Assembly (NCBI RefSeq): GCF_029395535.1
Contig: NZ_CP113920.1
Coordinates: 1,612,001-1,676,000, forward strand
From: Bifidobacterium sp. ESL0732
GTDB taxonomy: Bacteria; Actinomycetota; Actinomycetes; Actinomycetales; Bifidobacteriaceae
Reading direction: 5' to 3'
DNA length: 64,000 bases
Part shown: positions 1 to 64,000 of the stretch, one piece after another
Position numbering within the stretch: position 1 is the first letter of the stretch
Layout: each line of letters opens with the position of its first letter
Made by a program: the position numbers and the translations under genes
Notes under the pieces: model-generated
Told to the model about the DNA's origin: nothing
Database searches by the model: none
Seen by the model: the letters and a program-made list of their open reading frames with translations, nothing else

Positions 1-66
1 AGAAGAAAGAATATCGCTCTCTCTATAATGTAATGCAATGTCGGAATCGGAACGCACAATATTGTT

Positions 67-831
67 ATGACAACAACGAAAAACAATGCGGACGCCGACA
101 ACGCGGCACCCATGCTCGACGCGATAGCACAAGCTCCTCAGCAAGATGAAGACACCACACTCGGAACTGCTTGGCTGCTCGGTTTCGACACCGAGACCAC
201 CGGAACCGGTTCGGCTGACGCCATCGTCTCCGCCTCGCTGGTTCTGCGCGACCCCAGCAAAGGCTACGAGGGCGACGTCGTGGCGGAATGGGTCATCAAT
301 CCACACCGTCATATAAGCGCCGGCGCAAGCCGGGTCAACGGGTTCACCGATGAATTCCTCGAGTCCAACGGCGCGGAACCTGCCGACGCCATCGCCGCCA
401 TCGCTTCCATCGTCGCAGCCGCTCAAGGCAAGCAAATCCCGCTGCTCGCCTACAACGCGCCTTTCGACGTGCGCATGCTGGCCGGTGATCTCAAACGCTG
501 GAACCTGAAAGCGCTCCCCGATGAACTTCTGGTGGCCGATCCGCTAGTCATCGATCGCGAGATCTCGCACCGTCACGGCAAGCGCACGTTGACCTATACC
601 ACCGAATACTACGGAGTCGAACCACATGGCGATTTCCACGATGCCACCGCCGACACCACCGCGGCCGTTGACCTCATCCAACCGATGTCCACGCTCTACC
701 CGAAAGTCGGCAACCTAAAGCTCGGTGAACTCATGGACTGGCAGCGCGAGGCGCACAAGAAGTGGAAGGATTCGTTCAACAAGTGGATGGAATCGCGCGG
801 CCGTCGGCCTATCACCGATAACTGGCTCTGA
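67..831 (+). CDS. DnaQ-like 3'-5' exonuclease (DEDD family)
   Basis: This 254-residue protein is a DnaQ/RNase T superfamily 3'-5' exonuclease, probably acting in DNA repair or proofreading. All three exonuclease motifs are visible: DTETTG at residues 41-46 (ExoI), YNAPFD at 129-134 (ExoII) and HDATADT at 191-197 (ExoIIIe, with the general-base His191 and metal ligand Asp196). About 35 acidic, low-complexity residues precede the fold. No polymerase, UvrC-like or BRCT domain is attached, so it could be a stand-alone epsilon-like subunit or a general exonuclease. No clear ribosome binding site precedes the ATG, so the message may be leaderless. It is not obviously in an operon with the murE gene that starts 222 bases downstream. 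Confidence 0.85.
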   Translation: MTTTKNNADADNAAPMLDAIAQAPQQDEDTTLGTAWLLGFDTETTGTGSADAIVSASLVLRDPSKGYEGDVVAEWVINPHRHISAGASRVNGFTDEFLESNGAEPADAIAAIASIVAAAQGKQIPLLAYNAPFDVRMLAGDLKRWNLKALPDELLVADPLVIDREISHRHGKRTLTYTTEYYGVEPHGDFHDATADTTAAVDLIQPMSTLYPKVGNLKLGELMDWQREAHKKWKDSFNKWMESRGRRPITDNWL

Positions 832-1053
832 ACGCTTCTGTATAGCAGCTACGAAACCAGCAATAGCGGAATCTTCATAAAAGAACACCATATTTTACGG
901 CGATACCCGATTATCGATGCGGGATTAAGCCCGGTTTCACGTCGGCATGCAGAAGATTCACTGTGATGTGTAAGTTCCATTCGATTGTGACAGGTTCCTC
1001 TTATTTCCGCTTCCATGATGCGCTAGCCTTATGGGTGGCAAGAAAGGTTTGAT

Positions 1054-2616
1054 ATGGCTCTGACTCTGGCAACTGCGGTCGAATTGCTTGATAAGCATCA
1101 TCTTTTGCGGGAAATCATCCAAGGCAAGACTTGGTCGCGTAACCCCGCACGTTTTGCGGGTGCCGAAGACGCTTTTAATTCCATCACCTATGACACACGG
1201 CAGGTGCGCGAAGGTTCGTTGCTGTGTTGCAAAGGCCATTTCAAAGCCGACTATCTTTCAGGCTGTGACGAACACGGACTCAAGGCCTACGTTGCGGAAA
1301 CGGACTTCAGCGAGAAAACCGAAGCCATCGGCATTATCGTCGATGACATACGTAAGGCGATGAGTCTGCTTTCCGCCGAATTTTACGGACGGCCACAGGA
1401 CGAACTCACCGTCATCGGCATCACCGGGACCAAGGGCAAAACGACTACCGCCTACTTTGTTCAGTCGATTCTGAACGCTGCCAGCGATGGCAGGGCTGCC
1501 CTGTTCTCGTCAGTGGACAACTGCCTTGACGGACATACCTACACAGCCTCCGCGCTGACCACGCCGGAATCGATGGACGCGTTCCGCATGATGCGCGAGG
1601 CCCTTGATAACGGAATGCGCTACCTGGTGATGGAGGTCTCCTCGCAGGCTTACAAAGTCGAGCGCGTGTACGGGCTCACTTTCGATGTCGGGGCTTTCTT
1701 GAACATCTCCCCCGACCACATCAGCCCCATCGAACATCCTACGTTCGAAGATTATTTGTATTGCAAACGGCAGATTACGACCAACAGCAAGACGTTGGTG
1801 CTGGGAGCTGACTGCGACCACGCCGATCTTATTGAAGAAGACGCTGCGGCCGCGGGCGTTCCTGTTACCACTTTTGCTTTGCACACCAGCGGCGCAACCA
1901 ATAGCGGGACCAAAGCCGACACCGTTGCATGGCCGGCGGATAAAGACCGTACGGCGTTTCATATCGAAGTTGCAGGCACAACCGGCACCTATAAATTGCG
2001 CATGGATGGCGATTTCAACTATGCCAACGCCGCCGCGGCACTGACCATCGCACAGCTTGCCGGTATCGACCTCAATAATAAAAAAATTTCACACGCACTA
2101 GAAAACGTTCGTATTTCGGGGCGCATGGAGCAGTTCAAGGACTCACACGGACCGAATGTCGCCATCGTCGATTATGCGCATAATTTTGCCAGCGTCTCTG
2201 CCCTGATTGACTTCGCGATCGAACGGTATGGCGCAAACAAGCCACGAATTACGCTTGTCAGCGGCTCGGCCGGTGGCAAGGCGGTAGACCGGCGGAAAGA
2301 AATCATCGACGCCGCGCAGCACCGCGTCGACCGCATCATCATCACCAGCGACGACCCCGACAGGGAACGCGCGGAAGATATCTGCGAGACCATGCAAGCT
2401 GCCGTCAACGATCCCAATGTGCAATCAACCGTCATTATCGACAGGCAAAAGGCCGTCGAAACCGCCATCACCGAGGCACAGGCGCACGATGGTTTCGACG
2501 TGCTGCTGATCGTCGGCAAAGGCGAGGAACAGTGGATCAAAGTGGACGGCAAACACGCCCCCTACGAAGGCGACACCCATATCGTTACCAGGTTGTTCGG
2601 CCAAACCCATTCATGA
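1054..2616 (+). CDS. murE: MurE, UDP-MurNAc-tripeptide synthetase (L-Lys/L-Orn type)
   Basis: This cytoplasmic Mur ligase (520 aa) adds the third stem-peptide residue to UDP-MurNAc-L-Ala-D-Glu. It has the N-terminal MurE domain, the ATP-binding loop GTKGKTT at residues 125-131, TTPE at 169-172, EVSS at 194-197, the Mur ligase lysine in CKRQ near 238, and a C-terminal domain. Where diaminopimelate-adding enzymes carry DNPR, this protein has SDDPD at 432-436. Loss of that arginine points to L-Lys or L-Orn as substrate (family knowledge plus inference). An AGAAAGG ribosome binding site precedes the ATG. The next two genes encode a D-aspartate ligase and an aspartate racemase on the same strand. 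It is the only catalytically complete MurE in the window; the dcw copy at 51491-52378 is degenerate. Confidence 0.93.
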   Translation: MALTLATAVELLDKHHLLREIIQGKTWSRNPARFAGAEDAFNSITYDTRQVREGSLLCCKGHFKADYLSGCDEHGLKAYVAETDFSEKTEAIGIIVDDIRKAMSLLSAEFYGRPQDELTVIGITGTKGKTTTAYFVQSILNAASDGRAALFSSVDNCLDGHTYTASALTTPESMDAFRMMREALDNGMRYLVMEVSSQAYKVERVYGLTFDVGAFLNISPDHISPIEHPTFEDYLYCKRQITTNSKTLVLGADCDHADLIEEDAAAAGVPVTTFALHTSGATNSGTKADTVAWPADKDRTAFHIEVAGTTGTYKLRMDGDFNYANAAAALTIAQLAGIDLNNKKISHALENVRISGRMEQFKDSHGPNVAIVDYAHNFASVSALIDFAIERYGANKPRITLVSGSAGGKAVDRRKEIIDAAQHRVDRIIITSDDPDRERAEDICETMQAAVNDPNVQSTVIIDRQKAVETAITEAQAHDGFDVLLIVGKGEEQWIKVDGKHAPYEGDTHIVTRLFGQTHS

Positions 2617-2670
2617 CACCGAACAGATGCATCCACTGTTTCTGCAATTTTCAGAGGTAAGCTAAGAACC

Positions 2671-3915
2671 ATGAAGCAATTCCAACCGGTACTTTTGGGC
2701 AGCGATATCAACGCCTACGGCATGGCCCGTGCCTTCCACGAGGCGTACGGCATCGTCTCGACTGCCTTCGCGCACTTCCAGCTCGCGCCCACCAGGTTCA
2801 GCAAAATCGTCGACGTCCATATCGTCGACGGATTCGGCCAAGCCGAGACGTTCCGCAAGACGCTGATCGATTACGCCAAAACCTTCAAATCCGGCCATCC
2901 CGGCACCACTCTGCTGCTCATTCCTTGCGGTGACCTGTATGCGAACCTCTTAAGCCATAGCAGCGCGGACCTGGCACCTTACTTCGTTTTCAACACCCTC
3001 GACCCGGCGCTCAACAAGCAGCTGAGCTATAAGAACACGTTCTATGACACCTGCGAGCGTTACGGTCTTCCCTATCCCAAAACCAAGGTCATGACCGAGG
3101 AAAGCGTGGCGCGCGGCGAATACAAGAATCTGCCGTTCAACTTCCCCGTCGCCATGAAACCAGCCGATTCCGCAGCATGGCTCGATATCGACTTCCCGGG
3201 GCGCAAGAAGGCGTTCGTCATCGAGACGCCGGAGGAACTGGACAAGCTCATTAACCTCTCCTACGGCGCCGGCTATCACGCCGAAATGATTCTGCAGGAC
3301 TTCATCCCCGGCGACGACTCTCATATGCGCGTGCTCAACGCCTACGTCGACCGCCATCACCGCGTGCGCATGATGTTCCTCGGCCACCCGCTGCTCGAGG
3401 ACCCGACCCCCGAAGCCGTAGGCAACTACGCGGCCATCATCCCCGATTACAACGAGGAGATATGCCTCAAAATCAAAACGTTCCTCGAGGACATCGGCTA
3501 TGAGGGCGTCGCCAATTTCGACATGAAATACGACGACCGGGACCATACTTACAAGCTTTTCGAGATCAACCTGCGGCAGGGCCGTTCCAGCTATTTCGTC
3601 ACTTTGAACGGCTACAACCTGGCTCGCTATTTCGCTGAGGATTTGGTGGAAGACGCGCCGTTCGACGGCAACACCGTCATCGGCCGCGGCAACAAGCTGT
3701 GGATGGAGATTCCGCGCTCGATTTTCCGCGATTACGTGGTCGAAGGCGAAGATAAGCGTCGGGGCATGAAGATGATCGCTGACGGAGATTGGGGCACGAC
3801 CTTGGAGTATCGCAAGGACATGAACCCGATGCGTTGGCTTTTGATCCGGCACGCGTTCTCGATTTATAAAAAGCGTTACGCGCAGTACTTCAAACAGAAG
3901 GCAGATCTCAAGTGA
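2671..3915 (+). CDS. ATP-grasp ligase, probable D-aspartate ligase for the peptidoglycan cross-bridge
   Basis: This 414-residue protein resembles the ATP-grasp carboxylate-amine ligases that add D-Asp to the side-chain amine of L-Lys in peptidoglycan precursors (Aslfm of Enterococcus faecium). Visible signs are the N-terminal pre-ATP-grasp domain (about 1-110), the nucleotide-binding segment around FPVAMKPADS (about 158-167) and the metal-binding stretch KLFEINLRQGRSS near residue 300. The C-terminal part is basic. The gene lies 54 bases after murE and overlaps the aspartate racemase gene by four bases, so substrate supply and ligation are translationally coupled. Context is the main reason to prefer D-Asp over another amino acid. 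I see no membrane segment. An AGAGG site precedes the ATG. Confidence 0.8.
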   Translation: MKQFQPVLLGSDINAYGMARAFHEAYGIVSTAFAHFQLAPTRFSKIVDVHIVDGFGQAETFRKTLIDYAKTFKSGHPGTTLLLIPCGDLYANLLSHSSADLAPYFVFNTLDPALNKQLSYKNTFYDTCERYGLPYPKTKVMTEESVARGEYKNLPFNFPVAMKPADSAAWLDIDFPGRKKAFVIETPEELDKLINLSYGAGYHAEMILQDFIPGDDSHMRVLNAYVDRHHRVRMMFLGHPLLEDPTPEAVGNYAAIIPDYNEEICLKIKTFLEDIGYEGVANFDMKYDDRDHTYKLFEINLRQGRSSYFVTLNGYNLARYFAEDLVEDAPFDGNTVIGRGNKLWMEIPRSIFRDYVVEGEDKRRGMKMIADGDWGTTLEYRKDMNPMRWLLIRHAFSIYKKRYAQYFKQKADLK

Positions 3916-4643
3916 AACGACCGTTTTTCGCCGTTATTGGCGGCATGGGGACTTTGGCGACCGAATCATATATCCGGCTGATCGACAAGATGAGCGACGC
4001 CGCCACCGATCAGGACTTCCTCGACTATGTGGTGTTCAACGACGCTTCCGTGCCTGACCGAACGGCGTTCATGCTGGGCGATAGCTTCGACGACCCCTTC
4101 CCCGTCATCGCCGATGACATCGCCAAGGCCACAGCCATCGGGGCCAGCTTCATTACGATTCCCTGCAACACCGCGCATTTTATGCTGCCACGTTTCCAGG
4201 AACTTACCGACGTGCCGATTCTCAACATGCTGACCGGCGCCGTGGAACGCATGAAGGCGACTTTGCCCGTCGCAACGCACCCACGCGTCGGTTTCATGGG
4301 CACCGAGGGTTCTCGCCATTCCGGCCTCTACCAGCGTGAAATCGAATCCGCCGGCTACACGTTCATCGAACCCGACGATGAACTGCAGAAGCGCATCGAT
4401 TCGTTGATTTATGACGACGTGAAAAGTGGTGGACCACTAAGCCTTGAGCGCTACCGCTACGTCATCGATACGTTCCTTGACAAGTCTGAGTCGGCTCGCT
4501 ATCGCTGCGATATCGTGGTTCTAGGCTGCACTGAGCTCTCGGTCCTCAATGAGGCCTTCCCGCTCCCTGGCCTTCCCATCATCGATGCCCAAACCATTCT
4601 GGCCGAAGATACTGTGGCGCGCGCGAAGGCACTGCGGCAATAG
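3912..4643 (+). CDS. Aspartate racemase (Asp/Glu racemase family)
   Basis: This 243-residue cofactor-independent racemase of the Asp/Glu/hydantoin racemase family most likely makes D-aspartate from L-aspartate. The two catalytic cysteines sit in typical motifs, PCNTAH (Cys85) and GCTEL (Cys206), and GGMGTLAT at residues 10-17 is the aspartate racemase N-terminal signature. The start is GTG, overlapping the stop of the ATP-grasp gene (GTGA). Together with murE and the ligase it forms an operon for a D-Asp-containing interpeptide bridge. Glutamate racemase is an alternative, but the fusion-like coupling with an Aslfm-type ligase favours aspartate. A perfect 42-bp palindrome follows 45 bases after the stop. 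Confidence 0.88.
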   Translation: MKRPFFAVIGGMGTLATESYIRLIDKMSDAATDQDFLDYVVFNDASVPDRTAFMLGDSFDDPFPVIADDIAKATAIGASFITIPCNTAHFMLPRFQELTDVPILNMLTGAVERMKATLPVATHPRVGFMGTEGSRHSGLYQREIESAGYTFIEPDDELQKRIDSLIYDDVKSGGPLSLERYRYVIDTFLDKSESARYRCDIVVLGCTELSVLNEAFPLPGLPIIDAQTILAEDTVARAKALRQ

Positions 4644-4688
4644 AGCGATAGTAATATTCAAAAACGTATGGCACTTGCCAATAGCAAA

Positions 4689-4730
4689 TTGTGGGCGTGC
4701 GTAAGTGCATGCACTTACGCACGCCCACAA
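4689..4730. terminator. Perfect 42-bp palindrome between convergent genes
   Basis: The arms 4689-4709 and 4710-4730 are exact reverse complements around TGCATGCA, with no unpaired spacer. It lies between the convergent racemase and glycerate kinase genes, so it can act as a bidirectional terminator hairpin. Neither side has a strong T-run, so termination may be inefficient or rely on the stem alone. Confidence 0.65.
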
Positions 4731-4849
4731 CAAATTCGAAATAATAAGCTGGCAATAAAAAACCATAACTAGCCTAACGCTCGGATCTCAGACGGAAGGC
4801 AGGTGCAACGCGCTTGCCTCCGCACAATATTCCATAATTGATTCACGCA

Positions 4850-6016
4850 TCAGCTCAACAGACGCATCACATTTTCTGCGGTGCGGCTGATGTTCTTTTT
4901 TGCCGTCTCTTCGCGAATCGCCTCGGGAAGCGTGCAGACACCAGAGAGCACACCGAAAATGGCATCGATACCCAGACCGTACAGCGTCTCGATTCCATCT
5001 CCCACGTTGCCTGCCAAAGCGATGACCTTGGCGTTCGGAGCAACCTCTTTCACCGCCTGGGCCGTACCCATCGGTGTTTTGCCGTATTGCGTCTGGAAAT
5101 CGATGCCGCCCTCGCCGGTGAAACAGTAATCGATGCCACGGGCCTTGGATTTGAGCCCGGTGGCTTCCACGACGGTTTCAACGCCCGAACGCATGCGCGA
5201 GTCGGTGAACGCAAGGAACCCTGCACCCAAACCGCCGGCGGCACCCGCACCGGGAATATCGGCCACATCGCGACCCAGCTGATGATCAATGAGCTTGGCA
5301 TAATGTTTCAGGCTCGCGTCGAGCTGCTTGACCATCTCCGGAGTGGCGCCTTTCTGCGGGCCGAACACCGCGGAAGCGCCCGTAGGCCCGGTCAACGGAT
5401 TCGTGACGTCCGAGGCAAGGATGATGGACACCCCGTCAAGTCTCGGGTGGAGATCCGAAATATCGATGTTGGCCAGATCCTTCAACGCTAGGCCGCCTTC
5501 TTCAAGCGGATTTCCCTGACCGTCCAGAAAACGGGCGCCAAGGGCACGGGCCATGCCGGAACCCCCGTCGTTGGTGGCGCTTCCACCCAAGCCGACGATG
5601 ATATCGCTGACACCGTGGTCAAGCGCGTTGACGATCAGCTCGCCCGTACCGCGTGTGGTAGCGATGAAAGGATTCTTGGTCTGGTCGTCAACGAATTGCA
5701 TGCCGCTGGCCGCCGCCATTTCGATGACGGCGGTTTTGCCGTCACCAAGCAGACCGTAAGTCGCATCCACCGGCGTACCGAGCGGACCGGTGACCTTTAC
5801 CGTGATGAATGTGCCGTTCGTTGCGTCGACCAACGATTGCACCGTGCCTTCGCCTCCATCGGCCATGGGCACTTTCACACACTTGGCATTGGGAGCGGCC
5901 TTCAAAACGCCGGCTTCCACGGCATCGGCCACTTGCTTGGCGGTAAGGCTACCTTTGAACGAATCCGGTGCGATCAGCACCTTTACTTCTTTGTCTGTGC
6001 TATATCCAGTTGTCAT
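4850..6016 (-). CDS. Glycerate 2-kinase
   Basis: This 388-residue protein belongs to the GarK/GlxK (type I) glycerate kinase family, which phosphorylates D-glycerate to 2-phosphoglycerate and feeds it into lower glycolysis. Family landmarks include VLIAPDSFKGSLTA (residues 13-26), the MADGGEGT loop at 51-58, and GLGGSATNDGGSGMARALGA in the middle of the protein. The length matches the family. A strong AAGGAG site precedes the ATG on the minus strand. It stands alone, convergent with the D-Asp operon, and no glyoxylate or tartronate semialdehyde gene lies nearby. Its glycerate source is therefore not evident here. Confidence 0.92.
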   Translation of the reverse strand: MTTGYSTDKEVKVLIAPDSFKGSLTAKQVADAVEAGVLKAAPNAKCVKVPMADGGEGTVQSLVDATNGTFITVKVTGPLGTPVDATYGLLGDGKTAVIEMAAASGMQFVDDQTKNPFIATTRGTGELIVNALDHGVSDIIVGLGGSATNDGGSGMARALGARFLDGQGNPLEEGGLALKDLANIDISDLHPRLDGVSIILASDVTNPLTGPTGASAVFGPQKGATPEMVKQLDASLKHYAKLIDHQLGRDVADIPGAGAAGGLGAGFLAFTDSRMRSGVETVVEATGLKSKARGIDYCFTGEGGIDFQTQYGKTPMGTAQAVKEVAPNAKVIALAGNVGDGIETLYGLGIDAIFGVLSGVCTLPEAIREETAKKNISRTAENVMRLLS

Positions 6017-6397
6017 CCGCCCATCTCCTTACTTTCAACAATCAATCGATTCGAACATCGACAATCAGAACACGATATCCAACATCAGGGTGGCCACGAC
6101 CGTCATCGTCATCACCGACAAATCTCGAATCGGCACACCCTAAGCCGATGCAGGGGAAGCGATTGCAGCAAAGCAAACGAACATCGTGCACAACAACGAA
6201 GAACCGGCTCAATAAACTTGCCGAACGCGCCGGATATAACCCTCTCGCGGCCTCCGTGATTATCAGGTTCTCAGCCTAGTCTTCACCATGCACGACTATC
6301 TGGGCTTCATCTCGGAAAAGTCGGATGACGAAAGTGAAATCGAGTACTGAACGTTATTCAGACCGACCTCATCACAGAAGATGTCTCGGCAGATGTA
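6017..6397. other. Intergenic stretch without a recognised gene
   Basis: About 380 bases lie between the glycerate kinase start and the smc stop. They should hold the glycerate kinase promoter. A 20-codon open frame at 6288-6350 ends in acidic residues but has no ribosome binding site. I recognise no RNA, repeat or conserved gene. Confidence 0.5.
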
Positions 6398-9300
6398 TCA
6401 GCTATTGTGCTCGAGCTTCTGGCTGACGACCGCAGTGACGCCGTCGGAGCGCATCGTCACTCCGTAGAGGGCATCGGCGATGGCCATTGTGCGCTGCTGG
6501 TGAGTGATGATGATGAGCTGGGCGTGCTTGCGCAGGTCATTGAACGCGTTGATCAGGCGGGTCAGGTTGATGTCATCAAGTGCAGCCTCGACCTCATCCA
6601 TCACATAGAACGGGCTGGGACGCGCGGTAAAGATGGCGAAGAGCAGGGCCAAAGCAGTGAGACTGCGTTCGCCGCCGGAAAGCAAACTCAGCTGCTTGAC
6701 ACGCTTGCCTGCTGGGCTCGCCTCCACGATGACGCCCGTGGTCAACAAATCGTCAGGATTTTCCAAACGCAGACGTCCCTTACCACCCGGGAACAATGTT
6801 GCGAAGACCTTTTCAAACGCAGCAGCCGTGTCATCGAAAGCGTTCTTGAACACCTCGATCATCGTGCGGTCGAGGTCCTGGATAAGCTTCAGCAAATCAT
6901 CGCGGCTCTTGGCGACATCATTGCGTTGGTCGTTCAAGTACTGGTTACGCGTCTCGAGCGCATCAAACTCCTCAGCCGCCAGGGGATTGATCTTGCCCAG
7001 CGCCTTTAGATCGCGTTCGGCTTTCTGCAGACGCTTCTGCTGCTCGGCACGGACGTACGGCACCATCTGGTAATGGTCGGCATCAATCGGTGCATCCTGG
7101 TTTGAATCGTTGTAACCATCAGCATCAGACGTCTCTTCACCGGAATCGCGCTGGTTATCAATTTCGTCGTCACTGTTTGCCAGCGGAATCGGATGGCCTT
7201 CGTCATCGAGCACCGGAACCAGCTTGTCGGGGCCGTATTCGTCAACCAACGCTTCGAGATCCAAGCCCAGCGTGTCCGAGACTTTCTGCTCGATCTGGCC
7301 ATATTGCGCGGCCAGACGCTCACGGTTCACATCCAGTTCATGCTCACGTTGTTGCAAAGCGGCCACTTTTGGCTCAGCTTCGTCGCGCCTTGCACGCAGT
7401 TGCTTCAGTTCGGCATCGTGGCTTGAAGCGGCCTTGGAAAGCTCGTCACGCTTGGCGACCACCGTCTTGAGCTCAGCGGAAACCAACGCGGCCATACCAC
7501 GTGCGTCCGCGGCAATTTGCCGGTCATGGGCTTGCTGATGTTCACGCTTTTCGTTGAGCGCCTTTATCTTCGTGCGCCTTGCCACGGCTTCGCTTGCCTG
7601 ATCATGGAGCAGACCAGCCTGGCGCACGAGCGAATCGGCCTTGCGATTGGCGTCGTTCCAAACGATCTTGGCCGAGACTTCCTGCTCACGCGCCTTATCC
7701 AGCGAAGTCTCGAGTTCGTGGACGCGCTTGTCCAAATCATCAAAGTCCTCGTTGTCGGTATCGGAATGTTCCGCGGTTTCCAGCGCCTGCGCCAAATCCT
7801 CAAGTTTAAGCTGATGTGTCTGGCGGTCGTCATCGGTCTGCTTGATTTTTTCGTCAAGCCCGCTGAGCTGTTTCGTCAGTTGCTTGACCCGTTCCTCGAC
7901 ATTCTTGAGATTCTTACGCGCCTGATCGGCTTTGACCTTAGCTTGAATGCGTTGCTGGGATTGCCTATCGACTTCAAGACGAGCTTTATCACGCGCCTGC
8001 GTTGCTGCTTCAATCTTTGGATGTATAGCATCCGCTTTGCCCTGAAGTTTTTTAGCTTCCGCCATCGCCTTGTCACGTCGCGCAGCCAGTGAAAGGTCGC
8101 TCTGCGAGCGCGAGGAACCGCCGATAGCGCCCACAGCGTTGACCACTTCACCGGCTTTGGTGACAGCCTGGCTGAACCGCCTCTGCTTGTCTTCCACGGC
8201 TTCCAGCGCCGTGTCCATATCAGGTACGGCAGCGACGTCATCAAGCAACAAACGGACGGCGCGAACAACGTTTTCGGCGAAATCAGCGTCTTTGGCAGAG
8301 TCATTGACACTTACCAAAGTCGAGGCGCAACGAACCGGATACCGGCTGTCTTTTCCGTTGCCATTCCCGGCTTCAGCGTTGTCAACAGCTCCCTCTTCAA
8401 GCGGATGCAATACAACAGCCTGCCCAAGCTTACCTTCACTGGCCCGGCGCAAGGCCTCGACCATATTGGATTTGCCAGGCACCACGATGGCGCTGGCAAA
8501 CTGGTCGAGCGCATGGGCGATGGCTTCTTCCCAGCCATCCTCGACGTGAATGAAGTCGGCAAGTCTGCCCAGCGCGGCCACGGTGTTATCCTGCTCGAGC
8601 TCGCCGGAAGCATTGCGGCTTTCCAGCGTCTCATTCAACGCGTCTGCCTTCGCCTTGAGCGCCGTCACCTTGGCAGTTGTGGCTCGCAGCTGCTCTTGCA
8701 AGGCGTCAAGTTCCTCCTGACGCTGTTGCATCGCGGTTTTCGCCGCTTCGAGATCCGCGGCGCTGTCTTCTTCACCGGCGTTCTGCGTTTCCGTTTCAAA
8801 CGCATCACGCTGGGCAGTGGCATCGTTACGCTGTTTGGCGATGGATTCACGCTGCCCGTTAAAGTCCTTGGCACGGCTTTGCGCCAGTTCAATGGCCGAT
8901 TCCTCACGCGTCTTGAGCTCGCGCAGATTGGCAACCTTCGAAGTGTGTTCCTGCGCAGCCTTGCGCAGTTCCGTCAAGGTCTGACGGGCCGCAGCGAGCT
9001 GCTTTTCATTGCCGGCACGAGATTCAGTCGCTTTGTCATAGGCGATGCGCATGTCGGAAACGCTCTTTTTCTGGGCTTCGGCCTGTTCGTCCAATTCCTT
9101 GGCACGGGACTCGAGAATGTCCGGATCTTCGCCGAAGTTCGTAATCATCTGACCGGCGAGGGAACGCGCACGCTCGTCGGCAAGCGAGGCCAGCGAACGG
9201 AACCTCTCCTCGATGCTCGAGAGCTCATGCCATGTCTCGTTGATTTTTTCCATGGCCGGGCTGGACTCGGAACTCAGCGCCTCGACCTGCTCGATATGCA

Positions 9301-10099
9301 CCTTGACTTTCGCCAAATCGCGCTGCGCGGTTTCCAGTTCTCGGCGCACGTCTCCCAAGTCGTTGCGTAGTTTGGCGCGACTTTCCATGGATTTCTGGGC
9401 ATCTTCGGCGAAAATCCTCGATTGCGCATCACGCAAGGAAATCTGGATGCTGGCTGCACGCCGCGAAATCTTGGCCTGCCGTCCCAGCGGTCCCAGCTGC
9501 CGGCGAATCTCGTGCAGCAGATCGTCGGTGCGTGCAAGGTTCGCCTCGGTGTTCTTGAGCTTGCGTATCGCGCGTTCCTTGCGTTTGCGATGCTTCAGGA
9601 TGCCAGCGGCCTCTTCGATAAACGCGCGGTGACCAGCGGGGTCGGCCTTCAGAATCTCGTCAAGCCGACCCTGACCGACGATGACGTGCATCTGCTGGCC
9701 CAAACCAGTGTCGCTCAACAGTTCTTGTATATCGAGAAGTCTGCAAGGTGAACCGTTGATGGCGTATTCGCTGCCGCCGTTGCGATAGATGGTGCGGCTG
9801 ATGGTGACTTCCGTGTAATCGATATCAAGCGTGCCATCGGTGTTGTCGATGGTCAGACTCACCTGCGCGCGCCCGAGCGGCGGGCGGGAGGATGTGCCTG
9901 CGAAAATGACGTCTTCCATCGAGGTGCCACGCAAATTTTTGACACCCTGCTCCCCCATCACCCATGTCAGCGCGTCGACGATGTTGGACTTGCCAGAACC
10001 GTTCGGGCCGACCACAGCCGTGATACCCGGCTCAAAGCGCAAAGTGGTTGCGGAAGCAAAGGACTTGAATCCCCTGAGCGTCAGTTCCTTCAGATACAT
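6398..10099 (-). CDS. smc: SMC chromosome segregation ATPase
   Basis: This 1233-residue protein is the structural maintenance of chromosomes ATPase, the core of the SMC-ScpAB condensin that organises and segregates the chromosome. Walker A GPNGSGKS lies at residues 31-38, the ABC signature LSGGERS at 1140-1146 and Walker B FYVMDE with the catalytic Glu at 1164-1169. Two long coiled-coil arms flank a hinge at about 500-660. An acidic insertion rich in Asp, Asn and Ser interrupts the C-terminal arm shortly before the head. An AGAGGAAG site precedes the ATG. folC lies upstream on the same strand, separated by a tandem hairpin repeat. Confidence 0.97.
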   Translation of the reverse strand: MYLKELTLRGFKSFASATTLRFEPGITAVVGPNGSGKSNIVDALTWVMGEQGVKNLRGTSMEDVIFAGTSSRPPLGRAQVSLTIDNTDGTLDIDYTEVTISRTIYRNGGSEYAINGSPCRLLDIQELLSDTGLGQQMHVIVGQGRLDEILKADPAGHRAFIEEAAGILKHRKRKERAIRKLKNTEANLARTDDLLHEIRRQLGPLGRQAKISRRAASIQISLRDAQSRIFAEDAQKSMESRAKLRNDLGDVRRELETAQRDLAKVKVHIEQVEALSSESSPAMEKINETWHELSSIEERFRSLASLADERARSLAGQMITNFGEDPDILESRAKELDEQAEAQKKSVSDMRIAYDKATESRAGNEKQLAAARQTLTELRKAAQEHTSKVANLRELKTREESAIELAQSRAKDFNGQRESIAKQRNDATAQRDAFETETQNAGEEDSAADLEAAKTAMQQRQEELDALQEQLRATTAKVTALKAKADALNETLESRNASGELEQDNTVAALGRLADFIHVEDGWEEAIAHALDQFASAIVVPGKSNMVEALRRASEGKLGQAVVLHPLEEGAVDNAEAGNGNGKDSRYPVRCASTLVSVNDSAKDADFAENVVRAVRLLLDDVAAVPDMDTALEAVEDKQRRFSQAVTKAGEVVNAVGAIGGSSRSQSDLSLAARRDKAMAEAKKLQGKADAIHPKIEAATQARDKARLEVDRQSQQRIQAKVKADQARKNLKNVEERVKQLTKQLSGLDEKIKQTDDDRQTHQLKLEDLAQALETAEHSDTDNEDFDDLDKRVHELETSLDKAREQEVSAKIVWNDANRKADSLVRQAGLLHDQASEAVARRTKIKALNEKREHQQAHDRQIAADARGMAALVSAELKTVVAKRDELSKAASSHDAELKQLRARRDEAEPKVAALQQREHELDVNRERLAAQYGQIEQKVSDTLGLDLEALVDEYGPDKLVPVLDDEGHPIPLANSDDEIDNQRDSGEETSDADGYNDSNQDAPIDADHYQMVPYVRAEQQKRLQKAERDLKALGKINPLAAEEFDALETRNQYLNDQRNDVAKSRDDLLKLIQDLDRTMIEVFKNAFDDTAAAFEKVFATLFPGGKGRLRLENPDDLLTTGVIVEASPAGKRVKQLSLLSGGERSLTALALLFAIFTARPSPFYVMDEVEAALDDINLTRLINAFNDLRKHAQLIIITHQQRTMAIADALYGVTMRSDGVTAVVSQKLEHNS

Positions 10100-10219
10100 G
10101 GATTATTGACTTCCTCTGTTCTTTCCGCTTGCCCTTAAGCGTCCTTACATGGCGGTTCCGCTTTCTGTAGCTATCATACCGTCTGGGGCAACCCAACAAC
10201 CCAGTTGTTAATGCCAAGG

Positions 10220-10397
10220 CTGCGACGAAAAGCATAAAAATCGGCCCAAAAACATGCTTTTCGTCGCAGTAAATACGGGAACCTGTGGCAAAAGCACCAA
10301 ATCGAGCTTATTGGGGCGCTTTTCTCACTGGTTTGCAACTTTCTAAGGAGAAAAGCACCATTTTCGGGGGTAAAAAAGTGCTTTTCTTACGGGTTTA
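10220..10397. repeat. Three tandem hairpin units between folC and smc
   Basis: Three successive hairpins share a core of AAAAGCA and TGCTTTTC. The first has 16-bp perfect arms (10220-10235 and 10254-10269). The second pairs AAAAGCAC at 10290 with GCGCTTTTCT at 10316-10325. The third pairs AGAAAAGCAC at 10349-10358 with GTGCTTTTCT at 10378-10387. Units two and three are 61 bases apart, and each ends in a near-identical CTTTTCT-N-AC-N-GGTTT stretch. They lie downstream of folC and could act as terminators, but the tandem structure looks like a dispersed intergenic repeat. Confidence 0.7.
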
Positions 10398-10400
10398 GGA

Positions 10401-12044
10401 TTACTTGCCGCTTTTGCTGCTGTTGCCGCTGCCGTCACCATTGGCATGATGGCGCAGCTGCTCGGCGGTGGTACCTGGCTCGGGCTCGCCTTCGAACGGA
10501 ACCTGTTTGACGCCGAAATCGCCGAATGCGTCGCCGAAAACCTCGGAGACGATGTCTTCATCCTCGTTCTTGGAGTTCTCGGAATTGTCCTTATCGTTGG
10601 CATTCTCGCCATCGGTAGCCTTGCCGGACACACGCTGGACTTTGGGAAGCGCCAGTTCGGGATTCTTCTTTTCCATCAGCAGTGTCCGGGCGTCACCGGC
10701 AGTGACAAAACTGCCGCAAATGAGCACGCCGTGGCCATAGCCGACACCCAACTCGTCGTCGGCGTCCACCATGTTGACGGCCTCTTGGATGGCGTCAGGT
10801 AGGTTGTCGATGCGGGTAACGCGGTCGCGACCGAACACACCGACAGCAATCTTCTCCAACACCTCAGCGGGCATCACGCGGTCTCGCCACGAATTTTCGG
10901 TGACGATGATATGGCTCAGGATCGGCTCGAGAGTGCCAAGGTATTCCTCAACCTGTTTGTCCTTCATCATCGCGACCACGCCAACCAGCTGTTCGAAGTT
11001 GTAGTTTTCCTCGAGCGCCGCGCGCAAAGATTCGGCGGCGTTGACGTTGTGTCCACCGTCGACGATGATGGTCGGCGAAGTGCGTACCTGTTCGATGCGG
11101 CCGGGAATCTTCACTCCGCCCAGCGCTTCAGCCACCACGTCCTGCGTGAGCTGACCATTGACCGGTATGACAACCTCGGCGGCTGCGAGCGCCGCCAAGG
11201 CATTGTGCGCCTGATGCTCGCCGAACTTAGCGACGGGAATGTCCTCGTACGTACCGTTGGGCGTGCGAAACGTAACCAACTGGCCACCCACGGCAGGCTG
11301 GCGCGAAACGACTTCCATCTCCTCGCCGTCACGGATAAGCGTGGCATGCTCGGCCACCGCCACCTGCTCCAAAATGGGCATGACTTCGGCTTCATGCGGC
11401 TGCGCGCCGATGATCGCAGTGGATTCGTGTTTGATGATGCCGGCCTTCTCGGTGGCGATTTTCTCGACCGTGTCCCCCAGCCACTGCATGTGGTCCATAT
11501 CGACCGGGCCGATGACCGCGGCGTCACCGTTGAGCGCATTGGTGGCGTCCCAACGCCCTCCCATGCCGACTTCGAAAATGGCGACATCGACAGGCGCGTC
11601 GGCGAACTTCCAGACGGCCATTGCCGTCAGGATCTCGAAATAGCTCATCGGCGCCTTGCCGTCGGCCTCCATCTTGTGGTCGACCAGCGCGACGAAGTCC
11701 TTAATCTGCATCCACGTATCGATGAAATCATCGTCGGAAAGCTGTTGGCCGTCCACGGCGATGCGTTCGTTAATCTTCTGCAGGTGCGGCGAAGTATAAA
11801 GGCCGGTACGCATGCCGTAGGCGCGGCAAATGGCCTCGGCCATGCGGGCGGTGGAGCCCTTGCCGTTCGTGCCGGTGATGTGGATGATACGGAACGTGTC
11901 TTCCGGATGTCCGAGCAGGTCAAGCATCAGGTCCATGACCTCGAGGTCGTGCCCCAGTTCCTCGTGCGTGGTGCGCCGGGACATGATCTCGCGCTCGACC
12001 TCGCGAATGGTGACCCCGTTGGTTTTCGGATGCTCGAATGACAT
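10401..12044 (-). CDS. folC: FolC, folylpolyglutamate synthase / dihydrofolate synthase
   Basis: This 547-residue Mur-ligase-family enzyme adds glutamate to dihydropteroate and/or folates. The ATP loop GTNGKGS lies at residues 58-64 and is followed by HLQKINERIAVDG and a VGMGGRWDATN motif typical of FolC. The C-terminal ligase domain contains VDGGHNVNA. After the fold ends (about 465), roughly 80 residues form an acidic, Asn/Asp/Glu/Ser-rich tail, so the protein is clearly longer than the usual 420-450 residues. The start (ATG after CGAGGTC) gives an N-terminus normal for the family. smc lies downstream on the same strand. Confidence 0.93.
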   Translation of the reverse strand: MSFEHPKTNGVTIREVEREIMSRRTTHEELGHDLEVMDLMLDLLGHPEDTFRIIHITGTNGKGSTARMAEAICRAYGMRTGLYTSPHLQKINERIAVDGQQLSDDDFIDTWMQIKDFVALVDHKMEADGKAPMSYFEILTAMAVWKFADAPVDVAIFEVGMGGRWDATNALNGDAAVIGPVDMDHMQWLGDTVEKIATEKAGIIKHESTAIIGAQPHEAEVMPILEQVAVAEHATLIRDGEEMEVVSRQPAVGGQLVTFRTPNGTYEDIPVAKFGEHQAHNALAALAAAEVVIPVNGQLTQDVVAEALGGVKIPGRIEQVRTSPTIIVDGGHNVNAAESLRAALEENYNFEQLVGVVAMMKDKQVEEYLGTLEPILSHIIVTENSWRDRVMPAEVLEKIAVGVFGRDRVTRIDNLPDAIQEAVNMVDADDELGVGYGHGVLICGSFVTAGDARTLLMEKKNPELALPKVQRVSGKATDGENANDKDNSENSKNEDEDIVSEVFGDAFGDFGVKQVPFEGEPEPGTTAEQLRHHANGDGSGNSSKSGK

Positions 12045-12398
12045 AAGACCTCGTTTTAGCTTGATACCCTTGAAAAACAGACATCATCATTCTATGAAAC
12101 AGCCCCGAAAGCGCTAAGCCGTACGACGAATACAGCAGACATCAGCAATAGCTCCACGCTCAATATTGACCCATGAACCCTAAATGGAAACTATCAATCA
12201 ATCATTCGGAACCAAAACTCAATAAACTGACATCGACAAGGCCATGACAAATCTAACAGGTTATGGACAAACAATCATCACACAATGAACTCCCTGATAA
12301 TAATCTCTAAAATAAGTTGAACTTGTTTGCGAATACTGCTATGTTGAGCTTAACCCGTACAGCGAAGTCCACGGTTTCTATACATCATAAATCTTAGT
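12045..12398. other. AT-rich intergenic region upstream of the small membrane protein
   Basis: About 350 AT-rich bases lie between the divergent folC gene and the small membrane protein gene. Apart from the promoter at 12317-12345 I see no gene or structured RNA. Base composition shifts sharply towards AT here and stays so until about 13560. Confidence 0.5.
12317..12345 (+). promoter_or_regulatory. Candidate sigma-A promoter for the small membrane/secreted protein pair
   Basis: A -35 like TTGAAC (12317-12322) and a -10 like TATGTT (12340-12345) are 17 bases apart. This would start transcription near 12352, about 45 bases before the first open frame. Confidence 0.5.
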
Positions 12399-12647
12399 TT
12401 GAAAGGTAAAATCATTCATTCATTAATTTCCATACGAACCCTAAACCTTCTTCTAACGCTTGTACAGTGGCTCCTTTTTATACTGATTATCATTTTCGGA
12501 GCCCTGTACACCTATCAAGGTTATCTGGATTCACTGGCACATCCCGAAGTGAGCGCTCCACGTTACCTTGTCCTACTCAGATTCGTTATTTTCTGCATCA
12601 TTGCAGTAGTGGCAGTCACAGCACTACAAATTATTAAAAAAACGTAA
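12399..12647 (+). CDS. Small two-helix membrane protein of unknown function
   Basis: This 82-residue protein has two hydrophobic helices (about 17-40 and 57-78) joined by a short polar loop and ends in KKT. I do not recognise the family. The reading frame opens with TTG at 12399 without an upstream Shine-Dalgarno; GAAAGG lies just inside the frame, so the true start may be a rare codon slightly downstream. Its stop overlaps the ribosome binding site (TAAGGA) of the following secreted-protein gene, so the two are probably translationally coupled. A role as membrane partner, anchor or immunity protein for the secreted protein is a guess from position only. Confidence 0.55.
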   Translation: MKGKIIHSLISIRTLNLLLTLVQWLLFILIIIFGALYTYQGYLDSLAHPEVSAPRYLVLLRFVIFCIIAVVAVTALQIIKKT

Positions 12648-12656
12648 GGACACATC

Positions 12657-13469
12657 ATGCTTAAAACACAAACGATAAAAAACTATTCATTGCGGCTTTA
12701 ACGATTTCGCTTATCCCAACCTTCACAGGCTTCCTAGCTCTACCTGCAAATGCTTCAGAACCTCAAAGCTCTTCAACAAATCAAGCACAAACAAGCTTTC
12801 CCGCGGGAACAACTTTACAAGATCTTCGTTCTGCCGAAGATGAAATACCACTCAATATCACTTCGCTGCCCAAAAGGGAAAAGCTTAATCCTACCGATGT
12901 CCAATCAAAAGCAATAGCTGTAGCAGATCTTCGCATATATGCATCAGCAGGAAGTTCATCATCAAGTTCGTCACCTGTAGATCTCGGCCATTCTTGGATT
13001 TCCATTACTAATTTTGGAGGGAATCTCCATCTTCCGGGAATTACTGTGGGAGGCGGTAAAACAATCAGTATAGGAACCTGGGGGGAATAAAGACGAGCAT
13101 ACAGGCCTATGGTACGATCTCGAGGGCAAATACTCTCAGCAGGGCTCCTATTCGGATTCTGCTTCTATTCGCGTACCTCTACGTCAACAGGATCTTGATA
13201 TTGTAATGAGGAATATCAAACAAAACGACAAATGGAGCCTGACAACGAATTGTGCTTCTTTCTCATCGGCAATATGGAACTCTGTAAATATATCTGATTT
13301 ACAGGTTACTGCAGGATGGCCGAATAATCCATATGCAGTTAAACGCAGTATCGAAAGCATCAACAAGCCTCCACATGCTTCATATCTCATGTTCCAGAGA
13401 GGAGCTAGGGTACCCTTTGATTATCCTATCTATTACGGATACCCACCAGTCCGCAGCCATTCGGAATAG
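12657..13469 (+). pseudogene. Secreted papain-fold-like protein interrupted by two homopolymer frameshifts
   Basis: An ATG at 12657 with an AAGGA site opens a frame that stops after 14 codons. Adding one A to the A6 run at 12677-12682 restores a clean signal peptide (KK, then hydrophobic residues, then an ANA/S cleavage site) and an open frame to 13090. Removing one G from the G6 run at 13080-13085 then continues the frame to 13469, giving about 270 residues. The mature part has a Ser-rich linker, then LGHSWISI, GTWGNK, WYDLEG and NCASFSSAIWN. The spaced GHSW and NCxSF motifs resemble the His and Cys of circularly permuted NlpC/P60-like papain-fold hydrolases; this is my inference. It may be a pseudogene, a phase-variable gene or a sequencing artefact. 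Confidence 0.65.
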
Positions 13470-13561
13470 GATATTCATTGTAGCCACTGAATAGTTTGCC
13501 CCGTCGCGAAAGCTTATTAGGATGAAAATAAGTATCAAATTTCATCCTAATAGGGGCAGCA

Positions 13562-15160
13562 ATGGCAGACGTCATCACAGCAAACGACAAGGAATACGAG
13601 GCAGCGGAAATGGCACAGGCACCGGGAGCGGACCAACCGATGGAAGACAGGACCAATAATCGCACGTTGCGGCCCACCACGTCCAAGAAATTCGCGGAAT
13701 TCATGAAGACCGGCTGGGACAACCAGGAACCGGATATCGAGCCGCTGGAATCCAGCAAGTTCATTCCCGCGCGCCTTGAGGCGCTGGGCAAACGCTTCCC
13801 CGGCGAGCGCATCGTCATTCCCGCGGGCACACCCAAGGTGCGCAACAACGATGACGACTACGCGTTCCGTCCCAACACCGAGTTTTCGTATTACACTGGG
13901 CTTGGGCAGGATTACGAGGCCGGAGCGGTGCTCGTGCTGAACCCGGTCGATCCGGAAAGCCCCGAGGCCAAGGCCGGCAAGACGCATACGCCAGAATTGT
14001 TCGTCGCCCCTCGCGCCGACAACAGCACCGAAGCCTATTATGTCGATGCCCATTATGGCGAATACTGGGTCGGCCCACGTGCTGGTTTGAAGGAACTCAA
14101 TGCGATGACCGGCATCGCCACCCACGATATCGCGCAATTGCCGGATGCCTTGGGCAAGGATGTCGGCGCTGAAGCCGGGGCCGTACGCATGCGCGTGGTT
14201 CGCTTGGCCGACCCGGAAATGACCGCCGAAGTCGAGAACGTGCGCGAAGCCAATGGCTTCCCCGACCCAGCCGCCAACGAGAAGGCCGATGACGAGCTGC
14301 AGGAGTTCGCCTCGACGGCCCGCATGATTAAGGACTCCTACGAGGTCGGCGAGATCCGCAAGGCTGTGGCCGCCACCAAGGACGGTTTCGACCGCATCCT
14401 GACCCGCCTGCCCGAAGCCGTCGGTAAGCCGCGCAGCGAGCGCATGCTGGAGGGTGAGTTCAATGCGGTTTCTCGCGAGGAGGGCAATACCGTCGGCTAT
14501 GACACCATCATTGCCTCCGGCGAGCACGCGCCCATTCTGCACTGGATGCGCAACACCGGCGTCGTCGGGCACGGCGAGATGCTCCTGATCGACGCTGGCA
14601 TCGAGGTCGACAGCCTCTACACCGCCGACATCACCCGCACCTTCCCGGTGGACGGCAAGTTCACCCCGCTGCAGAAGAAGATCTACCAGGCCGTGCTCGA
14701 TAGCCAGCAGGCCGGTTTCGAGGCCGCCAAGCCGGGCGCTACCTATTCCGACATCCACCACGCCTGTATGCGTGTCATCGCGCAGAAGCTGCACGACTGG
14801 GGCATCCTGAAGGTAGACGTGGAGGAATCGCTCTCCCCTGAAGGCCAGCAGCACCGCCGTTGGCTCGCCTGCGGCGTCGCCCACCACCTCGGCCTGGACG
14901 TGCACGACTGCGCACAAGCACGTTATGAGTCCTATCAGGGCGCGAAAATCACGCCGGGCATGGTCTTCACCATCGAGCCTGGCCTCTACTTCGCCAAGAA
15001 CGATCTGCTGATTCCGGCCGAGATGCGCGGCATCGGCGTGCGCATCGAAGACGACGTGCTGATGACCGAAAACGGCCCCGAATGGATCTCGAAGGATATC
15101 CCCAAGCAGATCGACGACGTAGAAGAGTGGATGGCGCAGCGCGCAGCAGCCAGAAAATGA
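13562..15160 (+). CDS. pepP: Xaa-Pro aminopeptidase (aminopeptidase P, M24 family)
   Basis: This 532-residue cytoplasmic metallopeptidase removes N-terminal residues preceding proline. The creatinase-type N-terminal domain (about 60-230) contains FRPNTEFSYYTGL. The pita-bread catalytic domain follows, with its metal ligands visible in order: Asp in DAGIEV, Asp in TADITRTFP, His in HHLGLDVHD, Glu in TIEPGLYF and Glu in GVRIEDD. The first about 45 residues are a variable extension. The gene starts an apparent monocistron after the AT-rich pocket and nearly touches the convergent acetyltransferase gene, with seven bases between the stops. Confidence 0.95.
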   Translation: MADVITANDKEYEAAEMAQAPGADQPMEDRTNNRTLRPTTSKKFAEFMKTGWDNQEPDIEPLESSKFIPARLEALGKRFPGERIVIPAGTPKVRNNDDDYAFRPNTEFSYYTGLGQDYEAGAVLVLNPVDPESPEAKAGKTHTPELFVAPRADNSTEAYYVDAHYGEYWVGPRAGLKELNAMTGIATHDIAQLPDALGKDVGAEAGAVRMRVVRLADPEMTAEVENVREANGFPDPAANEKADDELQEFASTARMIKDSYEVGEIRKAVAATKDGFDRILTRLPEAVGKPRSERMLEGEFNAVSREEGNTVGYDTIIASGEHAPILHWMRNTGVVGHGEMLLIDAGIEVDSLYTADITRTFPVDGKFTPLQKKIYQAVLDSQQAGFEAAKPGATYSDIHHACMRVIAQKLHDWGILKVDVEESLSPEGQQHRRWLACGVAHHLGLDVHDCAQARYESYQGAKITPGMVFTIEPGLYFAKNDLLIPAEMRGIGVRIEDDVLMTENGPEWISKDIPKQIDDVEEWMAQRAAARK

Positions 15161-15167
15161 GCTAGCA

Positions 15168-15812
15168 TCAGCTATTTCTTAGCTGATGTTCTTCCTCAAG
15201 GTCGGCGGGATCGATGGGACGACCGTGGTTGTAGGTGGTCATATCCCGCTCGCCGACCTTGCGTAATACGCGACAGGGATTGCCTACCGCCACCACACGG
15301 TCGGGAATGTCTTTGGTGACCACGCTGCCAGCACCGATGGTCGTCCCGGAGCCTATGGACACGCCAGGGCAGATCGTCACGCTAGCTCCGATCCAGCAAT
15401 CATCGCCGATCGTCACCGGTGAAGTGTACATGTATTCGCGCATGTCGGGATTGATGGGGTGGCTCACAGTGGCGATGGTGACGTTCGGCCCGCACATTAG
15501 GCCCTTGCCGATTTTGAGCTTGCCGTCATCGATGAAGGTACATCCGACATTGATATAGGCGCCTTCACCAATCGAAATGTGGCTGCCGTAGGCAAAGCTG
15601 AACGGTGGTTCAATCCAGAATGTCGCGGCTTGAGCCTCATCGATGTGAAAAATCTTCGCCATCAACTTCACGCGCCGTTCGGTGTCCGCCGGCTCGCTGG
15701 CGTTGAATTCGCGCATTAGCCGCTTTGCCGCAAGCCGCTCTTCGGGCAGTCCCTCGCACTCGTCGGTGAACAGCAAACCTTGCTCCATACGCTCATGCAT
15801 GGTTCTCATCAT
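15168..15812 (-). CDS. Sugar O-acetyltransferase (maltose/galactoside acetyltransferase family)
   Basis: This 214-residue hexapeptide-repeat acetyltransferase should transfer acetyl from acetyl-CoA to a sugar hydroxyl. The N-terminal Maa-type helical domain (MAKIFHIDEAQ, FWIEPPFSFAYG) is followed by left-handed beta-helix repeats such as IGEGAYINVGC and IGDDCWIGASVTICPG, with the catalytic His in TVSHPI. The ATG at 15812 is favoured because AAGGAG lies five bases upstream. It is encoded downstream of, and on the same strand as, the MATE transporter gene. The specific sugar cannot be read from the sequence. Confidence 0.9.
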   Translation of the reverse strand: MMRTMHERMEQGLLFTDECEGLPEERLAAKRLMREFNASEPADTERRVKLMAKIFHIDEAQAATFWIEPPFSFAYGSHISIGEGAYINVGCTFIDDGKLKIGKGLMCGPNVTIATVSHPINPDMREYMYTSPVTIGDDCWIGASVTICPGVSIGSGTTIGAGSVVTKDIPDRVVAVGNPCRVLRKVGERDMTTYNHGRPIDPADLEEEHQLRNS

Positions 15813-15865
15813 CAATACTCCTTGGCTTGATACGGCATTGTATTATTCCAAGACTATCCCTTGTA

Positions 15866-17293
15866 TTAGTTATTATCGCTTTTGGTGGTCACGTTTTTCA
15901 GCCAGCGATAGCGGCGATAGTGGATGAATACGGCAGGAAGCTTGATGATTTCGTCGATATTGAGCAACACGTATACCACCAGAACCGGCAATTTGAAGAC
16001 GAACGCGGCCAATGACCCGAGCGGGATGACAATCACCCACATCGTCACCGAATCGCACAGAAGACCAAACTTGGTATCCCCGCCTGCCGGGAAAATGCCG
16101 TTGATTGTGGTGACATTGATGGATTTGCCGATCACATAATACGAGCAAACGACCAGCATGACGGAAAGATACTTTGTAGCCCGAGGAGACAATCCCACAA
16201 AACGAAGCAACAATGGACGTAATGCAAGAATCACCAGACCGGTAATGGCACCAGACAGTATGGCGAATTTCACAAGCTCGCGGCCAGTACGTTTGGCCTT
16301 TGCAAACTCATTGCGGCCGAGCATGTTGCCGACGATCACGTTCCCGGCATTGCCCAACCCAAGACAACCGCATACCAACAGATCCTTGACCATGTTGGCT
16401 ATGGCGTTGGCCGCGACCGCGTCACCGTCGAGATGACCCATGATGACGGTGTACATGCTGAAACCGCCGCCCCAGACGATTTGATTGCCCAATAGAGGCA
16501 GGCAGTAGTGCCAGAAATCGCGCTGCAGCCGCGGTTCGCTACGTACGATGTTTTTGAGCCCGAAACAATGGGCCCAGCCATGAACACAAAGGATCAACAT
16601 CAATCCCAAACAAATCAGCACTTGAGATGCCAGATTCGAGACGGCCGCACCCAGGACACCCATGCGAGGCACCCCGAACCAGCCGTAAATCAGCACCACG
16701 TTCAGTATAAGATGCACCAGAAGCCCAGCGAAGCTGACCCAAGTACCTTGGGCCACCAGTCCGGTGTTCCTCATCAGGCACAACAACACCTGGGAGGCAG
16801 CAAGGAAGAAATACGACGGCGCGGAAATCCGCAGATATTCGGCACCCGCAGGAATCAAGGATGGGTCATTGGTCATGAACCGCATCAACGCGTCCGGCAT
16901 CGCAATCAACAGCAAGAAAAATACCAACGAAATAAGAAGAACGTAACGCATGACGAACGCTGCGACTTTGGAAACCGCTTCCCTGTCTTTGATGCCCCAA
17001 TACTGCGCAATCAACGTGCTCATGGCCACCGTAAGAGCCGTTAGAAAGAGAGAAAAGACGAACTGGAATTGCGTGGCGAGGGAAACGCCCGCCAGTTCAT
17101 TCTGGCCAATGCCGGTCATCATCAGCGAATCTGCGCAGGAGGAAAGCGCGACCATAAACTGTTGCGCCGCCATAGGAAGTGCAAGCGGCGCAATCAGTCG
17201 GAGGAACGACGAACGCGAAGAATCCTCAATAATTTGACCGGTTTCTCCCTCTTTAACACCAAGGGAGGAGGATTCTTCGGCTTCTTTCGTCAT
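15866..17293 (-). CDS. MATE family efflux transporter
   Basis: This 475-residue integral membrane protein has about twelve hydrophobic helices arranged as two homologous halves, typical of multidrug and toxic compound extrusion transporters. Family-like segments include LPMAAQQFMVALSSCADS in helix 1 and PLLGNQIVWGGGFSMYTVIMG in the second half. These transporters export drugs or metabolites using a Na+ or H+ gradient. The cytoplasmic N-terminus of about 30 residues is polar and Ser/Glu-rich. No good ribosome binding site precedes the ATG. A divergently transcribed AraC-family gene shares its 131-base promoter region and is the probable regulator. Confidence 0.92.
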   Translation of the reverse strand: MTKEAEESSSLGVKEGETGQIIEDSSRSSFLRLIAPLALPMAAQQFMVALSSCADSLMMTGIGQNELAGVSLATQFQFVFSLFLTALTVAMSTLIAQYWGIKDREAVSKVAAFVMRYVLLISLVFFLLLIAMPDALMRFMTNDPSLIPAGAEYLRISAPSYFFLAASQVLLCLMRNTGLVAQGTWVSFAGLLVHLILNVVLIYGWFGVPRMGVLGAAVSNLASQVLICLGLMLILCVHGWAHCFGLKNIVRSEPRLQRDFWHYCLPLLGNQIVWGGGFSMYTVIMGHLDGDAVAANAIANMVKDLLVCGCLGLGNAGNVIVGNMLGRNEFAKAKRTGRELVKFAILSGAITGLVILALRPLLLRFVGLSPRATKYLSVMLVVCSYYVIGKSINVTTINGIFPAGGDTKFGLLCDSVTMWVIVIPLGSLAAFVFKLPVLVVYVLLNIDEIIKLPAVFIHYRRYRWLKNVTTKSDNN

Positions 17294-17424
17294 GAAGCAA
17301 GTATATTAATATAATCTTCCACACACAGAACAAAAAATGCAATAATATACCTTGAAACTATAAATATATGCCATAGCTTGCGATAATCTTATATACGACG
17401 ACGAAACAATCAAAAGAGGTCGGA

Positions 17425-18354
17425 ATGAACAGAACTCCCGTATCAAATAACCGGCCGTATGCAAGACCACCGCTTTACGCCGACGGTTCGGAAATCGTTC
17501 ATTACCGATACCCGACCGATTTCCTCTATATTGACGACACGAGACTCAGCGACTTCCCTCAAAACCGAGCGCTGTGCCACTGGCATGTCGACCTTGAATT
17601 CACCAGAATGCTCGAAGGACACATGGACTACTTCATCGACGGCGAAGTCGTGCGAGTCCATGAAGGCGAAACCATATTCGTCAATTCCAAAAGACTGCAT
17701 TACGGATTTTCACTTGACGGTTCGGATTCCAAATTCTATTGCATCTTGCTTAATCCCATCGAGGTCAACGCGCCGGACGAAATCACCAAACGCTTCATAT
17801 TGCCGATTCTCGCTTCTCAATTCATGCCTTATCTGGTGCTACGCAGCGAGAACGGAGCAAAAGACCCAATCACCAATCTGCTCGATGCGCTTCACGACGA
17901 AAGAGACAAACCAACCTTGCCGCTGACCGGCTTGGGAGCATTTTTCAGCATCGTAAAAATATTGTATGAACGGATGAAAACGCTGGACAAAAAGACCACA
18001 ACTCCGGCAATACCCGAAAATGGTCAAATCGGGGCCCTGCGAAAGATGACCAGCTATATCCGTTGCCATTATGCCGAAAACCTCACTTTGTCTGCGATTG
18101 CAGCCTCAGGCTCGGTAGGCAGAAGCGCCTGTGACAGCATCTTCCAGAAATTCCTCGCCCAATCACCCATCCAATACGCCACCGGCGTGAGAATCGGAGA
18201 CGCTGCAAACCTCTTGCGCGACACAGAGCTTTCCGTCACCCAAATCGCACATCGCGTGGGTTTCTCGTCACCGAGCTACTTTGCTGCCAAATTCAGGGAA
18301 CTGATGGACAACACCCCAAAGGAATATCGGGCGAAAAATCAGAAAACCACGTAA
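17425..18354 (+). CDS. AraC family transcriptional regulator with cupin sensor domain
   Basis: This 309-residue regulator has an N-terminal AraC-type cupin (HWHVDLEFTRMLEG and VHEGETIFVN, about residues 50-95) that would bind a small ligand. A C-terminal double helix-turn-helix follows, with LTLSAIAASGSVGRSACDS and SVTQIAHRVGFSSPSYFAAKF as the recognition segments and the usual FRELMDNTPKEYR ending. AAAGAGGTC precedes the ATG. It is divergent from the MATE exporter, suggesting local control of that gene. Its effector is unknown. Confidence 0.92.
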   Translation: MNRTPVSNNRPYARPPLYADGSEIVHYRYPTDFLYIDDTRLSDFPQNRALCHWHVDLEFTRMLEGHMDYFIDGEVVRVHEGETIFVNSKRLHYGFSLDGSDSKFYCILLNPIEVNAPDEITKRFILPILASQFMPYLVLRSENGAKDPITNLLDALHDERDKPTLPLTGLGAFFSIVKILYERMKTLDKKTTTPAIPENGQIGALRKMTSYIRCHYAENLTLSAIAASGSVGRSACDSIFQKFLAQSPIQYATGVRIGDAANLLRDTELSVTQIAHRVGFSSPSYFAAKFRELMDNTPKEYRAKNQKTT

Positions 18355-18431
18355 CGGACGTACCCCAGAAGTCCTATTATCGCTGGTAAAAGGCAAAACA
18401 AGATCAGAGACGCATAAACAGGAAAGAAAAT

Positions 18432-18953
18432 ATGACTACACCATCATTCATTTTGGAGCTGCGCAAGAAAATCGGACACGACCTGCTCTGGCTTAACGGG
18501 GTCACGGGACTCGTGGAGGATTCGCGAGGGAGGATTCTGCTCGGGCAACGTGCCGACACCGGCGAATGGGCGATGGTCTATGGCATTAACGAACCGGGCG
18601 AACAGCCTGCTGACACCGTGGTGCGCGAAATCAAGGAAGAGACCGGCGTCGACGCCGAAGTCACCGATTTGGTAGCCGTGATTTCTTCCTCCAAAATCAT
18701 CACCTACGACAACGGCGACCGCACGCAATATATGGATCATTCCTTCCTCTGCCGCCTCAAGCCGGGAGGCAACGCCGATCCGTTCGTCGGCGATGACGAG
18801 AGTCTCAAGGTCGGCTGGTTCTCGCGTGATGCTCTGCCCCAGCCACTTGCGATAAGCACCGTCGAACGTCTGAAAATTTTTGATGAATACCAGCGTAACA
18901 AAGCTGCTGGTGACACCCATGCTCTTTTCATCGCTGACGACCAACTTCGTTGA
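18432..18953 (+). CDS. Nudix hydrolase
   Basis: This 173-residue protein carries an exact Nudix box of the form GX5EX7REUXEEXGU: it begins at GINEPGE and ends at REIKEETGV. It should hydrolyse a nucleoside diphosphate linked to another moiety. ADP-ribose, dinucleotides or damaged nucleotides are all possible, and the sequence does not decide between them. AGGAAAG lies just upstream of the ATG. It follows the AraC gene on the same strand with a 77-base gap but shows no functional link to it. Confidence 0.93.
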   Translation: MTTPSFILELRKKIGHDLLWLNGVTGLVEDSRGRILLGQRADTGEWAMVYGINEPGEQPADTVVREIKEETGVDAEVTDLVAVISSSKIITYDNGDRTQYMDHSFLCRLKPGGNADPFVGDDESLKVGWFSRDALPQPLAISTVERLKIFDEYQRNKAAGDTHALFIADDQLR

Positions 18954-19077
18954 TTTAAAAGCAATGGCGTTTTCAACCAAAGCAACTGGAGACCTACTAT
19001 CAGCATTTAGGCCTTAAATACCACCAGACTATATTTTGCCATCAATACCTTCTTCACAATTGGATTTGCAGTTTTAC

Positions 19078-19092
19078 ATTAACCTCGTTAAT
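19078..19092. promoter_or_regulatory. Inverted repeat ATTAAC-CTC-GTTAAT, candidate ROK operator
   Basis: A perfect 6-bp inverted repeat with a 3-base spacer lies about 80 bases upstream of the ROK regulator start at 19170. ROK repressors often autoregulate through such sites. Its GTTAA core resembles the TAGTTAACTA sites of the 24-36 kb region but is not identical. Confidence 0.45.
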
Positions 19093-19169
19093 ATATGAAG
19101 TCAGTTCATCAATATGCAATCGTCGCAAACAACGATTACAAATGCAGGAATGGCCCGAGGAGGTGTCAG

Positions 19170-20543
19170 ATGCACGAAAAGAGTGAATCGCCAATGTCCC
19201 AGCCTGCCTTGCAAGCTTTCTCAATCGACCATCTGGCTCCTTCTATGCCCGACTTTCCCGACGACCCCATCCGTGCCACCGACCCACAATCCGTCGTTTC
19301 GGAACGCAATCGCTCGAGGACCTTATGGCACCTCTACCATTACGGTATCTCTTCGCGAGCGCAAATCGCCAAAGCGCTGGGGCTGACGCCCGCTGCCATC
19401 ACGAAAATCACCGCACGTCTGATCGACGCCGGGATTGTCGCCGAAACCGGTGATATGAAAGGCAGCAAGCGCCGCCGGTCCATTGGACTCAAAATCGATA
19501 GCGAACGTTTCCACTTCATCGGCGTCAAATTCGCGCGCAGCTTGGTGCAAATCGGTGTCTTTGACCTGAAAGGCAAGCGCCTGAGCCTCGCTGACATGCC
19601 GCGTGTCAGCGACAACACCGTCGATGCCGCCATCGCCGCCACGCATAAAACCATCAACTCCCTGCTGGCAAGCGACCCCGATATCGTCGCCATCGGCATG
19701 GCGGTGCCCGGCCCCTATTTGCACGGCACCGGCTACGCCGCACTCGTCTCCAGTATGCCGCACTGGCGCAATATCAACTTCCAGAAGGAATTCGGGCAAG
19801 ACTGCCCCGTCCCCGTTTTTATCGAACAAGATGCACGAGCCGGCGCCCTTGCCCAACGGCTTTTCGGTGGACTTGATGACGCCGGAAGCCTCGCCTATTT
19901 CCTGCTCGGCGAAGGCGTCGGTCTCGGGGTCATCGAAAACGGCAGACTTATCTACGGCAATCTCGGGGCATCCACCGAACTCGGTCATGTCTCCATCGAT
20001 GCCGTGAACGGCAAGAAATGCGAGTGTGGCAATGTCGGATGCCTTGAACGCTATTGCTCCGCAGGCGCGATTCACGAGCAAATCGACAGAATCAGCATCA
20101 TCCAAAACTCTGCCAACCTGACGCATATCGAAGCGTGTCGGGGATTGTTCTCGCTTGCCGAGAGGGAAAATGGGGATGACGCCCAAACCGCAAAGGCCCG
20201 AAGTTTGGTCGCCGATATCGGTCGTTACGTGGGCTACGGATGCGTCATCATCTGCAACGCCTTCAACCCCCGGCGTATCGTCCTGGGCGACATCGGGGCA
20301 CTCGGCGGCCAACAGCTTCTCGATGCTGCACAGGCTGTGGTCGATGAACGGGTGATTCCCGAAATCGCGCAATCCACCGAAATTACTTTCTCCAGCCTAC
20401 CTACCGACGCGGCAGTGCTTGGTGCCGCCGCCACTGCCATTACACAGTTTTTGGATCGTCCTTCCTATTTCGTACTTCCCACCCACCAGGAAATGCGGAA
20501 TAGTCCAAACCGCAATAAGCCCGCTTCCAACGAGGCTACTTAG
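19170..20543 (+). CDS. ROK family transcriptional regulator (probable sugar repressor)
   Basis: This 457-residue ROK repressor has an N-terminal winged helix (SRAQIAKALGLTPAAITKITARLIDAG) followed by an actin-like sugar-binding ROK domain. The zinc motif CECGNVGCLE is intact, and EQDARAGALA and GHVSID mark the sugar and ATP-fold elements. The ATG at 19170 is chosen over upstream in-frame codons because GAGGAGGT lies five bases before it. The next gene is a fructokinase, so it probably senses a fructose-containing sugar or fructose; that is inference from position. No transporter accompanies the pair. Confidence 0.9.
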   Translation: MHEKSESPMSQPALQAFSIDHLAPSMPDFPDDPIRATDPQSVVSERNRSRTLWHLYHYGISSRAQIAKALGLTPAAITKITARLIDAGIVAETGDMKGSKRRRSIGLKIDSERFHFIGVKFARSLVQIGVFDLKGKRLSLADMPRVSDNTVDAAIAATHKTINSLLASDPDIVAIGMAVPGPYLHGTGYAALVSSMPHWRNINFQKEFGQDCPVPVFIEQDARAGALAQRLFGGLDDAGSLAYFLLGEGVGLGVIENGRLIYGNLGASTELGHVSIDAVNGKKCECGNVGCLERYCSAGAIHEQIDRISIIQNSANLTHIEACRGLFSLAERENGDDAQTAKARSLVADIGRYVGYGCVIICNAFNPRRIVLGDIGALGGQQLLDAAQAVVDERVIPEIAQSTEITFSSLPTDAAVLGAAATAITQFLDRPSYFVLPTHQEMRNSPNRNKPASNEAT

Positions 20544-20622
20544 CGAAAACGGATAACGGAACCGACAATTCAATAGACTCATAATTTAAGAACGTATAAA
20601 AGATGTAAGAAAGGATCACATC

Positions 20623-21519
20623 ATGACCAAGCCAATCGTTGTCTCTCTAGGAGAACTGCTCTGGGACATGCTCCCAACCGGCAAGCGCGCAGGTGGCGCT
20701 CCCGTCAATTTCGCTTATCACGCCACGATGAACGGCGCGGAAGGCCACGCCATCAGCGCCGTCGGCGAAGACCCACTGGGCGATGAGCTCGTCGAAGCCA
20801 TCAAGAAGTCGGGCGTTGAATCCATCGTGCAGCGCAACGCCTGGCCCACCTCCACAGCCGAAGTGGCGCTTAAAAACGGCATCCCCGAGTTCACCATTAT
20901 CAAGGGCGTCGCCTGGGACCACATTCTTTACACACGTGAGCTCATCAACATGGTGCAGAAGGCCGACGCCATCTGCTACGGCACCCTGGCGCTACGTTCG
21001 CAGGAATCCCACGACACCATCGTCGAGCTGTTGAAGCACGCCAAACCCACGGCCATGAAGTTCTTCGACATCAACATCCGCGGCGACCACTATTCCAAGG
21101 ATCTGATCAATGAACTCCTTGGTTACGCCACCGTCTTCAAGATCAACGACGCTGAGCTGCTATTGCTTCGTGATATGTTCAACATCCGCGGCACCTCCGA
21201 CGAGGAGGCCTGCAACTGGTTCATGGAGAAATACAATCTGAACTACGTCATCCTGACCGGTGGCTCGACCTTCAGCACCATCATCGCGAAGGACGGGGAA
21301 TCCTCGACGCTGGATACCCCGCGCGTCGACGTGGTCGACACCGTGGGCGCCGGCGACTCCTTCTCCGGAACCTTCACCTCCAAAGTCCTCACCGGCTCTT
21401 CACTGCAGGAGGCCCACCACGCCGCCGTCAACACCGCCGCCTTCGTCTGCACGCAGAACGGCGCCTGGCCCAAGTACCCGGAAACCATTCCGGATTATCT
21501 GGGCGAAACTGAGAAATGA
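20623..21519 (+). CDS. Fructokinase (PfkB/ribokinase family)
   Basis: This 298-residue carbohydrate kinase phosphorylates a sugar, most likely fructose to fructose 6-phosphate, the entry point of the bifid shunt. PfkB signatures are present: GGAPVNFAYH near residue 26 and the C-terminal signature DTVGAGDSFSGTF with the catalytic Asp. GELLWDMLP at the N-terminus is typical of bacterial fructokinases. AGAAAGGAT precedes the ATG. It is preceded by a ROK repressor on the same strand and followed by a strong terminator at 21585-21652. Confidence 0.9.
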   Translation: MTKPIVVSLGELLWDMLPTGKRAGGAPVNFAYHATMNGAEGHAISAVGEDPLGDELVEAIKKSGVESIVQRNAWPTSTAEVALKNGIPEFTIIKGVAWDHILYTRELINMVQKADAICYGTLALRSQESHDTIVELLKHAKPTAMKFFDINIRGDHYSKDLINELLGYATVFKINDAELLLLRDMFNIRGTSDEEACNWFMEKYNLNYVILTGGSTFSTIIAKDGESSTLDTPRVDVVDTVGAGDSFSGTFTSKVLTGSSLQEAHHAAVNTAAFVCTQNGAWPKYPETIPDYLGETEK

Positions 21520-21913
21520 GTCATCCCGAGAAAGGCTCGTCTCGCGTCATTTCACAAAAAAGAATCTGAGCCATAACAGATACGAAAAATCCGCAGCAGT
21601 AGCAATAAAAACAGATTATCTAGTTTTCATCGTTCCCTGCTGCGGATTTTTTATCGGGCGATTGCAAAGCGTTGTAATTCCAACGTTTCTTTTCATTTCG
21701 ACTGAACAGTCCGTAGCACCAAATAAAAACTTACTGGAATAAAGTATTCAATGCTGCATTTGCACAGCATCCACACCGTAAATCGCGATGTTCATGACTC
21801 CCTGCTGTGCGACGTCAACGCCACAGGTCCCAAAACATTCAATCGTTAAGAGTCCATTGCTGAGACTGTGCTCTTAAGAGAGAAAAAATCGGAACGGCAA
21901 TCGACAACGGCCA
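21520..21913. other. Intergenic region between convergent fructokinase and nagA
   Basis: This stretch holds the fructokinase terminator and, at about 21842-21876, a weak TTAAGAG/CTCTTAA inverted repeat that may end the nagBA transcript. No gene is recognisable. Confidence 0.5.
21585..21652 (+). terminator. Rho-independent terminator after fructokinase
   Basis: A 15-bp perfect stem (arms 21585-21599 and 21637-21651, core ATCCGCAGCAG) encloses a 37-base loop and runs into T-rich sequence. The A-rich 5' flank would let it work in both directions. Confidence 0.85.
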
Positions 21914-23278
21914 TCAGTGAATCCGGCGCCCGGCGCACCAGACGTGCTCGACCTGCCAAGTCTTGGGATCACTGATCAGCAGATCGGCGGCATAACCCGG
22001 CGAGAGTAGACCAAGCGGCGCACCTGTAACCTCGTTCGGACGGTCAAAACCGAATGCTCGGGCCGGCGTCAACGTCGCAGCCTCAACGGCATCAGCAGGA
22101 TCCATGCCGAGCACGTTGACCGCACGCTCGACCGAGTGCTCAAGCAGAAGCGTGGAACCGGCTATGGCACCGTTCGAGACCAAACGGGCATGCCCGCCCT
22201 TCACAGTGACGTCAAGCGCGCCCAGCTTGTAAGCACCGTCCGGGCAATCCGTGGCCGACATCGCATCGGTGACGAAAGCGATACGATGCGGCGCGAATTT
22301 GACCGCCATCTTCAGGACCGGGTTTTGCACATGGAAGCCATCGTTGATCAGCTCGATGGTGACACGGGGATCTTCCACCGCCGCCGGAATCGGACCCGGT
22401 TCACGATGTTTCAGTCCGTTCATCGCGTTGAAGATATGGGTCATGATGCCGGCACCCGCCTCGAAACCTCGCCTGGCCGTCTCGTAATCGGCATCGCAAT
22501 GGCCCACCGCCGGCACCACACCGGCAGCCGCGAACCGCTTGATGGCGCTCAGTCCGTGCGGCAGCTCAGGGGCAATGGTGATCTGACGCAGCGAGCCGTC
22601 GGCCGCTTCGAGCAGTTGGTCGACCAAGTCGTCGGTCGGATCTTTCAGGCAGTTCGGGTCGTGCGCGCCCTTGCGGGAAAGCGCAAGGAACGGCCCCTCC
22701 AAGTGGGCGCCGAGCACATCGGGACGTTTGCTCATCGCAGCCTTGACGTTCTTCAGGTTGCTGCACATCACATCCATCGGATTGGTGATCAGCGAAAGCA
22801 CCTGACGGGTGGTGCCGTGCACCAAATGGCCGGCTCGCGCGATGTCGATGCCTTCCAAGCCGTCGTCGAATGAACGGTTCCAGGAGCCATGAGCATGGAT
22901 GTCAATGTAACCGGGGGTAAGGTTCTTGCCTTGGGCATTGACTTCGGCCACGTCGCCTTTCAGCATCAATGGCGCGATTTCGCTCGAATATGCGTTATCC
23001 TGATTACCAGCGGTATCTTCGGCAACTTTGTCGGGTCTCTCATCGGCAATGCCGAATCCGCGACAGGCTGATATCATAGACATTTCCCCGTTGCCAGTCG
23101 CCGCAATCACACCATCGCGAGCAATGATCCAGAAGCCATGTTCAATACCCCGTGCATCGATTTTCCGCGCGTTTTGTACCACAAGCCAACGGGTCGGCTC
23201 ACCTTCGACGGCTTTTGTGACCTTTCCAACCGTTTGCTCCCTGTCTTCATTTGACATTGCCGCTTCACATTCCTTCAT
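21914..23278 (-). CDS. nagA: N-acetylglucosamine-6-phosphate deacetylase
   Basis: This amidohydrolase (up to 454 aa) converts GlcNAc-6-phosphate to glucosamine-6-phosphate. The metal-binding HAH lies at residues 128-130 in GYIDIHAHGS, followed by GAHLEGPF, GHCDADYE and the catalytic Asp in FVTDAMSATD. It is longer than typical NagA because of about 45 extra residues (about 66-110) between the N-terminal beta domain and the barrel. The start is uncertain: Met1 and Met8 are both possible and neither has a well-spaced ribosome binding site. It lies 30 bases downstream of nagB in the same operon, so both steps from GlcNAc-6-P to fructose-6-P are co-transcribed. Confidence 0.93.
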   Translation of the reverse strand: MKECEAAMSNEDREQTVGKVTKAVEGEPTRWLVVQNARKIDARGIEHGFWIIARDGVIAATGNGEMSMISACRGFGIADERPDKVAEDTAGNQDNAYSSEIAPLMLKGDVAEVNAQGKNLTPGYIDIHAHGSWNRSFDDGLEGIDIARAGHLVHGTTRQVLSLITNPMDVMCSNLKNVKAAMSKRPDVLGAHLEGPFLALSRKGAHDPNCLKDPTDDLVDQLLEAADGSLRQITIAPELPHGLSAIKRFAAAGVVPAVGHCDADYETARRGFEAGAGIMTHIFNAMNGLKHREPGPIPAAVEDPRVTIELINDGFHVQNPVLKMAVKFAPHRIAFVTDAMSATDCPDGAYKLGALDVTVKGGHARLVSNGAIAGSTLLLEHSVERAVNVLGMDPADAVEAATLTPARAFGFDRPNEVTGAPLGLLSPGYAADLLISDPKTWQVEHVWCAGRRIH

Positions 23279-23308
23279 CCATTGTGTTTAGGATTGCTTT
23301 CTTATTAC

Positions 23309-24097
23309 TCAGATCTGTTGCCACACCGGCTTGTGAGCGTAGGCGTAGCGATAGTAGTCCTTGTGCGCGAGCTTGGAGGCGGCGGCCTCGTCGACGATGA
23401 TGGTGGCGTGCGGGTGCAGCTGCAGTGCGGAGGCCGGGCAGAAGGCGCTGATACCGCCCTCGCAGGTCTCTTTGACGGCCTCGGCCTTGCCTTCGCCGAA
23501 CGCGAGCAGCACCAGATGACGGGCCTTCATGATTGTGCCGATTCCTTGCGTGATGCAGTGGGTCGGGACCTGGCTGACATCGCCGTCGAAGAAGCGGGCA
23601 TTATCGATGCGGGTCTGCTCGGCGAGCGTCTTGATGCGGGTGCCGCTGGCCAGCGAGGAACCGGGCTCGTTGAATCCGATATGGCCGTCGGTGCCGATGC
23701 CAAGGATCTGTACATCCACACCGCCTGCGGCCTCGATTGCCACATCATATTCGCGCCCCGCGTCCTTGATGGTCTCCAACTTGCCATTAGGCACACGGAC
23801 CTTGGCCGGGTCGAGGCCTAAGGGCTCCACCACCGTGCGGGTGATGGTGCTGCGGTAGGACTGCGGGTGCGCCGGGTCAAGACCGGCGTATTCGTCAAGC
23901 GCGAATCCACGCACCTGGCTGACGTCAAGATGACGCGCCTTGATCTCTGCAGCCAAATGACGATAAGCCGCGAGCGGGCTGGAACCTGTCGCCAAGCCAA
24001 GTACGGCGTTGGGCTTGTTCTCAATAAGATCGGCGACGCACTTAGCGTAGATCTCACCGGCCTCGTCCTCGTTTTTGGTAATGATGATTTCTGCCAT
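23309..24097 (-). CDS. nagB: Glucosamine-6-phosphate deaminase
   Basis: This 262-residue cytosolic isomerase-deaminase converts glucosamine-6-phosphate to fructose-6-phosphate and ammonia. Characteristic motifs are GLATGSSPLAAYRHL (phosphate binding), LDEYAGLDP with the catalytic Asp, and GIGTDGHIGFNEPGS. The length is normal for the family. AAAGGAGA precedes the ATG. It is the first gene of nagB-nagA, and a TTAACTA-containing candidate operator lies about 100 bases upstream, the same motif as at the nearby ROK regulator and ABC importer. Confidence 0.95.
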   Translation of the reverse strand: MAEIIITKNEDEAGEIYAKCVADLIENKPNAVLGLATGSSPLAAYRHLAAEIKARHLDVSQVRGFALDEYAGLDPAHPQSYRSTITRTVVEPLGLDPAKVRVPNGKLETIKDAGREYDVAIEAAGGVDVQILGIGTDGHIGFNEPGSSLASGTRIKTLAEQTRIDNARFFDGDVSQVPTHCITQGIGTIMKARHLVLLAFGEGKAEAVKETCEGGISAFCPASALQLHPHATIIVDEAAASKLAHKDYYRYAYAHKPVWQQI

Positions 24098-24196
24098 ATT
24101 GATTTCTCCTTTGTCTCCGTTGAAATGTCTTTTATCCGCTGGTTTCGGATGACGGTTTACAACTACTTCACAGCATTCGTCGCCAGCTGCTTTTAT

Positions 24197-24218
24197 TTGT
24201 TAACTATACTGACTAATA
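24197..24218. promoter_or_regulatory. Candidate ROK operator upstream of nagB
   Basis: The sequence contains GTTAACTA (24199-24206) followed by ACTAA five bases later. It matches the TAGTTAACTA half-site pattern found at 25973, 33998-34077 and 36066-36086. Confidence 0.6.
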
Positions 24219-24433
24219 TGGATATTGTGATTTTTAATGCTTTAAACGCAAACACTGGATACATACGTTGAGGTGCAAACAACGGAAAAACTGAATTTTC
24301 GAATATTTATAGGGACACTGCACTGCCCAAGAACGTCAATGTTTAGAGCTATCAAAAAACACTTTTCACAAACAATCTGCAATGCAATATAGCAGCTGGC
24401 CTTTAGCGTTTTGCCCAGGAAATGGTACCAACA

Positions 24434-24477
24434 AACGGTGCTTTGTCTGAGCAATACCAGCCAGACAACCCACCGTT
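24434..24477 (-). terminator. Two-step hairpin terminator after the ROK regulator
   Basis: An outer stem AACGGTG/CACCGTT (24434-24440 and 24471-24477) contains an inner stem GTCTG/CAGAC. It lies 38 bases past the stop of the minus-strand ROK gene, followed on that strand by TTTGTTGG. Confidence 0.6.
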
Positions 24478-24515
24478 CCTCGGGAAGAGGAAATATCTCG
24501 TCCGTGACCAGAAAC

Positions 24516-25673
24516 CTACAAAAGATTCAATTTACTTCGTAACACATTAGCCACCGCACCTAATACGGACGTGTCTTCCTTGAGATGAGGGCCGTGCACC
24601 ACGATTTCATCGATAAACCGCGAATGCACCAGCCTGTTGACCTGATTCTGCGCTGCAAGGCAGAAGTGGGCATCGACTAGATTTTCCGGACCGGCTACTG
24701 TCACATCCGTGATATCAGTCATTGCCACAACCATTGCCAACGCCCGTCCAAGCACTTCTCCTGCATGACCTATGACTTCTTCGCGTCGCTCTGGCCAAGC
24801 AGTAATCTGTCGATCGAGTACCGGAGCGGCAATAATCGTCTCAAGACATCCACGTTTGCCGCACACACATTCAGGACCATCTGGGTCAACAACCACATGG
24901 CCGATCTCACCGGCTGTATTGCCTATGCCTCGCACCACGGCATCGGAGACAAGTAGACCTGCCCCTACACCTTTGGCAATCTGTACGAACATCATGCTCG
25001 GAGGGCCAGCCGCGAAGCTACGCTCAGCAAATACACCGCAATCCGCATCGTTTGAGGCATAAACATAGCACCCAAGCCGTGATTCGAGCTTGCCGACAAT
25101 ATCGACGTCCTTCCATCCCAGAAGCGGCGCCTCAATCACCACTCCATTACTGTCAACAAAACCGGGAGTGGCAACTCCCAATCCTAAAAGCGGCAAATCG
25201 TTATCGGCCATCAAAGCCTCACATAGCGTAACCACTTGATTGATTCCAAGCCACTGGCCATCAGCCAAGGAAAGCGATTCGCGATGTAATATGGTGCCTT
25301 TGAGATCACTGACCACACCTTTGATTTCATGACTCTCCGACAAATCTACGCCAATCACAGCCTTCGCCGTCGGATCGAATTCAAGCATTAGCGCAGGCTT
25401 ACCTCGACGCGCCGAGCTTTTATAACCAAGCTCGCGCAGGTAACCGTCACTCATCAAATCGGAGACGACATCAGAAGTAGAAACCTTTGATATCCCAGTA
25501 ACCTTGGCCAGTTCCGCGCGAGAAAGCCGTTCTCCGGAATACAAAGCTCGCAAAATCGCAGTCCGATTGCGCACCCGCACATCGGAAGGCAACGCTCCCG
25601 AAAGGAATCCATCTGACCTTCCGGAAGGTATATGGCCACTTTTATCAGATTGATCCAACTTTCGATCGACCAT
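24516..25673 (-). CDS. ROK family repressor, probable controller of the amino-sugar regulon
   Basis: This 385-residue NagC-like regulator has an N-terminal winged helix (SRAELAKVTGISKVSTSDVVSDLMSDG) and a ROK sugar-binding domain with an intact zinc motif, CVCGKRGCLE. The DLSESHEIKGVV segment replaces the phosphate-binding loop of ROK kinases, consistent with a regulator rather than an enzyme. AGAAGGTG precedes the ATG. Its neighbours are nagBA downstream and a divergent DUF4127 gene. A perfect TAGTTAACTA palindrome lies in the shared upstream region, and related sites precede nagB, the ABC importer and both ROK kinase operons. I infer that this protein binds them, with GlcNAc-6-P or a related sugar phosphate as effector. 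Confidence 0.88.
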   Translation of the reverse strand: MVDRKLDQSDKSGHIPSGRSDGFLSGALPSDVRVRNRTAILRALYSGERLSRAELAKVTGISKVSTSDVVSDLMSDGYLRELGYKSSARRGKPALMLEFDPTAKAVIGVDLSESHEIKGVVSDLKGTILHRESLSLADGQWLGINQVVTLCEALMADNDLPLLGLGVATPGFVDSNGVVIEAPLLGWKDVDIVGKLESRLGCYVYASNDADCGVFAERSFAAGPPSMMFVQIAKGVGAGLLVSDAVVRGIGNTAGEIGHVVVDPDGPECVCGKRGCLETIIAAPVLDRQITAWPERREEVIGHAGEVLGRALAMVVAMTDITDVTVAGPENLVDAHFCLAAQNQVNRLVHSRFIDEIVVHGPHLKEDTSVLGAVANVLRSKLNLL

Positions 25674-26094
25674 AACGCACCTTCTTTTAGTCCAGCATCA
25701 ACACCAAGTATTGAGTACAGCAACACACACTAAGAACAAGGAAAGACCGAGACATCTTTCTTAACGCATCGGCACAAACACTAACCTTACTCCCATAATC
25801 GAGTTTACCAACCCAATACATCGACGACACCATCCAAATCCGCTTCTTTATCGATTGCCCAGCATCATCTAAATTGCTACAAGATACGCTGGCAACCCTT
25901 TTTTCATCCCCGACATAAGAATAAGAGATACGTATCATTGTCAGCATTTCATCTTATCCTACCTCATTAATATAGTTAACTACATTACCAAATATAAGGT
26001 GTGGCTGCAAACAACGTGACCTCGTCTGTACCCAACACCAGTTAGCGTCGGCTTTTCGGTAAAGAAATTTCACGACCGGCAGGAAGGCATCACG
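25674..26094. other. Divergent control region between the ROK repressor and DUF4127 genes
   Basis: About 420 AT-rich bases separate these divergent genes. Besides the palindrome at 25973-25982 I see no gene or RNA structure. Confidence 0.5.
25973..25982. promoter_or_regulatory. Perfect TAGTTAACTA palindrome
   Basis: This 10-bp perfect palindrome lies 112 bases upstream of the DUF4127 start and about 300 bases upstream of the ROK repressor start. It is the cleanest example of the motif repeated across this region. Confidence 0.6.
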
Positions 26095-27597
26095 ATGGCA
26101 CGAATCCTTTTGATTCCACTGGACGAACGACCTTGCAACACGAAGTTCCCCGCGATGATCGCTAAAAGTGGCGGTATACAACTGATCCAACCGAACGACA
26201 GGTTGCTAGGCAATAAAAAACAGCCGGCAGACACAACCGCTCTCAAGGATTTCCTCATCGATCAGGCAAGTAGCACCGATGTTGCTATACTTTCCTTAGA
26301 CATGCTGGTATACGGCGGACTTATCCCCTCACGTCTGCACCACCTAAGCCAAAATGAAGCACTGGCGCGCTTGGAAACGGTTCGCGAACTGAAAAAAGCC
26401 AATCCCACACTGACTGTCTATGCATCAATGTCAATCATGCGCTCTCCCGCTTACAACAGCGACGACGAAGAGCCAAGCTATTACGCAATTCACGGACGCG
26501 ATCTGTTTCGAAGGGCGTACCTTACCGATAAGAAAAGACGTAAAGGGCTTTCCGCTATCGAGCAGAAAGAATTGGACTCTATCGTCATTGCCGAAAATGT
26601 TGTCCAAGATTACGAAAATCGAAAACACATCAACCTGACTGTCAATGCAGCATGCCTCGACCTTCTTTCCGATGGCAGTATCGACTTCCTTGCACTACCA
26701 CAAGACGACTCAAGCCCATACGGATATTCCGCGATTGCACAACAACAGTTGCAAAAAGCGATATCAGCAGCAGGGGTACATGACCAATTGATGGTCTATC
26801 CCGGCTCGGATGAAGTTGCATGTACTTTGCTGTCACGCGCAATATGCTCAATACAGAAGAAAAAGCCTACATTCGGAATCCATTACGCCTCAACTTTGGG
26901 CCCCACACTTGTCCCGCTTTATGAAGACCGGCCCATGTTTGAAAGCCTCAAATCACATGTGATGGCCTGCGGTGGCCGGCTGGCAGATTCCGATGAGCAC
27001 GCCGACATCGAATTAATGGTCAATGCCCCTGGCAAATGCATGCAGGAGGCCAGACAGGCCATACTCAATCGAGACATGACCTACGATTCATTCCGTAATC
27101 TGCCTCAGTTTGAAGCGTCTATCGAACGATATCTGCTAGAAGGCCGACGTGTCGCAGTATGCGACAGCGCCTACTCGAACGGAGGCGATCCACAGTTGGT
27201 TGACGACCTCGATCGCTCAGGCGCACTGGGCGGCCTCATTGGCTATGCGGGATGGAACACTAATTGTAATACATTAGGAACCGTCCTCTCGCAAGCTGTC
27301 ATCGCAGATTCGCAAAACCCGCAAACGAGCGCCAATCTTGTTTACCGCCTCATTGAGGATACGTTCTATCAGACCAAAACTCGCTGGACGATCGCAGGCC
27401 GTGCGAAAGAACACGGCGGTTCATACGAAGACATAATGCCTTGCAACGATTGGGCCGAAACAGAAACCAAAAGCGACCTTCAGAAGCAATATAACAAAAC
27501 GAAACTATCGAAGACACTTCCCGCTTGTATTAGAACGGTACGATTCCCATGGAAACGCCTATTCGAAATCAATTTGGATGTCGATATGGCGGTTTAA
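26095..27597 (+). CDS. DUF4127 family protein, function unknown
   Basis: This 500-residue soluble protein matches DUF4127 by its N-terminal IPLDERPCN (about residues 7-15), the SLDMLVYGGLIPSR stretch near 75-88, MSIMRSPAY near 117, and DDSSPYG near 206. It also has YSNGGDPQLV and GYAGWNTNCNTLG in the C-terminal half. Clusters of conserved Asp, Glu, Arg and His suggest an enzyme. No signal peptide or membrane helix is present, so it would act in the cytoplasm on imported material. AGGAAGG precedes the ATG. Its divergent ROK regulator, shared operator motif and proximity to nagBA, nanE, an ABC importer and a glycerophosphodiesterase suggest a role in glycan breakdown. That role is inference. 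Confidence 0.82.
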   Translation: MARILLIPLDERPCNTKFPAMIAKSGGIQLIQPNDRLLGNKKQPADTTALKDFLIDQASSTDVAILSLDMLVYGGLIPSRLHHLSQNEALARLETVRELKKANPTLTVYASMSIMRSPAYNSDDEEPSYYAIHGRDLFRRAYLTDKKRRKGLSAIEQKELDSIVIAENVVQDYENRKHINLTVNAACLDLLSDGSIDFLALPQDDSSPYGYSAIAQQQLQKAISAAGVHDQLMVYPGSDEVACTLLSRAICSIQKKKPTFGIHYASTLGPTLVPLYEDRPMFESLKSHVMACGGRLADSDEHADIELMVNAPGKCMQEARQAILNRDMTYDSFRNLPQFEASIERYLLEGRRVAVCDSAYSNGGDPQLVDDLDRSGALGGLIGYAGWNTNCNTLGTVLSQAVIADSQNPQTSANLVYRLIEDTFYQTKTRWTIAGRAKEHGGSYEDIMPCNDWAETETKSDLQKQYNKTKLSKTLPACIRTVRFPWKRLFEINLDVDMAV

Positions 27598-27715
27598 AAA
27601 AGCCTACGTCTTTTTGCCTGTTTTATCGAGTCTCTTTACCGGAAGCAACGCCCTCGTTTAGTGGTCGTTGTCTGTGTCACGCAATTACACAGGCAACAAT
27701 CTTAATTACAAAAAA

Positions 27716-29470
27716 TCACTTCTTCAGCAAAATCCAAGCACTTGAGTCTTGTGGAAGTTTCCCAGCGGCAATAAGGCCAGAGGAAGTCAAAAGGATTTTA
27801 CCTGCAGGCATGGTAATAGGCTTGGCACCAAAATTGGTGATACTTGCAAACCAGCGATCATGCTTGTCGACAGTGGGACGGCTATAGGCAATAACATCCG
27901 GACCCAAATCAAGCTCAGCGATGCTCTCATAATCACCGGTGGCAGTGAGCAGCATGGCACGAATCTTCAGCGCGGCGCGGTAGAAATTCAGCATTGAGCC
28001 AGGATCCTCATCCTCTGAATCGACGGCAAAGTCCTTGAACCAGAGCGGCTGAGGGAGATGCAGATCATCGGCGGCACTGCCGTCCGGTTTGACGGCAGGC
28101 GAGAACCCGAATGAAGCCCCTGTGCCAAAGTTCTTATCCCATTCGGCAGGCTGTGGAAGATCAGCGGCGTTCCATGGCAATGGAACACGGCAGCCGTCGC
28201 GGCCCTTGTCGGATTCACTACGGAACTTATTGAAAGCCGTTAAATCCTCAAGATGATCCCACGGAATGTCTGCGACTTCGAACAGGCCCAATTCCTCGCC
28301 CTGATAGATATAGACGGAACCCGGCAAACCCATTTCCATCAGCGCAGCAGCACGTGCACGAAGCGTACCCGAGACTCGATTCTCACAATACGTCTTTCCA
28401 TCGCGCAACAGCCAATCTTTGGCCAACGCAAAATATTGTGGCAATCCATAACGAGTCGCGCTGCGGATAAGATCATGGTTATTCATCACCCAAGTCGTGG
28501 TCGAACCCTTTGTCTCCTTGGCCGCATCCAATCCATCATGGATAGCCCTGCGCATGTCGCCGACTTTCCACAGTGCCGAGGTTAATTCAAAATTGAAAAC
28601 CTGGCCGAGTTCGTCTGGCGAGGCATAGAGATGCTGATGTTCCGGCCTGACCCAAGCCTCTGCGACGGCAAAGCGAGGTGGATCGTATTCATTGAAGACC
28701 TTTCGCCACTCCTTGTAAATATCGTGAACCTCAGGACGGTCCCACAGCGGACTGTCCACTTCGTTCTTGCCATCCCCACCTACTTGATAGTGTTCGGCAA
28801 GCCTGTCAAGCGGCTCACGATCAAGATCTTTGGCCAAGCCGTGTGCCACATCCACGCGAAAACCATCGGTGCCATGGTCACTCCAGAAACGTAAGGTTTT
28901 CTTGAACTCTTCATGAATGTCGGGATTCTTCCAGTTTACATCAGGCTGTTCACGCGCAAAGATATGGAAATACCACTGTCCATCCGGAACACGTTCCCAA
29001 GCCGGACCTCCGAAAAGCGACTGCCAATCGTTTGGCGGAAGTTCGCCATTCTTGCCTCGCCCTTCACGGAAGATATACCGATCACGCGCCGACGATCCGC
29101 GTCCGGCCTTAAGTGCCTCCTGAAAAAATACGTGCCTATTGGAGGTATGGTTCGGAACAATGTCAACAATCACCTTGATATCCACCCCATGTGCCGCTGC
29201 AACCATCTCATCGAAGTCATCCATCGTTCCTAGGCGTGGATCCACGTTTCGGTAATCGTCCACATCATAGCCGCCATCGACAAGAGCCGAGGGATAGAAA
29301 GGCGAAAGCCACACCGCATCGATGCCGAGCTTTTTCAAATAGCCCATTTTTTCGGTAATTCCTGCGATGTCCCCGATGCCGTCCCCATTGACATCCTTGA
29401 AACTGCGCGGGTAGATTTGATAAACGACGGCTTGCTTCCACCAGTCATTCAACAAGTTGTTAGCGCTCAT
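27716..29470 (-). CDS. Alpha-glucosidase, glycoside hydrolase family 13
   Basis: This 584-residue enzyme of the oligo-1,6-glucosidase/alpha-glucosidase branch of GH13 releases glucose from alpha-glucosides. It has YQIYPRSFKDVNGDGIGD (18-35), DIVPNHTS (103-110), the nucleophile Asp207 in GFRVDVAH, the acid/base Glu271 in AVAEAW and the NNHD transition-state motif further on. No signal peptide is visible, so it acts on imported oligosaccharides. The ATG at 29470 is chosen because AAGGAA lies just before it. It is convergent with the DUF4127 gene and has its own promoter region with an inverted repeat at 29522-29542. Subfamily assignment would need a tree. Confidence 0.92.
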   Translation of the reverse strand: MSANNLLNDWWKQAVVYQIYPRSFKDVNGDGIGDIAGITEKMGYLKKLGIDAVWLSPFYPSALVDGGYDVDDYRNVDPRLGTMDDFDEMVAAAHGVDIKVIVDIVPNHTSNRHVFFQEALKAGRGSSARDRYIFREGRGKNGELPPNDWQSLFGGPAWERVPDGQWYFHIFAREQPDVNWKNPDIHEEFKKTLRFWSDHGTDGFRVDVAHGLAKDLDREPLDRLAEHYQVGGDGKNEVDSPLWDRPEVHDIYKEWRKVFNEYDPPRFAVAEAWVRPEHQHLYASPDELGQVFNFELTSALWKVGDMRRAIHDGLDAAKETKGSTTTWVMNNHDLIRSATRYGLPQYFALAKDWLLRDGKTYCENRVSGTLRARAAALMEMGLPGSVYIYQGEELGLFEVADIPWDHLEDLTAFNKFRSESDKGRDGCRVPLPWNAADLPQPAEWDKNFGTGASFGFSPAVKPDGSAADDLHLPQPLWFKDFAVDSEDEDPGSMLNFYRAALKIRAMLLTATGDYESIAELDLGPDVIAYSRPTVDKHDRWFASITNFGAKPITMPAGKILLTSSGLIAAGKLPQDSSAWILLKK

Positions 29471-29521
29471 AGTTTCCTTCTTTTTCATTCGTAGCGGACC
29501 CGAACCTACAACCGCTTCAGA

Positions 29522-29542
29522 TTACAAAAGCAGCTCTTGTAA
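29522..29542. promoter_or_regulatory. Inverted repeat TTACAA-N9-TTGTAA upstream of the alpha-glucosidase
   Basis: A 6-bp perfect inverted repeat, nested inside a wider GATTAC/GTAATC pair (29520-29553), lies about 55 bases upstream of the alpha-glucosidase start. It differs from the TAGTTAACTA motif, so this gene may answer to a different regulator. Confidence 0.4.
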
Positions 29543-29607
29543 GGTTGGTAATCAGGCATGCCTTAGATTGCGCCACTTGCTTCTACCCGAATTTTGACGA
29601 ATCGAAT

Positions 29608-29651
29608 AAGGTGATGCCTTTGCCATGTTTTATCGTCAAAAGCATCACCTT
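29608..29651 (-). terminator. Terminator of the ABC importer / glycerophosphodiesterase operon
   Basis: Arms 29608-29622 and 29637-29651 (core AAGGTGATGC/GCATCACCTT) pair over 15 bases with one wobble on the minus strand. The hairpin begins just past the stop of the glycerophosphodiesterase gene. Confidence 0.7.
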
Positions 29652-29657
29652 CTCTAC

Positions 29658-30776
29658 TTACCGAGCACACTTTGGGACAAAGGCCTCGAAGATGAAACGA
29701 TCAAAACCTTGTGCACTCTGTGACAATTCTTCTTCATTGTGAATCGTATACGTAACAGGCTCAGCACCAAGGCGACGGACAAGGCTCATCTGTATCGTAT
29801 CAAAGCCATGCCACTCATACGCTGCAAAGTCCGGACGGGAAAGCCAGTCAAACCCAAACCAACCGCGAACCCATGTACGCCAATCTTGAGCGCTCACTTT
29901 GCCCAGATCCTGGATATTGTGCAACGGGAATGGAATGGGGTTGGAAAGCTGACCACGACAGACGTCAGGGCAAGCATTACGATACCAACGCATCGCCATC
30001 GCATTGAACGATTCGACAACATAACTGCCGTGATATTCACGTTCATACTCACGCAGCAACGCATTTCCTCGCTCCATAAGCTCATTGTCCTGCGACCGCC
30101 AACCCTGATGATCGAACTTATATTCGACCACAATCGGGACCCGCCCTGCCACCAGATGAAGTACATCGGTAAAAAGCGGCACGTGCTGACTGGCAACGCT
30201 CATGGAAGCCGTCCCCGTGGCACCCAGAGGCTTGGCCTCTGAATCGCCAATCCGGCTCGGTGAAGGGAAAAGAGGGATTTGACAGAGTTCTTCGTAATTG
30301 AGGTCTTCAACACGCCTAGAATCCCCGGCAACTCGCATCAGCTCCGAGTCATGGACCACAACGACTTGATGGTCAGCGGTCAAATGCAAATCTAGCTCAA
30401 TACCAAAGCCGGCTTCACATGCGGCCGCGAATGCGGGGAGGGAGTTTTCCGGAGCAATAGGGACACCTGTCACATCGTCGGCATCGGCTTGTGACAAATC
30501 ATTGCCAAAACCCGCTTGTCTTGCCATTTTACGAGCAAAAGCCACATATTTCGCCGCATCATGGGCATCCGGAGACGTCAGCCCCGATCCTACGTCATGC
30601 AAACCACGATGCGCGTATAAGACATCAGGCACCTTGGGAACCTTGTTGCGCCGTCTTGCCTCGCTCGAACGCGGTGCCATCGCCCATGCGACGAAACCTG
30701 CAGCCAGCACACCCGCCCGCAATGCAGATCCTAGCCAGGAATGCCGTTTGAGAGCAGTTACATTGTGTACAACCAT
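29658..30776 (-). CDS. Glycerophosphodiester phosphodiesterase (GDPD/UgpQ-like), membrane-anchored
   Basis: This 372-residue protein has an N-terminal hydrophobic helix (about 15-33) followed by a GDPD barrel. Catalytic landmarks are YAHRG, APENSLPAF, GIELDLHLTADHQVVVVHD and VEYKFD, which supply the HE/ED metal and acid-base residues. It should hydrolyse glycerophosphodiesters to glycerol-3-phosphate and an alcohol. It is the last gene of an operon with an ABC importer and starts 38 bases after the second permease gene, a layout like ugpBAE-ugpQ. The helix is followed by a basic stretch (SSEARRRNK), so the catalytic domain's side of the membrane is uncertain. Confidence 0.9.
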   Translation of the reverse strand: MVVHNVTALKRHSWLGSALRAGVLAAGFVAWAMAPRSSEARRRNKVPKVPDVLYAHRGLHDVGSGLTSPDAHDAAKYVAFARKMARQAGFGNDLSQADADDVTGVPIAPENSLPAFAAACEAGFGIELDLHLTADHQVVVVHDSELMRVAGDSRRVEDLNYEELCQIPLFPSPSRIGDSEAKPLGATGTASMSVASQHVPLFTDVLHLVAGRVPIVVEYKFDHQGWRSQDNELMERGNALLREYEREYHGSYVVESFNAMAMRWYRNACPDVCRGQLSNPIPFPLHNIQDLGKVSAQDWRTWVRGWFGFDWLSRPDFAAYEWHGFDTIQMSLVRRLGAEPVTYTIHNEEELSQSAQGFDRFIFEAFVPKCAR

Positions 30777-30814
30777 CTTCTACCTCCTAATACTACAAGA
30801 GTTATTGAAACGGG

Positions 30815-31651
30815 CTACTCCTTGATACCTCCGCCTTCCAGCCCACGGAAGAAGTAGCGTTGGAAACAGGCGAAGAAAACGAGAATCGGCACCAGAGAAA
30901 CCACAGCGCCTGCTGCGGTAAGCCTGGGGTCACTGACGAACATGCCTTTGAGCCGATTCATTCCTAAAGTCAATGTATAGTTCTCTTCGTCAGAAATAAC
31001 GATAAGCGGCCAGAGGAAATCATTCCACGCGCCAACGAAAGCGAAAATACCGACCACCGTCATCGTGCCTTTTACTTGCGGAACACAGATATGAATGAAC
31101 TGCTGCCAGATATTGGCACCATCGACTTGCGCCGCTTCCTCGAGCTCTTTAGGAATTGCTTTGAACGCATTGGTCATCAAAATGATGTTGATGGCCCCAC
31201 ACATCCCAGGAAGAGCGACGGCCAGCAAGGTATTCTGCAAGTTGACACTTCTCATAATGAGGAAACGCGAAATGATAACACCTTCAACAGGAATGACCAT
31301 GGTGGTCATGAAAATCAGGAACACCGCTTTGCGCCCTCGCCATTCCAACCTACCAAGAGCGTAGCCGGACATCGTCGAAAACGCCACGTTACCAGCAATA
31401 GAGAGCAGCGCCACGATGGCGGTGTTAAGCATATAACGGAATACCGGAACCTGATGGAAAACATCAATGTAGTTTTGCAATGTGGGTGTCTTAGGAATCA
31501 CATATGGAGGCACAGCATAGACATTGTCTCCCGTGCCTTTGAACGAAAGGGAAAGTTCCCAAACAAATGGGCCAACCAAAAGAACAAACATCAAAATTAG
31601 AGCAATATATTTGACGATTTTGCCAATTGTCACGTTTTTACGGTTCTTCAT
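30815..31651 (-). CDS. ABC sugar importer, permease 2 (CUT1, MalG/UgpE-like)
   Basis: This 278-residue permease has six predicted membrane helices and the MalG-type EAA loop EEAAQVDGANIWQQFIHICVP, which contacts the ATPase. It forms a heterodimer with the permease encoded immediately upstream (two bases between the genes). The C-terminus ends FFRGLEGGGIKE, typical of this class. No ATP-binding subunit gene is present in the window, so a shared MsmK/UgpC-like ATPase encoded elsewhere probably powers it. The substrate is not readable from the permease. Confidence 0.93.
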   Translation of the reverse strand: MKNRKNVTIGKIVKYIALILMFVLLVGPFVWELSLSFKGTGDNVYAVPPYVIPKTPTLQNYIDVFHQVPVFRYMLNTAIVALLSIAGNVAFSTMSGYALGRLEWRGRKAVFLIFMTTMVIPVEGVIISRFLIMRSVNLQNTLLAVALPGMCGAINIILMTNAFKAIPKELEEAAQVDGANIWQQFIHICVPQVKGTMTVVGIFAFVGAWNDFLWPLIVISDEENYTLTLGMNRLKGMFVSDPRLTAAGAVVSLVPILVFFACFQRYFFRGLEGGGIKE

Positions 31652-31653
31652 GA

Positions 31654-32544
31654 TTATTGCCTCCCCCTGGCCTGAATGACTTGCTGAATAATGAGCATGG
31701 CTCCTACGACAAGCAGCACAATCAACGACAATGCGCTGGCATAACCTGTGTGGGCTTCAATACCGGTACCTTCCTGCTGAATAAGCATTGCCATCGTGAT
31801 GTCTTCCCCACCGGGTCCACCCGTACCGTTGGTAAGTACATAAACCTCGCTGAAGACACGGAACGCCGCTATCGTTGAAAGCATCATGATAAGAACCATC
31901 GTCGGGCGCACGCCCGGTATCGTTACATAGAGAAATTGGCGAATCGGCCCTGCGCCGTCAATCGAAGCCGCCTCGTAAAGCGAATCATCGATATTGGCAA
32001 GAGCCGTAAGATAAATGACCATGTAGTAGCCAAGTCCCAGCCAAATCGTCACGAACATCGCTGAAAATAGCGTCATCCAACGGTCGGTAAGGAATGGAAT
32101 TGGTTCACGAATCAAATGCAATGCCTCAAAAAGCGAATTGATAAGGCCTTTCGAATCAAGCAGATTCGTCCAGATCATACCAACAACCACAGCGCTCATC
32201 ACCACTGGCGTATAGAACGAAGTACGGAAGAATCCCATGATCTTCGAATCGCCTCGTACCAAATTCGCCAGAATCAATGGCAGAATGATCATAAACGGTA
32301 CTACACACACCACATAAAGTGTGGAGTTCAGCAGAGCCGTCCAGAAATATTCATCATGGCTTATTTCCACAAAATTATCAAAACCGATAAAGTGGCCTGG
32401 CACCAGCAGCGTCGAATCAGTAAAAGCTAAACGAAAAGTGTTCAATGCTGCAATTATCGTAAATACGAAAACAATCAGAAGAGAAGGAAGAACGAAAAGA
32501 TAGGGGATGATCTTAGTACCGAATGATTGTTTCTTTTCCTTCAT
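31654..32544 (-). CDS. ABC sugar importer, permease 1 (CUT1, MalF/UgpA-like)
   Basis: This 296-residue permease has six predicted membrane helices and the EAA loop YEAASIDGAGPIRQFLYVTIPG. The ATG at 32544 is chosen because GGGAAAG lies nine bases upstream; a TTG three codons earlier is an alternative. It pairs with the next permease. A strong stem-loop at 32565-32599 separates it from the substrate-binding protein gene, which would let the binding protein be made in excess over the membrane subunits. Confidence 0.93.
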   Translation of the reverse strand: MKEKKQSFGTKIIPYLFVLPSLLIVFVFTIIAALNTFRLAFTDSTLLVPGHFIGFDNFVEISHDEYFWTALLNSTLYVVCVVPFMIILPLILANLVRGDSKIMGFFRTSFYTPVVMSAVVVGMIWTNLLDSKGLINSLFEALHLIREPIPFLTDRWMTLFSAMFVTIWLGLGYYMVIYLTALANIDDSLYEAASIDGAGPIRQFLYVTIPGVRPTMVLIMMLSTIAAFRVFSEVYVLTNGTGGPGGEDITMAMLIQQEGTGIEAHTGYASALSLIVLLVVGAMLIIQQVIQARGRQ

Positions 32545-32564
32545 ATTTGCCAACTTTCCCTAAT

Positions 32565-32599
32565 GCTGGGTCTCTAGACTACAAATCTAGAGACCCAGC
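32565..32599 (-). terminator. Intercistronic stem-loop between binding-protein and permease genes
   Basis: A perfect 14-bp stem (32565-32578 and 32586-32599, core GCTGGGTCTCTAGA) closes a 7-base loop. It lies inside the operon, so it probably works as a partial terminator or as a 3' mRNA-stabilising hairpin for the upstream gene. Confidence 0.75.
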
Positions 32600-32620
32600 T
32601 TTAGTTTTCTCATATGGAAA

Positions 32621-33910
32621 TTACTTATCCAACTTCTCGTTGGCGAATTGAGCGGCCTTGTCCAAAGCCTCTTTTGCACTCTGCTTGCCTTGAAGCGCCA
32701 GAGCGATTTGCTGCTTCAGATAAACGCTGCCGCCCTGGTCCGTCAGCTGTGCAGGACGAGCCATGTAGCCATGCTTAACACCATCAAGAGTGATTTTGAG
32801 CGCCTTGCCTTGCAGGTCGTCATCCTTGATATTCTTGTAATAAGGATCATCGAGACCTTTCTTACTGGAAGGATAGGTGTTCGATAACTTGGCGAATTCC
32901 AGCTGGTTCTTATTGTTGGTGACATATTTGACGAACTTGAGAGTCTCCGCCTTATGCTTGGTGGTCGCGCTCACGCTAAGCATCTCATAGCTGACGCTGG
33001 TCGAACGGCCATCGTAGTTGAGCCTCGGACCGACAGTAAGATGATTGTAGAGGTCAGGAGAGTTCTTCTTGAAATCCGCGGCAGAATAGGCGCTACCGGC
33101 CAGGGTCATGATGGAACCACGCTGGAAGTAATTGCCTTGCTGGGACCAATTGGCATCCAATGACTCCGGGGGCATGCCCTTGGACTGATAGAGATCGATA
33201 TACTTCTGCAGGAACTCAACGCCTTTGGGAGAGTTGAAGATGAACTTTGTGTGATCCTTGTTCATGATCGGCACTCCGGCACCCGCGAACTCCATCACCT
33301 GCGGTTGCTGCGAAGTCAGGTAGGCGCCGCATCCGCTCTGAACCATGGTCTTGCCAGCCGCGAAGAAGTCGTCCCATGTCTTAGGCAGCTTGTTCGGGTC
33401 GAGGTTGCACTTCTTCATCACATCTGCGTTGTAATAATACGGTCCGTCATTGACGTACCACGGGAAACCATAGGCACCTTTTTTCAGCTTCTTGCCTTGG
33501 AAGGTCACTGCTTCCCACGCATTGGGCAGGTAGTCATTCTTCGCGTTCGGGTCTTCCTTGTCGATGTTCATCAGCGCCCCAGCCTTGGCAAGGCCAATCT
33601 GATGGACCACGCCGGCATCGACGATGTCCGGCAATTCACCGGAGGCCGCCTGCGAGGAAAGCTTTTCCTCGTAATTGTCAGCGGGCTGATCCATCCACTT
33701 GATACGCACATTGGGATTTGCCTTTTCATAATCCGCAATGAGCTTAGTAAAGTACGGCGTATATTTGTCGTTTTTAAGGTTCCACGTTTGGAAAGAAACT
33801 TGAACCTTGCCGCCTGAGCTCTTGCTGCTCTGGGACCCGCCACACGCGGCGACGGAAGACACCATGGCAGCAACGCCAACAATGGCAATCATCTTCTTCG
33901 ATGAAATCAT
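32621..33910 (-). CDS. ABC sugar importer, substrate-binding lipoprotein
   Basis: This 429-residue extracellular lipoprotein has a signal peptide ending in the lipobox VAAC (Cys23), followed by a Ser/Gly linker and a family-1 solute-binding fold (KVQVSFQTWNLKND, SGELPDIVDAG, YGFPWYVNDGPYYYNADVM). The ATG at 33910 is preferred to an upstream in-frame codon because GGAAGG precedes it. It delivers a carbohydrate or carbohydrate conjugate to the two permeases encoded downstream. The glycerophosphodiesterase in the same operon hints at a glycerophosphate-linked ligand; this is inference. Several TAGTTA half-sites lie 90-170 bases upstream. Confidence 0.93.
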   Translation of the reverse strand: MISSKKMIAIVGVAAMVSSVAACGGSQSSKSSGGKVQVSFQTWNLKNDKYTPYFTKLIADYEKANPNVRIKWMDQPADNYEEKLSSQAASGELPDIVDAGVVHQIGLAKAGALMNIDKEDPNAKNDYLPNAWEAVTFQGKKLKKGAYGFPWYVNDGPYYYNADVMKKCNLDPNKLPKTWDDFFAAGKTMVQSGCGAYLTSQQPQVMEFAGAGVPIMNKDHTKFIFNSPKGVEFLQKYIDLYQSKGMPPESLDANWSQQGNYFQRGSIMTLAGSAYSAADFKKNSPDLYNHLTVGPRLNYDGRSTSVSYEMLSVSATTKHKAETLKFVKYVTNNKNQLEFAKLSNTYPSSKKGLDDPYYKNIKDDDLQGKALKITLDGVKHGYMARPAQLTDQGGSVYLKQQIALALQGKQSAKEALDKAAQFANEKLDK

Positions 33911-33997
33911 CTTTTCACCTTCCTTGTTTTCTTCTCCAATTTGAAGAAAATGTTCAACAACTAAACCACCGAGCGACATTGCCGCTCGTAAGTAAGG

Positions 33998-34077
33998 TTA
34001 GTTAACTATTTTATAATTGTCAACTTAATGAGCTAGTTAAACTGTATTTAACTAAAAGTTTTCAATATAAATAGTTA
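33998..34077. promoter_or_regulatory. Cluster of TAGTTA half-sites upstream of the ABC importer
   Basis: TTAGTTAACTA occurs at 33998-34008, TAGTTA at 34034-34039 facing TAACTA at 34049-34054, and TAGTTA again at 34072-34077. This is the densest array of the candidate ROK operator in the window. Confidence 0.6.
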
Positions 34078-34252
34078 GGTTTTCTAGACAAAATAAACAT
34101 AATTATCTATTGCTTAGTTTTCAAATATATTTTCGTTATCACGCATAGAGCCAAGGGCAATACATCCAATACATATGCCAGGAAAGCAACATCCGATGTT
34201 GACGGCCCAAATGATCCGACGCACCAACATGTTGAACACAACCTGTTGCTTT

Positions 34253-34996
34253 TCACCCGATACATTCAGCAAGTTCAGCAATCCTGCGACTGACGTAATT
34301 CTCCAAACGCGCGACAGTCAGATCCTCATAACCGTCGATCGAAGCGAATTGAGGACCTTGTGAAGTGTCTGTAGGTATAAAGGCTGTCTGCGCCAGAGTC
34401 GTGGCGCCCGAGGCGGCAGCGGACTCGAGACCAGTGAAGGAGTCCTCAATAGCAATACAATGCGCCATGGCAAGGGCAAAGTCGGAGTCTTCAACATCGG
34501 TATTGTTGCCCTCACTTTGCACGGTTTCATGTTCGATACCAACCAATCGTGCAGCCGCAAGATAAGGGGCAGGATCTGGTTTTGCAGTCAAATGATCATC
34601 ACCGCAAACACATCCCACAAAAGCCCCCTTAGGAGCTTGTGCCATCAAATTTTCAGCCAACTGACGAGGCGAAGCCGTGACCAGGACCGAAGGGATCTTG
34701 GCATCTGCCAATTGCTGCAACACGTTTTCGACCCCTGGAATCCATGGCATGTGGGCTTTTTCAAGTTCACCAACACATTTGACCATCAAACGTGCGACTT
34801 CATCAACCGGCAACTGCACACCATTCTTGACCACGCGTGCGGCCAACCGTGGAACCGGTTCTCCTGAACACGCCCAGCCGATCTTTTCGGTCCAAAAACC
34901 TCCATGTGTAAGCGAAACGACAATTTCCGCATCATGCCAGTAAGGCTCGGAATCAATAAGAGTACCATCCATATCCCAAAAAACCGCAGTAAGCAT
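34253..34996 (-). CDS. HAD family sugar phosphatase / phosphoglucomutase-like hydrolase
   Basis: This 247-residue haloacid dehalogenase superfamily enzyme has the nucleophile motif FWDMDGTLIDSE (Asp8 and Asp10), a helical cap, the threonine motif VLVTASPRQLAEN, and KPDPAPYLAAARLVG followed by AIEDSFTGLESAAASGA for the Lys and acidic motifs. It resembles the beta-phosphoglucomutase/sugar phosphatase branch. GGAGG precedes the ATG. It is encoded 16 bases after the ROK kinase gene, so the two probably share a transcript. A phosphatase next to a sugar kinase may relieve sugar-phosphate stress or act as a mutase. Confidence 0.88.
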   Translation of the reverse strand: MLTAVFWDMDGTLIDSEPYWHDAEIVVSLTHGGFWTEKIGWACSGEPVPRLAARVVKNGVQLPVDEVARLMVKCVGELEKAHMPWIPGVENVLQQLADAKIPSVLVTASPRQLAENLMAQAPKGAFVGCVCGDDHLTAKPDPAPYLAAARLVGIEHETVQSEGNNTDVEDSDFALAMAHCIAIEDSFTGLESAAASGATTLAQTAFIPTDTSQGPQFASIDGYEDLTVARLENYVSRRIAELAECIG

Positions 34997-35012
34997 TGCG
35001 AATCAGCCTCCT

Positions 35013-36008
35013 TTAACGACTTTGTTGATCAACCGTTGTACGGTCTTCTGTAAGATAAGCCGCCCCGAGCGCTCCGACCGGGGCATCATTTGCAACAAGA
35101 CGCAGCCGTTTGTCCATTCTTAGCGATGCTACGAAATCGGAAGATGCCGCAAGCCGCGATATCGCACTATTCACGCAATCCAGCAGAGGCTGCCCTACCT
35201 GACTGACTCCCCCGCCGAACACAATCTGAACAGGGTCGAGCGTCAGCGTAAGCATCTGGACGGTATGCGCCAAACCCATGCCGAAACGTTCATAGATTTT
35301 AAGGGCATTCGTATCACCGGCAGCCGCCTTCGCCATGAAGTCTTGGGCTGGGTAGCCTTGCGCAACCGGCCATTGCTTTGCCAGTGCCACGCCCGAAACG
35401 ACAGTCTCCACGCAACCCCGCTGTCCACAAGCGCAGGGCTCCCCACCAGGTTCGATGATCAAATGGCCTATCTCACCGGCGACACCGGTGGCACCCCTCA
35501 TAATCCTGCCATTGACAATGACTCCAGCAGCCACTCCCGTACCGATATTAAGAAATACGAAATTGCCTTTGCCGTGACGCGAGAGACGATACGCGCCAAG
35601 AGCCGCAGCATTCACATCATTCTCGACTACAACCGGACGATGAAAACGATCTGTCAGAATCTTGCCGAGCGTTAGTTCATCAACATCAAGATTCAGTGCA
35701 TTGCTTACCCTGCCGCTGGACACATCCACCGTTCCGGGAATGCCCACGCCAATGCTTTCAAGCTCAAAGCCATGGCCATTGCGAACAGCAACGTGATGCA
35801 ATGCTTCTGTAATAGTACTTACTATTCCTTCGACAACAGCCCTTTCGCCACGTTGTGTCGGTCTGCTCAATTGCGCAATAATATGCCCGACACAATCGGT
35901 GACCACAACGAGGACTTTGGTGCCACCTACGTCTACTCCGACGCGAAGAACGGAAGAATCATCCGAATTTGTGGCATAATTTTGACCTTGTTCGTTGTCT
36001 TTCTTCAT
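35013..36008 (-). CDS. ROK family sugar kinase (glucokinase-like)
   Basis: This 331-residue ROK protein has no helix-turn-helix. It keeps the kinase phosphate loop DVGGTK, END for the catalytic Asp in VVENDVNAAALGA, the sugar-binding GEIGH and the zinc motif CACGQRGCVE, so it should phosphorylate glucose or an N-acetylhexosamine. It precedes a HAD phosphatase gene in a two-gene operon and is divergent from a second ROK kinase gene at 36397. The shared region carries a TTAGTTA-N6-TTAACTGA inverted repeat (36066-36086), linking it to the proposed ROK regulon. Confidence 0.88.
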   Translation of the reverse strand: MKKDNEQGQNYATNSDDSSVLRVGVDVGGTKVLVVVTDCVGHIIAQLSRPTQRGERAVVEGIVSTITEALHHVAVRNGHGFELESIGVGIPGTVDVSSGRVSNALNLDVDELTLGKILTDRFHRPVVVENDVNAAALGAYRLSRHGKGNFVFLNIGTGVAAGVIVNGRIMRGATGVAGEIGHLIIEPGGEPCACGQRGCVETVVSGVALAKQWPVAQGYPAQDFMAKAAAGDTNALKIYERFGMGLAHTVQMLTLTLDPVQIVFGGGVSQVGQPLLDCVNSAISRLAASSDFVASLRMDKRLRLVANDAPVGALGAAYLTEDRTTVDQQSR

Positions 36009-36396
36009 CGTGCTTGTCCTGTCTCAACCCGCAATCATGGTGTCCTTGAAGCAGGTTATCTTTGTTTAGTTAGGAACATTAACTGATTATGGCACAAAAT
36101 TGTCTAAAGTTCAAATTATTTAGTAAGTTTTCTTTTTGTGCAAGATAAAAGAATGAATCGGGGTAAACCTTTGGCGGGAGCTTTCCGAAAGCAAATACGA
36201 CAACTCATGTTTCAAACAACAGGTTATTGAAGATTTAACCGGACTGGAACATAGCATGACACTGACAAGGTGGCAGAAGGGTTACTGACAAACAGGCATA
36301 TTCATGAAAATACGACAGAAGTTATTGTCATGCCATAATACAATAGTACAAATTCGAAGACGCAGAGCAGTCGTCCTCTTAACAAAAGGATCAATG
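36009..36396. other. Divergent control region between two ROK kinase operons
   Basis: About 390 AT-rich bases contain the operator-like repeat at 36066-36086 and a GGTTA-N9-TAACC inverted repeat at 36222-36240. No gene is supported. Confidence 0.5.
36066..36086. promoter_or_regulatory. Candidate ROK operator between the two ROK kinase genes
   Basis: TTAGTTA (36066-36072) and TTAACTGA (36079-36086) form an inverted repeat with a 6-base spacer, about 60 bases upstream of the minus-strand ROK kinase gene. Confidence 0.6.
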
Positions 36397-37485
36397 ATGA
36401 GCAATAATAGTCGAACCCAATACGCGATGGAAGAGAAAAACATTGTGTTTCGTATCGAAAAGTGCTCTATTCTCGCTTTCGATATTGGGGGAACCAAAAT
36501 TGCTTCCGGTCTGGTGACCTTACCTAAAACCAACGGTGCAGGAACAACCGACAGTTCGGATGGAAGTAATCGGCAAATAGATAAACAACCCGGCGTCATC
36601 CTGTCGGCCAAAATCCCCACCTTGGCCGGACGTGGCGGTGACGATATAATCTCTCGGCTGGTAAAGTTCACACAGGAACAACTCAGGGAATGCAAGCAAT
36701 GTGGGATTACCCCAGATGCCATCGGCATCGGTTCGGCGGGTGTGGTTGACAGCTCAACAGGAACAATTCTGACAGCCACAAATCTCATTCCCGGATGGGC
36801 CGGGCAACACTTGGCTGATGCGCTAGAAAAGACAACAGGTTTGCCTGTGCACGTCATTGGGGACGTGGGGGCTCACGGCCTTGGAGAAGCAAAGTATGGC
36901 GCAGGGCGCGGGTACAACAGCGTACTTTCGGTGGGTGTGGGTACCGGTATCGGCGGAGCGTTCATCGAGGATTGGAAACTTTGCGAGGGGAGCCACTACG
37001 CAGCCGGCAATATCGGACACATGCCACATCCGCTTGGGCTTGGGATACGCTGCTCCTGCGGTGCAAAAGGACACATCGAACCAGTGGCCTCCGGTACTGG
37101 ACTGGCGACTTTATATAACCGGATGAAGGACCTTATCCTGACCGACGACGAAAAGAATAAAGTGCCTGCCTTGAGCAACGGCAAAGAGGTGAGCGATCTG
37201 GCCTCAAGTGGCGATCCAACAGCCATAGCCGTTATCCAAACCAGTGCACATGCGTTGGGCGAGTGCATCGGTGGGGCATGCAATCTCATGGATCCTGAAG
37301 TGGTGGTCGTCTCTGGGAGCGTGACGCAAGCCGGTCTGTTGTGGTTTAACCCATTATTGGAGGGCTTCAAAGACAGTGCACTTCCTGCAATACGCGATAC
37401 TCCATTGTTGCAGGGTTCGCTTGGAAACGAGGCACCACTGATTGGAGCAGCCGTGGGTGCCATACAATCGATGTGCGCTGCTTAA
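36397..37485 (+). CDS. ROK family kinase, probable N-acetylmannosamine kinase
   Basis: This 362-residue ROK kinase has the phosphate loop DIGGTK, GIGSAGVVD, DVGAHGLGEA, the GHMPHP sugar-contact region and a zinc-binding CSCGAKGHIE. The Asp expected in the ROK END motif appears here as GDVGA. The ATG at 36397 is chosen because AAAAGGA lies six bases upstream; longer in-frame starts lack such a site. Only 80 bases separate it from nanE, the next step of ManNAc catabolism, so ManNAc to ManNAc-6-P is the best guess. GlcNAc or glucose kinase activity remains possible. Confidence 0.82.
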   Translation: MSNNSRTQYAMEEKNIVFRIEKCSILAFDIGGTKIASGLVTLPKTNGAGTTDSSDGSNRQIDKQPGVILSAKIPTLAGRGGDDIISRLVKFTQEQLRECKQCGITPDAIGIGSAGVVDSSTGTILTATNLIPGWAGQHLADALEKTTGLPVHVIGDVGAHGLGEAKYGAGRGYNSVLSVGVGTGIGGAFIEDWKLCEGSHYAAGNIGHMPHPLGLGIRCSCGAKGHIEPVASGTGLATLYNRMKDLILTDDEKNKVPALSNGKEVSDLASSGDPTAIAVIQTSAHALGECIGGACNLMDPEVVVVSGSVTQAGLLWFNPLLEGFKDSALPAIRDTPLLQGSLGNEAPLIGAAVGAIQSMCAA

Positions 37486-37565
37486 AGTTTGATATTTCGC
37501 AACACAAAATCAACGTATAACTTCCGCTCTTTAAGAATACGAAAAAACAATAGGAAAGGAAGACC

Positions 37566-38240
37566 ATGAATCAGATCATCGAACAACTCAAAGGCGGCCT
37601 CATCGTCAGCTGTCAGGCATACCCGGGAGAACCATTGCGGCATCCCGAAACCATGGCGCAAATGGCGATGGCGGCAGAAATCGGCGGCGCTTCGGCCATA
37701 CGCTGCCAAGGGCTTGCGGATATCGCGGCCATCAAAGGACAGGTGAAGATACCGGTCATCGGTATCTGGAAAGAGGGGGACGAAGGCGTCTATATCACCC
37801 CCACCCTGCGGCATGCCCGTTGCTGTATGGCAGCCGGAGCGGATATCATCGCGCTGGATGCCACCCGACGTCCCCGGCCAGACGGACTGACCTACGCCCA
37901 AACCGTAAAGGCCTTGCACCAGGACGGCGCAATCGTCATGGCCGATTGCGGCAGTGTCGGCGACGCTCGGCAAGCCGTTGAAGCAGGCAGCGACATCATC
38001 TCCACAACGCTGTCTGGCTATACCGGCGAACGACCGAAAACCGACGGCCCCGACTTTGCTCTGCTCAAATCGATGGTTGCGGAATTCCCGAACATGCCGG
38101 TGTTCTGCGAAGGACGCATCCACACACCCGATCAGCTCACCGAAGTCATGAACTGCGGGGCCTGGGCAGCGGTGGTCGGCACTGCCATCACCCATCCGAC
38201 CTCCATCACCAGCTGGTTCAAGGCACGACTGAACCGTTAG
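37566..38240 (+). CDS. nanE: N-acetylmannosamine-6-phosphate 2-epimerase
   Basis: This 224-residue TIM-barrel epimerase converts ManNAc-6-phosphate to GlcNAc-6-phosphate, the substrate of NagA encoded at 21914-23278. NanE signatures are GGLIVSCQA at the N-terminus, IGIWKEG, ADIIALDAT, ADCGSV, TTLSGYT and the C-terminal FCEGRIHTP and VVGTAITHP. GGAAAGGAAG precedes the ATG. It follows the ROK kinase gene. No N-acetylneuraminate lyase or sialidase gene is in the window, so ManNAc may arrive from a source other than sialic acid. Confidence 0.93.
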   Translation: MNQIIEQLKGGLIVSCQAYPGEPLRHPETMAQMAMAAEIGGASAIRCQGLADIAAIKGQVKIPVIGIWKEGDEGVYITPTLRHARCCMAAGADIIALDATRRPRPDGLTYAQTVKALHQDGAIVMADCGSVGDARQAVEAGSDIISTTLSGYTGERPKTDGPDFALLKSMVAEFPNMPVFCEGRIHTPDQLTEVMNCGAWAAVVGTAITHPTSITSWFKARLNR

Positions 38241-38347
38241 TTGCGTCCAATAATACGTAAATCAAAAATGTCTTTTTCTACCCGTTAACTGTGACGAACG
38301 GAGGGCTTGCCGAAGATTGCTGAGGCAAAGAAAATCATCGGAATCGG

Positions 38348-38357
38348 TTACCGGTAA
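38348..38357. promoter_or_regulatory. TTACCGGTAA palindrome, candidate LacI-type operator
   Basis: A perfect 10-bp palindrome with a central CG lies about 100 bases upstream of the AGE-family isomerase gene. It resembles operators of LacI-family regulators, none of which is encoded in this window. A GTTAACTG sequence also occurs at about 38285-38292. Confidence 0.45.
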
Positions 38358-38459
38358 AACAGCCAAGCGGATATTGTCAATATGACAGCAATATTTGCAG
38401 ACAATGACCTGAGATCAGTGTCAGGCGAACCCGCATATGCGGCAAACGAAAGGAATACA

Positions 38460-39692
38460 ATGACGAATCCGAAATACGAGATGGGCACCGTTGCCAACCG
38501 CACATTCATGGCCAACGAGACCTATGAGCTGCTGAACTTCGGCAAGGGCTTCCCGGTACCGCAGGGTGGATCGGGATGGCTTGACGACGAAGGCCATATC
38601 GACCCATCGCATGGTGTACAGACCTGGATTACGGGACGCATGACTCATGTCTATTCAATCGCCGTGATGCTCGGCTATCCGGGTGCCGAAGCGTTGGTGG
38701 ATGCTGGGCTCAAGGGACTTACCGGCATCCTGCACGATGACAAGAACGGCGGCTGGTATCCCTCCATCCAGGCCGACGGCACACCCGAGGCGGGGAAAAC
38801 CTGCTATCCGCATGCATTTGTCATGCTTTCCGCGTCTTCGGCCCTGCTTGCGGGACGCCCAGGAGCCGAGGAACTGCTTGATGAAGTCCTGAAGATCTAC
38901 GATCAATACTTCTGGGACGACGAGGCCGGGCTGGCCGTCGATACGTGGGATACCACTTTCTCAAAGCTTGACGATTACCGCGGTATCAATGCCAACATGC
39001 ACACCACCGAGGCTTTCCTCGCCGTCGCCGATGCCACCGGAGACAACAAATACCGTGTACATGCCGGCCGTATCATCGACCACGTCGTGGGCTGGGCGAA
39101 GAACAACCACTGGCGCATCCCGGAGCATTTCGGACCGGATTGGTCGATCAACCTCGAATACAACGCCGACAAGAAAGACGACCAGTTCAAGCCCTACGGC
39201 GCCACCCCGGGCCACGGCATCGAATGGGCCCGCCTCATCACGCAATGGGCGCTGAGCTCCTTCGCCAACCGCGCCGGAGCCAAGCCCTACATCGATGCCG
39301 CCGAACACCTGTTCAATCAGGCGGTCACTGATGGCTGGAACCGCAACGGTACGACGGGCATGGCCTACACCGTCGACTGGGACGGCAACCCGGTGGTCAC
39401 AGACCGCATGCACTGGACACTGGCCGAATCGCTCAACACCTCCTCTACGCTCTACAAGGTCACCGGAAAGGAAGAGTACCTCGACTGGTATGCAACCTTC
39501 GCCCAGTATGTCGACGAGCACCTGATCGACCACGAAAAGGGCAGCTGGTTCCATCAGCTCGACCAGAATAACCACGTCATCGGCACGGTGTGGCCGGGCA
39601 AGTCCGATGTCTACCACGCCTTCCAGTCCACCCTGGTGCCTTTCCTTGATCCGTCGGTCTCGATCGCCACGGCCGTGAAGAACGCAGAGTGA
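38460..39692 (+). CDS. AGE-superfamily aldose-ketose isomerase, YihS-like (mannose isomerase type)
   Basis: This 410-residue (alpha/alpha)6-barrel protein of the N-acylglucosamine 2-epimerase superfamily is closest, by my reading, to YihS-type isomerases. It shares WITGRMTHVYS, LVDAGLKGLTG, GGWYPSIQ, RGINANMHTTEAF, NNHWRIPEHF, GATPGHGIEWARL, YTVDWDGNPVV and the final WPGKSDVYHAFQ. Members interconvert mannose and fructose; YihS also isomerises sulfoquinovose. The ATG at 38460 is chosen because AAAGGA precedes it and the length then fits YihS (about 410). It follows nanE on the same strand, 219 bases on, with its own candidate operator. No sulfoglycolysis genes are near, so mannose isomerase is favoured. 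Confidence 0.85.
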   Translation: MTNPKYEMGTVANRTFMANETYELLNFGKGFPVPQGGSGWLDDEGHIDPSHGVQTWITGRMTHVYSIAVMLGYPGAEALVDAGLKGLTGILHDDKNGGWYPSIQADGTPEAGKTCYPHAFVMLSASSALLAGRPGAEELLDEVLKIYDQYFWDDEAGLAVDTWDTTFSKLDDYRGINANMHTTEAFLAVADATGDNKYRVHAGRIIDHVVGWAKNNHWRIPEHFGPDWSINLEYNADKKDDQFKPYGATPGHGIEWARLITQWALSSFANRAGAKPYIDAAEHLFNQAVTDGWNRNGTTGMAYTVDWDGNPVVTDRMHWTLAESLNTSSTLYKVTGKEEYLDWYATFAQYVDEHLIDHEKGSWFHQLDQNNHVIGTVWPGKSDVYHAFQSTLVPFLDPSVSIATAVKNAE

Positions 39693-39901
39693 CCCATAAG
39701 CTGGGGCTACAAACTTACTGAATGGGCATGCAACACAACGCAACGCATTACCATTGCTGCCGATGCTGCGTGCCTGTCTTCTTATGCAATAAAAACCAAT
39801 GACATTACGCCCATGGAGCACACCATAAGAACCGTCCACCTGATGTATTATGCTTAAGTGTTCCGGCGCAAACCGGGCTTGATATTTGATAATTCAAGAA
39901 T

Positions 39902-40293
39902 GGGGATGATCGGTTTCGACGGTGACCTGTTCGTCGCAGGGAAGCGTGCCGAGAATGTGGAGTCCACTCGAGATGACCTCCACGAAACAACAAGTGCTAA
40001 ATCTAATCGCACTGAGTTCGCTCTCGCTGCCTGAGCTTCGCGCCAGGATTAACCAGTGAGCAGCTGCTCCGTCCACTCCTTTTCGTCTTCGGAAGGATGT
40101 TGGGCGTCATTAGAGGACTTGCTTGAGCCATTGAACCACAGGGTGACTCAGGGACTTTAACTGTAGATATGCTCGCCATCCATTGTCCGCGACACGGATG
40201 GGGGCAGAAAAACTGCCAAAAGGCCAGCGGACTACGCACGTAGAAGACTGAGGGTTCGGTCATCGGACCGGGGTTCAATTCCCCGCATCTCCA
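39902..40293 (+). ncRNA. ssrA: tmRNA (ssrA)
   Basis: The 5' end GGGGATGATCGGTTTCGACGG and the 3' end GGGTTCAATTCCCCGCATCTCCA form the tRNA-like acceptor and T arms; GGGGATG pairs with CATCTCC. The tag frame runs GCT AAA TCT AAT ... GCC TGA at about 40001-40036 and encodes AKSNRTEFALAA. The terminal CCA is not fully encoded. The RNA rescues stalled ribosomes with SmpB and tags the stalled product for proteolysis. A GATAAT hexamer at 39888-39893 is a plausible -10 box, and a terminator follows at 40300-40333. Confidence 0.97.
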
Positions 40294-40299
40294 CTGTTC

Positions 40300-40333
40300 A
40301 AACGCTGTCAGGGTCATCCTTGGCGGCGTTTTT
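40300..40333 (+). terminator. Rho-independent terminator of ssrA
   Basis: AAACGCTG (40300-40307) pairs with CGGCGTTT (40324-40331), allowing one G-U, and runs into a T5 stretch immediately after the tmRNA 3' end. Confidence 0.75.
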
Positions 40334-40375
40334 CATTATCAAAAAACGAATCAGTTCGCACTAGACTTGGTAACC

Positions 40376-40861
40376 ATGAGAATCGTGTTGCAAAAAGTCA
40401 GTAAGGCCGATATCGACGTCGTGGACGAAATCAGCGGCGAAGTCGACGAATCGTTTGAACCACAGCATATCGGCATCGGATATGTGCTGCTCGTCGGGGT
40501 CAGTGACGAGGACGGGCAGGAACAGGTCGATTGGCTGGCTCGCAAAATCAGCAAGTTGCGCGTGTTCGAAGACGAAAACGGGAAAATGAACCTTTCGCTT
40601 GGCCGGATCGGCGGCGAGATCCTGTCGGTTTCGCAGTTCACCCTGTTCGGTGACGTGCGGAAGGGCAACCGGCCAAGCTTCATCAAGGCCGGCGAACCGG
40701 AACACGCCAAGCGCGTCTGGCTTCAATTCAACGAGGCGCTACGGTCGGAGGGCATCACCGTAAAAGAAGGCCGATTCGGCTCGCATATGCGAGTGAGTCT
40801 GACCAATGACGGCCCGGTGACCATCCTCTTCGATACCGACGAGCTGATGGCCAAACACTGA
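40376..40861 (+). CDS. dtd: D-aminoacyl-tRNA deacylase
   Basis: This 161-residue enzyme hydrolyses D-amino acids mischarged on tRNA. The two signature motifs are present: SVSQFTLFGD in the middle and NDGPVTI near the C-terminus. The start MRIVLQKV at 40376 matches the family N-terminus better than the TTG three codons earlier. It contains a slightly expanded acidic region (DEISGEVDESFEPQ) relative to compact Dtd proteins. The gene follows ssrA. Since this organism appears to make free D-Asp for its cell wall, such proofreading would be particularly useful, though the enzyme is widespread. Confidence 0.95.
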   Translation: MRIVLQKVSKADIDVVDEISGEVDESFEPQHIGIGYVLLVGVSDEDGQEQVDWLARKISKLRVFEDENGKMNLSLGRIGGEILSVSQFTLFGDVRKGNRPSFIKAGEPEHAKRVWLQFNEALRSEGITVKEGRFGSHMRVSLTNDGPVTILFDTDELMAKH

Positions 40862-40962
40862 CGACAAAATGTGACAGCCAGCCACTCATTGGCAGTGACA
40901 TTTCGCGAGCACGACTTCGCTTCAAAGCATGGGTCATAATCGTACATTGTTTACTCATACAA

Positions 40963-41087
40963 CACGAAGATGCGTGCAAAATCAACAAAATCAGCCTTAA
41001 ATCGCGAGTTTCATCGCAGGCTCAATGACGGTGCGAGCAAAATCAAGGAAATCGTAGCAAAACACTGATTTTCATCGCATCTTCGTG
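40963..41087. repeat. Nested tandem hairpin repeat between dtd and ftsQ
   Basis: Two diverged units begin TGCGNGCAAAATCAA at 40971 and 41032 (61 bases apart) and end TTTCATCGCA at 41009-41018 and 41070-41079. Within each unit the ends pair. An outer 12-bp perfect stem (40963-40974 with 41076-41087) encloses the pair. It lies between convergent genes and could terminate both. The period and the TTTCRTCGCA end match the repeat at 10220-10397. Confidence 0.65.
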
Positions 41088-41114
41088 CCGCACACGCCGA
41101 CCGTCGACGTACAG

Positions 41115-42503
41115 CTACTTGATAATCGGACGGAGCGGTGCCGAAACATCGACCTGATGCTTGTCGCCTATTTTGGTGGGGTCGTTGATGATCTTATCGA
41201 CCACGGCCTTCTTGAGTTTCATGTCGGAAGAATCTCCCCAGACAATGACCCGTTCGCCTCCATTGAGCTCCGTCGTGACGGAATCCTGGGTTTTCGCGGT
41301 CACCTTGGTAATGGAACCACGCATATTGTGCCCAAGAAGATTCAGGACCTTCAAAGCCTGCTGAACCGAACGATCGCGAAGACTCGTTTCCACGTTGTTG
41401 ACTTCGATGACAGGAATCCCCTTGGTCGAGACGTTTTCGACCTTGTTGAGTACTCGCCCGTACCCATCGACCGCAGTCTCGCTGCCGTCGGGAGTCTTCA
41501 GCATCGCTGCAGGCTCCTGCGCCGTAATCGTGACCTTGATTGCCTTCGGATAGATTTTCTCAACTTTGGCCATCGAGACACCAGGAATGTCTTTCAGCTC
41601 CTGTTCAACGTCCCCGCTCGAAACCAGCAGCAGCGATTTTCCGGCCTGTTTCTCAGCAATCGAAACGACACGGGCCTTACCGACCCACTGGTTCTCGCCC
41701 GACACCGAAATCTGGTGGGCATCAAGCAAAAAGACCGGCGAAAAGAAGAGCAGCCACCCAAGAGCCGCCAAAAGAGCCACAACCACCAGGGCAATCAACA
41801 CTTTGGTCATCGTCTTAAACCTACTGACTCGCCGACGTTCCTTCAAACGCGCATTGAAATCGATGACCTTGGGACGTGCCGCAATACCCAACGGGCTTGA
41901 GGTCTGGTTCAAGGTTTCACCCACCAGATCCTCGTTTTTCAGTGCCCGGGCATCGACAAAATCGCCCGGAGCGCTTTTGGTGACGGCATTGGCCGACGAA
42001 GCCGATCGCGCTGAACGGGAAGGCCGAGAAGCCTGATCCGTATCCGCCAATGGCTCATCGATACCGTATTTCGGTTTCGTCGATTGACGACGTTGGAAAA
42101 AACCGACGGATTTTTTGTTGCGGGATTTCGGCGAATCGGAGGATCGGGAAGATCGTCCGGCACCCGAAGATGCTTCCGAAACCGCGACCCTGCGCTTTTT
42201 ACGGCGAGGATCTACGGTCGTGTCATCTCTTACAGGCGTACCGGATACCACCGAACGCGTCCGACGCCCGGAACCACTTTCGGAACCCTTCGCTGACAAT
42301 CCAGACGATTTTCGTCCGTTTCCCCCGCTATGGGAATCCGAATTTTCGGTTTTGCGCCGCTTTCCCGTCGACACGCCAAAATCGTTGACCCTGGGTTCAT
42401 CCTCCGAAGACGCAGACCAACGAGACGAAGAAGCGGCACTTCGACCACGACGGTTTGAACCGCCTTTCCCTCCGCCTCCACTGGTTACATGACGACCTGC
42501 CAT
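41115..42503 (-). CDS. ftsQ: FtsQ, division-site POTRA protein with a long disordered N-terminus
   Basis: This 462-residue single-pass membrane protein is the last gene of the dcw cluster here. About 230 Ser/Arg/Lys-rich, low-complexity residues precede one membrane helix (about 232-255). A POTRA domain (VFLLDAHQISVSGENQWV, IPGVSMAKVEKIYPKAIKVTI) and an FtsQ C-terminal domain (VDGYGRVLNKVENVSTKGIPVIEV) follow. It links FtsL/FtsB-type proteins in the divisome. The cytoplasmic tail is much longer than in E. coli FtsQ. Its ATG overlaps the murC stop by one base (TGATG), indicating translational coupling. ftsZ does not follow it. Confidence 0.9.
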   Translation of the reverse strand: MAGRHVTSGGGGKGGSNRRGRSAASSSRWSASSEDEPRVNDFGVSTGKRRKTENSDSHSGGNGRKSSGLSAKGSESGSGRRTRSVVSGTPVRDDTTVDPRRKKRRVAVSEASSGAGRSSRSSDSPKSRNKKSVGFFQRRQSTKPKYGIDEPLADTDQASRPSRSARSASSANAVTKSAPGDFVDARALKNEDLVGETLNQTSSPLGIAARPKVIDFNARLKERRRVSRFKTMTKVLIALVVVALLAALGWLLFFSPVFLLDAHQISVSGENQWVGKARVVSIAEKQAGKSLLLVSSGDVEQELKDIPGVSMAKVEKIYPKAIKVTITAQEPAAMLKTPDGSETAVDGYGRVLNKVENVSTKGIPVIEVNNVETSLRDRSVQQALKVLNLLGHNMRGSITKVTAKTQDSVTTELNGGERVIVWGDSSDMKLKKAVVDKIINDPTKIGDKHQVDVSAPLRPIIK

Positions 42504-44209
42504 CAGCGCGAATCCTTCGCACGCGCTTTGAGCAAATCAAGCATGACGTCATCCATTTCGGTGACATCTCCCGCTCCGACTGTGATAAGGACATCACCCG
42601 GCTTTGAGTGACGGACCAACGTCGCGGCGCCGGACTTAAGATCCTTTGAAGCCGAAATCCAACCTTGAGAGGGGTTATGAGGCAAGCTGCCAGCAGCATC
42701 GACAACGACCTGGGAGGTGATATCCGGGAAATCCTCCTGACGTTCACGTGCCGGGTAAATCGGAGCGATGACGACATCGTCGGCCTTGGCCAGTGCGGCC
42801 GCAAACCGGTCGATAAAGAACTTGGTACGGCTGAACAGATGCGGCTGGAACAGCACACGAATGATGGAATCGGGATATCGGCGACGGGCGGCATCGAGTA
42901 AAGCCGCGATTTCGGTAGGATGGTGGGCATAGTCGTCGACCACCGTCACCCCGTCAACAACGCCGTTGACCTCGAAACGACGAGACGCGCCTTTGAAGGT
43001 CGCGGCCGTGCGGGTGGCGAGCGCCGGATCCATTCCCAAGAGCGTAGTGACGATGATCGCCGCGGTCGCGTTGCGGGCGTTATGGATACCCGGAATCCGC
43101 AAAGTGACCGGGATGCGGCGCTTTTCGTCAGATCCGGCAAAACCTGCCGGCAACTCGATGGTGAACCGTTCCGTGCCATCTCCCGCGCTTTCCTGCTCTG
43201 AAAGGATATGGACAAGCTGCGGACGAACAGCATCGGTATCGGTCGGTTTATCTTTATTTTCAGCAGATTTTTTATGCATCGTGCCGCTGGTGCTATTGTC
43301 GCGAACGTTCGCATCATTCAAGCCCACGATTTGAGTGATATCAGCGCTCGCCTGCGTCGTATAGCAGATTGTCTTGGCGGCCACCTCAGCCGGTAACGCA
43401 CGCACGATGGCCTGCGCGCCCTTGTCGTCGACGGACATGACCACGTATCCCTTGGCATGGCTGGCGTATTCGACGAACGCCTGCTGGTAGTGCTCGGCAT
43501 CTCCGTAATGGTCGAGATGATCGGCCTCAGCGTTGGTAATCAGTGCGAATTGCGGCCGGTATTTTTCGAAACTGCCGTCAGATTCGTCTGATTCGGCCAC
43601 CAACACGTCGCCGCTGCCCGCGTGTCCGCCATCAATGGCGACACCATCAGGGCCTTGGATGGAACCACCGATGGCATAGCTCGGATCGGCAAGCTTGACG
43701 GCCATGCCGGCTTGTGCGCTGATATCGATTCCGCCATCGGCTTGTGCTCCAGCGTTGACGAGAATATGGGAAATCAGCGAACTTGTGGTGGTCTTGCCGT
43801 GCGCACCGGCGACGCTGACCGCACATTTGCTGGCCATCAGCAGCGCGAGGATATCGCTGCGATGGACGATATGCGCTCCAGCAAGAGCGGCCGCAACGAT
43901 TTCGGGATTGTCTGGTTTGATAGCGCTGGAATAGACGACGGTCTGCGCACCCACAACGTTTTCGGCTCGCTGGCCAAAATAGACCTTGACACCCAAGGCA
44001 GTCAGCCGGTCGGTTTTGGCGTTGGCTGCGCGGTCGGAACCGGAAACCTCGACGCCTTGTTCGCTGATCATTTCAGCGAGTACGCTCATGCCTGCTCCGC
44101 CGATACCGATGAAATGGGTGTGTCCCAGCGACGTCAACGTATCCGACGGGCCGAACGCGGCCTTCGTCGGGTCAAGCACGATGGGTTCAGAGCCGATAGT
44201 TGACTGCAC
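42503..44209 (-). CDS. murC: MurC, UDP-MurNAc--L-alanine ligase
   Basis: This 568-residue Mur ligase adds L-alanine to UDP-MurNAc. It has the UDP-binding GIGGAGMS (35-42), the ATP loop GAHGKTTT (135-142), ALITNAEADHLDHYGD, IHNARNATAAI and VVDDYAHHPTEI. About 40 polar residues (DNSTSGTMHKKSAENKD region) are inserted in the central domain, so it is longer than the usual 460-490. A GTG at 44209 is favoured because AAGGAG lies six bases before it; a GTG six codons upstream would include that site. murG lies upstream with a 182-base gap. Confidence 0.95.
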   Translation of the reverse strand: MQSTIGSEPIVLDPTKAAFGPSDTLTSLGHTHFIGIGGAGMSVLAEMISEQGVEVSGSDRAANAKTDRLTALGVKVYFGQRAENVVGAQTVVYSSAIKPDNPEIVAAALAGAHIVHRSDILALLMASKCAVSVAGAHGKTTTSSLISHILVNAGAQADGGIDISAQAGMAVKLADPSYAIGGSIQGPDGVAIDGGHAGSGDVLVAESDESDGSFEKYRPQFALITNAEADHLDHYGDAEHYQQAFVEYASHAKGYVVMSVDDKGAQAIVRALPAEVAAKTICYTTQASADITQIVGLNDANVRDNSTSGTMHKKSAENKDKPTDTDAVRPQLVHILSEQESAGDGTERFTIELPAGFAGSDEKRRIPVTLRIPGIHNARNATAAIIVTTLLGMDPALATRTAATFKGASRRFEVNGVVDGVTVVDDYAHHPTEIAALLDAARRRYPDSIIRVLFQPHLFSRTKFFIDRFAAALAKADDVVIAPIYPARERQEDFPDITSQVVVDAAGSLPHNPSQGWISASKDLKSGAATLVRHSKPGDVLITVGAGDVTEMDDVMLDLLKARAKDSR

Positions 44210-44391
44210 GATACGCTCCTTGGACACTAAAATCTACCGTTGAAAAACATCACTGATGCCGTTATACCCGATTCCTCGGCTTTATCGTTGCCTTGGACGC
44301 AAACCCACGCAGACTACTTGCAATTCACTGAACTGAATGGACAGACACACTGAAATGAAGCAACATTGGGCATATCCTGCCATACAGTCAG

Positions 44392-45561
44392 CTAACGGCC
44401 GGAATCGGCGAAGTCAAGGGCAATACGGGCCATAATTTCGGCGGCGTCACGGATGCCGTAATCGTGCGCCTTGCGGCCCATGTCCTCAAGCCTTTGGGAA
44501 TCGGCAATCAAGGCAGGTACATGCCCACGCACCCAATCCGATGAAAAATCAGCGTCAGCAACCATCAGCCCGCCTCCGACGTCGACCACCGGCTGCGCGT
44601 TGAACCGCTGCTCACCATTGCCGATAGGCAGCGGCACATAAACGGCCGGCATGCCGATGGCGGCCAATTCGCTGACCGTTCCGGCACCGGACCTGCAAAT
44701 CACCAAATCGGCCGCCGCAAACGCCAGATCAATGCGTTCCAAATATTCGGCGACATGGTAATCACCGTGGCCTGCGTGGGCCGGGTCCAAATCGGTGAGC
44801 GCCTGCTCCCCTGCCGTCTGAATCACATGCCGATTGACCTCAGCGCTTTTCTTGCGCCCGGTAAGGTGAATGACCTGCGTGACTTTCAACAGGTCGGCGG
44901 CCGCAGCGCTGACGGCCTCATTAAGGCTTACCGCTCCCAGCGATCCACCGGTAACTACCACCAAAGGACGTTCAGGATCGATGCCGAGTTGCGCGGCGGC
45001 GAGCTTTCGTGTGCATTGCCTGTCATCTTCCAGTTTTTGGCACAAATCTGCCATTACCGGCCGCAATGGGAGCCCGACGCGGCGGATTTCGGCGCCGCCA
45101 TGCGCTTTAAGACCGGTGTTTTCGTAAGCGGTGCCGATGAAATCAGCCCAACGCGCACCCAGTTTGTTGGCCATGCCTGCACGGGCGTTCTGCTCGTGGA
45201 TGACAATGGGCAGTCCCATGGAATGCGCCACGGAATAGACGGGCGCGGAAACGTAACCGCCGAAACCGACCACCACGTCGGCCTGACGACGCTCGAGAAT
45301 TGCACGCACCTTCTTCTGCTCCTGCCGCCACCGACCCGGGAAACGCAGCGCCTGCATGTTTGGACGCCGCGGGAACGGCACCTTGGCGATGGTGTCAAGT
45401 TCGAAGCCGGCCTGGGGCACCAGATCGCGTTCCAGTCCAACGTCGGTGCCAATCACGCTGATGCCAGCCTGCGGGTCTTGGCGCTTGATGGCGGAGGCGA
45501 CGCTTAAGAGCGGGTTGACATGCCCGGCCGTACCGCCTCCGGCCAATACGATATGTTTCAT
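44392..45561 (-). CDS. murG: MurG, UDP-GlcNAc:lipid I N-acetylglucosaminyltransferase
   Basis: This 389-residue GT-B glycosyltransferase converts lipid I to lipid II at the inner face of the membrane. The N-terminal [12 protein letters not shown] loop, the [12 protein letters not shown] segment (canonical HEQN), [13 protein letters not shown] and the C-terminal [27 protein letters not shown]-GlcNAc site are all visible. The length is slightly above average. It lies in the dcw order between ftsW and murC. Confidence 0.96.
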
Positions 45562-45627
45562 ATTCTCTTTCCCTGTCCGCCTCTATAACGGTATCGTCAA
45601 CGTCTTTTTACCATTCTTCAGCATCTT

Positions 45628-47034
45628 TCAGACACGCGACGAAGTGATATCCATATGAATCTCAGGCTGCATTCTCATCATACTGGTGGATACACCCGCC
45701 GCAAAGAGGCACATCACCAAGCTCGAGCCGCCTGCCGAAACGAACGGCAACGGCACGCCCATCACCGGCAGCAGGCCAATGACGACCATAATGTTGATCA
45801 GCGCCTGACCCACAATCCAGATGGCGATGCAGATCAGAACGCGAGAGGCGTATTTGTCGGGAGTCTGCAAGGCGATGACGAACATGCACCAGCCAAGGAT
45901 GGCGAAAAGAATAACCACGGCGGCGGCACCCACGAATCCGGTCTCTTCGCCGATGATGGCAAAGATGAAATCGTTGTGGGCCTCTGGCAGATAGTTCCAT
46001 TTTTCGCGGGAATTGCCGATACCTACGCCGAAGAGCCCACCTGAGGCCATGGCATATTTGGCATGCATCGATTGGTAGCACTCCCCCTGCAACGCGGAAG
46101 CCGGGCAGGGGCGATACGCGGCTGTAATACGAAGCATACGGTTTGGACTGGTCACCACAAACAGGACCACGAGCGCCAGCAGCACGAGACCAGACCCGAT
46201 CAGCCATTTAGTCGGGAAACCTCCGACCAACATCGCAGTGACGCCGATGGCCACGAGAATCAGCGCCGTACCGAGATCGCCGCCGAGCATGACGGCGCCG
46301 AGACACCCCATAAAGACGACAATCAGAGGCAGATAGGCTTTGAAGCCCTCGCGCTCATAATGTTTTGCCGCCGAGGCCACAGCCCACGGCATCCAGATAC
46401 ACAAAGCGAGTTTCATGAATTCCGCCGGCTGCATGGAGCCGAGGCCAGGTATGCCGATCCACCCCTTGTTTCCGTTGACCTCAATCCCGATCGGCGTCAT
46501 GGTCAACAGCTGCAGACAGATTGCGATCACCACGAACACAAACGAGGCCTTGCGGTAGCTTTCAGAGCGGAAACGCATCGACACGAAGCAGGCGATCAGG
46601 CCTAGCACACAGAAGAACCCCTGTGTTAGCGCCTGTTTCCAAGGGGAAAGCCCATAGGAAATCATGGTCACCGAAGAGGCCGAAAACACCATGACCACTC
46701 CGAAGCAGGTCAGGGCGATCACCGCGATGCGGAAACCGTAATAGCACCACAAAGGGTTCATCAACGCGTGGATGCCTGAATAATCGGTGACTTTGAGCAC
46801 TTCGGAGGTATCGGTATCGACCTGCCGGTCGGAGACACCCACATCCTTAACTTTGTAATACATCAGATTCAGGCGTGATCGCGATTGCCTCTTGGTTTTA
46901 TCGCGGTCTCCATCTCGAGAGTTGACGGTTTTGCTTCGCCCGTATCTGGACACAGAGTTGCGGCCTGAACGGGTCTTTTTCTTGGCCCTGCGTTCCGGTT
47001 TGCTTTCATCGTAGTCGTATACACGTCTAGCCAT
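45628..47034 (-). CDS. ftsW: FtsW, SEDS-family septal peptidoglycan glycosyltransferase
   Basis: This 468-residue polytopic protein has a basic cytoplasmic N-terminus of about 90 residues, then about ten membrane helices. The SEDS landmarks [43 protein letters not shown]-like (here [14 protein letters not shown]) and [11 protein letters not shown] are present. It polymerises lipid II at the septum with FtsI. The ATG at 47034 overlaps the murD stop by eight bases (ATGGCTAG), so the two are translationally coupled. Longer in-frame starts would extend further into murD and are unlikely. Confidence 0.95.
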
Positions 47035-48529
47035 GCTTGCGTACCCAATCACGGGCGGCGTCGGCAAACTGCGAGCCGCGGTCGGCATACGAGACGAACT
47101 GATCCATCGAAGCGCAAGCCGGTGCCATCAGCACCACGTCGCCACTTTCGGCATAGTTGCCGGCGGCTTCGACTGCACGATCCATCACGCCTGCTTTGTC
47201 TTTAGGATCAATGACGGTCAAGGGGATATCCGGGGCGCTGGCCTTGAAGGCGTCGAGCATGGGCTTCTGGTCGACGCCAATAATGACGGCGGCTTTGATG
47301 GTTTTGGCCTGATCGGCCACGAGGTCTTCGAAATGACCACCTTTGGCCAAGCCTCCGGCAATCCAAACCACAGATTTCGGCTTGTAGCTGGAAAGCGAGG
47401 CGTGGGCAGCATCGGCGTTGGTGGCCTTGGAATCGTCTACGAAACGCAATGTGCCACCATCTTTGAAATGTTCGGTGGCGACGGTCTGGATGCGATGGCC
47501 GCCGGGGGCAAAGGCACGCAGGGCGTCAAGACAGCGACCCGGATCGGCGCCCAAGCCCATCGCCAAAGCAAGGGCGGTGATGGCATCGGCCAAAAGGTGC
47601 GGATAAACCGTACCGTCGGGTTCGCATAGATGCGAGAATTCAGTGACTTTGGCCAGTGCATTCATATCGCCGGCCGGAGCGCCTGCCAAGCCGCTGGCGT
47701 CGACGATCCAGCCGTCGGCAATGCCGATCTGACCGGGTTCGGGGGCATGGAGAGTGAAGCCGATCTTGCGACATTCCGGACCAGTCTGTGCCGCTTGGGC
47801 AAGATTTGTGACACGTTCATCGTCGGCATTGAACACCAGCACACGCTTGGCCGCATGGAAGACCTTGGATTTGTCGGCCGCATAATTGGCCATGCCACCG
47901 TGCCAGTCGAGGTGATCGGCGGCGATATTGGTGATGGCAGCACAATCGAGCGCCAACGAATCGGTGAAATGCATCTGGAAGCTGCTCAATTCCACGCACA
48001 ACACATCATGTTTCGGGTCGACGGCAGCCAGGCTTACGGATTTGCCGATATTGCCCACGGCCGGGGCGTCCATACCACAATCAGTAAGCATGGCGGAAAC
48101 CATCTGCGTGGTCGAGGTCTTGCCGTTCGTACCGGTGATGCCTATCCAATACGCGGGTTCGTGCAACGCCGAATGTTCGGCCGGGACCCGCAGCGCCCAA
48201 GCCAGCTCAACCTCGCTGATCACCGGAATACCTCGGCGCTGGGCTTCAAGGATAAAAGGTGTACGCGGATTGAAAACCGGCGAGGCGACGACGATATCAA
48301 CATCGTCCCAATCGATATCGTCAAAGGAATGCAGATCGGCTTCAGGCTTCTTCTCGTCGACGCTCAACACACGGCCCGCGCGACCTTGCAAGGCTTCGAC
48401 GGCACCGCGACCGGAAACTCCGAGACCGGCTACCAATACGGTCTTGCCACTTACATCGAGACGTGACGACCCGTTTGCGGCGCCGTCACGACGCACCGAC
48501 GAAAAACCGGAATCTCCTGCACTCTGCAT
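47027..48529 (-). CDS. murD: MurD, UDP-MurNAc-L-alanine--D-glutamate ligase
   Basis: This 500-residue Mur ligase adds D-glutamate to UDP-MurNAc-L-Ala. It has [17 protein letters not shown] at the N-terminus, the ATP loop [28 protein letters not shown] and [12 protein letters not shown]. The ATG at 48529 is preferred because GAAGGAAAGG lies ten bases upstream; this removes 28 residues of an upstream in-frame extension that would overlap mraY. It lies between mraY and ftsW. Confidence 0.95.
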
Positions 48530-48582
48530 CTCAATCTGCCTTTCCTTCAAGCTTTTAGCCTCAACGTTGATTCGAATAGTCC

Positions 48583-49686
48583 CTATATCAGCAGACCGGA
48601 ACGCGAAGCCCAATCCGTATAGAAAATCATGAGACCAATCAGCACGAACATGAACTCAATCATCCAGAAGCGCACGACGACCTTCTGCTCGCTCCAACCT
48701 TTCAGCTCAAAATGATGGTGAATCGGCGCCATCTTGAAAACTCGCTTATGCGTGAGTTTGAAGCAGCCCACCTGGATGACGTCACTCATCGCCTCGATGA
48801 CATATAGTCCGCCGATGATCACGGCAAGGAATTCGGTGTGGGTGGCGATGGAAAGTGCGGCGAAAAGCCCGCCCAAGGCCAAAGAACCGGTATCGCCCAT
48901 GAAAATGGTGGCAGGGTTGGAGTTGTACCAGAGGAAGCCGAAGCAGGCCACAGCGGCGCAGGCCGCGATAATCGTCAGATCCAGCGGATCGGAAACCGCG
49001 TAGGAATAGCCCGGCTTCGGACCGCCCTTGACATGATAACTTTCCCAGAAGGCGATGATAGTGTAACCGGCCAAGGAGATCATCGAGGAGCCGGTGGCCA
49101 GCCCGTCAAGCCCGTCGGTCAGGTTGACGGCGTTGGTCCATGCGATCATCAGGAAATTGACCCAGATTACGAAGACGACGATGGCGACGGCCCTGCCCGC
49201 GAACTCGAAGCTGAAGAAAGGATGCTCAATGAAACTCATGCCCGCCTGGGCAGAGGGAAAACCTGACTTGGTGGGAATAAGCAAAGCCAGCACCGCATAA
49301 ATGGTGGCAAAAACGAATTGGCCGAAGAACTTCCCGCCGACGCTCAACCCGGTGTTCTGCTTTTTACGCACTTTGGCGAAGTCATCGATGAATCCCAGAC
49401 TGCCCATCGACACCATCGCGAAAAGCACCAATACGGCCGACCACGAAACAACCTGGCCGCCAGTCAGTCCACGGTATATCGCGGAAGCACCCCAGCCGAG
49501 CAACACGGCCAGAATGATGACCACGCCACCCATTGTGGCGGTGCCACGTTTCAAAAGATGCGACTGTGGGCCGTCCTGACGGATGTACTGGCCGTAGTGC
49601 AGCCTGTGCACCAGTTTGATCATGGCCGGCGTGCCGATCATCGTGACCAACAGCGAGACCACAATGCCGATGATGAGGGAAATCAA
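48583..49686 (-). CDS. mraY: MraY, phospho-MurNAc-pentapeptide translocase
   Basis: This 367-residue integral membrane enzyme transfers phospho-MurNAc-pentapeptide to undecaprenyl phosphate to make lipid I. It has ten predicted helices, the catalytic DDxxK in [36 protein letters not shown] and [11 protein letters not shown]. The start is a TTG overlapping the murF stop (TTGA), with GGAG upstream; the N-terminus then begins directly with the first membrane helix, as in other MraY proteins. Confidence 0.95.
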
Positions 49687-51389
49687 TGTTTCGGCTCCAC
49701 TTCTTGTTGCGTTTTCTGTTCCATGCCCGCCCAACGTTCGGCCAAAGCGGAAAGCCCCGAAAAATGCGAACCTTTAAGCAGCACAACAGTGTCTTGGTGA
49801 CGCCGTGCGATTTGTGCGACCAACCGCTCGGCGTCGACGGCGCTATGTACCCATTGCACCACGACGGGGGTACGCTGCGGTCCGTCTGAAGCAATGGTTG
49901 TATCACAAACTGTATCGGCTGGTGCAGCCTCAGATGATGCGCTGCCACCCGACACGTCACCAGTAACCTGCAGCCCTTCGGCACCTTGCGCCAACGCGTG
50001 TGCCAGATCGTCAAAATGCTTGTCGATTTCGTTGCCCACCGCGATAATCTCATCGAGCCCGAGGGATGCGGCGTAGGCACCGATCTGGCGGTGTAGCTTC
50101 AGCTCGTCGTCTCCCAGTTCGAGCATCGCGCCCAGAACGGCGACACGGTAGGGCTTTGGTTTGCTTGCGGTGCTATCGGTTTTATCTTGCGTTTTCTTTT
50201 CCGACGGCTCATCAGGTGCTTCCCAACGGGCCAGCCCGTCAAGTCCGGCCCGCATGGAATCAGGATTGGCGTTGAAGGAATCGTCGATAAGCGTAAAGGA
50301 GCCTGAACCTTCACCCAGATCGACCAACGATACGGCCATGCGGTGCGGACTGATATGTTTGACGTCGCCAAGACCTTCGGCGATGTCGGTGAGAGGCATA
50401 CCAAAATAATCAGCCACCGTGGCGGCGGCCAATGCGTTGATGACGTTGTGCGCTCCGCCGATACCCAAATGCACCTGGGCCATTTCGCCGTTCGGGGCCA
50501 CCAGTGTAAAGCTGGGACGGTCGAGCGTGTCGACGCTAATATTGGCAGCGGTCATTTTTTTTGATTGAGGCTGCGCCTCGCCATTCAAACCGAACCAAAG
50601 CACATCACCGGGCGCAAATTTCGTCATCGCCGCCACGCGTTTGTCGTCAGCGTTCAAGACGGTGACGCCGCTTGGCACCAAGCCTTGCACTATTTCGCTT
50701 TTGGCCTGTGCTATACGTTCCACGGAACCGAACTCGCCCAAGTGAGCCACGCCGACTTTCAGCACCACGGCCAAATCCGGAGGCACGATGCGTGTCAGAT
50801 TCGCGATTTCGCCGACATGGTTGGCACCCATTTCGGCGACGAAAAAGCGGGTGCGCTCCCCCACCTTCAATGCGGTCAACGGCAGGCCGATGTCGTTATT
50901 GAACGAACCCACCGGAGCCACGGTTTCGCCAAGCTTGTCCATCAGCGATCGCAGAAGATCTTTGGTGGTCGTCTTGCCGACCGAACCGGTGATGCCGATA
51001 ACGGAAAAATCTTTATTCGACTGCCGGCGACGCACGATATTGTGCTGCGCCAAATGTCCCAAAGCGGCAACAGTGTCGTCCACCACAATCTGAGCAATGC
51101 CGTCCGCACCGGCCACCACGTGGTCGACCAAAGCCGCCACCGCACCTTTCGCACCGGCACCGGCCACGAAATCATGCCCGTCGACATGCTCGCCTTTGAT
51201 GGCAACGAACACCGATCCGTTTGTGATTTGCCGCGAATCGCTGAATACCGAAGTGGCCACGGCCCCATCAGGCACCGCATAACCGGGACCCGAAACGATG
51301 CGGCCACCGACTGTCTGCGCAATCTCCTCGATTGTCATCGGCATCATGCCGGATTCGCTATCCGAAGTTCCGGTCATCTTAGCGCTCAA
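49683..51389 (-). CDS. murF: MurF, UDP-MurNAc-tripeptide--D-Ala-D-Ala ligase
   Basis: This roughly 568-residue Mur ligase attaches D-Ala-D-Ala to the stem tripeptide. It has the N-terminal MurF domain (DSRQITNGSVFVAIKG), the ATP loop GITGSVGKTTTKD, MGANHVGEI and FTLIDDSFNANPDS. Two polar insertions (a Ser/Lys/Thr-rich stretch after the third domain begins, and VSGGSASSEAAPADTV near the C-terminus) make it longer than usual. A TTG at 51389 with AAAGGTGG six bases upstream is the likeliest start; an ATG seven codons earlier and one four codons later are alternatives. Confidence 0.93.
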   Translation of the reverse strand: MSAKMTGTSDSESGMMPMTIEEIAQTVGGRIVSGPGYAVPDGAVATSVFSDSRQITNGSVFVAIKGEHVDGHDFVAGAGAKGAVAALVDHVVAGADGIAQIVVDDTVAALGHLAQHNIVRRRQSNKDFSVIGITGSVGKTTTKDLLRSLMDKLGETVAPVGSFNNDIGLPLTALKVGERTRFFVAEMGANHVGEIANLTRIVPPDLAVVLKVGVAHLGEFGSVERIAQAKSEIVQGLVPSGVTVLNADDKRVAAMTKFAPGDVLWFGLNGEAQPQSKKMTAANISVDTLDRPSFTLVAPNGEMAQVHLGIGGAHNVINALAAATVADYFGMPLTDIAEGLGDVKHISPHRMAVSLVDLGEGSGSFTLIDDSFNANPDSMRAGLDGLARWEAPDEPSEKKTQDKTDSTASKPKPYRVAVLGAMLELGDDELKLHRQIGAYAASLGLDEIIAVGNEIDKHFDDLAHALAQGAEGLQVTGDVSGGSASSEAAPADTVCDTTIASDGPQRTPVVVQWVHSAVDAERLVAQIARRHQDTVVLLKGSHFSGLSALAERWAGMEQKTQQEVEPKH

Positions 51390-51490
51390 CGTATGCCACC
51401 TTTTGTCCATATATCTTTAATATTGCCAGCAAAGCAAACCGTAGTCAGTCTGTACACAACATGCCAGACGAAATACCGTCGCAAAAGCTT

Positions 51491-52378
51491 TCATTGCATT
51501 TCCTTCGAAACGCGCAGGGCATTGCGAATGTTGCTACGACGGACCCCTGCATCCAAAGCCATCGCGATCGCCAAGGAAAGACGACGCTGGCCCTGCAAGC
51601 CACCTGCCACACTCGCCTGTCCGGCCAACCAGCTGGACTCCTCGTCACAAGTGACCAGACGCTTGCGTTCGTCAATCGAGAAACCGTACAGGTTTTGCAC
51701 CGACTCGAGCACATGAGCCCCTTGGGCCTTGTTCAGCATTTCGATGGAACCCAAAACATCGACGCTGACACCTTCAAGCGCGCCTGGGCGCAGAGTCTGA
51801 TTATCAGCGGAAATCACCATCGCCGCAGCACCGTCCTCAGAGCAGACGGCAAGCGTGTGCTGAACATCAAGAATCCCCAAAGGATAAGTCAATTCCAGTT
51901 CACGCTCCAACGAACTGGAACCAGATCTGCTCACGATGCCCACAGGATTACCAAGCATATGCAGGAAATCGGCCAGACGAACCACATCGGCCTGAACCTC
52001 TTCGTCATCCTCACCACAGACGACGAACACGGCCATGGTATTGGCCGGAGTTCCCGCGATGTCAGAGGCCAGCTCACCCATGGTTTCCTGGTCGGGAACG
52101 GAAAGCAAAGCCGGGACACCTACCGATTGTGCCTGCGAAAGCAAAGATGGCGGCACCAAAACCGCATAGGCGCCACGAGCCACAGCCAACGAAAGCAACG
52201 AGGGGTCGTCATTGCTTTTCAGAATGTAAAGAGCCCCCGGACGCACCGAATTCGGGCTATCAGCGATCGAGGTGACCGTAACGCCGTCGGCGAATTTAGG
52301 TTCAAGCCCAAAGCCATAGTGACTGGCGATATAGCCCAAAGTCACACGCCGCGAAATCGATTCGCTTACCACGCTCAT
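51491..52378 (-). CDS. MurE-like pseudoenzyme in the murE position of the dcw cluster
   Basis: This 295-residue protein lies between ftsI and murF, where murE normally is. Its N-terminal part (VTSIADSPNSVRPGALYILKS ... AVARGAYAVLVPPS) follows the MurE N-terminal domain (DSR-V-pG-lF). The next part keeps the central-domain outline, but the ATP loop is replaced by VFVVCGEDDEEV, TTP by TYPLGI and EVSSHAL by ISADNQTL. The end (GQRRLSLAIAMALDAGVRRSNIRNALRV) matches the NalAAiaaal segment closing the central domain. The C-terminal ligase domain is absent. GGAAAGG precedes the ATG, and the frame is intact, so it is probably expressed as a non-catalytic scaffold or regulator rather than being a decaying pseudogene. 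Confidence 0.78.
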   Translation of the reverse strand: MSVVSESISRRVTLGYIASHYGFGLEPKFADGVTVTSIADSPNSVRPGALYILKSNDDPSLLSLAVARGAYAVLVPPSLLSQAQSVGVPALLSVPDQETMGELASDIAGTPANTMAVFVVCGEDDEEVQADVVRLADFLHMLGNPVGIVSRSGSSSLERELELTYPLGILDVQHTLAVCSEDGAAAMVISADNQTLRPGALEGVSVDVLGSIEMLNKAQGAHVLESVQNLYGFSIDERKRLVTCDEESSWLAGQASVAGGLQGQRRLSLAIAMALDAGVRRSNIRNALRVSKEMQ

Positions 52379-52460
52379 GCTTCGACCTTTCCCGCAGGAA
52401 ACGTCGGGTAGCGGCCAGCTGCCACTGCTCTGTCCCGTTTCATGCTGTTATCACCATTTG

Positions 52461-54266
52461 TCACCACGTCACAGGAATAGCATTGTTGCGAGGCTGGGAG
52501 GGAGGGACCTCGTACTTCTGCATAAGGAATTCACCGATTTGCTTGAACAACGCACCGCTGGTGAGACCGCCGTAGATGCCCTGAGGATTGCGCATCACCA
52601 CAGTAAGCACGAAACGCGGATTGTCGGCGGGAAGGATGCCCGAAAAATCGCTGACGATGCTGTCGAGTGCGCCGGTTGGACCGGCCACCTGTGCGGTTCC
52701 CGACTTGCCGGCGACGCGATAGCCGTCGACACCAGTCGTTTTCGCGTATTCCTCGCCTGAAGACTCCATCGCATTCATCAGCTGCGCGTTCACGTTGGCA
52801 TCCATGATGCGTGTGCCCTCATCCAACGGCTGCTTGGTAACATGGCCGTCGGCATCGACCGTCGAATCGACGATGGAAGGCTTGCGGTAGATGCCGCCGT
52901 CGCCAATGGCTGCGATGGCATTGGTCAATTGGACGACGTTGGTGGCATAACCCTGGCCGAACAGTATGGTGTCGCGTGTGCGCTTGTCCCATGCGTTCGG
53001 ATTGGTCAACGTCCCGCGTGACTCCCCAGGCAGGTTAAGGCCTGTGGGCTGGCCGATGCCGAATTTGGTGAGCATGTCGTAACGGTCCTGGTCTTTGTAA
53101 TCGTTGGAAGACATGACCATGCCGACGTTAGAAGATTGCTGGAGGATGCCGGCCAACGTCCAATTGGAAAGGGGATGCGGCGTGACGTCAGTGAAAACCT
53201 GGCCGTTTTTATCGAGTCTATCGGGAACCTGGAAATGATCGGTCATCTGATGGATACCATGCTGCAACAATCCCGCCATTGAGAAGGTCTTACCAATCGA
53301 GCCGGGTTCAAAGGTTTCCGAAACCGCACGGGAGACGCTGAGCTTGGCCTGATCGCTGCCGGCCTGAACATCGTCGGAATCGTCGAGGGCGATAATCTGA
53401 TGGGTGCGAATGTCTTCGACGCAGGCAATAGCCCAATCCGCTTTGTATTGGTCCTTGCCGTCTTTCAACACCTTTTTGACGAACCAATCGACGTCGGAAT
53501 CAATGGTCAGCTTGACATCGCTGCCGTTGCGGGCAGCTTGCGAATCGGTCAACGTGCCGGGAATTTCGACACCGTTGTTGCCCTGTTGGTAGATCTTGTA
53601 TCCGTCTTTGCCGGCAAGCGTCGAGTTCTGAACCTGTTCCATTCCCGAAACGCCATTGGTCTTGTCGTCGACGCCGCCGAGGAAGGCACCCATGAGCGTG
53701 CCGTCGGAATAGACGCGGTTCTGCGAAAGCTCACCGTAGACGATGCCGCCAAGACCAAGTTTGTCAAGCTTGCGTTTGGCCGCGGGTTCCACGTCCTTTT
53801 TCAAGACAGCATAACGGCCTGGGCCGGCAAGCTTGCCGCCAAGCTCCATGGCATCCATGCCCAGTATCGGAGCAGCCATCCTCGCCACACGCGCGGCACC
53901 GACCACGCCAAGTGTCTTACCGCCGTCTTTCTTTGTCTGGGTGCAATTGTCGGTGATCTGTGTGCTGCAGATCGGGTCGTATTCCTGAGCGGCCTTCGGA
54001 TCGCCGATGATGGTATAACGCTCCACGCTTTGCGCCAAAACGGCTCCGTTGCTGTCCAGTATCTTGCCCCGCATACCATGGACGGGCACTTTGAGCGTCC
54101 GTCCTGCCGTGGCAGCCTCAGCCATCTCGCGGCCGTTGAGCAACTGAAGATTGGCCAATTGGCCAAAGCACACAACGAATACGAGCGCAAGCACCGTGGC
54201 GATCACGGCGCAACGCGACACGAATTGCTTGCCTTTGGTTTTATTGGCGTAGGAACGCATAATCAT
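52461..54266 (-). CDS. ftsI: FtsI/PBP3, septal peptidoglycan transpeptidase
   Basis: This 601-residue class B penicillin-binding protein crosslinks septal peptidoglycan. A short cytoplasmic N-terminus and one membrane helix (about 18-38) are followed by the dimerisation domain (VPVHGMRGKILDSNGAVLAQS) and a transpeptidase domain with SIGK as the active-site SxxK, SSN and KSG(T). No PASTA repeats are present. Its ATG overlaps the ftsL-like stop by four bases. Because it acts on precursors that probably carry a D-Asp bridge, its acceptor site should accommodate that bridge. Confidence 0.95.
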   Translation of the reverse strand: MIMRSYANKTKGKQFVSRCAVIATVLALVFVVCFGQLANLQLLNGREMAEAATAGRTLKVPVHGMRGKILDSNGAVLAQSVERYTIIGDPKAAQEYDPICSTQITDNCTQTKKDGGKTLGVVGAARVARMAAPILGMDAMELGGKLAGPGRYAVLKKDVEPAAKRKLDKLGLGGIVYGELSQNRVYSDGTLMGAFLGGVDDKTNGVSGMEQVQNSTLAGKDGYKIYQQGNNGVEIPGTLTDSQAARNGSDVKLTIDSDVDWFVKKVLKDGKDQYKADWAIACVEDIRTHQIIALDDSDDVQAGSDQAKLSVSRAVSETFEPGSIGKTFSMAGLLQHGIHQMTDHFQVPDRLDKNGQVFTDVTPHPLSNWTLAGILQQSSNVGMVMSSNDYKDQDRYDMLTKFGIGQPTGLNLPGESRGTLTNPNAWDKRTRDTILFGQGYATNVVQLTNAIAAIGDGGIYRKPSIVDSTVDADGHVTKQPLDEGTRIMDANVNAQLMNAMESSGEEYAKTTGVDGYRVAGKSGTAQVAGPTGALDSIVSDFSGILPADNPRFVLTVVMRNPQGIYGGLTSGALFKQIGEFLMQKYEVPPSQPRNNAIPVTW

Positions 54267-54712
54267 TGACCCTTATCCGTAGGTTGGTATCCCTGAAGAT
54301 CTATCGACAATGGACCGGACTGAGGAACCATGCCCATTTTCTGGGCGCGGTCGGGAAGACTCGCCTGCAGGCTGTCAAGCTGCGCCTCGTCGTCCTCGAC
54401 ATCCTGATTGAGCTTGCTGATGTTGGCCTGCACCTGAGCCTGTTGGAAGGAATTCTGCACCATTTGTGTGCGCAGAGCCAACGACCCGAGCAATGCGGCG
54501 AAAAGGAAGATCACCGCGATGATGACATGGACCACCGAAACCGTATTGATCCTGCTGAAAATACCGGCAGCGAGATTTTCACTGTCTTTTTTCGCTTTGC
54601 CGCCGGCGACGACCTGGAGCTCGGGACGGGAAGACGTCGTGCGGTTATCGTCTTCACGGCCGGCTGGTGCGACACGGGAGCGAACCGATCTTGCTGTGGC
54701 GCTGCTCATCAT
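54263..54712 (-). CDS. ftsL: FtsL-like divisome protein
   Basis: This 149-residue protein occupies the ftsL position between rsmH and ftsI. It has a polar, Arg/Ser-rich cytoplasmic stretch (1-55), one membrane helix (about 58-80, VVHVIIAVIFLFAALLGSLA) and an extracytoplasmic heptad-like coiled coil (about 84-120), then a Pro-rich tail. Sequence conservation of FtsL is low, so the assignment rests on architecture and position. Its start overlaps the rsmH stop (ATGA) and its stop overlaps the ftsI start. AGGAGGGA lies just before the ATG. Confidence 0.85.
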   Translation of the reverse strand: MMSSATARSVRSRVAPAGREDDNRTTSSRPELQVVAGGKAKKDSENLAAGIFSRINTVSVVHVIIAVIFLFAALLGSLALRTQMVQNSFQQAQVQANISKLNQDVEDDEAQLDSLQASLPDRAQKMGMVPQSGPLSIDLQGYQPTDKGQ

Positions 54713-55824
54713 TCCCTCCTTTTCCTTCGATTGTCTTGATTGTGTTTGTCTTGATGCTTCCGCCTGTCATGCAAAAACTTGTTGTGCGCATCCGGCCCAT
54801 AGCCCAGGTCTCGGTCGCCCGGATTTTCCTTGGCGTCTTCGGCGAACCTGTTGCGCCAGCGCTCGGGGATTTCCCGTGTTAGCTCTACCCCGCGCAATCT
54901 GACGGGTGCCGAGCGTGGATTATGTTCGATTTCGGCTTCATCGGCCTTGATTGCCCCACGGGTCAGTTCTTTGAAGAACGGTTGCGCGTCGGCAGGCACG
55001 ATCGGCAGATCGGCGGGAGCGTCGACAACAAGCCCCTGGGCCATAAACGTCTTGACCGTGCGGTCTTCCAGTGAATGGTAGGATTCGACGACCAGTCTGC
55101 CGCCTAGCTCAAGCCTGTTGGCAATCTGCGGCAGCGTACGCTTGAGCTTGTCAAGTTCGCCGTTGACTTCGATACGAAGGGCCTGAAAAACGCGCTTGGC
55201 GGGGTTGCCTTTGGCACGGTGGGATTTGGGGACGACCCGGTCGACCAGAGCATCCAGCTGGCTTGAAGTTTTCAGCGGCTCTTTTTCACGTTGACGGACG
55301 ATGGCGCGAGCAATCGGCTTGGAGAACCGTTCCTGGCCATATTCGCGAAAAATCCGGACAAGTTGGCTTTCGGAATATTGTGCGAGAATCTGCGCGGCAT
55401 CGAGGCTTTGGCTGGTGTCCATACGCATGTCAAGCGGGGCGTCGTGCGAATAGGAGAATCCTCGGTCGGTCTCGTCGATCTGGAGGCTCGAAAGCCCCAA
55501 GTCCATAAAAGCGGCATCCACATGTTTCAAACCGAGGTTTTCTAGTACATCGTCAAATTCGTCGAACGCCGCATGAATCGGAGTAAACCGGGCGCCCAGC
55601 CCTGCTTCCTCCATGCGTTCCGTAGCCATGGAAAGCGCTTCTTCATCACGATCGATGCCGACAAGTCTGGCTTGCGGGGCGGCCTTCAAAAACGCCGTCG
55701 CATGCCCGGCCAGGCCGAGGGTGCAATCAACCACTACGGCATCAGGATGTTCCAGCGCGGGAGCGACCAGCCGGACGCATTCGTCCAGCAGAACCGGTGT
55801 ATGGATATTGTTGAGATCAGTCAT
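54709..55824 (-). CDS. rsmH: RsmH (MraW), 16S rRNA m4C1402 methyltransferase
   Basis: This 371-residue SAM-dependent enzyme methylates N4 of C1402 in 16S rRNA. It begins with HTPVLLDECV and has DCTLGLAGHATAFL (SAM loop), GLSSLQIDETDRGFSY, LRIEVNGELDKLKRTLP and VVESYHSLEDRTVKTFM, all family signatures. A basic His/Lys/Arg-rich tail of about 45 residues follows the fold. The ATG at 55824 overlaps the mraZ stop (TGATG); a GTG two codons earlier is also possible. Confidence 0.95.
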   Translation of the reverse strand: MTDLNNIHTPVLLDECVRLVAPALEHPDAVVVDCTLGLAGHATAFLKAAPQARLVGIDRDEEALSMATERMEEAGLGARFTPIHAAFDEFDDVLENLGLKHVDAAFMDLGLSSLQIDETDRGFSYSHDAPLDMRMDTSQSLDAAQILAQYSESQLVRIFREYGQERFSKPIARAIVRQREKEPLKTSSQLDALVDRVVPKSHRAKGNPAKRVFQALRIEVNGELDKLKRTLPQIANRLELGGRLVVESYHSLEDRTVKTFMAQGLVVDAPADLPIVPADAQPFFKELTRGAIKADEAEIEHNPRSAPVRLRGVELTREIPERWRNRFAEDAKENPGDRDLGYGPDAHNKFLHDRRKHQDKHNQDNRRKRRE

Positions 55825-56426
55825 CACCACTCCACCGCCGGCAATACATCATCGGCTATATCGGAATAGCCTTCCTCCTGGTCGGCGAGATAGGCATCCC
55901 AGGATTCCTTGTTCCAGATTTCGGCACGGGTGCCCACACCGATCACCACAATGTCGTCGCCCAGATCTGCGTAACCGCGCAAGGTCTGCGGGACCAAAAT
56001 GCGGCCCTGCTTGTCCGGTTCGCCCTCGACCGCACCGGAAAGGAAGACGCGCAGATAGCTTCTCGTGGCTTTGTTGCCCATCGAGGCACGCTGAATCCGC
56101 GCTGCTATACGCCGAAATTCGGTTTGGGGAAGCAGATAAACGCATTTTTCCTGACCGCGAGCCATCACCATGCCCTCGCCAAGCTGCGAACGCATCTTGG
56201 CTGGTAAGGCCATACGCCCTTTCTTGTCGATTTTGGGGGTATAGGTGCCGAGCAACAGGGGTTCCGCCTGAGGTGCAGAAGCTGATACAGGAATCAAATT
56301 TGTAGGTCTTTGCAGTGGCGAAGTAGCGGAATTAGAGGCACTATTGGCATTCACACCTGCTGCGTCAGGCTTCGAACAATCGTGGAACGGTTCGTCGTCG
56401 ATGGAGTCGTTATCGCGTTCCGCCAT
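55824..56426 (-). CDS. mraZ: MraZ, dcw cluster transcriptional regulator with N-terminal extension
   Basis: This 200-residue AbrB-fold regulator is the first gene of the dcw cluster. Two MraZ repeats are visible, LGTYTPKIDKKGRMALPAKMR and AVEGEPDKQGRILVPQTLR, each with the DKKGR/DKQGR-type DNA-contacting signature. About 55 low-complexity acidic and Ser/Asn residues precede the first repeat, whereas MraZ proteins are usually about 145-150 residues. The ATG at 56426 is chosen because AGAGGAGG lies just upstream. Four TGGKG boxes with 10-bp spacing (56482-56516) lie 56-90 bases upstream, so it probably represses its own operon. Confidence 0.93.
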   Translation of the reverse strand: MAERDNDSIDDEPFHDCSKPDAAGVNANSASNSATSPLQRPTNLIPVSASAPQAEPLLLGTYTPKIDKKGRMALPAKMRSQLGEGMVMARGQEKCVYLLPQTEFRRIAARIQRASMGNKATRSYLRVFLSGAVEGEPDKQGRILVPQTLRGYADLGDDIVVIGVGTRAEIWNKESWDAYLADQEEGYSDIADDVLPAVEW

Positions 56427-56849
56427 TCCGCCTCCTCTTTTCAATGATTGCCAATGTTTTTGCTAAGTCTTACAACTAGTTCACCACTTTACCCCACTTA
56501 TCACCATTCTTCCCCACAAAAACACAAAAAAATCAATTTTTCTTCAAAAAATTCAGTGTTACAGTAATTTCCCTCTGCTCCCTCTCTCTAAAAAAATCAA
56601 TTTCGACATGCGCCGATAGGAGAAATAACGTTCACTGAACATTTTTTTGAAACCGAAGTTTCATCTGTCGATTATCACTGCACATATTCGAAACCGTTGA
56701 AATAACGAGAATTTTCATCATCTGAAACGGCATTTTCCAAGAGCACAATCACCATCCAAGAAATAGAGTGCACAGGCTAGAATTATTAACTTGAGTTTTT
56801 AAGCAGCACACACACAACCCGAACTGCCCAGATGAAGGGGAACCTATAG
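56427..56849. other. Divergent promoter region of the dcw cluster and helD
   Basis: This AT-rich region of about 420 bases carries the MraZ operator near mraZ, long A and T runs at 56517-56560, and the helD promoter on the other side. No gene is supported in it. Confidence 0.6.
56482..56516 (-). promoter_or_regulatory. MraZ operator: four TGGKG boxes at 10-bp spacing
   Basis: Read on the minus strand the site is TGGGG-N5-TGGTG-N5-TGGGG-N5-TGGTG, with boxes at 56512-56516, 56502-56506, 56492-56496 and 56482-56486. MraZ is known to bind TGGGN direct repeats separated by five bases upstream of mraZ, so this matches in motif, spacing and position. Confidence 0.88.
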
Positions 56850-59192
56850 ATGTCGAGCTACTCCTCGCAAATCGACGAAGAACAGCACGCGGTCGATCGC
56901 GCCTACGGACGGCTGGACTCGTTGCGTTCCCAGACCCGTTCTCGACTGGATACTGTTCGAGCCGCAGGAGCCCACGGTTCTCCGACAATGCGCACCGAAC
57001 GAGATTCGTTTGCCACCATGTACGAGGACCGACTCACCCAGCTGCGCGGCGTCGAGGACAGACTCGTCTTCGGGCGCATTGACAGCGACAAGGGCGAAAA
57101 ACGCTACATCGGGCGTATGGGACTTTCCAACGACAACCATGAGCCGATTCTGACCGATTGGCGCGCCGAGGCGGCAAGGCCCTTCTATGAAGCGACGCCC
57201 TCGCATCATGGCGATATCGTCATGCGTCGGCACATCACGTTGAATTTCCGCAAGGTGATCGGCATCGAAGACGAAGTGCTTGACGTCAACTCCGGACAGG
57301 TGGGTCAGGCCGAGCAAGCGGGGACATTGACCGGGGAGGGCGCCCTGATCGCCTCGCTCAATTCCAAACGTACCGGCAAGATGACCGATATCGTGGCCAC
57401 CATCCAAGGCGAGCAGGATCGCATCATCCGGGCGCCGATGGACCGTGCCATCGTGGTGCAAGGTGGGCCCGGAACGGGAAAAACGGCGGTGGCGCTGCAC
57501 CGCGCCGCTTATCTGCTTTATACACACCGCCGCAGGCTCGAGCGTTCCGGAGTGCTCGTGGTCGGCCCGAGTCCCGCTTTTCTACGTTATATCAATCAGG
57601 TCCTCCCTTCGCTCGGTGAGACTGGCGTGGTCTCCCGCACCATCGGCGACCTCGTACCAGGTTTCGCCGCCGAAAAGATGGATTCTCCCCGTGCCGCACA
57701 GCTTAAGGGCGAGACCCGCATGGCTTCGGCGATCGCCAACGCCGTAGCCGCGAGGGAACGCATCCCCAAGCACTTGCCGACAGTGCGCATCAATGGCATG
57801 GACGTACCGATGCGGAAAACCGATGTCATACAAGCGATACAGGATGCCAAACGCACCCGTTCCCCACACAACAAGGCCAGAGAGACCTTTGTCAAAAGCG
57901 TTCTGAGCGCGATGCGCAACCGGTACGTCGACAACCTTGATTACACACCCGAGCAGTCGGAAATCTCCGACGCGGCGATGCAGCTGAAAATGCATGATGA
58001 GATTCGCAAGACCCTGAATCTGGCATGGCTTCCCATGAACGCTCCATGGCTTGTCGACCAGCTTTTCGCGAAGCCTGCACAATTGCGCCGGTTCGCTCCT
58101 TGGCTTTCGCAAGCCGATATCAGGGAGCTGACACGACCGAAGCACTCACCGCTCACCGTTTCCGACATTCCGTTGCTCGATGAGGCCATGGAGCTGCTTG
58201 GGCCCGACCCGAAGGTTTCGGCTCGCGAAGCGGCGGCGAAGGCCAAGCGCGACGAAGAAGAACAATTCGCCAAAGATACATTGGCGCAGGCAGGCATCGG
58301 TTCCGGCATCGTCACCTCCTCAATGCTGGTGGACAATATCAACGGTTTGGACGCCGAAGCTGTGGCGCAGAAAGCCGGCGCCGACCGCGAATGGACATAC
58401 GGGCATATCGTCATCGACGAAGCTCAGGAGCTCACCCCGATGGACTGGCGAATGCTCATGCGTCGCTGCCCGTCGCGCTCGTTCACCATCGTCGGTGATG
58501 TGGCACAGACCTCGGCTCTGGGAGGCACACGCCGTTGGGAGAAGACCATGGACCGCCTCTTCGGGCAAGACGGCTGGGACTTGAAAGAATTGACAATCAA
58601 CTACCGCAATCCGCAGGAGGTCTCGCAACTGGCCACCCATTTCGCCGAAGACGAAGGACTGTATGTCTCGACCACCAAAGGCGTGCGCACGATGGCTGAT
58701 TCGGTAAAACACCTGAGTGTGGGCTCCGGCAATGGAAGCGGCTCAAAGAGTGATCTTTTCCAGACAATCGGCGATGAAGCGCTGAACATGGCAAAGCAAT
58801 TCATCTCAGACGACGGCACTGGTCGTGTTGCGGTCATCGCACCGAATTCGCTGAGCGCCAGTATCCGCCAAGACCTTTACCACCGTTTGGCAACCGCCAA
58901 AGGCAAGTCCACTGCCTCGAAGCTAATGGGAATCTCCGAGAAGAACAATCAAACCGACACAAACTCTCGTTTCGAAGAATCGCCGAGCGATGCTCCTTTG
59001 AGCATCTGCGACACCCAAATGATCAAAGGCCTGGAATACGACGCGGTAATTCTCGTAGAGCCCGGTGAAATCGCTCAGGACGCACCTTCACGACTCTCAG
59101 GGGCGGCCGATCTTTATGTCGCTTTGACGCGTCCGACCCAGCGACTCGTCATCATTGAAACCGAACGCGACAAGCGCCTGCTTGACCTATAG
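56850..59192 (+). CDS. helD: HelD-like superfamily 1 helicase (RNA polymerase recycling factor)
   Basis: This 780-residue UvrD-like superfamily 1 ATPase has an N-terminal coiled-coil arm (about 1-70) typical of HelD, Walker A GGPGTGKT (205-212), Walker B VIDEAQELTP, GDVAQTS, YRNPQEV and a C-terminal GLEYDAVILVEP ... LYVALTRPTQRL. HelD pushes its arms into RNA polymerase and frees stalled or DNA-bound enzyme; actinobacterial relatives can confer tolerance to rifamycins. AAGGGGA precedes the ATG. It is divergent from the dcw cluster. I did not find a rifamycin-associated promoter element upstream. Confidence 0.9.
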   Translation: MSSYSSQIDEEQHAVDRAYGRLDSLRSQTRSRLDTVRAAGAHGSPTMRTERDSFATMYEDRLTQLRGVEDRLVFGRIDSDKGEKRYIGRMGLSNDNHEPILTDWRAEAARPFYEATPSHHGDIVMRRHITLNFRKVIGIEDEVLDVNSGQVGQAEQAGTLTGEGALIASLNSKRTGKMTDIVATIQGEQDRIIRAPMDRAIVVQGGPGTGKTAVALHRAAYLLYTHRRRLERSGVLVVGPSPAFLRYINQVLPSLGETGVVSRTIGDLVPGFAAEKMDSPRAAQLKGETRMASAIANAVAARERIPKHLPTVRINGMDVPMRKTDVIQAIQDAKRTRSPHNKARETFVKSVLSAMRNRYVDNLDYTPEQSEISDAAMQLKMHDEIRKTLNLAWLPMNAPWLVDQLFAKPAQLRRFAPWLSQADIRELTRPKHSPLTVSDIPLLDEAMELLGPDPKVSAREAAAKAKRDEEEQFAKDTLAQAGIGSGIVTSSMLVDNINGLDAEAVAQKAGADREWTYGHIVIDEAQELTPMDWRMLMRRCPSRSFTIVGDVAQTSALGGTRRWEKTMDRLFGQDGWDLKELTINYRNPQEVSQLATHFAEDEGLYVSTTKGVRTMADSVKHLSVGSGNGSGSKSDLFQTIGDEALNMAKQFISDDGTGRVAVIAPNSLSASIRQDLYHRLATAKGKSTASKLMGISEKNNQTDTNSRFEESPSDAPLSICDTQMIKGLEYDAVILVEPGEIAQDAPSRLSGAADLYVALTRPTQRLVIIETERDKRLLDL

Positions 59193-59222
59193 CGTTTCGG
59201 CGTAGTCAATCAAAGGATGGGA

Positions 59223-59684
59223 CTACTTCTCGGAAGCGCCCTTGTCCCGTTTCAGTTCATCAATGGCCTTCTGGAAATCCGCCAGTCCGTTGAAATTCTG
59301 ATAGACACTGGCAAAACGCAAATAAGCCACTTCGTCAAGTTCGCGCAACGGTTTGAGGATTGCCTTGCCGATATCTTCCGATTTGACCTGCGCCAAACCC
59401 TGACTGCGCAAATCCTCTTCGACCTGCTGCCCCAGTTGCTTCAGCGCGTCTTCATCAATAGGTCTGCCCTGGCAGGCTTTGCGAACCCCATCAATAACCT
59501 TTTGACGATCGAATGGTTCCAAATTTCCGGAACGCTTGGTGACCAGAAGCATCGTCGTTTCCACTGTGGTGAACCTGCGGCCGCATTCGGGGCATTCGCG
59601 TCTACGCCGGATGGAATGACCATCTTCACTGATACGCGTATCGACTACTTTAGTGTCATTATTCTGGCAAAAGGGACAATGCAT
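59223..59684 (-). CDS. nrdR: NrdR, ribonucleotide reductase repressor
   Basis: This 153-residue transcriptional repressor senses ATP/dATP and binds NrdR boxes upstream of ribonucleotide reductase genes. The zinc ribbon is complete (Cys3, Cys6, Cys31, Cys34 in HCPFC and CPECGRRF), and an ATP-cone domain follows ([24 protein letters not shown]). The ATG at 59684 gives the standard MHCPFC N-terminus. The gene is convergent with helD and lies downstream of the LysM protein gene on the same strand. Confidence 0.95.
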
Positions 59685-59859
59685 ACTGTCACCATAACCA
59701 GAGGGCGGGAGAACAAGACACACATATTTCACGGCGTTTAAAACTTACTGTGCATCTAAGAGTAGGCAAGGCACACTTTTCAAAATTAAACACGCCTATA
59801 TTTTATAATTATCTCTATCAATCGGCATTAAGCCGAAAGAGACTCCGACCATGCGCGAT

Positions 59860-60192
59860 TTATGCCTCTTCAGGCACCATAATCCTCTGGCCCGGTTGCA
59901 ATTGAGCGGAATTCAGCTGATTCAGATCCATGATTTCGGCGACCGTATCCCCCACATTCTTGTTTTTCGGTGTAATCTGCTGCGCATATGACCACAACGT
60001 ATCGCCCGGACGAACCGTATAACTGACCACATTGGCGTCATCGGTCGCCGAATTGGCAACATGCGGGGCGACCGCCTGCCAACCAAAGAACACAACGAAT
60101 GCCAGCACAACCGCCGCAACGACCCTGTTTCGCGCGATGCGACGACGATTGGCGGCACAACGAACTTTGGAATCCCTGTCTTTTTCACTCAT
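59860..60192 (-). CDS. LysM-domain membrane protein, probable SOS-induced division inhibitor (YneA/ChiZ-like)
   Basis: This 110-residue protein has a basic cytoplasmic N-terminus, one membrane helix (about 24-41) and an extracytoplasmic LysM domain (about 57-106, VSYTVRPGDTLWSYAQQI ... LNSAQLQPGQRIMVP) that binds peptidoglycan. Divergent pairing with lexA is typical of SOS division inhibitors: YneA in Bacillus and ChiZ/DivS in actinobacteria. The ATG at 60192 is chosen because AAGGAGTG lies upstream. Two SOS-like boxes (60206-60219 and 60222-60235) sit 14-43 bases upstream of this start, so LexA should repress it. Hydrolase activity is not evident; only LysM is present. Confidence 0.85.
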   Translation of the reverse strand: MSEKDRDSKVRCAANRRRIARNRVVAAVVLAFVVFFGWQAVAPHVANSATDDANVVSYTVRPGDTLWSYAQQITPKNKNVGDTVAEIMDLNQLNSAQLQPGQRIMVPEEA

Positions 60193-60205
60193 CTCTGCAC
60201 TCCTT

Positions 60206-60286
60206 CGAACATCTGTACTAACGAACGTTTGTTCTATATTGGCACACTTGTTCGAAAAAAGCAAGGCGGAATCGAACATCTGTTTG
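60206..60286. promoter_or_regulatory. Three SOS-like (LexA) boxes in the lexA/LysM divergent region
   Basis: CGAACATCTGTACT (60206-60219), CGAACGTTTGTTCT (60222-60235) and CGAACATCTGTTTG (60273-60286) all resemble the Gram-positive SOS box CGAAC-N4-GTTCG. The middle one is the best match. The pair near the LysM gene and the single box near lexA suggest separate control of both promoters. Confidence 0.75.
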
Positions 60287-60339
60287 AAATTCTAAAGAAA
60301 ATAGGTTATGCTGTAAGTCAAACGCCGAAAGGAACTATC

Positions 60340-61065
60340 GTGAGCACCCTCCCACCTATCCATAACCCGCATGGCAACTTTTCTCAAGCCACGCCGAACC
60401 AACAGTTGACGGATCGGCAACGCAAAGTATTGGAAGCCGTTCGCAGGCATGTTTCACGTTATGGCTTCGCTCCTTCATTCCGCGAAATCGGCGAGGAAGC
60501 AGGACTCAAAAGCCCGTCCTCGGTCAAACATCAGCTCGAGGTCCTTGAAGACAAAGGCTATATCAAAATGAACGCGAACAAGGGCCGCGCCATCGAATTG
60601 GTGGAGAACGAGTCCAATATCCCCGAAAGCAACCACGCCTCTACCGTGCTTCCGTTCAGCTCCGAGGACGAAACGGACGAAGCCATCGCCCAATCACACG
60701 ACATTCCTCTGGTCGGCCGCATTGCAGCCGGCACGCCCATCACTGCCGAACAGCATGTTGACGATGTGATGAGGCTGCCTGAGCGGCTTACCGGCAACGG
60801 CAATCTTTTCATGCTTGAGGTTCACGGGGATTCGATGATCGATGCTGCCATCTGCGATGGCGATTTCGTGGTGGTGCGAGAACAGGAGACTGCGGAAAAC
60901 GGCGATATCGTCGCGGCCCTGCTCGATGGTGAAGCCACGGTCAAGACTTTCCAGAAAGACCACGGCCATGTCTGGCTGATGCCGCACAATCCGTCTTACT
61001 CCCCCATCGACGGCACTTACGCCAAAGTGATGGGCAAAGTCGTCACGGTTTTACGTAAGATCTGA
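60340..61065 (+). CDS. lexA: LexA, SOS response repressor
   Basis: This 241-residue repressor has an N-terminal winged helix (LTDRQRKVLEAVRRHVSRYGFAPSFREIGEEAGL, about 23-56) and a C-terminal S24 protease domain. The self-cleavage site is Ala130-Gly131, the catalytic Ser165 lies in HGDSM and Lys202 in EATVKTF. The GTG at 60340 is preferred because GAAAGGAA precedes it and the protein then starts just before the DNA-binding domain; longer in-frame starts would cover the operator. RecA-stimulated cleavage would relieve repression of lexA and the divergent LysM gene. Confidence 0.95.
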   Translation: MSTLPPIHNPHGNFSQATPNQQLTDRQRKVLEAVRRHVSRYGFAPSFREIGEEAGLKSPSSVKHQLEVLEDKGYIKMNANKGRAIELVENESNIPESNHASTVLPFSSEDETDEAIAQSHDIPLVGRIAAGTPITAEQHVDDVMRLPERLTGNGNLFMLEVHGDSMIDAAICDGDFVVVREQETAENGDIVAALLDGEATVKTFQKDHGHVWLMPHNPSYSPIDGTYAKVMGKVVTVLRKI

Positions 61066-61092
61066 ACCCTCATATTCCCAAATATTGCAGAA

Positions 61093-62079
61093 TCAGCGGT
61101 GAATCGCCTCGCTTTGGGCCTGGCTGAAGCCTTGTGGCTCCAGCTGGAAGGTGGTGTGGGGAATCGAAACCGAGAAATGGTCGGTTAGGCAGGTATGCAG
61201 CTGATGAAGAATATCGGCGCCCTGAGCCATCGTCAGATTCGGCTCCACCACGACGTGGGCAGTCAGAATCGGCATGCCGGTCGCCACTGTTGAAGCATGA
61301 ACATCGTGGACATCTATGACGTGATCGACGCTTTTCATATGCTCGCGCACTTCGTCAAGATCGAGGCCTTCCGGGGTCTCTTCAAGTAATACCTTGACTG
61401 CGTTCTTCATCAATACGAAAGCTCTCGGCACGATAAGCAACGCGATAACCGCGCCGGCGAGAGCATCGAATCCATGCCAGCCAGTGGTCATGATGACAAT
61501 GGCGGAAACCACGACTGTAAAAGAACCGAGCGCGTCGTTCATCGTTTCCAAGAAGGCCGCGCGCATGTTCATATTGTCTTTGTGCTGGCCGGAAAGCACA
61601 AGGACGGAAACGACGTTGAACACCAGACCCAGAATACCGAAACCGAGCAGCATGCCGACACTCTGTACCTCATCACCGGAAACGCCTGCCAGACGCAGAA
61701 CCGCTTCGACCAACGCATAGACCCCAACGGCCATCAATATCAGCGCTCCGAGCCCTGCCGTGATCGGCTCAAGCCTGGCCCAGCCCCAAGTTCGTTCCTT
61801 GTTAGGCCTTCTGCGCATCAGCACAGCAGTAATCGTAGAGGCGGTGAGCACCGCGACATCCGTAAGCATATGGGCACAATCGACCAGAAGCGCAAGCGAT
61901 CCGGTGATGATGGCGCCGAAAACTTCGACCACGAAAATCGTCAGGGTGAGGCCCAGCGTCACCATAAGTCTTCTCTGATGTTCCATCGCCTTGCCCTGGC
62001 CACCCGCTTGACCATCAGCAGATTGCGTTCTTTGGCTTTTCTGCGTTTCAGTTCCTTGCCCTTGCCGTTGCGAAACCAT
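61093..62079 (-). CDS. Cation diffusion facilitator (zinc/divalent metal exporter)
   Basis: This 328-residue CDF-family exporter has a polar Gln/Ser-rich N-terminus (about 35 residues), six predicted membrane helices and a cytoplasmic C-terminal metal-binding domain (VIDVHDVHASTVATGMPILTAHVVV). The HxxxD zinc-site motifs are visible: LLVDCAHMLTDV in helix 2 and LETMNDALGS in helix 5, the latter with Asn-Asp rather than His-Asp. This variation leaves the metal preference open (Zn, Cd or Co/Mn). GGGAGAGG precedes the ATG closely. It is convergent with lexA. Confidence 0.9.
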   Translation of the reverse strand: MVSQRQGQGTETQKSQRTQSADGQAGGQGKAMEHQRRLMVTLGLTLTIFVVEVFGAIITGSLALLVDCAHMLTDVAVLTASTITAVLMRRRPNKERTWGWARLEPITAGLGALILMAVGVYALVEAVLRLAGVSGDEVQSVGMLLGFGILGLVFNVVSVLVLSGQHKDNMNMRAAFLETMNDALGSFTVVVSAIVIMTTGWHGFDALAGAVIALLIVPRAFVLMKNAVKVLLEETPEGLDLDEVREHMKSVDHVIDVHDVHASTVATGMPILTAHVVVEPNLTMAQGADILHQLHTCLTDHFSVSIPHTTFQLEPQGFSQAQSEAIHR

Positions 62080-62384
62080 ATCCTCTCCCTACCGTGCATT
62101 TATCGCCATCGACGAAAACGGAACGTCCATTCTCTTGCTTTCGTCGATTTGGCGTAAGCTCATTGTCAACGTTAAAACGCTGTGTTACTGGTGACACTAT
62201 ACGCGTCAAAACGTAAGCGGGAGTTGGGTTTTGCGACTCAGAGCCGAAGAACAAGCAGGTCGCACAATATTGTCCGTTTCGTTTTTCTTTGACACTAAAA
62301 CCGACAATCTTTTTCATTTTCAAAAAGCGGCTTATACTGCCGCAGCCGAAACGATAAAACCCAGTGATACCAAGGATTTTTCTT
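62080..62384. other. Intergenic region upstream of the CDF gene
   Basis: These 305 bases lie between the AEC carrier stop and the CDF start, both on the minus strand. They should hold the CDF promoter. I see no gene, terminator with a good T-run, or repeat. Confidence 0.45.
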
Positions 62385-63320
62385 TTACTGCAGCAGCAAC
62401 ATTGCGCAGCTCAAGGTGACGAACGAGAGTACCGTACTCAAGAATTGCGTCGATGCCATCTCCGACTCATGGATGCCGTAGTCAATGGCCAGGTTCGTCG
62501 GCAGCGTGGCGGTAGGGATGGCCATGGTAATCACGACGATACGCGTCAGCTCGCTCGGCATGCCGGTGGCGACCATCAAAGCCCAGATGATGGCCGGATA
62601 GGCGATGTTTTTCAAACCCACGGTCAGCCAGACATGAGGGTTGAAGGAGATCTTGCGGGTGACGAGCACAATGCCTGTGGCGAACATCGCCACACCGCCT
62701 GCAGTCTTGCCGAGCACGGTGAACGTAGGCTCGAGAACGCTGGGCATCGACCAACCACAGATCGAAAGAATGAAGCCAAGGAAGGCTGCCAGCACCAACG
62801 GTTTCGTCAGCCCTTTCACCAGCCGCTTGCCTACGGAAATCTTCGGGCCATTCTTTTTATTCACATCCGCGGCGAGCGCCTCGAACACAAACGGGACCAG
62901 AACCACATTGATGATGAGACTGGCAATGCCAATGTCTATGGCGCTGATAGTCTCGTCGAAGAAGAGCGGAAGCACCGCGGAACCGATGAAGGGAATCGAG
63001 GGGTCGGCCACCGAAAGCGCACGCAACGAGGAAAGCCCGCTTTGGTTCTTGACAATCTTCCAGTAGATGAAATAGAGCAGGAAATAGGAGACGAGCATCG
63101 CACCGAGCATCCACAACGCCAACGGGATATCTTCGACGATCAACTTGCGTTTGGTGGCCCAGATACCGCCGAACACGTGCATGGGCAGGGCGTAATTCAT
63201 CACGAATTTGATGAGCCGACTGCTGTCGGTGCTATCGAAATCGCCGCGTTTGGCGGCAAAAGCGCCGAGCAACATGGTGACAAGTATCGGCAGCAAGGCA
63301 AATATGACAGTTTTCAGCAT
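62385..63320 (-). CDS. AEC family (auxin efflux carrier-like) transporter
   Basis: This 311-residue integral membrane protein has ten predicted helices in two five-helix halves, typical of the AEC family; bacterial members move malate, malonate, lactate-like acids or other anions. TMLLGAFAAKRGDFD and LIKFVMNYALPMHVFGGIW in the first half and NLAIDYGIHESEMASTQFLSTVLSFV at the end are recognisable. TGGAGAAA precedes the ATG. Its neighbour upstream on the same strand is an L-lactate dehydrogenase gene, so an organic acid substrate is plausible, but a shared transcript is doubtful given a 360-base gap with a hairpin. Confidence 0.88.
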   Translation of the reverse strand: MLKTVIFALLPILVTMLLGAFAAKRGDFDSTDSSRLIKFVMNYALPMHVFGGIWATKRKLIVEDIPLALWMLGAMLVSYFLLYFIYWKIVKNQSGLSSLRALSVADPSIPFIGSAVLPLFFDETISAIDIGIASLIINVVLVPFVFEALAADVNKKNGPKISVGKRLVKGLTKPLVLAAFLGFILSICGWSMPSVLEPTFTVLGKTAGGVAMFATGIVLVTRKISFNPHVWLTVGLKNIAYPAIIWALMVATGMPSELTRIVVITMAIPTATLPTNLAIDYGIHESEMASTQFLSTVLSFVTLSCAMLLLQ

Positions 63321-63682
63321 AAATTATTTCTCCATCTCACCCACGCTTTTCCCCCTGCATAGCGTCTAGGCGAGCATCGTTGAATCCCGACATTTCAGGC
63401 AGACGTTCTTTTACGTGAGTTACGGATACTCTACACAACGCATATTTTCCGGACGTTTCACGTCTCAACGAGCGGACAATAATCCGATAACTTTTAACAA
63501 AACCCGATACTTGCATCCCTGCAAAATGATGTATGCCGCATCTACCTTAATAAAAGTAGAAGCGGCATACGATGCGGGCCGGATACATTACCGGTGTTCA
63601 ATAAAGTATCGAATCATATTCGAATGTTCAGAACCAACGACCACCGGCGTTCAGATCGACGATGGCGGTATTCGAAAAACGA
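63321..63682. other. Intergenic region between ldh and the AEC gene
   Basis: About 360 bases contain the stem-loop at 63531-63570 and the AEC promoter. No coding sequence is supported. Confidence 0.5.
63531..63570 (-). terminator. Stem-loop downstream of ldh
   Basis: GTATGCCGC-A-TCTAC (63531-63545) pairs with GTAGA-A-GCGGCATAC (63556-63570), 14 of 15 positions matching, around a 10-base AT-rich loop. It lies about 110 bases past the ldh stop and lacks a clear T-run. Confidence 0.55.

Positions 63683-64000
<318 letters not shown>

Follow-up and report, generated by a model that had tools for sequence, protein, structure and literature searches.

The window, by which we mean the whole 64,000-nucleotide stretch of DNA analysed, carries murE, a ligase gene (LIGa) and a racemase gene (RAC) in succession on the forward strand (Table 1). 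The three open reading frames lie exactly where the first-pass annotation had placed them, and the last two do share four bases (3912-3915, GTGA). A gap of 54 bp separates murE from the ligase gene, and no terminator-like site was found on the + strand within it; we infer that the three genes are co-transcribed as one operon. Homologues in the same gene order recur across the Bifidobacteriaceae, so the arrangement is not a product of chance. The T tail of the 20-pair hairpin beyond the racemase gene is on the - strand, and the hairpin is therefore probably the end of the convergent glycerate kinase transcript. Glycerate kinase appears as variable filler, with a glyK match in eight other loci of the tblastn locus panel. 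The next ORF is presumably smc. Among the ORFs given a name at the locus there is no integrase or transposase. The 64-kb window also holds the dcw cluster (at about 42-56 kb).

Table 1. Position of the cross-bridge locus, its flanks and the dcw cluster in the window.
Feature	Position	Strand	Basis
DnaQ-like 3'-5' exonuclease, left flank of the cross-bridge slot	67..831	+	PF00929, 43.6 bits
murE, predicted non-DAP UDP-MurNAc-tripeptide synthetase, 520 aa, ATG start	1054-2616	+	TIGR01085, NF001129; resident lineage in MurE tree
MurE codons 433-436 (DDPD), position of the DNPR/DNPA side-chain loop	2350..2361	+	alignment
MurE codons 488-492 (GKGEE), second pocket motif	2515..2529	+	motif alignment
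ATP-grasp carboxylate-amine ligase (LIGa), predicted D-aspartate ligase (AslA/Aslfm kind), 414 aa, ATG start	2671-3915	+	AlphaFold fold
Aspartate/glutamate-family racemase (RAC, RacD-like), 243 aa, GTG start	3912-4643	+	TIGR00035; 1JFL, E 3.1e-30
Racemase catalytic Cys85 codon (PCNTAH)	4164..4166	+	aligned to 1JFL
Racemase catalytic Cys206 codon (GCTELS)	4527..4529	+	aligned to 1JFL
20-pair hairpin, T tail on - strand	4688..4731		between racemase and glycerate kinase
Glycerate kinase, variable filler between racemase and smc	4850..6016	-	PF02595, 493 bits
smc, 1233-aa ORF, right flank of the slot	6398..10099	-	ORF; presumed smc
dcw cluster without murE: murC, murG, ftsW, murD, mraY, murF, FtsI-like transpeptidase, rsmH	42503..55830	-	NCBIfam

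MurE scored 282.5 bits against TIGR01085 (cut-off 257.3) and has the Mur ligase middle and C-terminal domains (PF08245, PF02875). Its best NCBIfam MurE model was NF001129 (851.1 bits, cut-off 762), which is labelled a diaminopimelate ligase, contrary to a non-DAP reading; the Lys-type MurE equivalog NF010628 reached 410.7 bits, under its cut-off of 536. The DNPR signature of DAP enzymes is missing, as the first-pass annotation had pointed out: codons 432-437 align there as S-D-D-P-D-R, and the DNPR loop is absent from the Bifidobacteriaceae MurE rows listed in the alignment. The DDPD position is equivalent to Asp-406 of Staphylococcus aureus MurE, whose role we take from an excerpt of PMC3829189, and GKGEE probably corresponds to the loop that carries S. 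aureus Glu-460. Three relatives (G105, G102 and G038) read EDTD and GKGNE at these two positions. The window's enzyme is predicted to add L-Lys, possibly L-Orn. One EDT-reading relative is presumably B. animalis, and A3alpha denotes Lys. Since PMC8660834 assigns type A3alpha to the peptidoglycan of B. animalis subsp. lactis, we rejected the EDT loop as a mark of Orn.

No Pfam match was found for the ligase. Its AlphaFold model (pLDDT 93.1) has the ATP-grasp fold, with a Foldseek E of about 1e-14 and fold Z scores of 22-26 to ATP-grasp enzymes (26.5 to 2PN1, 22.5-23 to PylC, 4FFL and 4FFM); none of the structures among the Foldseek and fold-comparison matches listed was named a D-Asp ligase. 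PylC, one of the nearest folds, is about 12% identical, and was deposited in complex with L-lysine-Ne-D-ornithine, in which D-ornithine sits on the Lys epsilon-amine; its substrate is free lysine. Lactobacillar relatives of the window's ligase are 42-51% identical, among them a homologue in Bombilactobacillus mellis Hon2 (47%), and an excerpt of PMC4156108 gives A4alpha L-Lys-D-Asp for the B. mellis type strain. The fold and the overlapping aspartate racemase gene fit the earlier description of an Aslfm-like ATP-grasp enzyme, a class assigned here provisionally by fold, racemase linkage and lactobacillar relatives. The racemase scored 199.6 bits against TIGR00035 (cut-off 93.1) and 153.7 against the CuyB cysteate racemase model, under that model's cut-off of 190. 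Both catalytic cysteines noted before, Cys85 and Cys206, match cysteines of 1JFL, which we take to be the P. horikoshii-type aspartate racemase. All three enzymes are ordinary, in keeping with the earlier remark that known families explain each step.

Together the three genes very probably build a Lys (or Orn)-D-Asp cross-link. MurE would add L-Lys (or L-Orn) as peptide residue 3, the racemase would convert L-Asp to D-Asp, and the ligase would use ATP to activate D-Asp for coupling to the side-chain amine of residue 3, after which the D-Asp would enter the cross-link; the product would be the third-residue/cross-bridge part of an A4-type peptidoglycan. The proposal of a D-Asp bridge operon is supported by a complete set of enzyme classes and by the homologue in an L-Lys-D-Asp organism. 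FemAB (PF02388) had no matches in the window genome, and there is therefore no competing tRNA-dependent bridge.

It is unlikely that the ligase instead adds another residue, such as D-Glu or L-Asp, with the racemase otherwise employed. An ATP-grasp fold leaves the choice of substrate open, the racemase belongs to a broad family, as the CuyB score illustrates, and related ligases occur at the same locus without a racemase. Yet the ligase and racemase genes overlap and are co-inherited among LIGa genomes, the homologous ligase at 47% identity comes from a species with L-Lys-D-Asp according to the excerpt, and ligase clade predicts racemase presence. A racemase gene accompanies 66 of 85 ligases at the locus; 18 of the 19 ligases lacking one fall in two clades, and none of those 18 genomes is among the 79 racemase-positive genomes. 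As racemase presence follows ligase clade, the data fit D-Glu ligases fed by MurI, which was found in the window genome, in the racemase-less clades, and D-Asp ligases in the racemase-linked ones.

Returning to the D-Asp operon, we found that the interval between murE and smc varies widely among relatives. Gene content at 101 loci was LIG+RAC in 47, Fem only in 17, Fem+DegT+LIG in 12, Fem+LIG+RAC in eight, Fem+DegT+LIG+RAC in six, LIG only in six and none of these in five; the loci were sampled with preference for ligase-bearing genomes, so these counts are not frequencies. A DegT-type PLP enzyme occurred only together with Fem and ligase, and dnaQ lay near murE in 66 of the 101 loci. On an 80-genome rpoB tree, built from one gene fragment, at least 24 parsimony module changes were required (shuffled mean 37.9). 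Close relatives differed sharply between flanks that were themselves conserved, smc and dnaQ being linked markers. Relative to the window, G105 was 99.5% identical in RpoB, 84% in dnaQ, 62% in murE, 52% in ligase, 93% in racemase and 91% in smc; in G102 the corresponding values were 99.7, 81.5, 62 and 33%, with no racemase, and 90% in smc. In both, murE and the bridge genes were replaced jointly. G096, however, had a ligase at 36% but murE at 90% and racemase at 93%. A number of MurE proteins resemble mosaics of domains whose breakpoints fall within the gene. Homologous recombination would swap the bridge genes, and in some cases murE wholly or in part, through conserved sequence to the left (dnaQ and the 5' part of murE) and to the right (racemase and/or smc), and could let bridge type, perhaps also residue 3, switch between close relatives. 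We consider it likely that both parts hold, a Lys/Orn-D-Asp bridge operon and a murE-smc interval that serves as an exchangeable cross-bridge locus.

The first-pass annotation had murE leaving the dcw cluster to travel with the bridge genes. That murE lies outside dcw was confirmed; that it left in order to travel was not, because its position is common to relatives without D-Asp genes. Comparison of murE neighbourhoods across the Bifidobacteriaceae, which had been suggested as a check, accordingly returned both same-order homologues and an unchanged murE site where D-Asp genes were missing. With or without those genes, murE adjoins smc and/or c1 (downstream, opposite strand) in 98 of 101 loci, and in G036, G158 and G164 the expected right flank is missing from the stretch examined. 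Among the matches listed, a second Mur-ligase match lay within about 500 bp of murE in none of four Bifidobacteriaceae, whereas in other families of the order at least 31 of 35 genomes had one (genomes counted by eye); G227 and G228 clearly had no such neighbour, and G207 and G225 were not among the matches listed. A move out of dcw with the bridge genes was rejected on these two grounds, the family-wide smc/c1 neighbourhood and the Mur-ligase neighbours elsewhere in the order. The displacement is an old, family-wide trait, and murE is a resident rather than a traveller.

We likewise judged it improbable that murE, ligase and racemase always move whole, with third residue and bridge always changing together. 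Within the window's own clade, murE and ligase alleles are found in all four combinations, which already weakens this alternative, although the joint replacements in G105 and G102 are what it expects; murE and the bridge genes changed together in some relatives but not as a rule. Evidence on co-inheritance of the three genes was divided. Among 39 LIGa genomes, distances were correlated beyond rpoB (partial rho 0.61 for ligase-racemase; 0.35-0.37 and 0.34-0.57 for the remaining correlations among ligase, racemase and murE); the neighbouring c1 gene gave -0.04 to 0.16. However, module class had no partial association with the N- or C-terminal part of MurE given rpoB (P = 0.36). We also compared the C-terminal part of MurE in pairs of genomes with RpoB identity of 97.5% or more: it was still at least 80% identical in 19 of the 43 pairs whose modules differ, and under 65% in nine of the 41 that share a module. 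Eighteen relatives have two murE genes, differing in the side-chain-binding loop in 16 of 16 comparable pairs. In favour of movement as a unit, murE2-LIGa-RAC stands behind the resident murE in tandem genomes; in G152 and G160, murE2 groups with that of G030, G082, G085 and G086 and murE1 does not, in a MurE tree that leaves out the second copy of G078 (an intact gene) and the too-short rows G099_1, G077_1 and G159_1.

The ligase was present in 32 of 35 genomes with the DDP loop vs 28 of 45 without it (raw counts). In independent pairs the loop was associated with neither ligase nor racemase (median P = 1 and 0.69), and since the raw excess vanished there we rejected it as proof of linkage. 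Outside the family, Propionimicrobium and Levilactobacillus have ligase-racemase pairs whose 13-kb locus lacks murE, which contradicts the earlier description of a self-contained unit; the best murE match in Propionimicrobium was 31% identical, and transfer of the whole trio there was rejected on that account. Given the four allele combinations, the lack of a module-MurE association and these murE-less pairs, the trio is not self-contained; the interval is what can be exchanged, and murE is involved in some of the exchanges. Differential loss from a many-gene ancestral locus, without exchange and with old paralogues behind the differences, is very unlikely: tandem murE copies in 18 genomes make hidden paralogy possible, but every variant would have had to coexist in recent ancestors, relatives at 99.5-99.7% in RpoB and 90-91% in smc show a 38% difference in MurE and lack or gain whole genes, and the apparent MurE mosaics break within the gene.

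The exchangeable locus resembles known systems in part. As described in an excerpt of PMC4155827, racD-aslA of Lactococcus lactis and Aslfm of Enterococcus faecium likewise join an ATP-grasp D-Asp ligase to an aspartate racemase in one operon for a Lys-D-Asp bridge; here, unlike there, murE is directly upstream and the interval is swapped for other bridge genes in relatives. The murE-asnB1 pair of Lactobacillus plantarum also places murE beside a residue-3-modifying gene, but asnB1 serves the amidation of DAP rather than the making of a bridge, and the same excerpt mentions no exchange. Peptostreptococcus russellii has the same three activities adjacent (L046, L047), but there murE comes at the end and is 30% identical, so the linkage is probably an independent one. 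FemABX genes, of which the window genome has none, fill the murE-smc slot in genomes that we take to be B. longum and B. breve; they use aminoacyl-tRNA and L-amino acids or Gly. We found no description of a murE-linked exchangeable bridge locus in the literature searched, which missed most subscription papers.

Peptidoglycan type has long served to mark bifidobacterial species and differs even between closely related ones; we know of no established genetic cause. A wider reading, which we put forward tentatively and hold possible rather than probable as a whole, is that murE-smc is a wall-type switching island of the Bifidobacteriaceae. Exchange tracts ending inside murE would replace the C-terminal domain with its side-chain pocket, so that a single event could change residue 3 (Lys or Orn) and bridge; tandem murE genes with two different pockets might yield mixed Lys/Orn walls; and the DegT-type enzyme might epimerise Ser after its attachment to residue 3, so that bridges of D-Ser-D-Asp or D-Ser-D-Glu result. 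If so, the peptidoglycan-type catalogue would become a testable code from one exchangeable locus (racemase for D-Asp, ligase without racemase for D-Glu, Fem for an L-residue or Gly, Fem+DegT for D-Ser) and would account for shifts between neighbours in wall chemistry, the target of endolysins, bacteriocins and immune receptors.

We searched 189 Bifidobacteriaceae genomes for the ligase, murE and the racemase and found matches in 102, 176 (at 1e-60) and 79 (at 1e-10), respectively. One hundred stretches were fetched, with ligase-bearing genomes preferred, and 101 murE loci were compared (the fetched set plus the window and locus L039, minus a separate ligase locus of genome G185). In 98 of the 101, smc and/or a neighbouring gene, c1, lay on the opposite strand downstream of murE. 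The module, that is, the bridge-gene content between murE and this border, varied widely (Table; in a few loci a FemAB-type (Fem) or DegT-family gene was tallied from just upstream of murE). Module class changed at least 24 times on an rpoB tree of 80 of the compared genomes, against a mean of 37.9 and a minimum of 32 for shuffled labels. We regard this exchangeable locus as a more interesting fact than the enzymes of the window operon, which are an ordinary set.

Table. The window operon with its neighbours, a DegT example, and module classes from murE to the smc/c1 border (LIG, ATP-grasp ligase; RAC, racemase).
Feature	Position	Strand	Remark
murE	1054-2616	+	ORF
ATP-grasp ligase	2671-3915	+	ORF
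racemase	3912-4643	+	ORF
exonuclease gene	upstream of operon		
glycerate kinase gene	downstream of operon		convergent
smc	downstream of operon		
DegT gene	L068:10108-11319	opposite murE	plus 17 other loci
LIG+RAC			47/101 loci
Fem only			17/101 loci
Fem+DegT+LIG			12/101 loci
Fem+LIG+RAC			8/101 loci
Fem+DegT+LIG+RAC			6/101 loci
LIG only			6/101 loci
nothing between murE and border			5/101 loci

All three genes of the first-pass annotation were present as ORFs where it placed them, the last two with four bases in common. As it had described, window MurE lacked DNPR and the racemase carried both catalytic cysteines; the racemase also passed the TIGR00035 cut-off. MurE scored above the cut-offs of NCBIfam models TIGR01085 and NF001129; the latter, its best model, labels 1054-2616 a 2,6-diaminopimelate ligase despite the absent DNPR, and this naming of bifidobacterial murE is likely a misannotation. 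The ligase gave no match in a Pfam search and no convincing match in a PDB sequence search; an AlphaFold model that drew on 44 sequences from the window and the loci (pLDDT 93.1, pTM 0.89) predicted an ATP-grasp fold, with 2PN1 and PylC nearest. The dcw cluster, 40 kb off within the window, contained no murE, and the window's copy was the only one over the TIGR01085 cut-off in the whole genome. A 20-pair hairpin (4688-4731) lay between the racemase gene and the glycerate kinase gene, which converge.

Within the window's own clade, the nearest named relative was Bifidobacterium sp. isolate B-bin1 (ligase 97%), and four genomes (G095, G098, G103 and G100) had the window's module. Four others (G096, G104, G097 and G099) had similar murE (87-90%) and racemase (93-94%), a ligase only 36% identical, and a Fem gene. 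G105 matched the window at 99.5% in RpoB, 84% in dnaQ, 93% in racemase and 91% in smc, but at 62% in murE (divergence spanning the whole gene, not the C-terminal part alone) and 52% in ligase, with Fem and DegT added; G102 (RpoB 99.7%, smc 90%, murE 62%, ligase 33%) lacked the racemase, and G038 had 82% ligase, 86% racemase and 60% murE identity. The murE genes of G105, G102 and G038 formed a separate clade (support 100). Window-type and other murE were thus each found both with the window-type ligase and with other ligases, and these four combinations indicate that murE and ligase recombine apart.

The proposal that the three genes are inherited together held in part. Among 39 genomes with the window-type ligase, distance correlations given rpoB were 0.61 for ligase-racemase, 0.35-0.37 for ligase-murE and 0.34-0.57 for racemase-murE (p 0.005, 199 permutations), and -0.04 to 0.16 for c1; because partial Mantel tests err on the liberal side, we give the values as description. 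Over all 47 genomes with ligase and racemase, the ligase-racemase correlation fell to 0.16 (p 0.055), which is what the swapping of ligases around a retained racemase would produce. Module class, in contrast, was unrelated to the N- or C-terminal part of MurE with rpoB controlled (p 0.67 and 0.36). In pairs of close relatives (RpoB identity of 97.5% or more), which are not independent, the MurE C-terminal part was below 65% identity in 9/41 same-module and 16/43 different-module pairs (20/43 when the first murE copy was used). Residue-3 and bridge genes can indeed change together, but murE did not leave dcw for this purpose, and the trio is not one travelling unit.

By the simplest route, the operon would produce Lys (or Orn)-D-Asp, and the annotated bridge function is right as far as sequence can tell. 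The window genome encodes MurI and gave no FemAB match, leaving the ligase-racemase pair as the only bridge system seen. FemAB matches numbered five, one and one in genomes that we take to be B. longum, B. breve and B. bifidum, which agrees with their wall types (Orn-Ser-Ala-Thr-Ala, Lys-Gly and Orn-D-Ser-D-Asp). No racemase was present at the locus for 19/85 ligases; 18 of these fell in two clades, and none of those 18 genomes belonged to the 79 that gave a racemase hit at any place in the genome (E 1e-10). MurI was found in 13/13 genomes tested, including three with a racemase-less ligase (G102, G113 and G021). We infer that these racemase-less ligases are D-Glu ligases and racemase-linked ones D-Asp ligases. 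Bombilactobacillus mellis Hon2 encodes a ligase 47% identical to the window's, and PMC4156108 gives the peptidoglycan of this species as A4alpha L-Lys-D-Asp. A glutamine-dependent asparagine synthase homologue, a candidate amidating enzyme for bridge D-Asp, occurred in the fetched stretch of ten ligase loci (L041, L042, L043, L056, L060, L087, L093, L102, L103 and L104).

The DegT-family gene (18/101 loci) always accompanied both Fem and ligase. Its putative PLP lysine, Lys167, and Asp138 and His141 were invariant in 17 aligned rows, and the folds closest to its predicted structure (pLDDT 89.3) were nucleotide-sugar aminotransferases (Z about 30). Because B. bifidum and B. boum have D-Ser in the cross-bridge, DegT is a candidate maker of D-Ser in D-Ser-D-Asp/D-Glu bridges; hypothetically, it would epimerise Ser already attached via its carboxyl group, with the amine free to react with PLP.

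Two adjacent murE matches occurred in 18 genomes (19 minus G099, with one broken gene; the first copy of G077 is a fragment). The G099 murE lies in two overlapping frames (L057:4002-5548; residues 1-231 and 215-515), either through a frameshift, through an error in sequencing or because this essential gene is broken. Second copies fell within one clade of 24 rows in the MurE tree (support 99). At the side-chain loop, where diaminopimelate enzymes have DNPR, copy 1 read EDT or EDS and copy 2 DDP in 16/16 pairs with both readable; two lactobacillar MurE had DDPGFEDP and DDPGHEDP, and EDT was also read in a genome that we take to be from an A3alpha species. In S. aureus MurE, according to PMC3829189, two residues of the C-terminal domain, the loop's first Asp and Glu-460, touch the lysine side-chain amine, specificity for ornithine is 400-fold lower, and the pocket shows a lack of specificity for lysine. 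A second pocket motif was GKGEEQW in 11/12 window-clade MurE (GKGEETW in G025) and GKGNERW in G105, G102 and G038.

Several MurE proteins look like mosaics from their sequences. The two copies of draft genome G094 (L085) shared an identical 859-bp stretch on the 5' side, but their C-terminal parts had 39% identity, suggesting a domain-swapped pair, or possibly an assembly error. In residues 1-240, MurE of the genome taken for B. breve had 85% identity to its counterpart in the presumed B. longum genome; in 280-516 the identity was 50%, and this second part was 79% identical to G088. Change-point tests on 12 MurE triplets, chosen after looking and hence illustrations, gave p about 0.002 (the floor at 500 permutations) in nine; the other three gave 0.008, 0.012 and 0.31.

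Outside the family, Propionimicrobium lymphophilum had a window-type ligase (71% identical) accompanied by a racemase and by a homologue of glutamine-dependent asparagine synthase; this 13-kb locus contained no murE, and the organism's own best MurE match was 31% identical to the window's. In strain DSM 4903 the asparagine synthase-ligase-racemase block (L041:3909-8012) was 58-72% identical to Bifidobacteriaceae proteins. The ligase clustered with four G049/G120-type genomes (support 99), which makes transfer between families likely. In Peptostreptococcus russellii (L046:5992-9444), ligase, racemase and murE adjoined in that order with murE only 30% identical; the linkage here is probably independent and so probably arose more than once.

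Follow-up and report, generated by a model that had tools for sequence, protein, structure and literature searches.

Gene content of the DUF4127 locus

We examined a 64,000-nucleotide stretch of the Bifidobacterium sp. ESL0732 genome (the window), in which the open reading frame at 26095–27597 encodes a protein of the Pfam family DUF4127 (PF13552). The match covers positions 1–488 of the 489-position profile and scores 505 bits (E 2.1e-151) against a Pfam gathering cut-off of 27, confirming the assignment made earlier from the letters alone. A genome search found the gene in single copy. Predicted strand structure starts right at the N-terminus, with MARILLIPLDERP, and there is no signal peptide, consistent with the cytoplasmic location already proposed for it. 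The locus contains the following features.

21914..23278, minus strand: nagA, N-acetylglucosamine-6-phosphate deacetylase (TIGR00221, 235.4 bits, above cut-off)
23309..24097, minus strand: nagB, glucosamine-6-phosphate deaminase (TIGR00502, 259.9 bits, above cut-off)
24197..24206, plus strand: one-mismatch operator-like sequence, 100 bp before nagB
24516..25673, minus strand: ROK-family regulator with N-terminal HTH (PF00480 and HTH matches), divergent from DUF4127
25973..25982, plus strand: perfect palindrome TAGTTAACTA, operator-like, 112 bp before the DUF4127 ATG
26095..27597, plus strand: DUF4127 protein, 500 aa, cytoplasmic (PF13552, AlphaFold2 model, no signal peptide)
27716..29488, minus strand: GH13 alpha-glucosidase-type enzyme (PF00128, 314.6 bits)
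29658..30776, minus strand: glycerophosphodiester phosphodiesterase, GDPD (PF03009)
30815..31651, minus strand: ABC permease 2 (52% identical to a Gardnerella DUF4127-operon permease)
31654..32553, minus strand: ABC permease 1 (63% identical to a Gardnerella DUF4127-operon permease)
32621..33979, minus strand: ABC transporter sugar-binding protein (PF01547; 41% identical to its Gardnerella DUF4127-operon counterpart)
33999..34008, plus strand: second perfect copy of TAGTTAACTA, 20 bp before the ABC binding-protein gene
34045..34054, plus strand: one-mismatch operator-like sequence before the ABC binding-protein gene
34253..34996, minus strand: HAD-family phosphatase (PF00702/PF13419)
35013..36008, minus strand: ROK sugar kinase, no HTH match (PF00480, 205 bits)
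36304..37485, plus strand: ROK sugar kinase before NanE, NanK-like by position (PF00480)
37566..38240, plus strand: NanE, N-acetylmannosamine-6-phosphate 2-epimerase (NF002231, 292.9 bits, above cut-off)
38382..39692, plus strand: GlcNAc 2-epimerase (AGE) family protein (PF07221, 412 bits)

The minus-strand unit adjoining DUF4127 encodes the ABC transporter, GDPD and the GH13 enzyme, followed by the HAD phosphatase and a ROK kinase; beyond it on the plus strand lie the other ROK kinase, NanE and the AGE-family protein. The gene set for catabolism of N-acetylmannosamine (ManNAc), consisting of NanE, a kinase, NagA and NagB, is thus present in the window, although the kinase at 36304–37485, whose true start may be downstream, matches N-acetylmannosamine kinase models below their cut-off. 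This NanE is the sole one in the genome. Among NCBIfam models the AGE-family protein matches D-mannose isomerase best, though with a score under that model's cut-off. The GDPD within the ABC/GH13 operon is a second bifidobacterial-type copy, the genome's other copy being 56% identical.

Between the ROK regulator and the kinase that precedes NanE, both included, third-position GC is mostly 0.46–0.56, compared with 0.64–0.80 in the flanking genes; the binding-protein gene, at 0.65, is an exception within the island. The low values suggest that the island was acquired from elsewhere.

Regulator and candidate operator sites

The sequence-only reading described the gene as divergent from a NagC-like ROK repressor. 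The divergent arrangement and the ROK assignment were both borne out, whereas the NagC label applies only loosely, with a score of 115 bits against an NCBIfam cut-off of 650. A second ROK regulator-like protein in the window (19095–20543, 482 aa, beside a PfkB kinase) scores higher against NagC, at 175 bits. The regulator of the DUF4127 locus is 64% identical to the ROK protein of one relative and 34–42% identical to those of others; it adjoins nagB, and the close relative G008 has two counterparts of it, one 38% and the other 64% identical. In B. infantis, the available text of PMC9599254 describes a NagR regulon in which a ROK regulator beside nagB-nagA controls ABC importers and amino-sugar catabolism. 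The window regulator resembles it in adjoining nagB-nagA, but is about 35–39% identical to the ROK proteins beside nagB in relatives (loci L192–L194, L197, L199, L204 and L207). The regulon table, as given in that available text, contains no DUF4127 protein.

The perfect TAGTTAACTA that had been noticed in the DUF4127 promoter region is indeed present. Allowing up to one mismatch, the window contains four such sites where 0.26 would be expected, and none of 100 dinucleotide shuffles of the window reached four. The perfect palindrome occurs twice in the 2.39-Mb genome, both times at this locus; because the reversed control occurs three times, this count is not unusual by itself, and we dropped it as sole evidence and used clustering in its place. 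Sites with up to one mismatch number 13 across the genome (52 for the reversed control). Four of these fall within 9.9 kb (window positions 24197–34054), one before nagB, one before DUF4127 and two before the gene for the ABC binding protein. Assuming uniform placement and ignoring local base composition, the probability of this clustering is about 2e-7 for the 9.9-kb stretch, or about 1e-4 under uniform placement after a rough correction for the choice of stretch.

Around 21 other ROK loci no site with up to one mismatch to TAGTTAACTA was found, GTTAAC did not occur in 19 kb of locus L210, and sigma-70-like promoters in the DUF4127/operator stretch did not rise above shuffled expectation. No amino-sugar genes were seen in two other one-mismatch regions of the genome (about 2126 kb and 1923–1931 kb), and one such site lies upstream of a GH3-type gene, as judged from its translation. 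The binding-protein promoter also contains TAGTTAAACTGTATTTAACTA at 34034–34054, which reads as an inverted repeat itself. Judged by the shared candidate operator sites, DUF4127, nagB and the ABC transporter are likely to be co-regulated; a ROK protein acting as repressor at TAGTTAACTA would keep nagBA, DUF4127 and the transporter genes silent until an amino-sugar signal released them. With sites common to nagB and the ABC transporter, and with NanE at 37566–38240, the tie of DUF4127 to amino-sugar catabolism that had been drawn from operator and position holds at this locus.

DUF4127 loci in the same genus and in Gardnerella

DUF4127 was found in 3 of 112 same-genus genomes, the window genome counted. 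In Gardnerella piotii, a single run of genes encodes a ROK kinase (40% identical to the kinase at 35013–36008), a substrate-binding protein, two permeases, DUF4127 and a GNAT protein, with GH20 and a CE2/GDSL-type esterase on the far side of a ROK regulator; the transporter is orthologous to that of the window, with identities of 41% for the binding protein and 63% and 52% for the permeases. Another same-genus locus (L105, genome G480) places DUF4127 amid an oligopeptide-type ABC transporter, a BadF-type kinase and beta-lactamase-family hydrolases, and also encodes CT_A_B/CT_C_D proteins and D-glutamate cyclase, a setting that resembles a locus for muropeptide catabolism.

Neighbourhoods of close relatives

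The genome-neighbourhood survey that had been proposed as a check was run on the 80 best of 257 matches in named genomes, a set biased to close relatives; counts given for 83 loci include plasmid records and the window locus. Genes were called as longest ORFs, which missed frames in 6 of 89 loci (L015, L019, L031, L070, L071 and L091), and for the 80-locus counts the positions of four missed frames were set by hand. The survey recovered an amino-sugar context in related loci. NanE lay within 6 kb of DUF4127 in 45 of the 80 best of 257 matches, where about 0.5 in 80 would be expected assuming 2 NanE copies per 4 Mb. Counted by genus or group the figure is 28 of 45, and in 25 loci the distance is no more than 150 bp. 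It was absent within 6 kb in 35 of these 80 close relatives. The link is present in Bacillota, Actinomycetota (Collinsella) and Spirochaetota (Treponema), and in Vibrio NanE is found about 9 kb from DUF4127 in the same locus. Because the constant partners are an importer and NanE, we place DUF4127 in amino-sugar catabolism and, where NanE accompanies it, on the ManNAc branch.

RpiR regulators (49 of 83 loci) and the FAD oxidoreductase PF12831 (38 of 83) were the other frequent neighbours, followed by ABC permeases (30), ROK proteins (25), PTS EIIC (24), GH38 (20), HAD (18) and AXE1 (15). The loci with the FAD-dependent oxidoreductase (L043, L051 and 36 others) often contain GH38 as well.

A HAD phosphatase was found in 17 of 20 loci having only PTS genes for import and in 0 of the 60 others. 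A ROK kinase was found in 0 of 20 PTS-only loci, in 12 of 32 ABC-only loci and in 10 of 26 loci with neither importer type; the 2 loci with both types had none. NanE was kept in 16 of the 20 PTS-only loci. Since these PTS-only loci have NanE and no ROK kinase, the PTS phosphate could end on ManNAc-6-P, as would suit DUF4127 being a 6-phospho-sugar enzyme that works downstream of PTS import or of a kinase, whether as a 6-phosphoglycosidase or as a sugar-phosphate isomerase. The many conserved Arg residues of DUF4127 agree with such a role, and there is an analogue in ChbE/MupG of family GH170, from a PTS chitobiose operon (PMC12791066, available text). We nevertheless consider it improbable, given that the core is common to secreted relatives, that the window member pairs with an ABC transporter, that the 10 PTS-type genomes searched encode ROK proteins at other loci, and that the HAD phosphatase, which is fused to DUF4127 in Listeria riparia, may strip the phosphate first. 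The HAD phosphatase of PTS loci may remove the PTS phosphate before DUF4127 acts, but the lack of a kinase in these loci argues against phosphate removal before the DUF4127 step.

The Listeria riparia fusion (L072, 9191–11518) joins a HAD domain (PF08282) and DUF4127 in one 776-residue frame. In Lederbergia galactosidilytica (L083, 10001–11548) a stop codon lies inside the DUF4127 frame, a possible pseudogene or sequencing error.

Several loci encode acyl-modifying enzymes. AXE1 occurs within 6 kb of DUF4127 in 15 of 83 loci (adjacent in 14) and a CE2-type esterase in 4; a GDSL hydrolase adjoins DUF4127 in Massilimicrobiota and Thomasclavelia, an AAC(3)-type acetyltransferase precedes it in Treponema, and the GNAT gene follows it in Gardnerella. 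These neighbours would fit an enzyme that de-acylates (as N-deacetylase or esterase) or otherwise tailors an imported amino-sugar chain, trimming it instead of cutting glycosidic bonds. Against this, the varied esterases and acetyltransferases already provide acyl chemistry while DUF4127 is the constant member, and DUF4127 itself has no invariant His and a fold with no clear deacetylase match; a de-acylating or tailoring role is in our estimate unlikely.

The operon next to DUF4127 in the window points in a further direction. It carries shared operator-like sites and encodes an ABC transporter, a GDPD that is an extra copy, and a GH13 enzyme, and the latter two suggest glucosyl or glycerophosphoryl parts in the substrate, not ManNAc. 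The disaccharide ManNAc-GlcNAc is the linkage unit of wall teichoic acid. The locus might then degrade teichoic-acid-like glycerophosphate glycans, GDPD and GH13 stripping the chain and DUF4127 cutting the ManNAc-GlcNAc linkage disaccharide. We hold this to be very improbable, since only 2 of 83 DUF4127 loci have a GDPD gene within 6 kb, a frequency at which we also rejected GDPD or teichoic acid as a general partner of the family. As for the phosphodiesterase activity among those suggested earlier for DUF4127 itself, its one specific pointer is the GDPD gene of this neighbouring operon.

Two forms of DUF4127

For a less biased view we used a sample of 398 Bacillota genomes, 63 of which carry DUF4127 (62 above the family cut-off). 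One locus was taken from each of 60 of these 63 genomes, that of G763 being a second copy; G529 (already present as L065), G618 (contig edge) and G785 (below cut-off) were excluded. Among the 60 random loci, NanE was found within 6 kb in 4, ABC genes in 17, the FAD oxidoreductase in 15 and PTS genes in 0, and any of the sugar-transport or sugar-enzyme genes looked for occurred in 19 (ROK or RpiR alone excluded). With sugar genes in only 19 of 60 random loci, the family taken in its entirety is not tied to sugar loci, and we rejected the proposition that all its members are sugar-locus enzymes.

A FastTree phylogeny of 148 rows was built after dropping fragments shorter than 380 residues, with long branches flagged; the 60 random loci gave 56 rows, some loci giving two, and L132 was identical to L068. 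The clade of the window protein comprises 89 rows, of which 51 are from NanE loci, 32 from other sugar loci and 5 from neither, with 1 unlabelled, so that 83 of 88 labelled rows fall in sugar loci. Outside the clade, 41 rows have no such genes, 13 have sugar genes and 1 has NanE, with 4 unlabelled. Rows of the random sample alone show the same division, with 7 of 8 inside the clade in sugar loci compared with 10 of 48 outside. DUF4127 genes elsewhere lacking a link to sugar loci had been named as evidence that would count against the amino-sugar reading; they do make up much of the family, whereas the clade of the window protein keeps the link.

A hydrophobic N-terminal extension was found in 0 of 97 NanE or sugar-locus rows (with the motif found in 96) and in 36 of 46 rows without sugar genes. 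We define an amino-sugar clade of DUF4127 by its NanE or sugar-locus grouping and lack of a signal peptide, and the window protein belongs to it. The tree accounts for the difference in NanE frequency between the two surveys (45 of 80 and 4 of 60), since this cytoplasmic clade belongs to sugar loci, while the other clades are mostly secreted and lie outside them. A large part of the DUF4127 proteins of the Bacillota loci L128–L187 is secreted or membrane-anchored and outside sugar loci, and some of these adjoin SLH-domain and D-Ala-D-Ala carboxypeptidase genes.

D-Ala-D-Ala carboxypeptidase genes near secreted members would fit an action of DUF4127 on cell-wall recycling products (muropeptide sugars of the MurNAc type) and not on ManNAc glycans. 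So would the G480 locus, with its BadF-type NagK-like kinase, oligopeptide ABC transporter, beta-lactamase-family proteins, D-glutamate cyclase and CT_A_B/CT_C_D proteins, as would the MurR/RpiR-family regulators in 49 of 83 loci and a Deinococcus locus with a NagZ-annotated gene and a GH20-like gene. The constant partner, however, is NanE, and MurNAc catabolism is not known to need NanE. RpiR regulators also fit the sensing of ManNAc-6-P, which they serve too according to the available part of PMC12713135, and profile comparison with the exo-N-acetylmuramidase NamZ gave a probability of 0.2%. Action on recycling products is on balance doubtful, and we rate it as improbable.

Conserved residues and fold

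The sequence-only reading listed conserved Asp/Arg/His clusters. Among 69 DUF4127 relatives, 48 residues are kept in at least 95%, and the clusters are really of Asp, Glu, Arg, Asn and Trp; the Asp and Arg parts of the description stand, and none of the 48 residues is His. D10, R12, G74, S79, R80, D239, D357, N388, T389, N392 and G395 are each present in 46 of 46 rows lacking sugar genes. By comparison, E277 occurs in 97 of 97 NanE or sugar-locus rows and in 31 of 46 of the others, and R279 in 91 of 97 and 7 of 46, respectively. Because secreted members have the same core residues, dependence on ATP or PTS phosphate is unlikely, which in turn favours hydrolase chemistry. The split into secreted and cytosolic forms points to one chemistry on both sides of the membrane. 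Comparison of the 69 relatives showed no charged position in the core that separates PTS-type from ABC-type members, and with no charged active-site candidate we rejected the idea of specificity residues dividing the two.

Structure prediction, which had also been proposed, yielded a confident AlphaFold2 model (69 sequences, pLDDT 96.4, pTM 0.94) without bringing out a clear relative in the PDB. Foldseek of the full model against the PDB gave a best E of 2e-4 at a TM of 0.22. VIA gave a best Z of 8.0 (rmsd 3.1 over 121 residues), with pyridoxal kinase at Z 7.7, values in the range that VIA describes as usual for a model lacking any clear match. The first 258 residues form a Rossmann-like sandwich, with Z up to 9.4 (rmsd 5.0 over 182 residues) to mixed families. 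Neither the protein nor its profile had a sequence match in the PDB. We gave no functional weight to the PDB matches (pyridoxal kinase, periplasmic binding proteins, GDSL, xylose isomerase), which reflect common alpha/beta arrangements at low TM or middling Z.

Proposed role

The tie of the DUF4127 locus to amino-sugar genes is well supported, and the window protein very probably has some role in amino-sugar catabolism. That it acts on the ManNAc branch is a reading we favour with less assurance, as the window NanE lies 10 kb from DUF4127 on another transcript. Judged from sequence comparison, the most likely activity is that of a cytosolic glycan hydrolase freeing ManNAc from an imported oligosaccharide, where both the glycosidic hydrolysis and the identity of the sugar as ManNAc are presumptive. 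The ABC transporter (30815–33979) would import a ManNAc-containing oligosaccharide, DUF4127 would split it to give free ManNAc, a ROK kinase would convert ManNAc to ManNAc-6-P, NanE would convert this to GlcNAc-6-P, and NagA and NagB would feed GlcNAc-6-P into glycolysis. This mechanism in full, an ATP-independent cytosolic hydrolase in a catabolic cassette for such an oligosaccharide, is tentative, and we put it at somewhat below an even chance.

A broader proposal is that DUF4127 founds a new glycan-hydrolase family without a known structural relative, with secreted and cytosolic forms, the cytosolic form being an N-acetylmannosaminidase with which gut and soil bacteria feed on bacterial wall polymers that contain ManNAc (for example teichoic acid linkage units or secondary wall polysaccharides). 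It is conceivable, though on the unlikely side. DUF4127 has no known function although it was present in 63 of the 398 Bacillota genomes sampled, and the clade linked to NanE and to sugar importers suggests a concrete class of substrates. In the literature searched, which was queried for the family itself, for mannosaminidase, for ManNAc in connection with teichoic acid and for ManNAc gene clusters, there was no study of the family and no paper naming DUF4127 or containing the word "mannosaminidase"; a DUF4127 enzyme that cuts ManNAc glycans would fill this mannosaminidase gap.

Comparison with known systems

The locus resembles the sialic acid/ManNAc branch (NanK-NanE-NagA-NagB) in its kinase, NanE, NagA and NagB genes, and differs in that DUF4127 is a constant extra enzyme beside NanE in many loci. 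The GH170 6-phosphoglycosidases MupG and ChbE are likewise cytosolic enzymes coupled to the import of amino-sugar disaccharides (PMC12791066, as far as the accessible text goes), but DUF4127 belongs to a separate Pfam family and its window member accompanies an ABC transporter and not a PTS.

Another amino-sugar glycosidase family that was formerly a DUF is that of NamZ (GH171, PF07075). DUF4127 showed no detectable profile similarity to it: hhalign against 14 NamZ sequences returned the 0.2% probability, compared with 100% for secreted DUF4127 proteins as positive control, and homology to NamZ was rejected.

A parallel in position comes from G008, which has no DUF4127. Its slot between nagB and the AGE-family gene is occupied by GH20, a ROK kinase, the ROK protein 64% identical to that of the window, and a different ABC transporter, whose permeases are merely 27% identical to the window's. 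The two cassettes thus share the slot, the ROK kinase, an ABC transporter and a related ROK protein, with GH20 where the window has DUF4127.

Follow-up and report, generated by a model that had tools for sequence, protein, structure and literature searches.

The window, a 64,000-nucleotide stretch of the 2.39-Mb, single-contig genome of Bifidobacterium sp. ESL0732, carries a dcw cluster in which the open reading frame of a 295-residue MurE-derived pseudoenzyme lies between ftsI and murF, separated from them by gaps of 82 and 80 nt. The genes and the translation signal that bear on this protein are as follows.

54263..54712, (-) strand: ftsL, second gene upstream of the pseudoenzyme gene, rate-covarying with it
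52461..54266, (-) strand: ftsI (septal transpeptidase), upstream neighbour, rate-covarying with the pseudoenzyme
52386..52393, (-) strand: likely ribosome binding site GGGAAAGG, 7 nt before the ATG (sequence)
51491..52378, (-) strand: MurE-derived pseudoenzyme, 295 residues, ATG start (open reading frame, MurE models, profile, AlphaFold model, structural alignment)
49683..51410, (-) strand: murF, intact Mur ligase, downstream neighbour
1054..2616, (+) strand: catalytically complete MurE of the genome, outside the dcw cluster

A preliminary description had reported a clean frame with a good ribosome binding site in a tightly packed dcw operon, and this was borne out; a purine-rich stretch similar to GGGAAAGG also precedes the gene in most relatives. 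The order ftsI–pseudoenzyme–murF was found at all Bifidobacteriaceae loci inspected except those of genus g12, where it holds on the murF side only. In other families of the order, 28 of 30 sampled loci place a catalytic MurE after ftsI, before murF or, in most cases, between the two, and the position of the pseudoenzyme is the slot of catalytic murE in those families. An overlapping antisense gene at 51461-52411 was rejected, since just 7 of 60 relatives keep its frame open, as was a fusion with FtsI or MurF, where the long open frames of two genomes come from frames that overlap in GC-rich DNA.

Residues 31-208 of the pseudoenzyme match NCBIfam MurE models with E values between 8e-8 and 2e-3, at scores that fall far short of the model cut-offs (23.4 bits for TIGR01085, against a curated 257.3), and 54 of 56 relatives matched a MurE model. 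Searched against the PDB, a profile of the family retrieved MurE and MurE-like chains at E values of 2.4e-14 and weaker. No Pfam model matched above its cut-off, and a weak match to YmgD (E 0.048) was taken as chance. AlphaFold modelled the protein with confidence (mean pLDDT 92.4, pTM 0.88), and Foldseek with VIA-align ranked mycobacterial MurE (Z 23.8) and the plastid MurE-like protein PAP11 (Z 23.1) at the top. Superposition on mycobacterial MurE aligns 286 residues over MurE residues 0-345 of 508, so the pseudoenzyme consists of the N-terminal and central domains without the C-terminal domain. The retained two-domain outline that had been read from the letters is thus recovered by both profile and fold, and structure prediction, which could have revealed a fold unrelated to Mur ligases, did not. 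From sequence and modelled structure, we conclude that the pseudoenzyme is homologous to MurE.

What has been lost from the MurE body lies at these positions.

52049..52378, (-) strand: MurE N-terminal domain, residues 1-110, with the HG..F loop replaced (alignment, model)
51494..52048, (-) strand: MurE central domain with internal deletions, residues 111-295, ending before the C-terminal domain
51995..52024, (-) strand: degenerate P-loop, residues 119-128, VVCGEDDEEV against GVTGTNGKTT in MurE (alignment)
51881..51889, (-) strand: TYP, residues 164-166, where MurE has TTP (alignment)
51791..51814, (-) strand: ISADNQTL, residues 189-196, where MurE has MEVSSHAL (alignment)

Motif loss was checked in 20 representative relatives spread over the Bifidobacteriaceae. 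The P-loop GTNGKT reads GEDDEE in the pseudoenzyme, and GKT, TTP and EVSS are present in none of the 20; their HG..F loop is replaced as well. In the pseudoenzyme and all 20 relatives, the FTNL..DHLDFH and ..AK.. segment (with the carbamylated lysine) is deleted or unalignable, and everything from VPGRME onwards is absent, including the amino-acid specificity motif (DNPR or equivalent); the P-loop, TTP, EVSS and HG..F loop sites vary between species. The alignment therefore upholds the reported absence of the ATP loop, the TTP and EVSS motifs and the C-terminal domain. The nucleotide and substrate contacts among these residues are established from MurE structures. They are partly confirmed in PMC3829189. 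Judged from these losses in sequence, the pseudoenzyme is predicted to be incapable of ligase activity by the known mechanism. Binding of UDP-MurNAc-dipeptide, which had been offered as one possible function, is likewise disfavoured: every relative examined has lost the C-terminal domain along with the HG..F loop and the TTP and EVSS segments.

Six Mur-ligase central-domain matches were found in the genome, none of them the pseudoenzyme. The protein encoded at 1054-2616 matches an NCBIfam MurE equivalog above cut-off, in agreement with the separate MurE proposed there earlier. In the phylogenetic tree, the pseudoenzymes all fall in one long-stemmed clade (support 100), apart from a second group (support 98) that holds the catalytic MurEs of Bifidobacteriaceae; because of its long branch, the parental MurE lineage of the pseudoenzyme is not decided by the tree. 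Two genera lack the pseudoenzyme: at the three loci inspected, murF comes straight after ftsI, leaving the slot empty, and a different MurE is encoded elsewhere. These genera appear to resemble Ancillula and Opitulatrix, termite endosymbionts that are sister to other Bifidobacteriaceae (PMC11707648). A family-profile search of genera g4 and g10 found no pseudoenzyme, its sole match being part of an ordinary MurE. Most simply, MurE activity would have left the slot at or before the origin of the family; the endosymbionts would have discarded the slot copy, and the remaining members would have put it to a new use.

Several observations concern the active MurE and its surroundings. It is present in two tandem copies in several Bifidobacterium genomes (six loci), and one genome encodes an extra near-canonical MurE besides the pseudoenzyme, which may be a transfer or contamination. 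Beside the active MurE, at 2671-4643 of the window, lie a 414-residue open reading frame without any Pfam match, which on reading looks like an ATP-grasp ligase and stays beside MurE in several genomes, and an aspartate racemase; the two together may make a D-Asp cross-bridge.

The pseudoenzyme gene is present in 177 of 189 Bifidobacteriaceae genomes and in all 161 near-complete ones, and no internal stops were found among the matches listed. Where close-pair dN/dS was measurable, it was 0.046-0.273 for the pseudoenzyme, against 0.028-0.300 for murF; neither relaxed selection nor frequent frameshifts were found, and the protein can be described, as first suggested, as a conserved, non-catalytic Mur-ligase fold under purifying selection. 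Its mean distance (0.81-0.94) is the highest among the genes compared. About 30 residues are near-invariant across the family, and two conserved segments stand out.

51938..51964, (-) strand: signature LHMLGNPVG, residues 139-147; L139, H140, G143, N144 and P145 in 60/60 relatives, L142 in 59/60
51830..51838, (-) strand: EDG, residues 181-183; E181 and G183 invariant, D182 replaced by E in genus g12 only

Conserved residues unlike those of catalytic MurE include T34, Y71, F118, H140, N144, P145, S156 and D182. In the AlphaFold model, H140-P145, E181-G183 and D207 lie at turns into central-domain strands, and a conserved surface (H140-x-L-G-N-P, E-D-G and D207) is predicted, from topology and not from coordinates, at the end of the central domain that lies farthest from the P-loop. 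A scan of 84,980 genomes for LHxLGNPV, which would miss relatives without that exact pattern, returned 102 relatives; the 80 listed were all Bifidobacteriaceae records, and a wide spread outside the family was rejected on that basis. Long insertions inside the pseudoenzyme, for a total length of 351-413 residues, were seen at seven loci.

Rate covariation with neighbouring genes was computed after removing shared rate and GC difference, in one panel of 50 genomes and a second of 49 genomes that covered more genera and included the active MurE. The pseudoenzyme covaried with FtsL (0.50 and 0.41 in the two panels) and with FtsI (0.45 and 0.42; permutation P about 0.0005 for each pair in the panel of 49), values about equal to those of the reference pair FtsL–FtsI, a known complex (0.51 and 0.43), although proteins may also covary in this way because they belong to one fast-evolving class. 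FtsW was unstable (0.32, then 0.08) and MraY weakly positive (0.21 and 0.23). There was no covariation with MurF (-0.11 and -0.02) or MurD (-0.08 and 0.02) in either panel, nor with MurG (-0.16) or the active MurE (-0.14) in the panel of 49. Since MurF lies as near on the chromosome as FtsI, linkage alone does not account for this pattern. With species shared between the panels and few control genes, we treat the covariation as moderate evidence.

The contrast between FtsL and FtsI, which covary with the pseudoenzyme, and MurF, MurD, MurG and the active MurE, which do not, makes a divisome partner more plausible than a substrate binder or a Mur scaffold. Our tentative reading, to which we give a probability of roughly 0.4, is that the pseudoenzyme is a remnant of the dcw-slot MurE reused as a non-enzymatic cytoplasmic partner of the divisome. 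Synteny and the long-branch tree suggest that the family ancestor adopted a MurE encoded elsewhere, which would have freed the slot copy from catalysis. To judge from the alignments, that copy then lost ATP binding, the substrate motifs and the C-terminal domain, while every near-complete genome of the family kept the folded N-terminal and central domains, on which purifying selection is strong. A pre-existing non-catalytic job of the slot MurE, cytoplasmic docking to the division apparatus, would have been retained, with docking most likely near the FtsL–FtsI complex. In Mycobacterium tuberculosis, catalytic Mur synthetases interacted with the SepF orthologue, Wag31, FtsZ, FtsW and FtsQ but showed no interaction among themselves (PMC3605390); taken with the FtsL and FtsI covariation, these interactions lead us to prefer a mechanism in which the docking function outlived catalysis. 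Of the three roles first put forward, coupling of synthesis to division is the one that the rates favour, short of proof. We are more doubtful of the stronger form of this reading, in which a displaced precursor enzyme became an essential structural divisome subunit throughout the family, linking cytoplasmic precursor synthesis to FtsL–FtsI and absent from other bacteria.

Genus g12 (two loci) is the main counter-evidence. Its genomes are 0.6-0.9 Mb, and its cluster reads mraW–pseudoMurE–murF–mraY–murD–murG–murC: ftsL, ftsI and ftsW are gone, and ftsQ was not detected in the genus. In the g12 genomes tested, FtsZ is present, but only one SEDS protein and two transpeptidases remain; such cells may divide with the elongation pair alone. 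The pseudoenzyme remains next to murF with a dN/dS of about 0.05, and S156 and D182, invariant in 53 other relatives, are altered. Because g12 has lost ftsL, ftsI and ftsW yet keeps the gene, FtsL–FtsI cannot be the sole partner everywhere, and this retention leaves room for a role in the precursor pathway. In such a role, the pseudoenzyme would be a scaffold or activator that brings together MurF, MraY or the relocated active MurE, replacing a lost MurE–MurF contact. The g12 cluster, which retains the mur genes and mraY with the pseudoenzyme after fts loss, is consistent with such a scaffold, as are the MurE–MurF fusions of Bordetella and their binding of MurG (PMC6420597), the co-occurrence of the pseudoenzyme with the bifidobacterial-type MurE, both being missing from the termite-endosymbiont-like genera, and the weakly positive MraY covariation. 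We nevertheless consider it unlikely, if a serious contender: the rates give little support to the scaffolding of other Mur enzymes that had been suggested at the outset, Mur–Mur binding was not seen in the M. tuberculosis assay (PMC3605390), and the two genomes whose frames are very long show no MurF fusion.

Two further alternatives to a divisome partner seem improbable to us. A ligand sensor, whose degenerate cleft would bind a wall precursor or nucleotide and report its level to wall synthesis or division, would suit the two-domain MurE body that the model shows intact, but the P-loop, TTP, EVSS and HG..F loop are lost and species-variable, and many of the kept residues, judged from secondary structure, lie at the opposite pole. 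A chaperone-like partner, which another Mur ligase or FtsI at the membrane would need in order to fold or stay stable, with neither signalling nor scaffolding, would be in keeping with the strong constraint on the fold and the co-occurrence with the bifidobacterial MurE, but is at odds with the lack of covariation with the active MurE and strikes us as equally improbable. A decaying pseudogene, or a coding spacer maintained by operon structure only, might be suspected from the disappearance of all catalytic motifs and the fast evolution of the protein, but we reject it given frames open in every near-complete genome, dN/dS well under 1, some 30 near-invariant residues, a confident fold and retention in genomes of 0.6-0.9 Mb.

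Mur ligases are antibiotic targets, and it is debated whether they also act structurally, apart from catalysis. Bifidobacteria separate the two, with catalysis in another protein and a dead operon copy under strong selection; non-catalytic Mur functions are thus testable in common gut bacteria by deletion of one gene, with the precursor enzyme untouched. The core of the bifidobacterial division cluster, moreover, holds a protein that no Pfam model recognizes above cut-off, and we found no description of it in the literature searched, which omits most subscription journals.

Mur-derived proteins in structural roles are already known in PAP11, and MurE–MurF is known as a bifunctional fusion. PAP11 is a MurE-derived structural subunit of the plastid RNA polymerase. 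PAP11 and plastid MurE-like proteins (8r6s, 8qma, 8xzv) are among the best sequence and fold matches of the pseudoenzyme, but PAP11 is a plant plastid protein of 768 residues that keeps the GTNGKT loop (by alignment) and serves an unrelated machine. With mycobacterial-type MurE (2wtz, 2xja, 8g6p) the pseudoenzyme shares the N-terminal and central fold, the dcw slot between ftsI and murF and a weak but significant sequence similarity; it differs in having no P-loop, TTP, EVSS, carbamyl-lysine segment or C-terminal domain. The Bordetella MurE–MurF fusion (8f5d, the best profile match; PMC6420597) likewise couples a MurE body to MurF, but both of its halves are ligases, whereas the bifidobacterial pseudoenzyme is a separate, dead protein.
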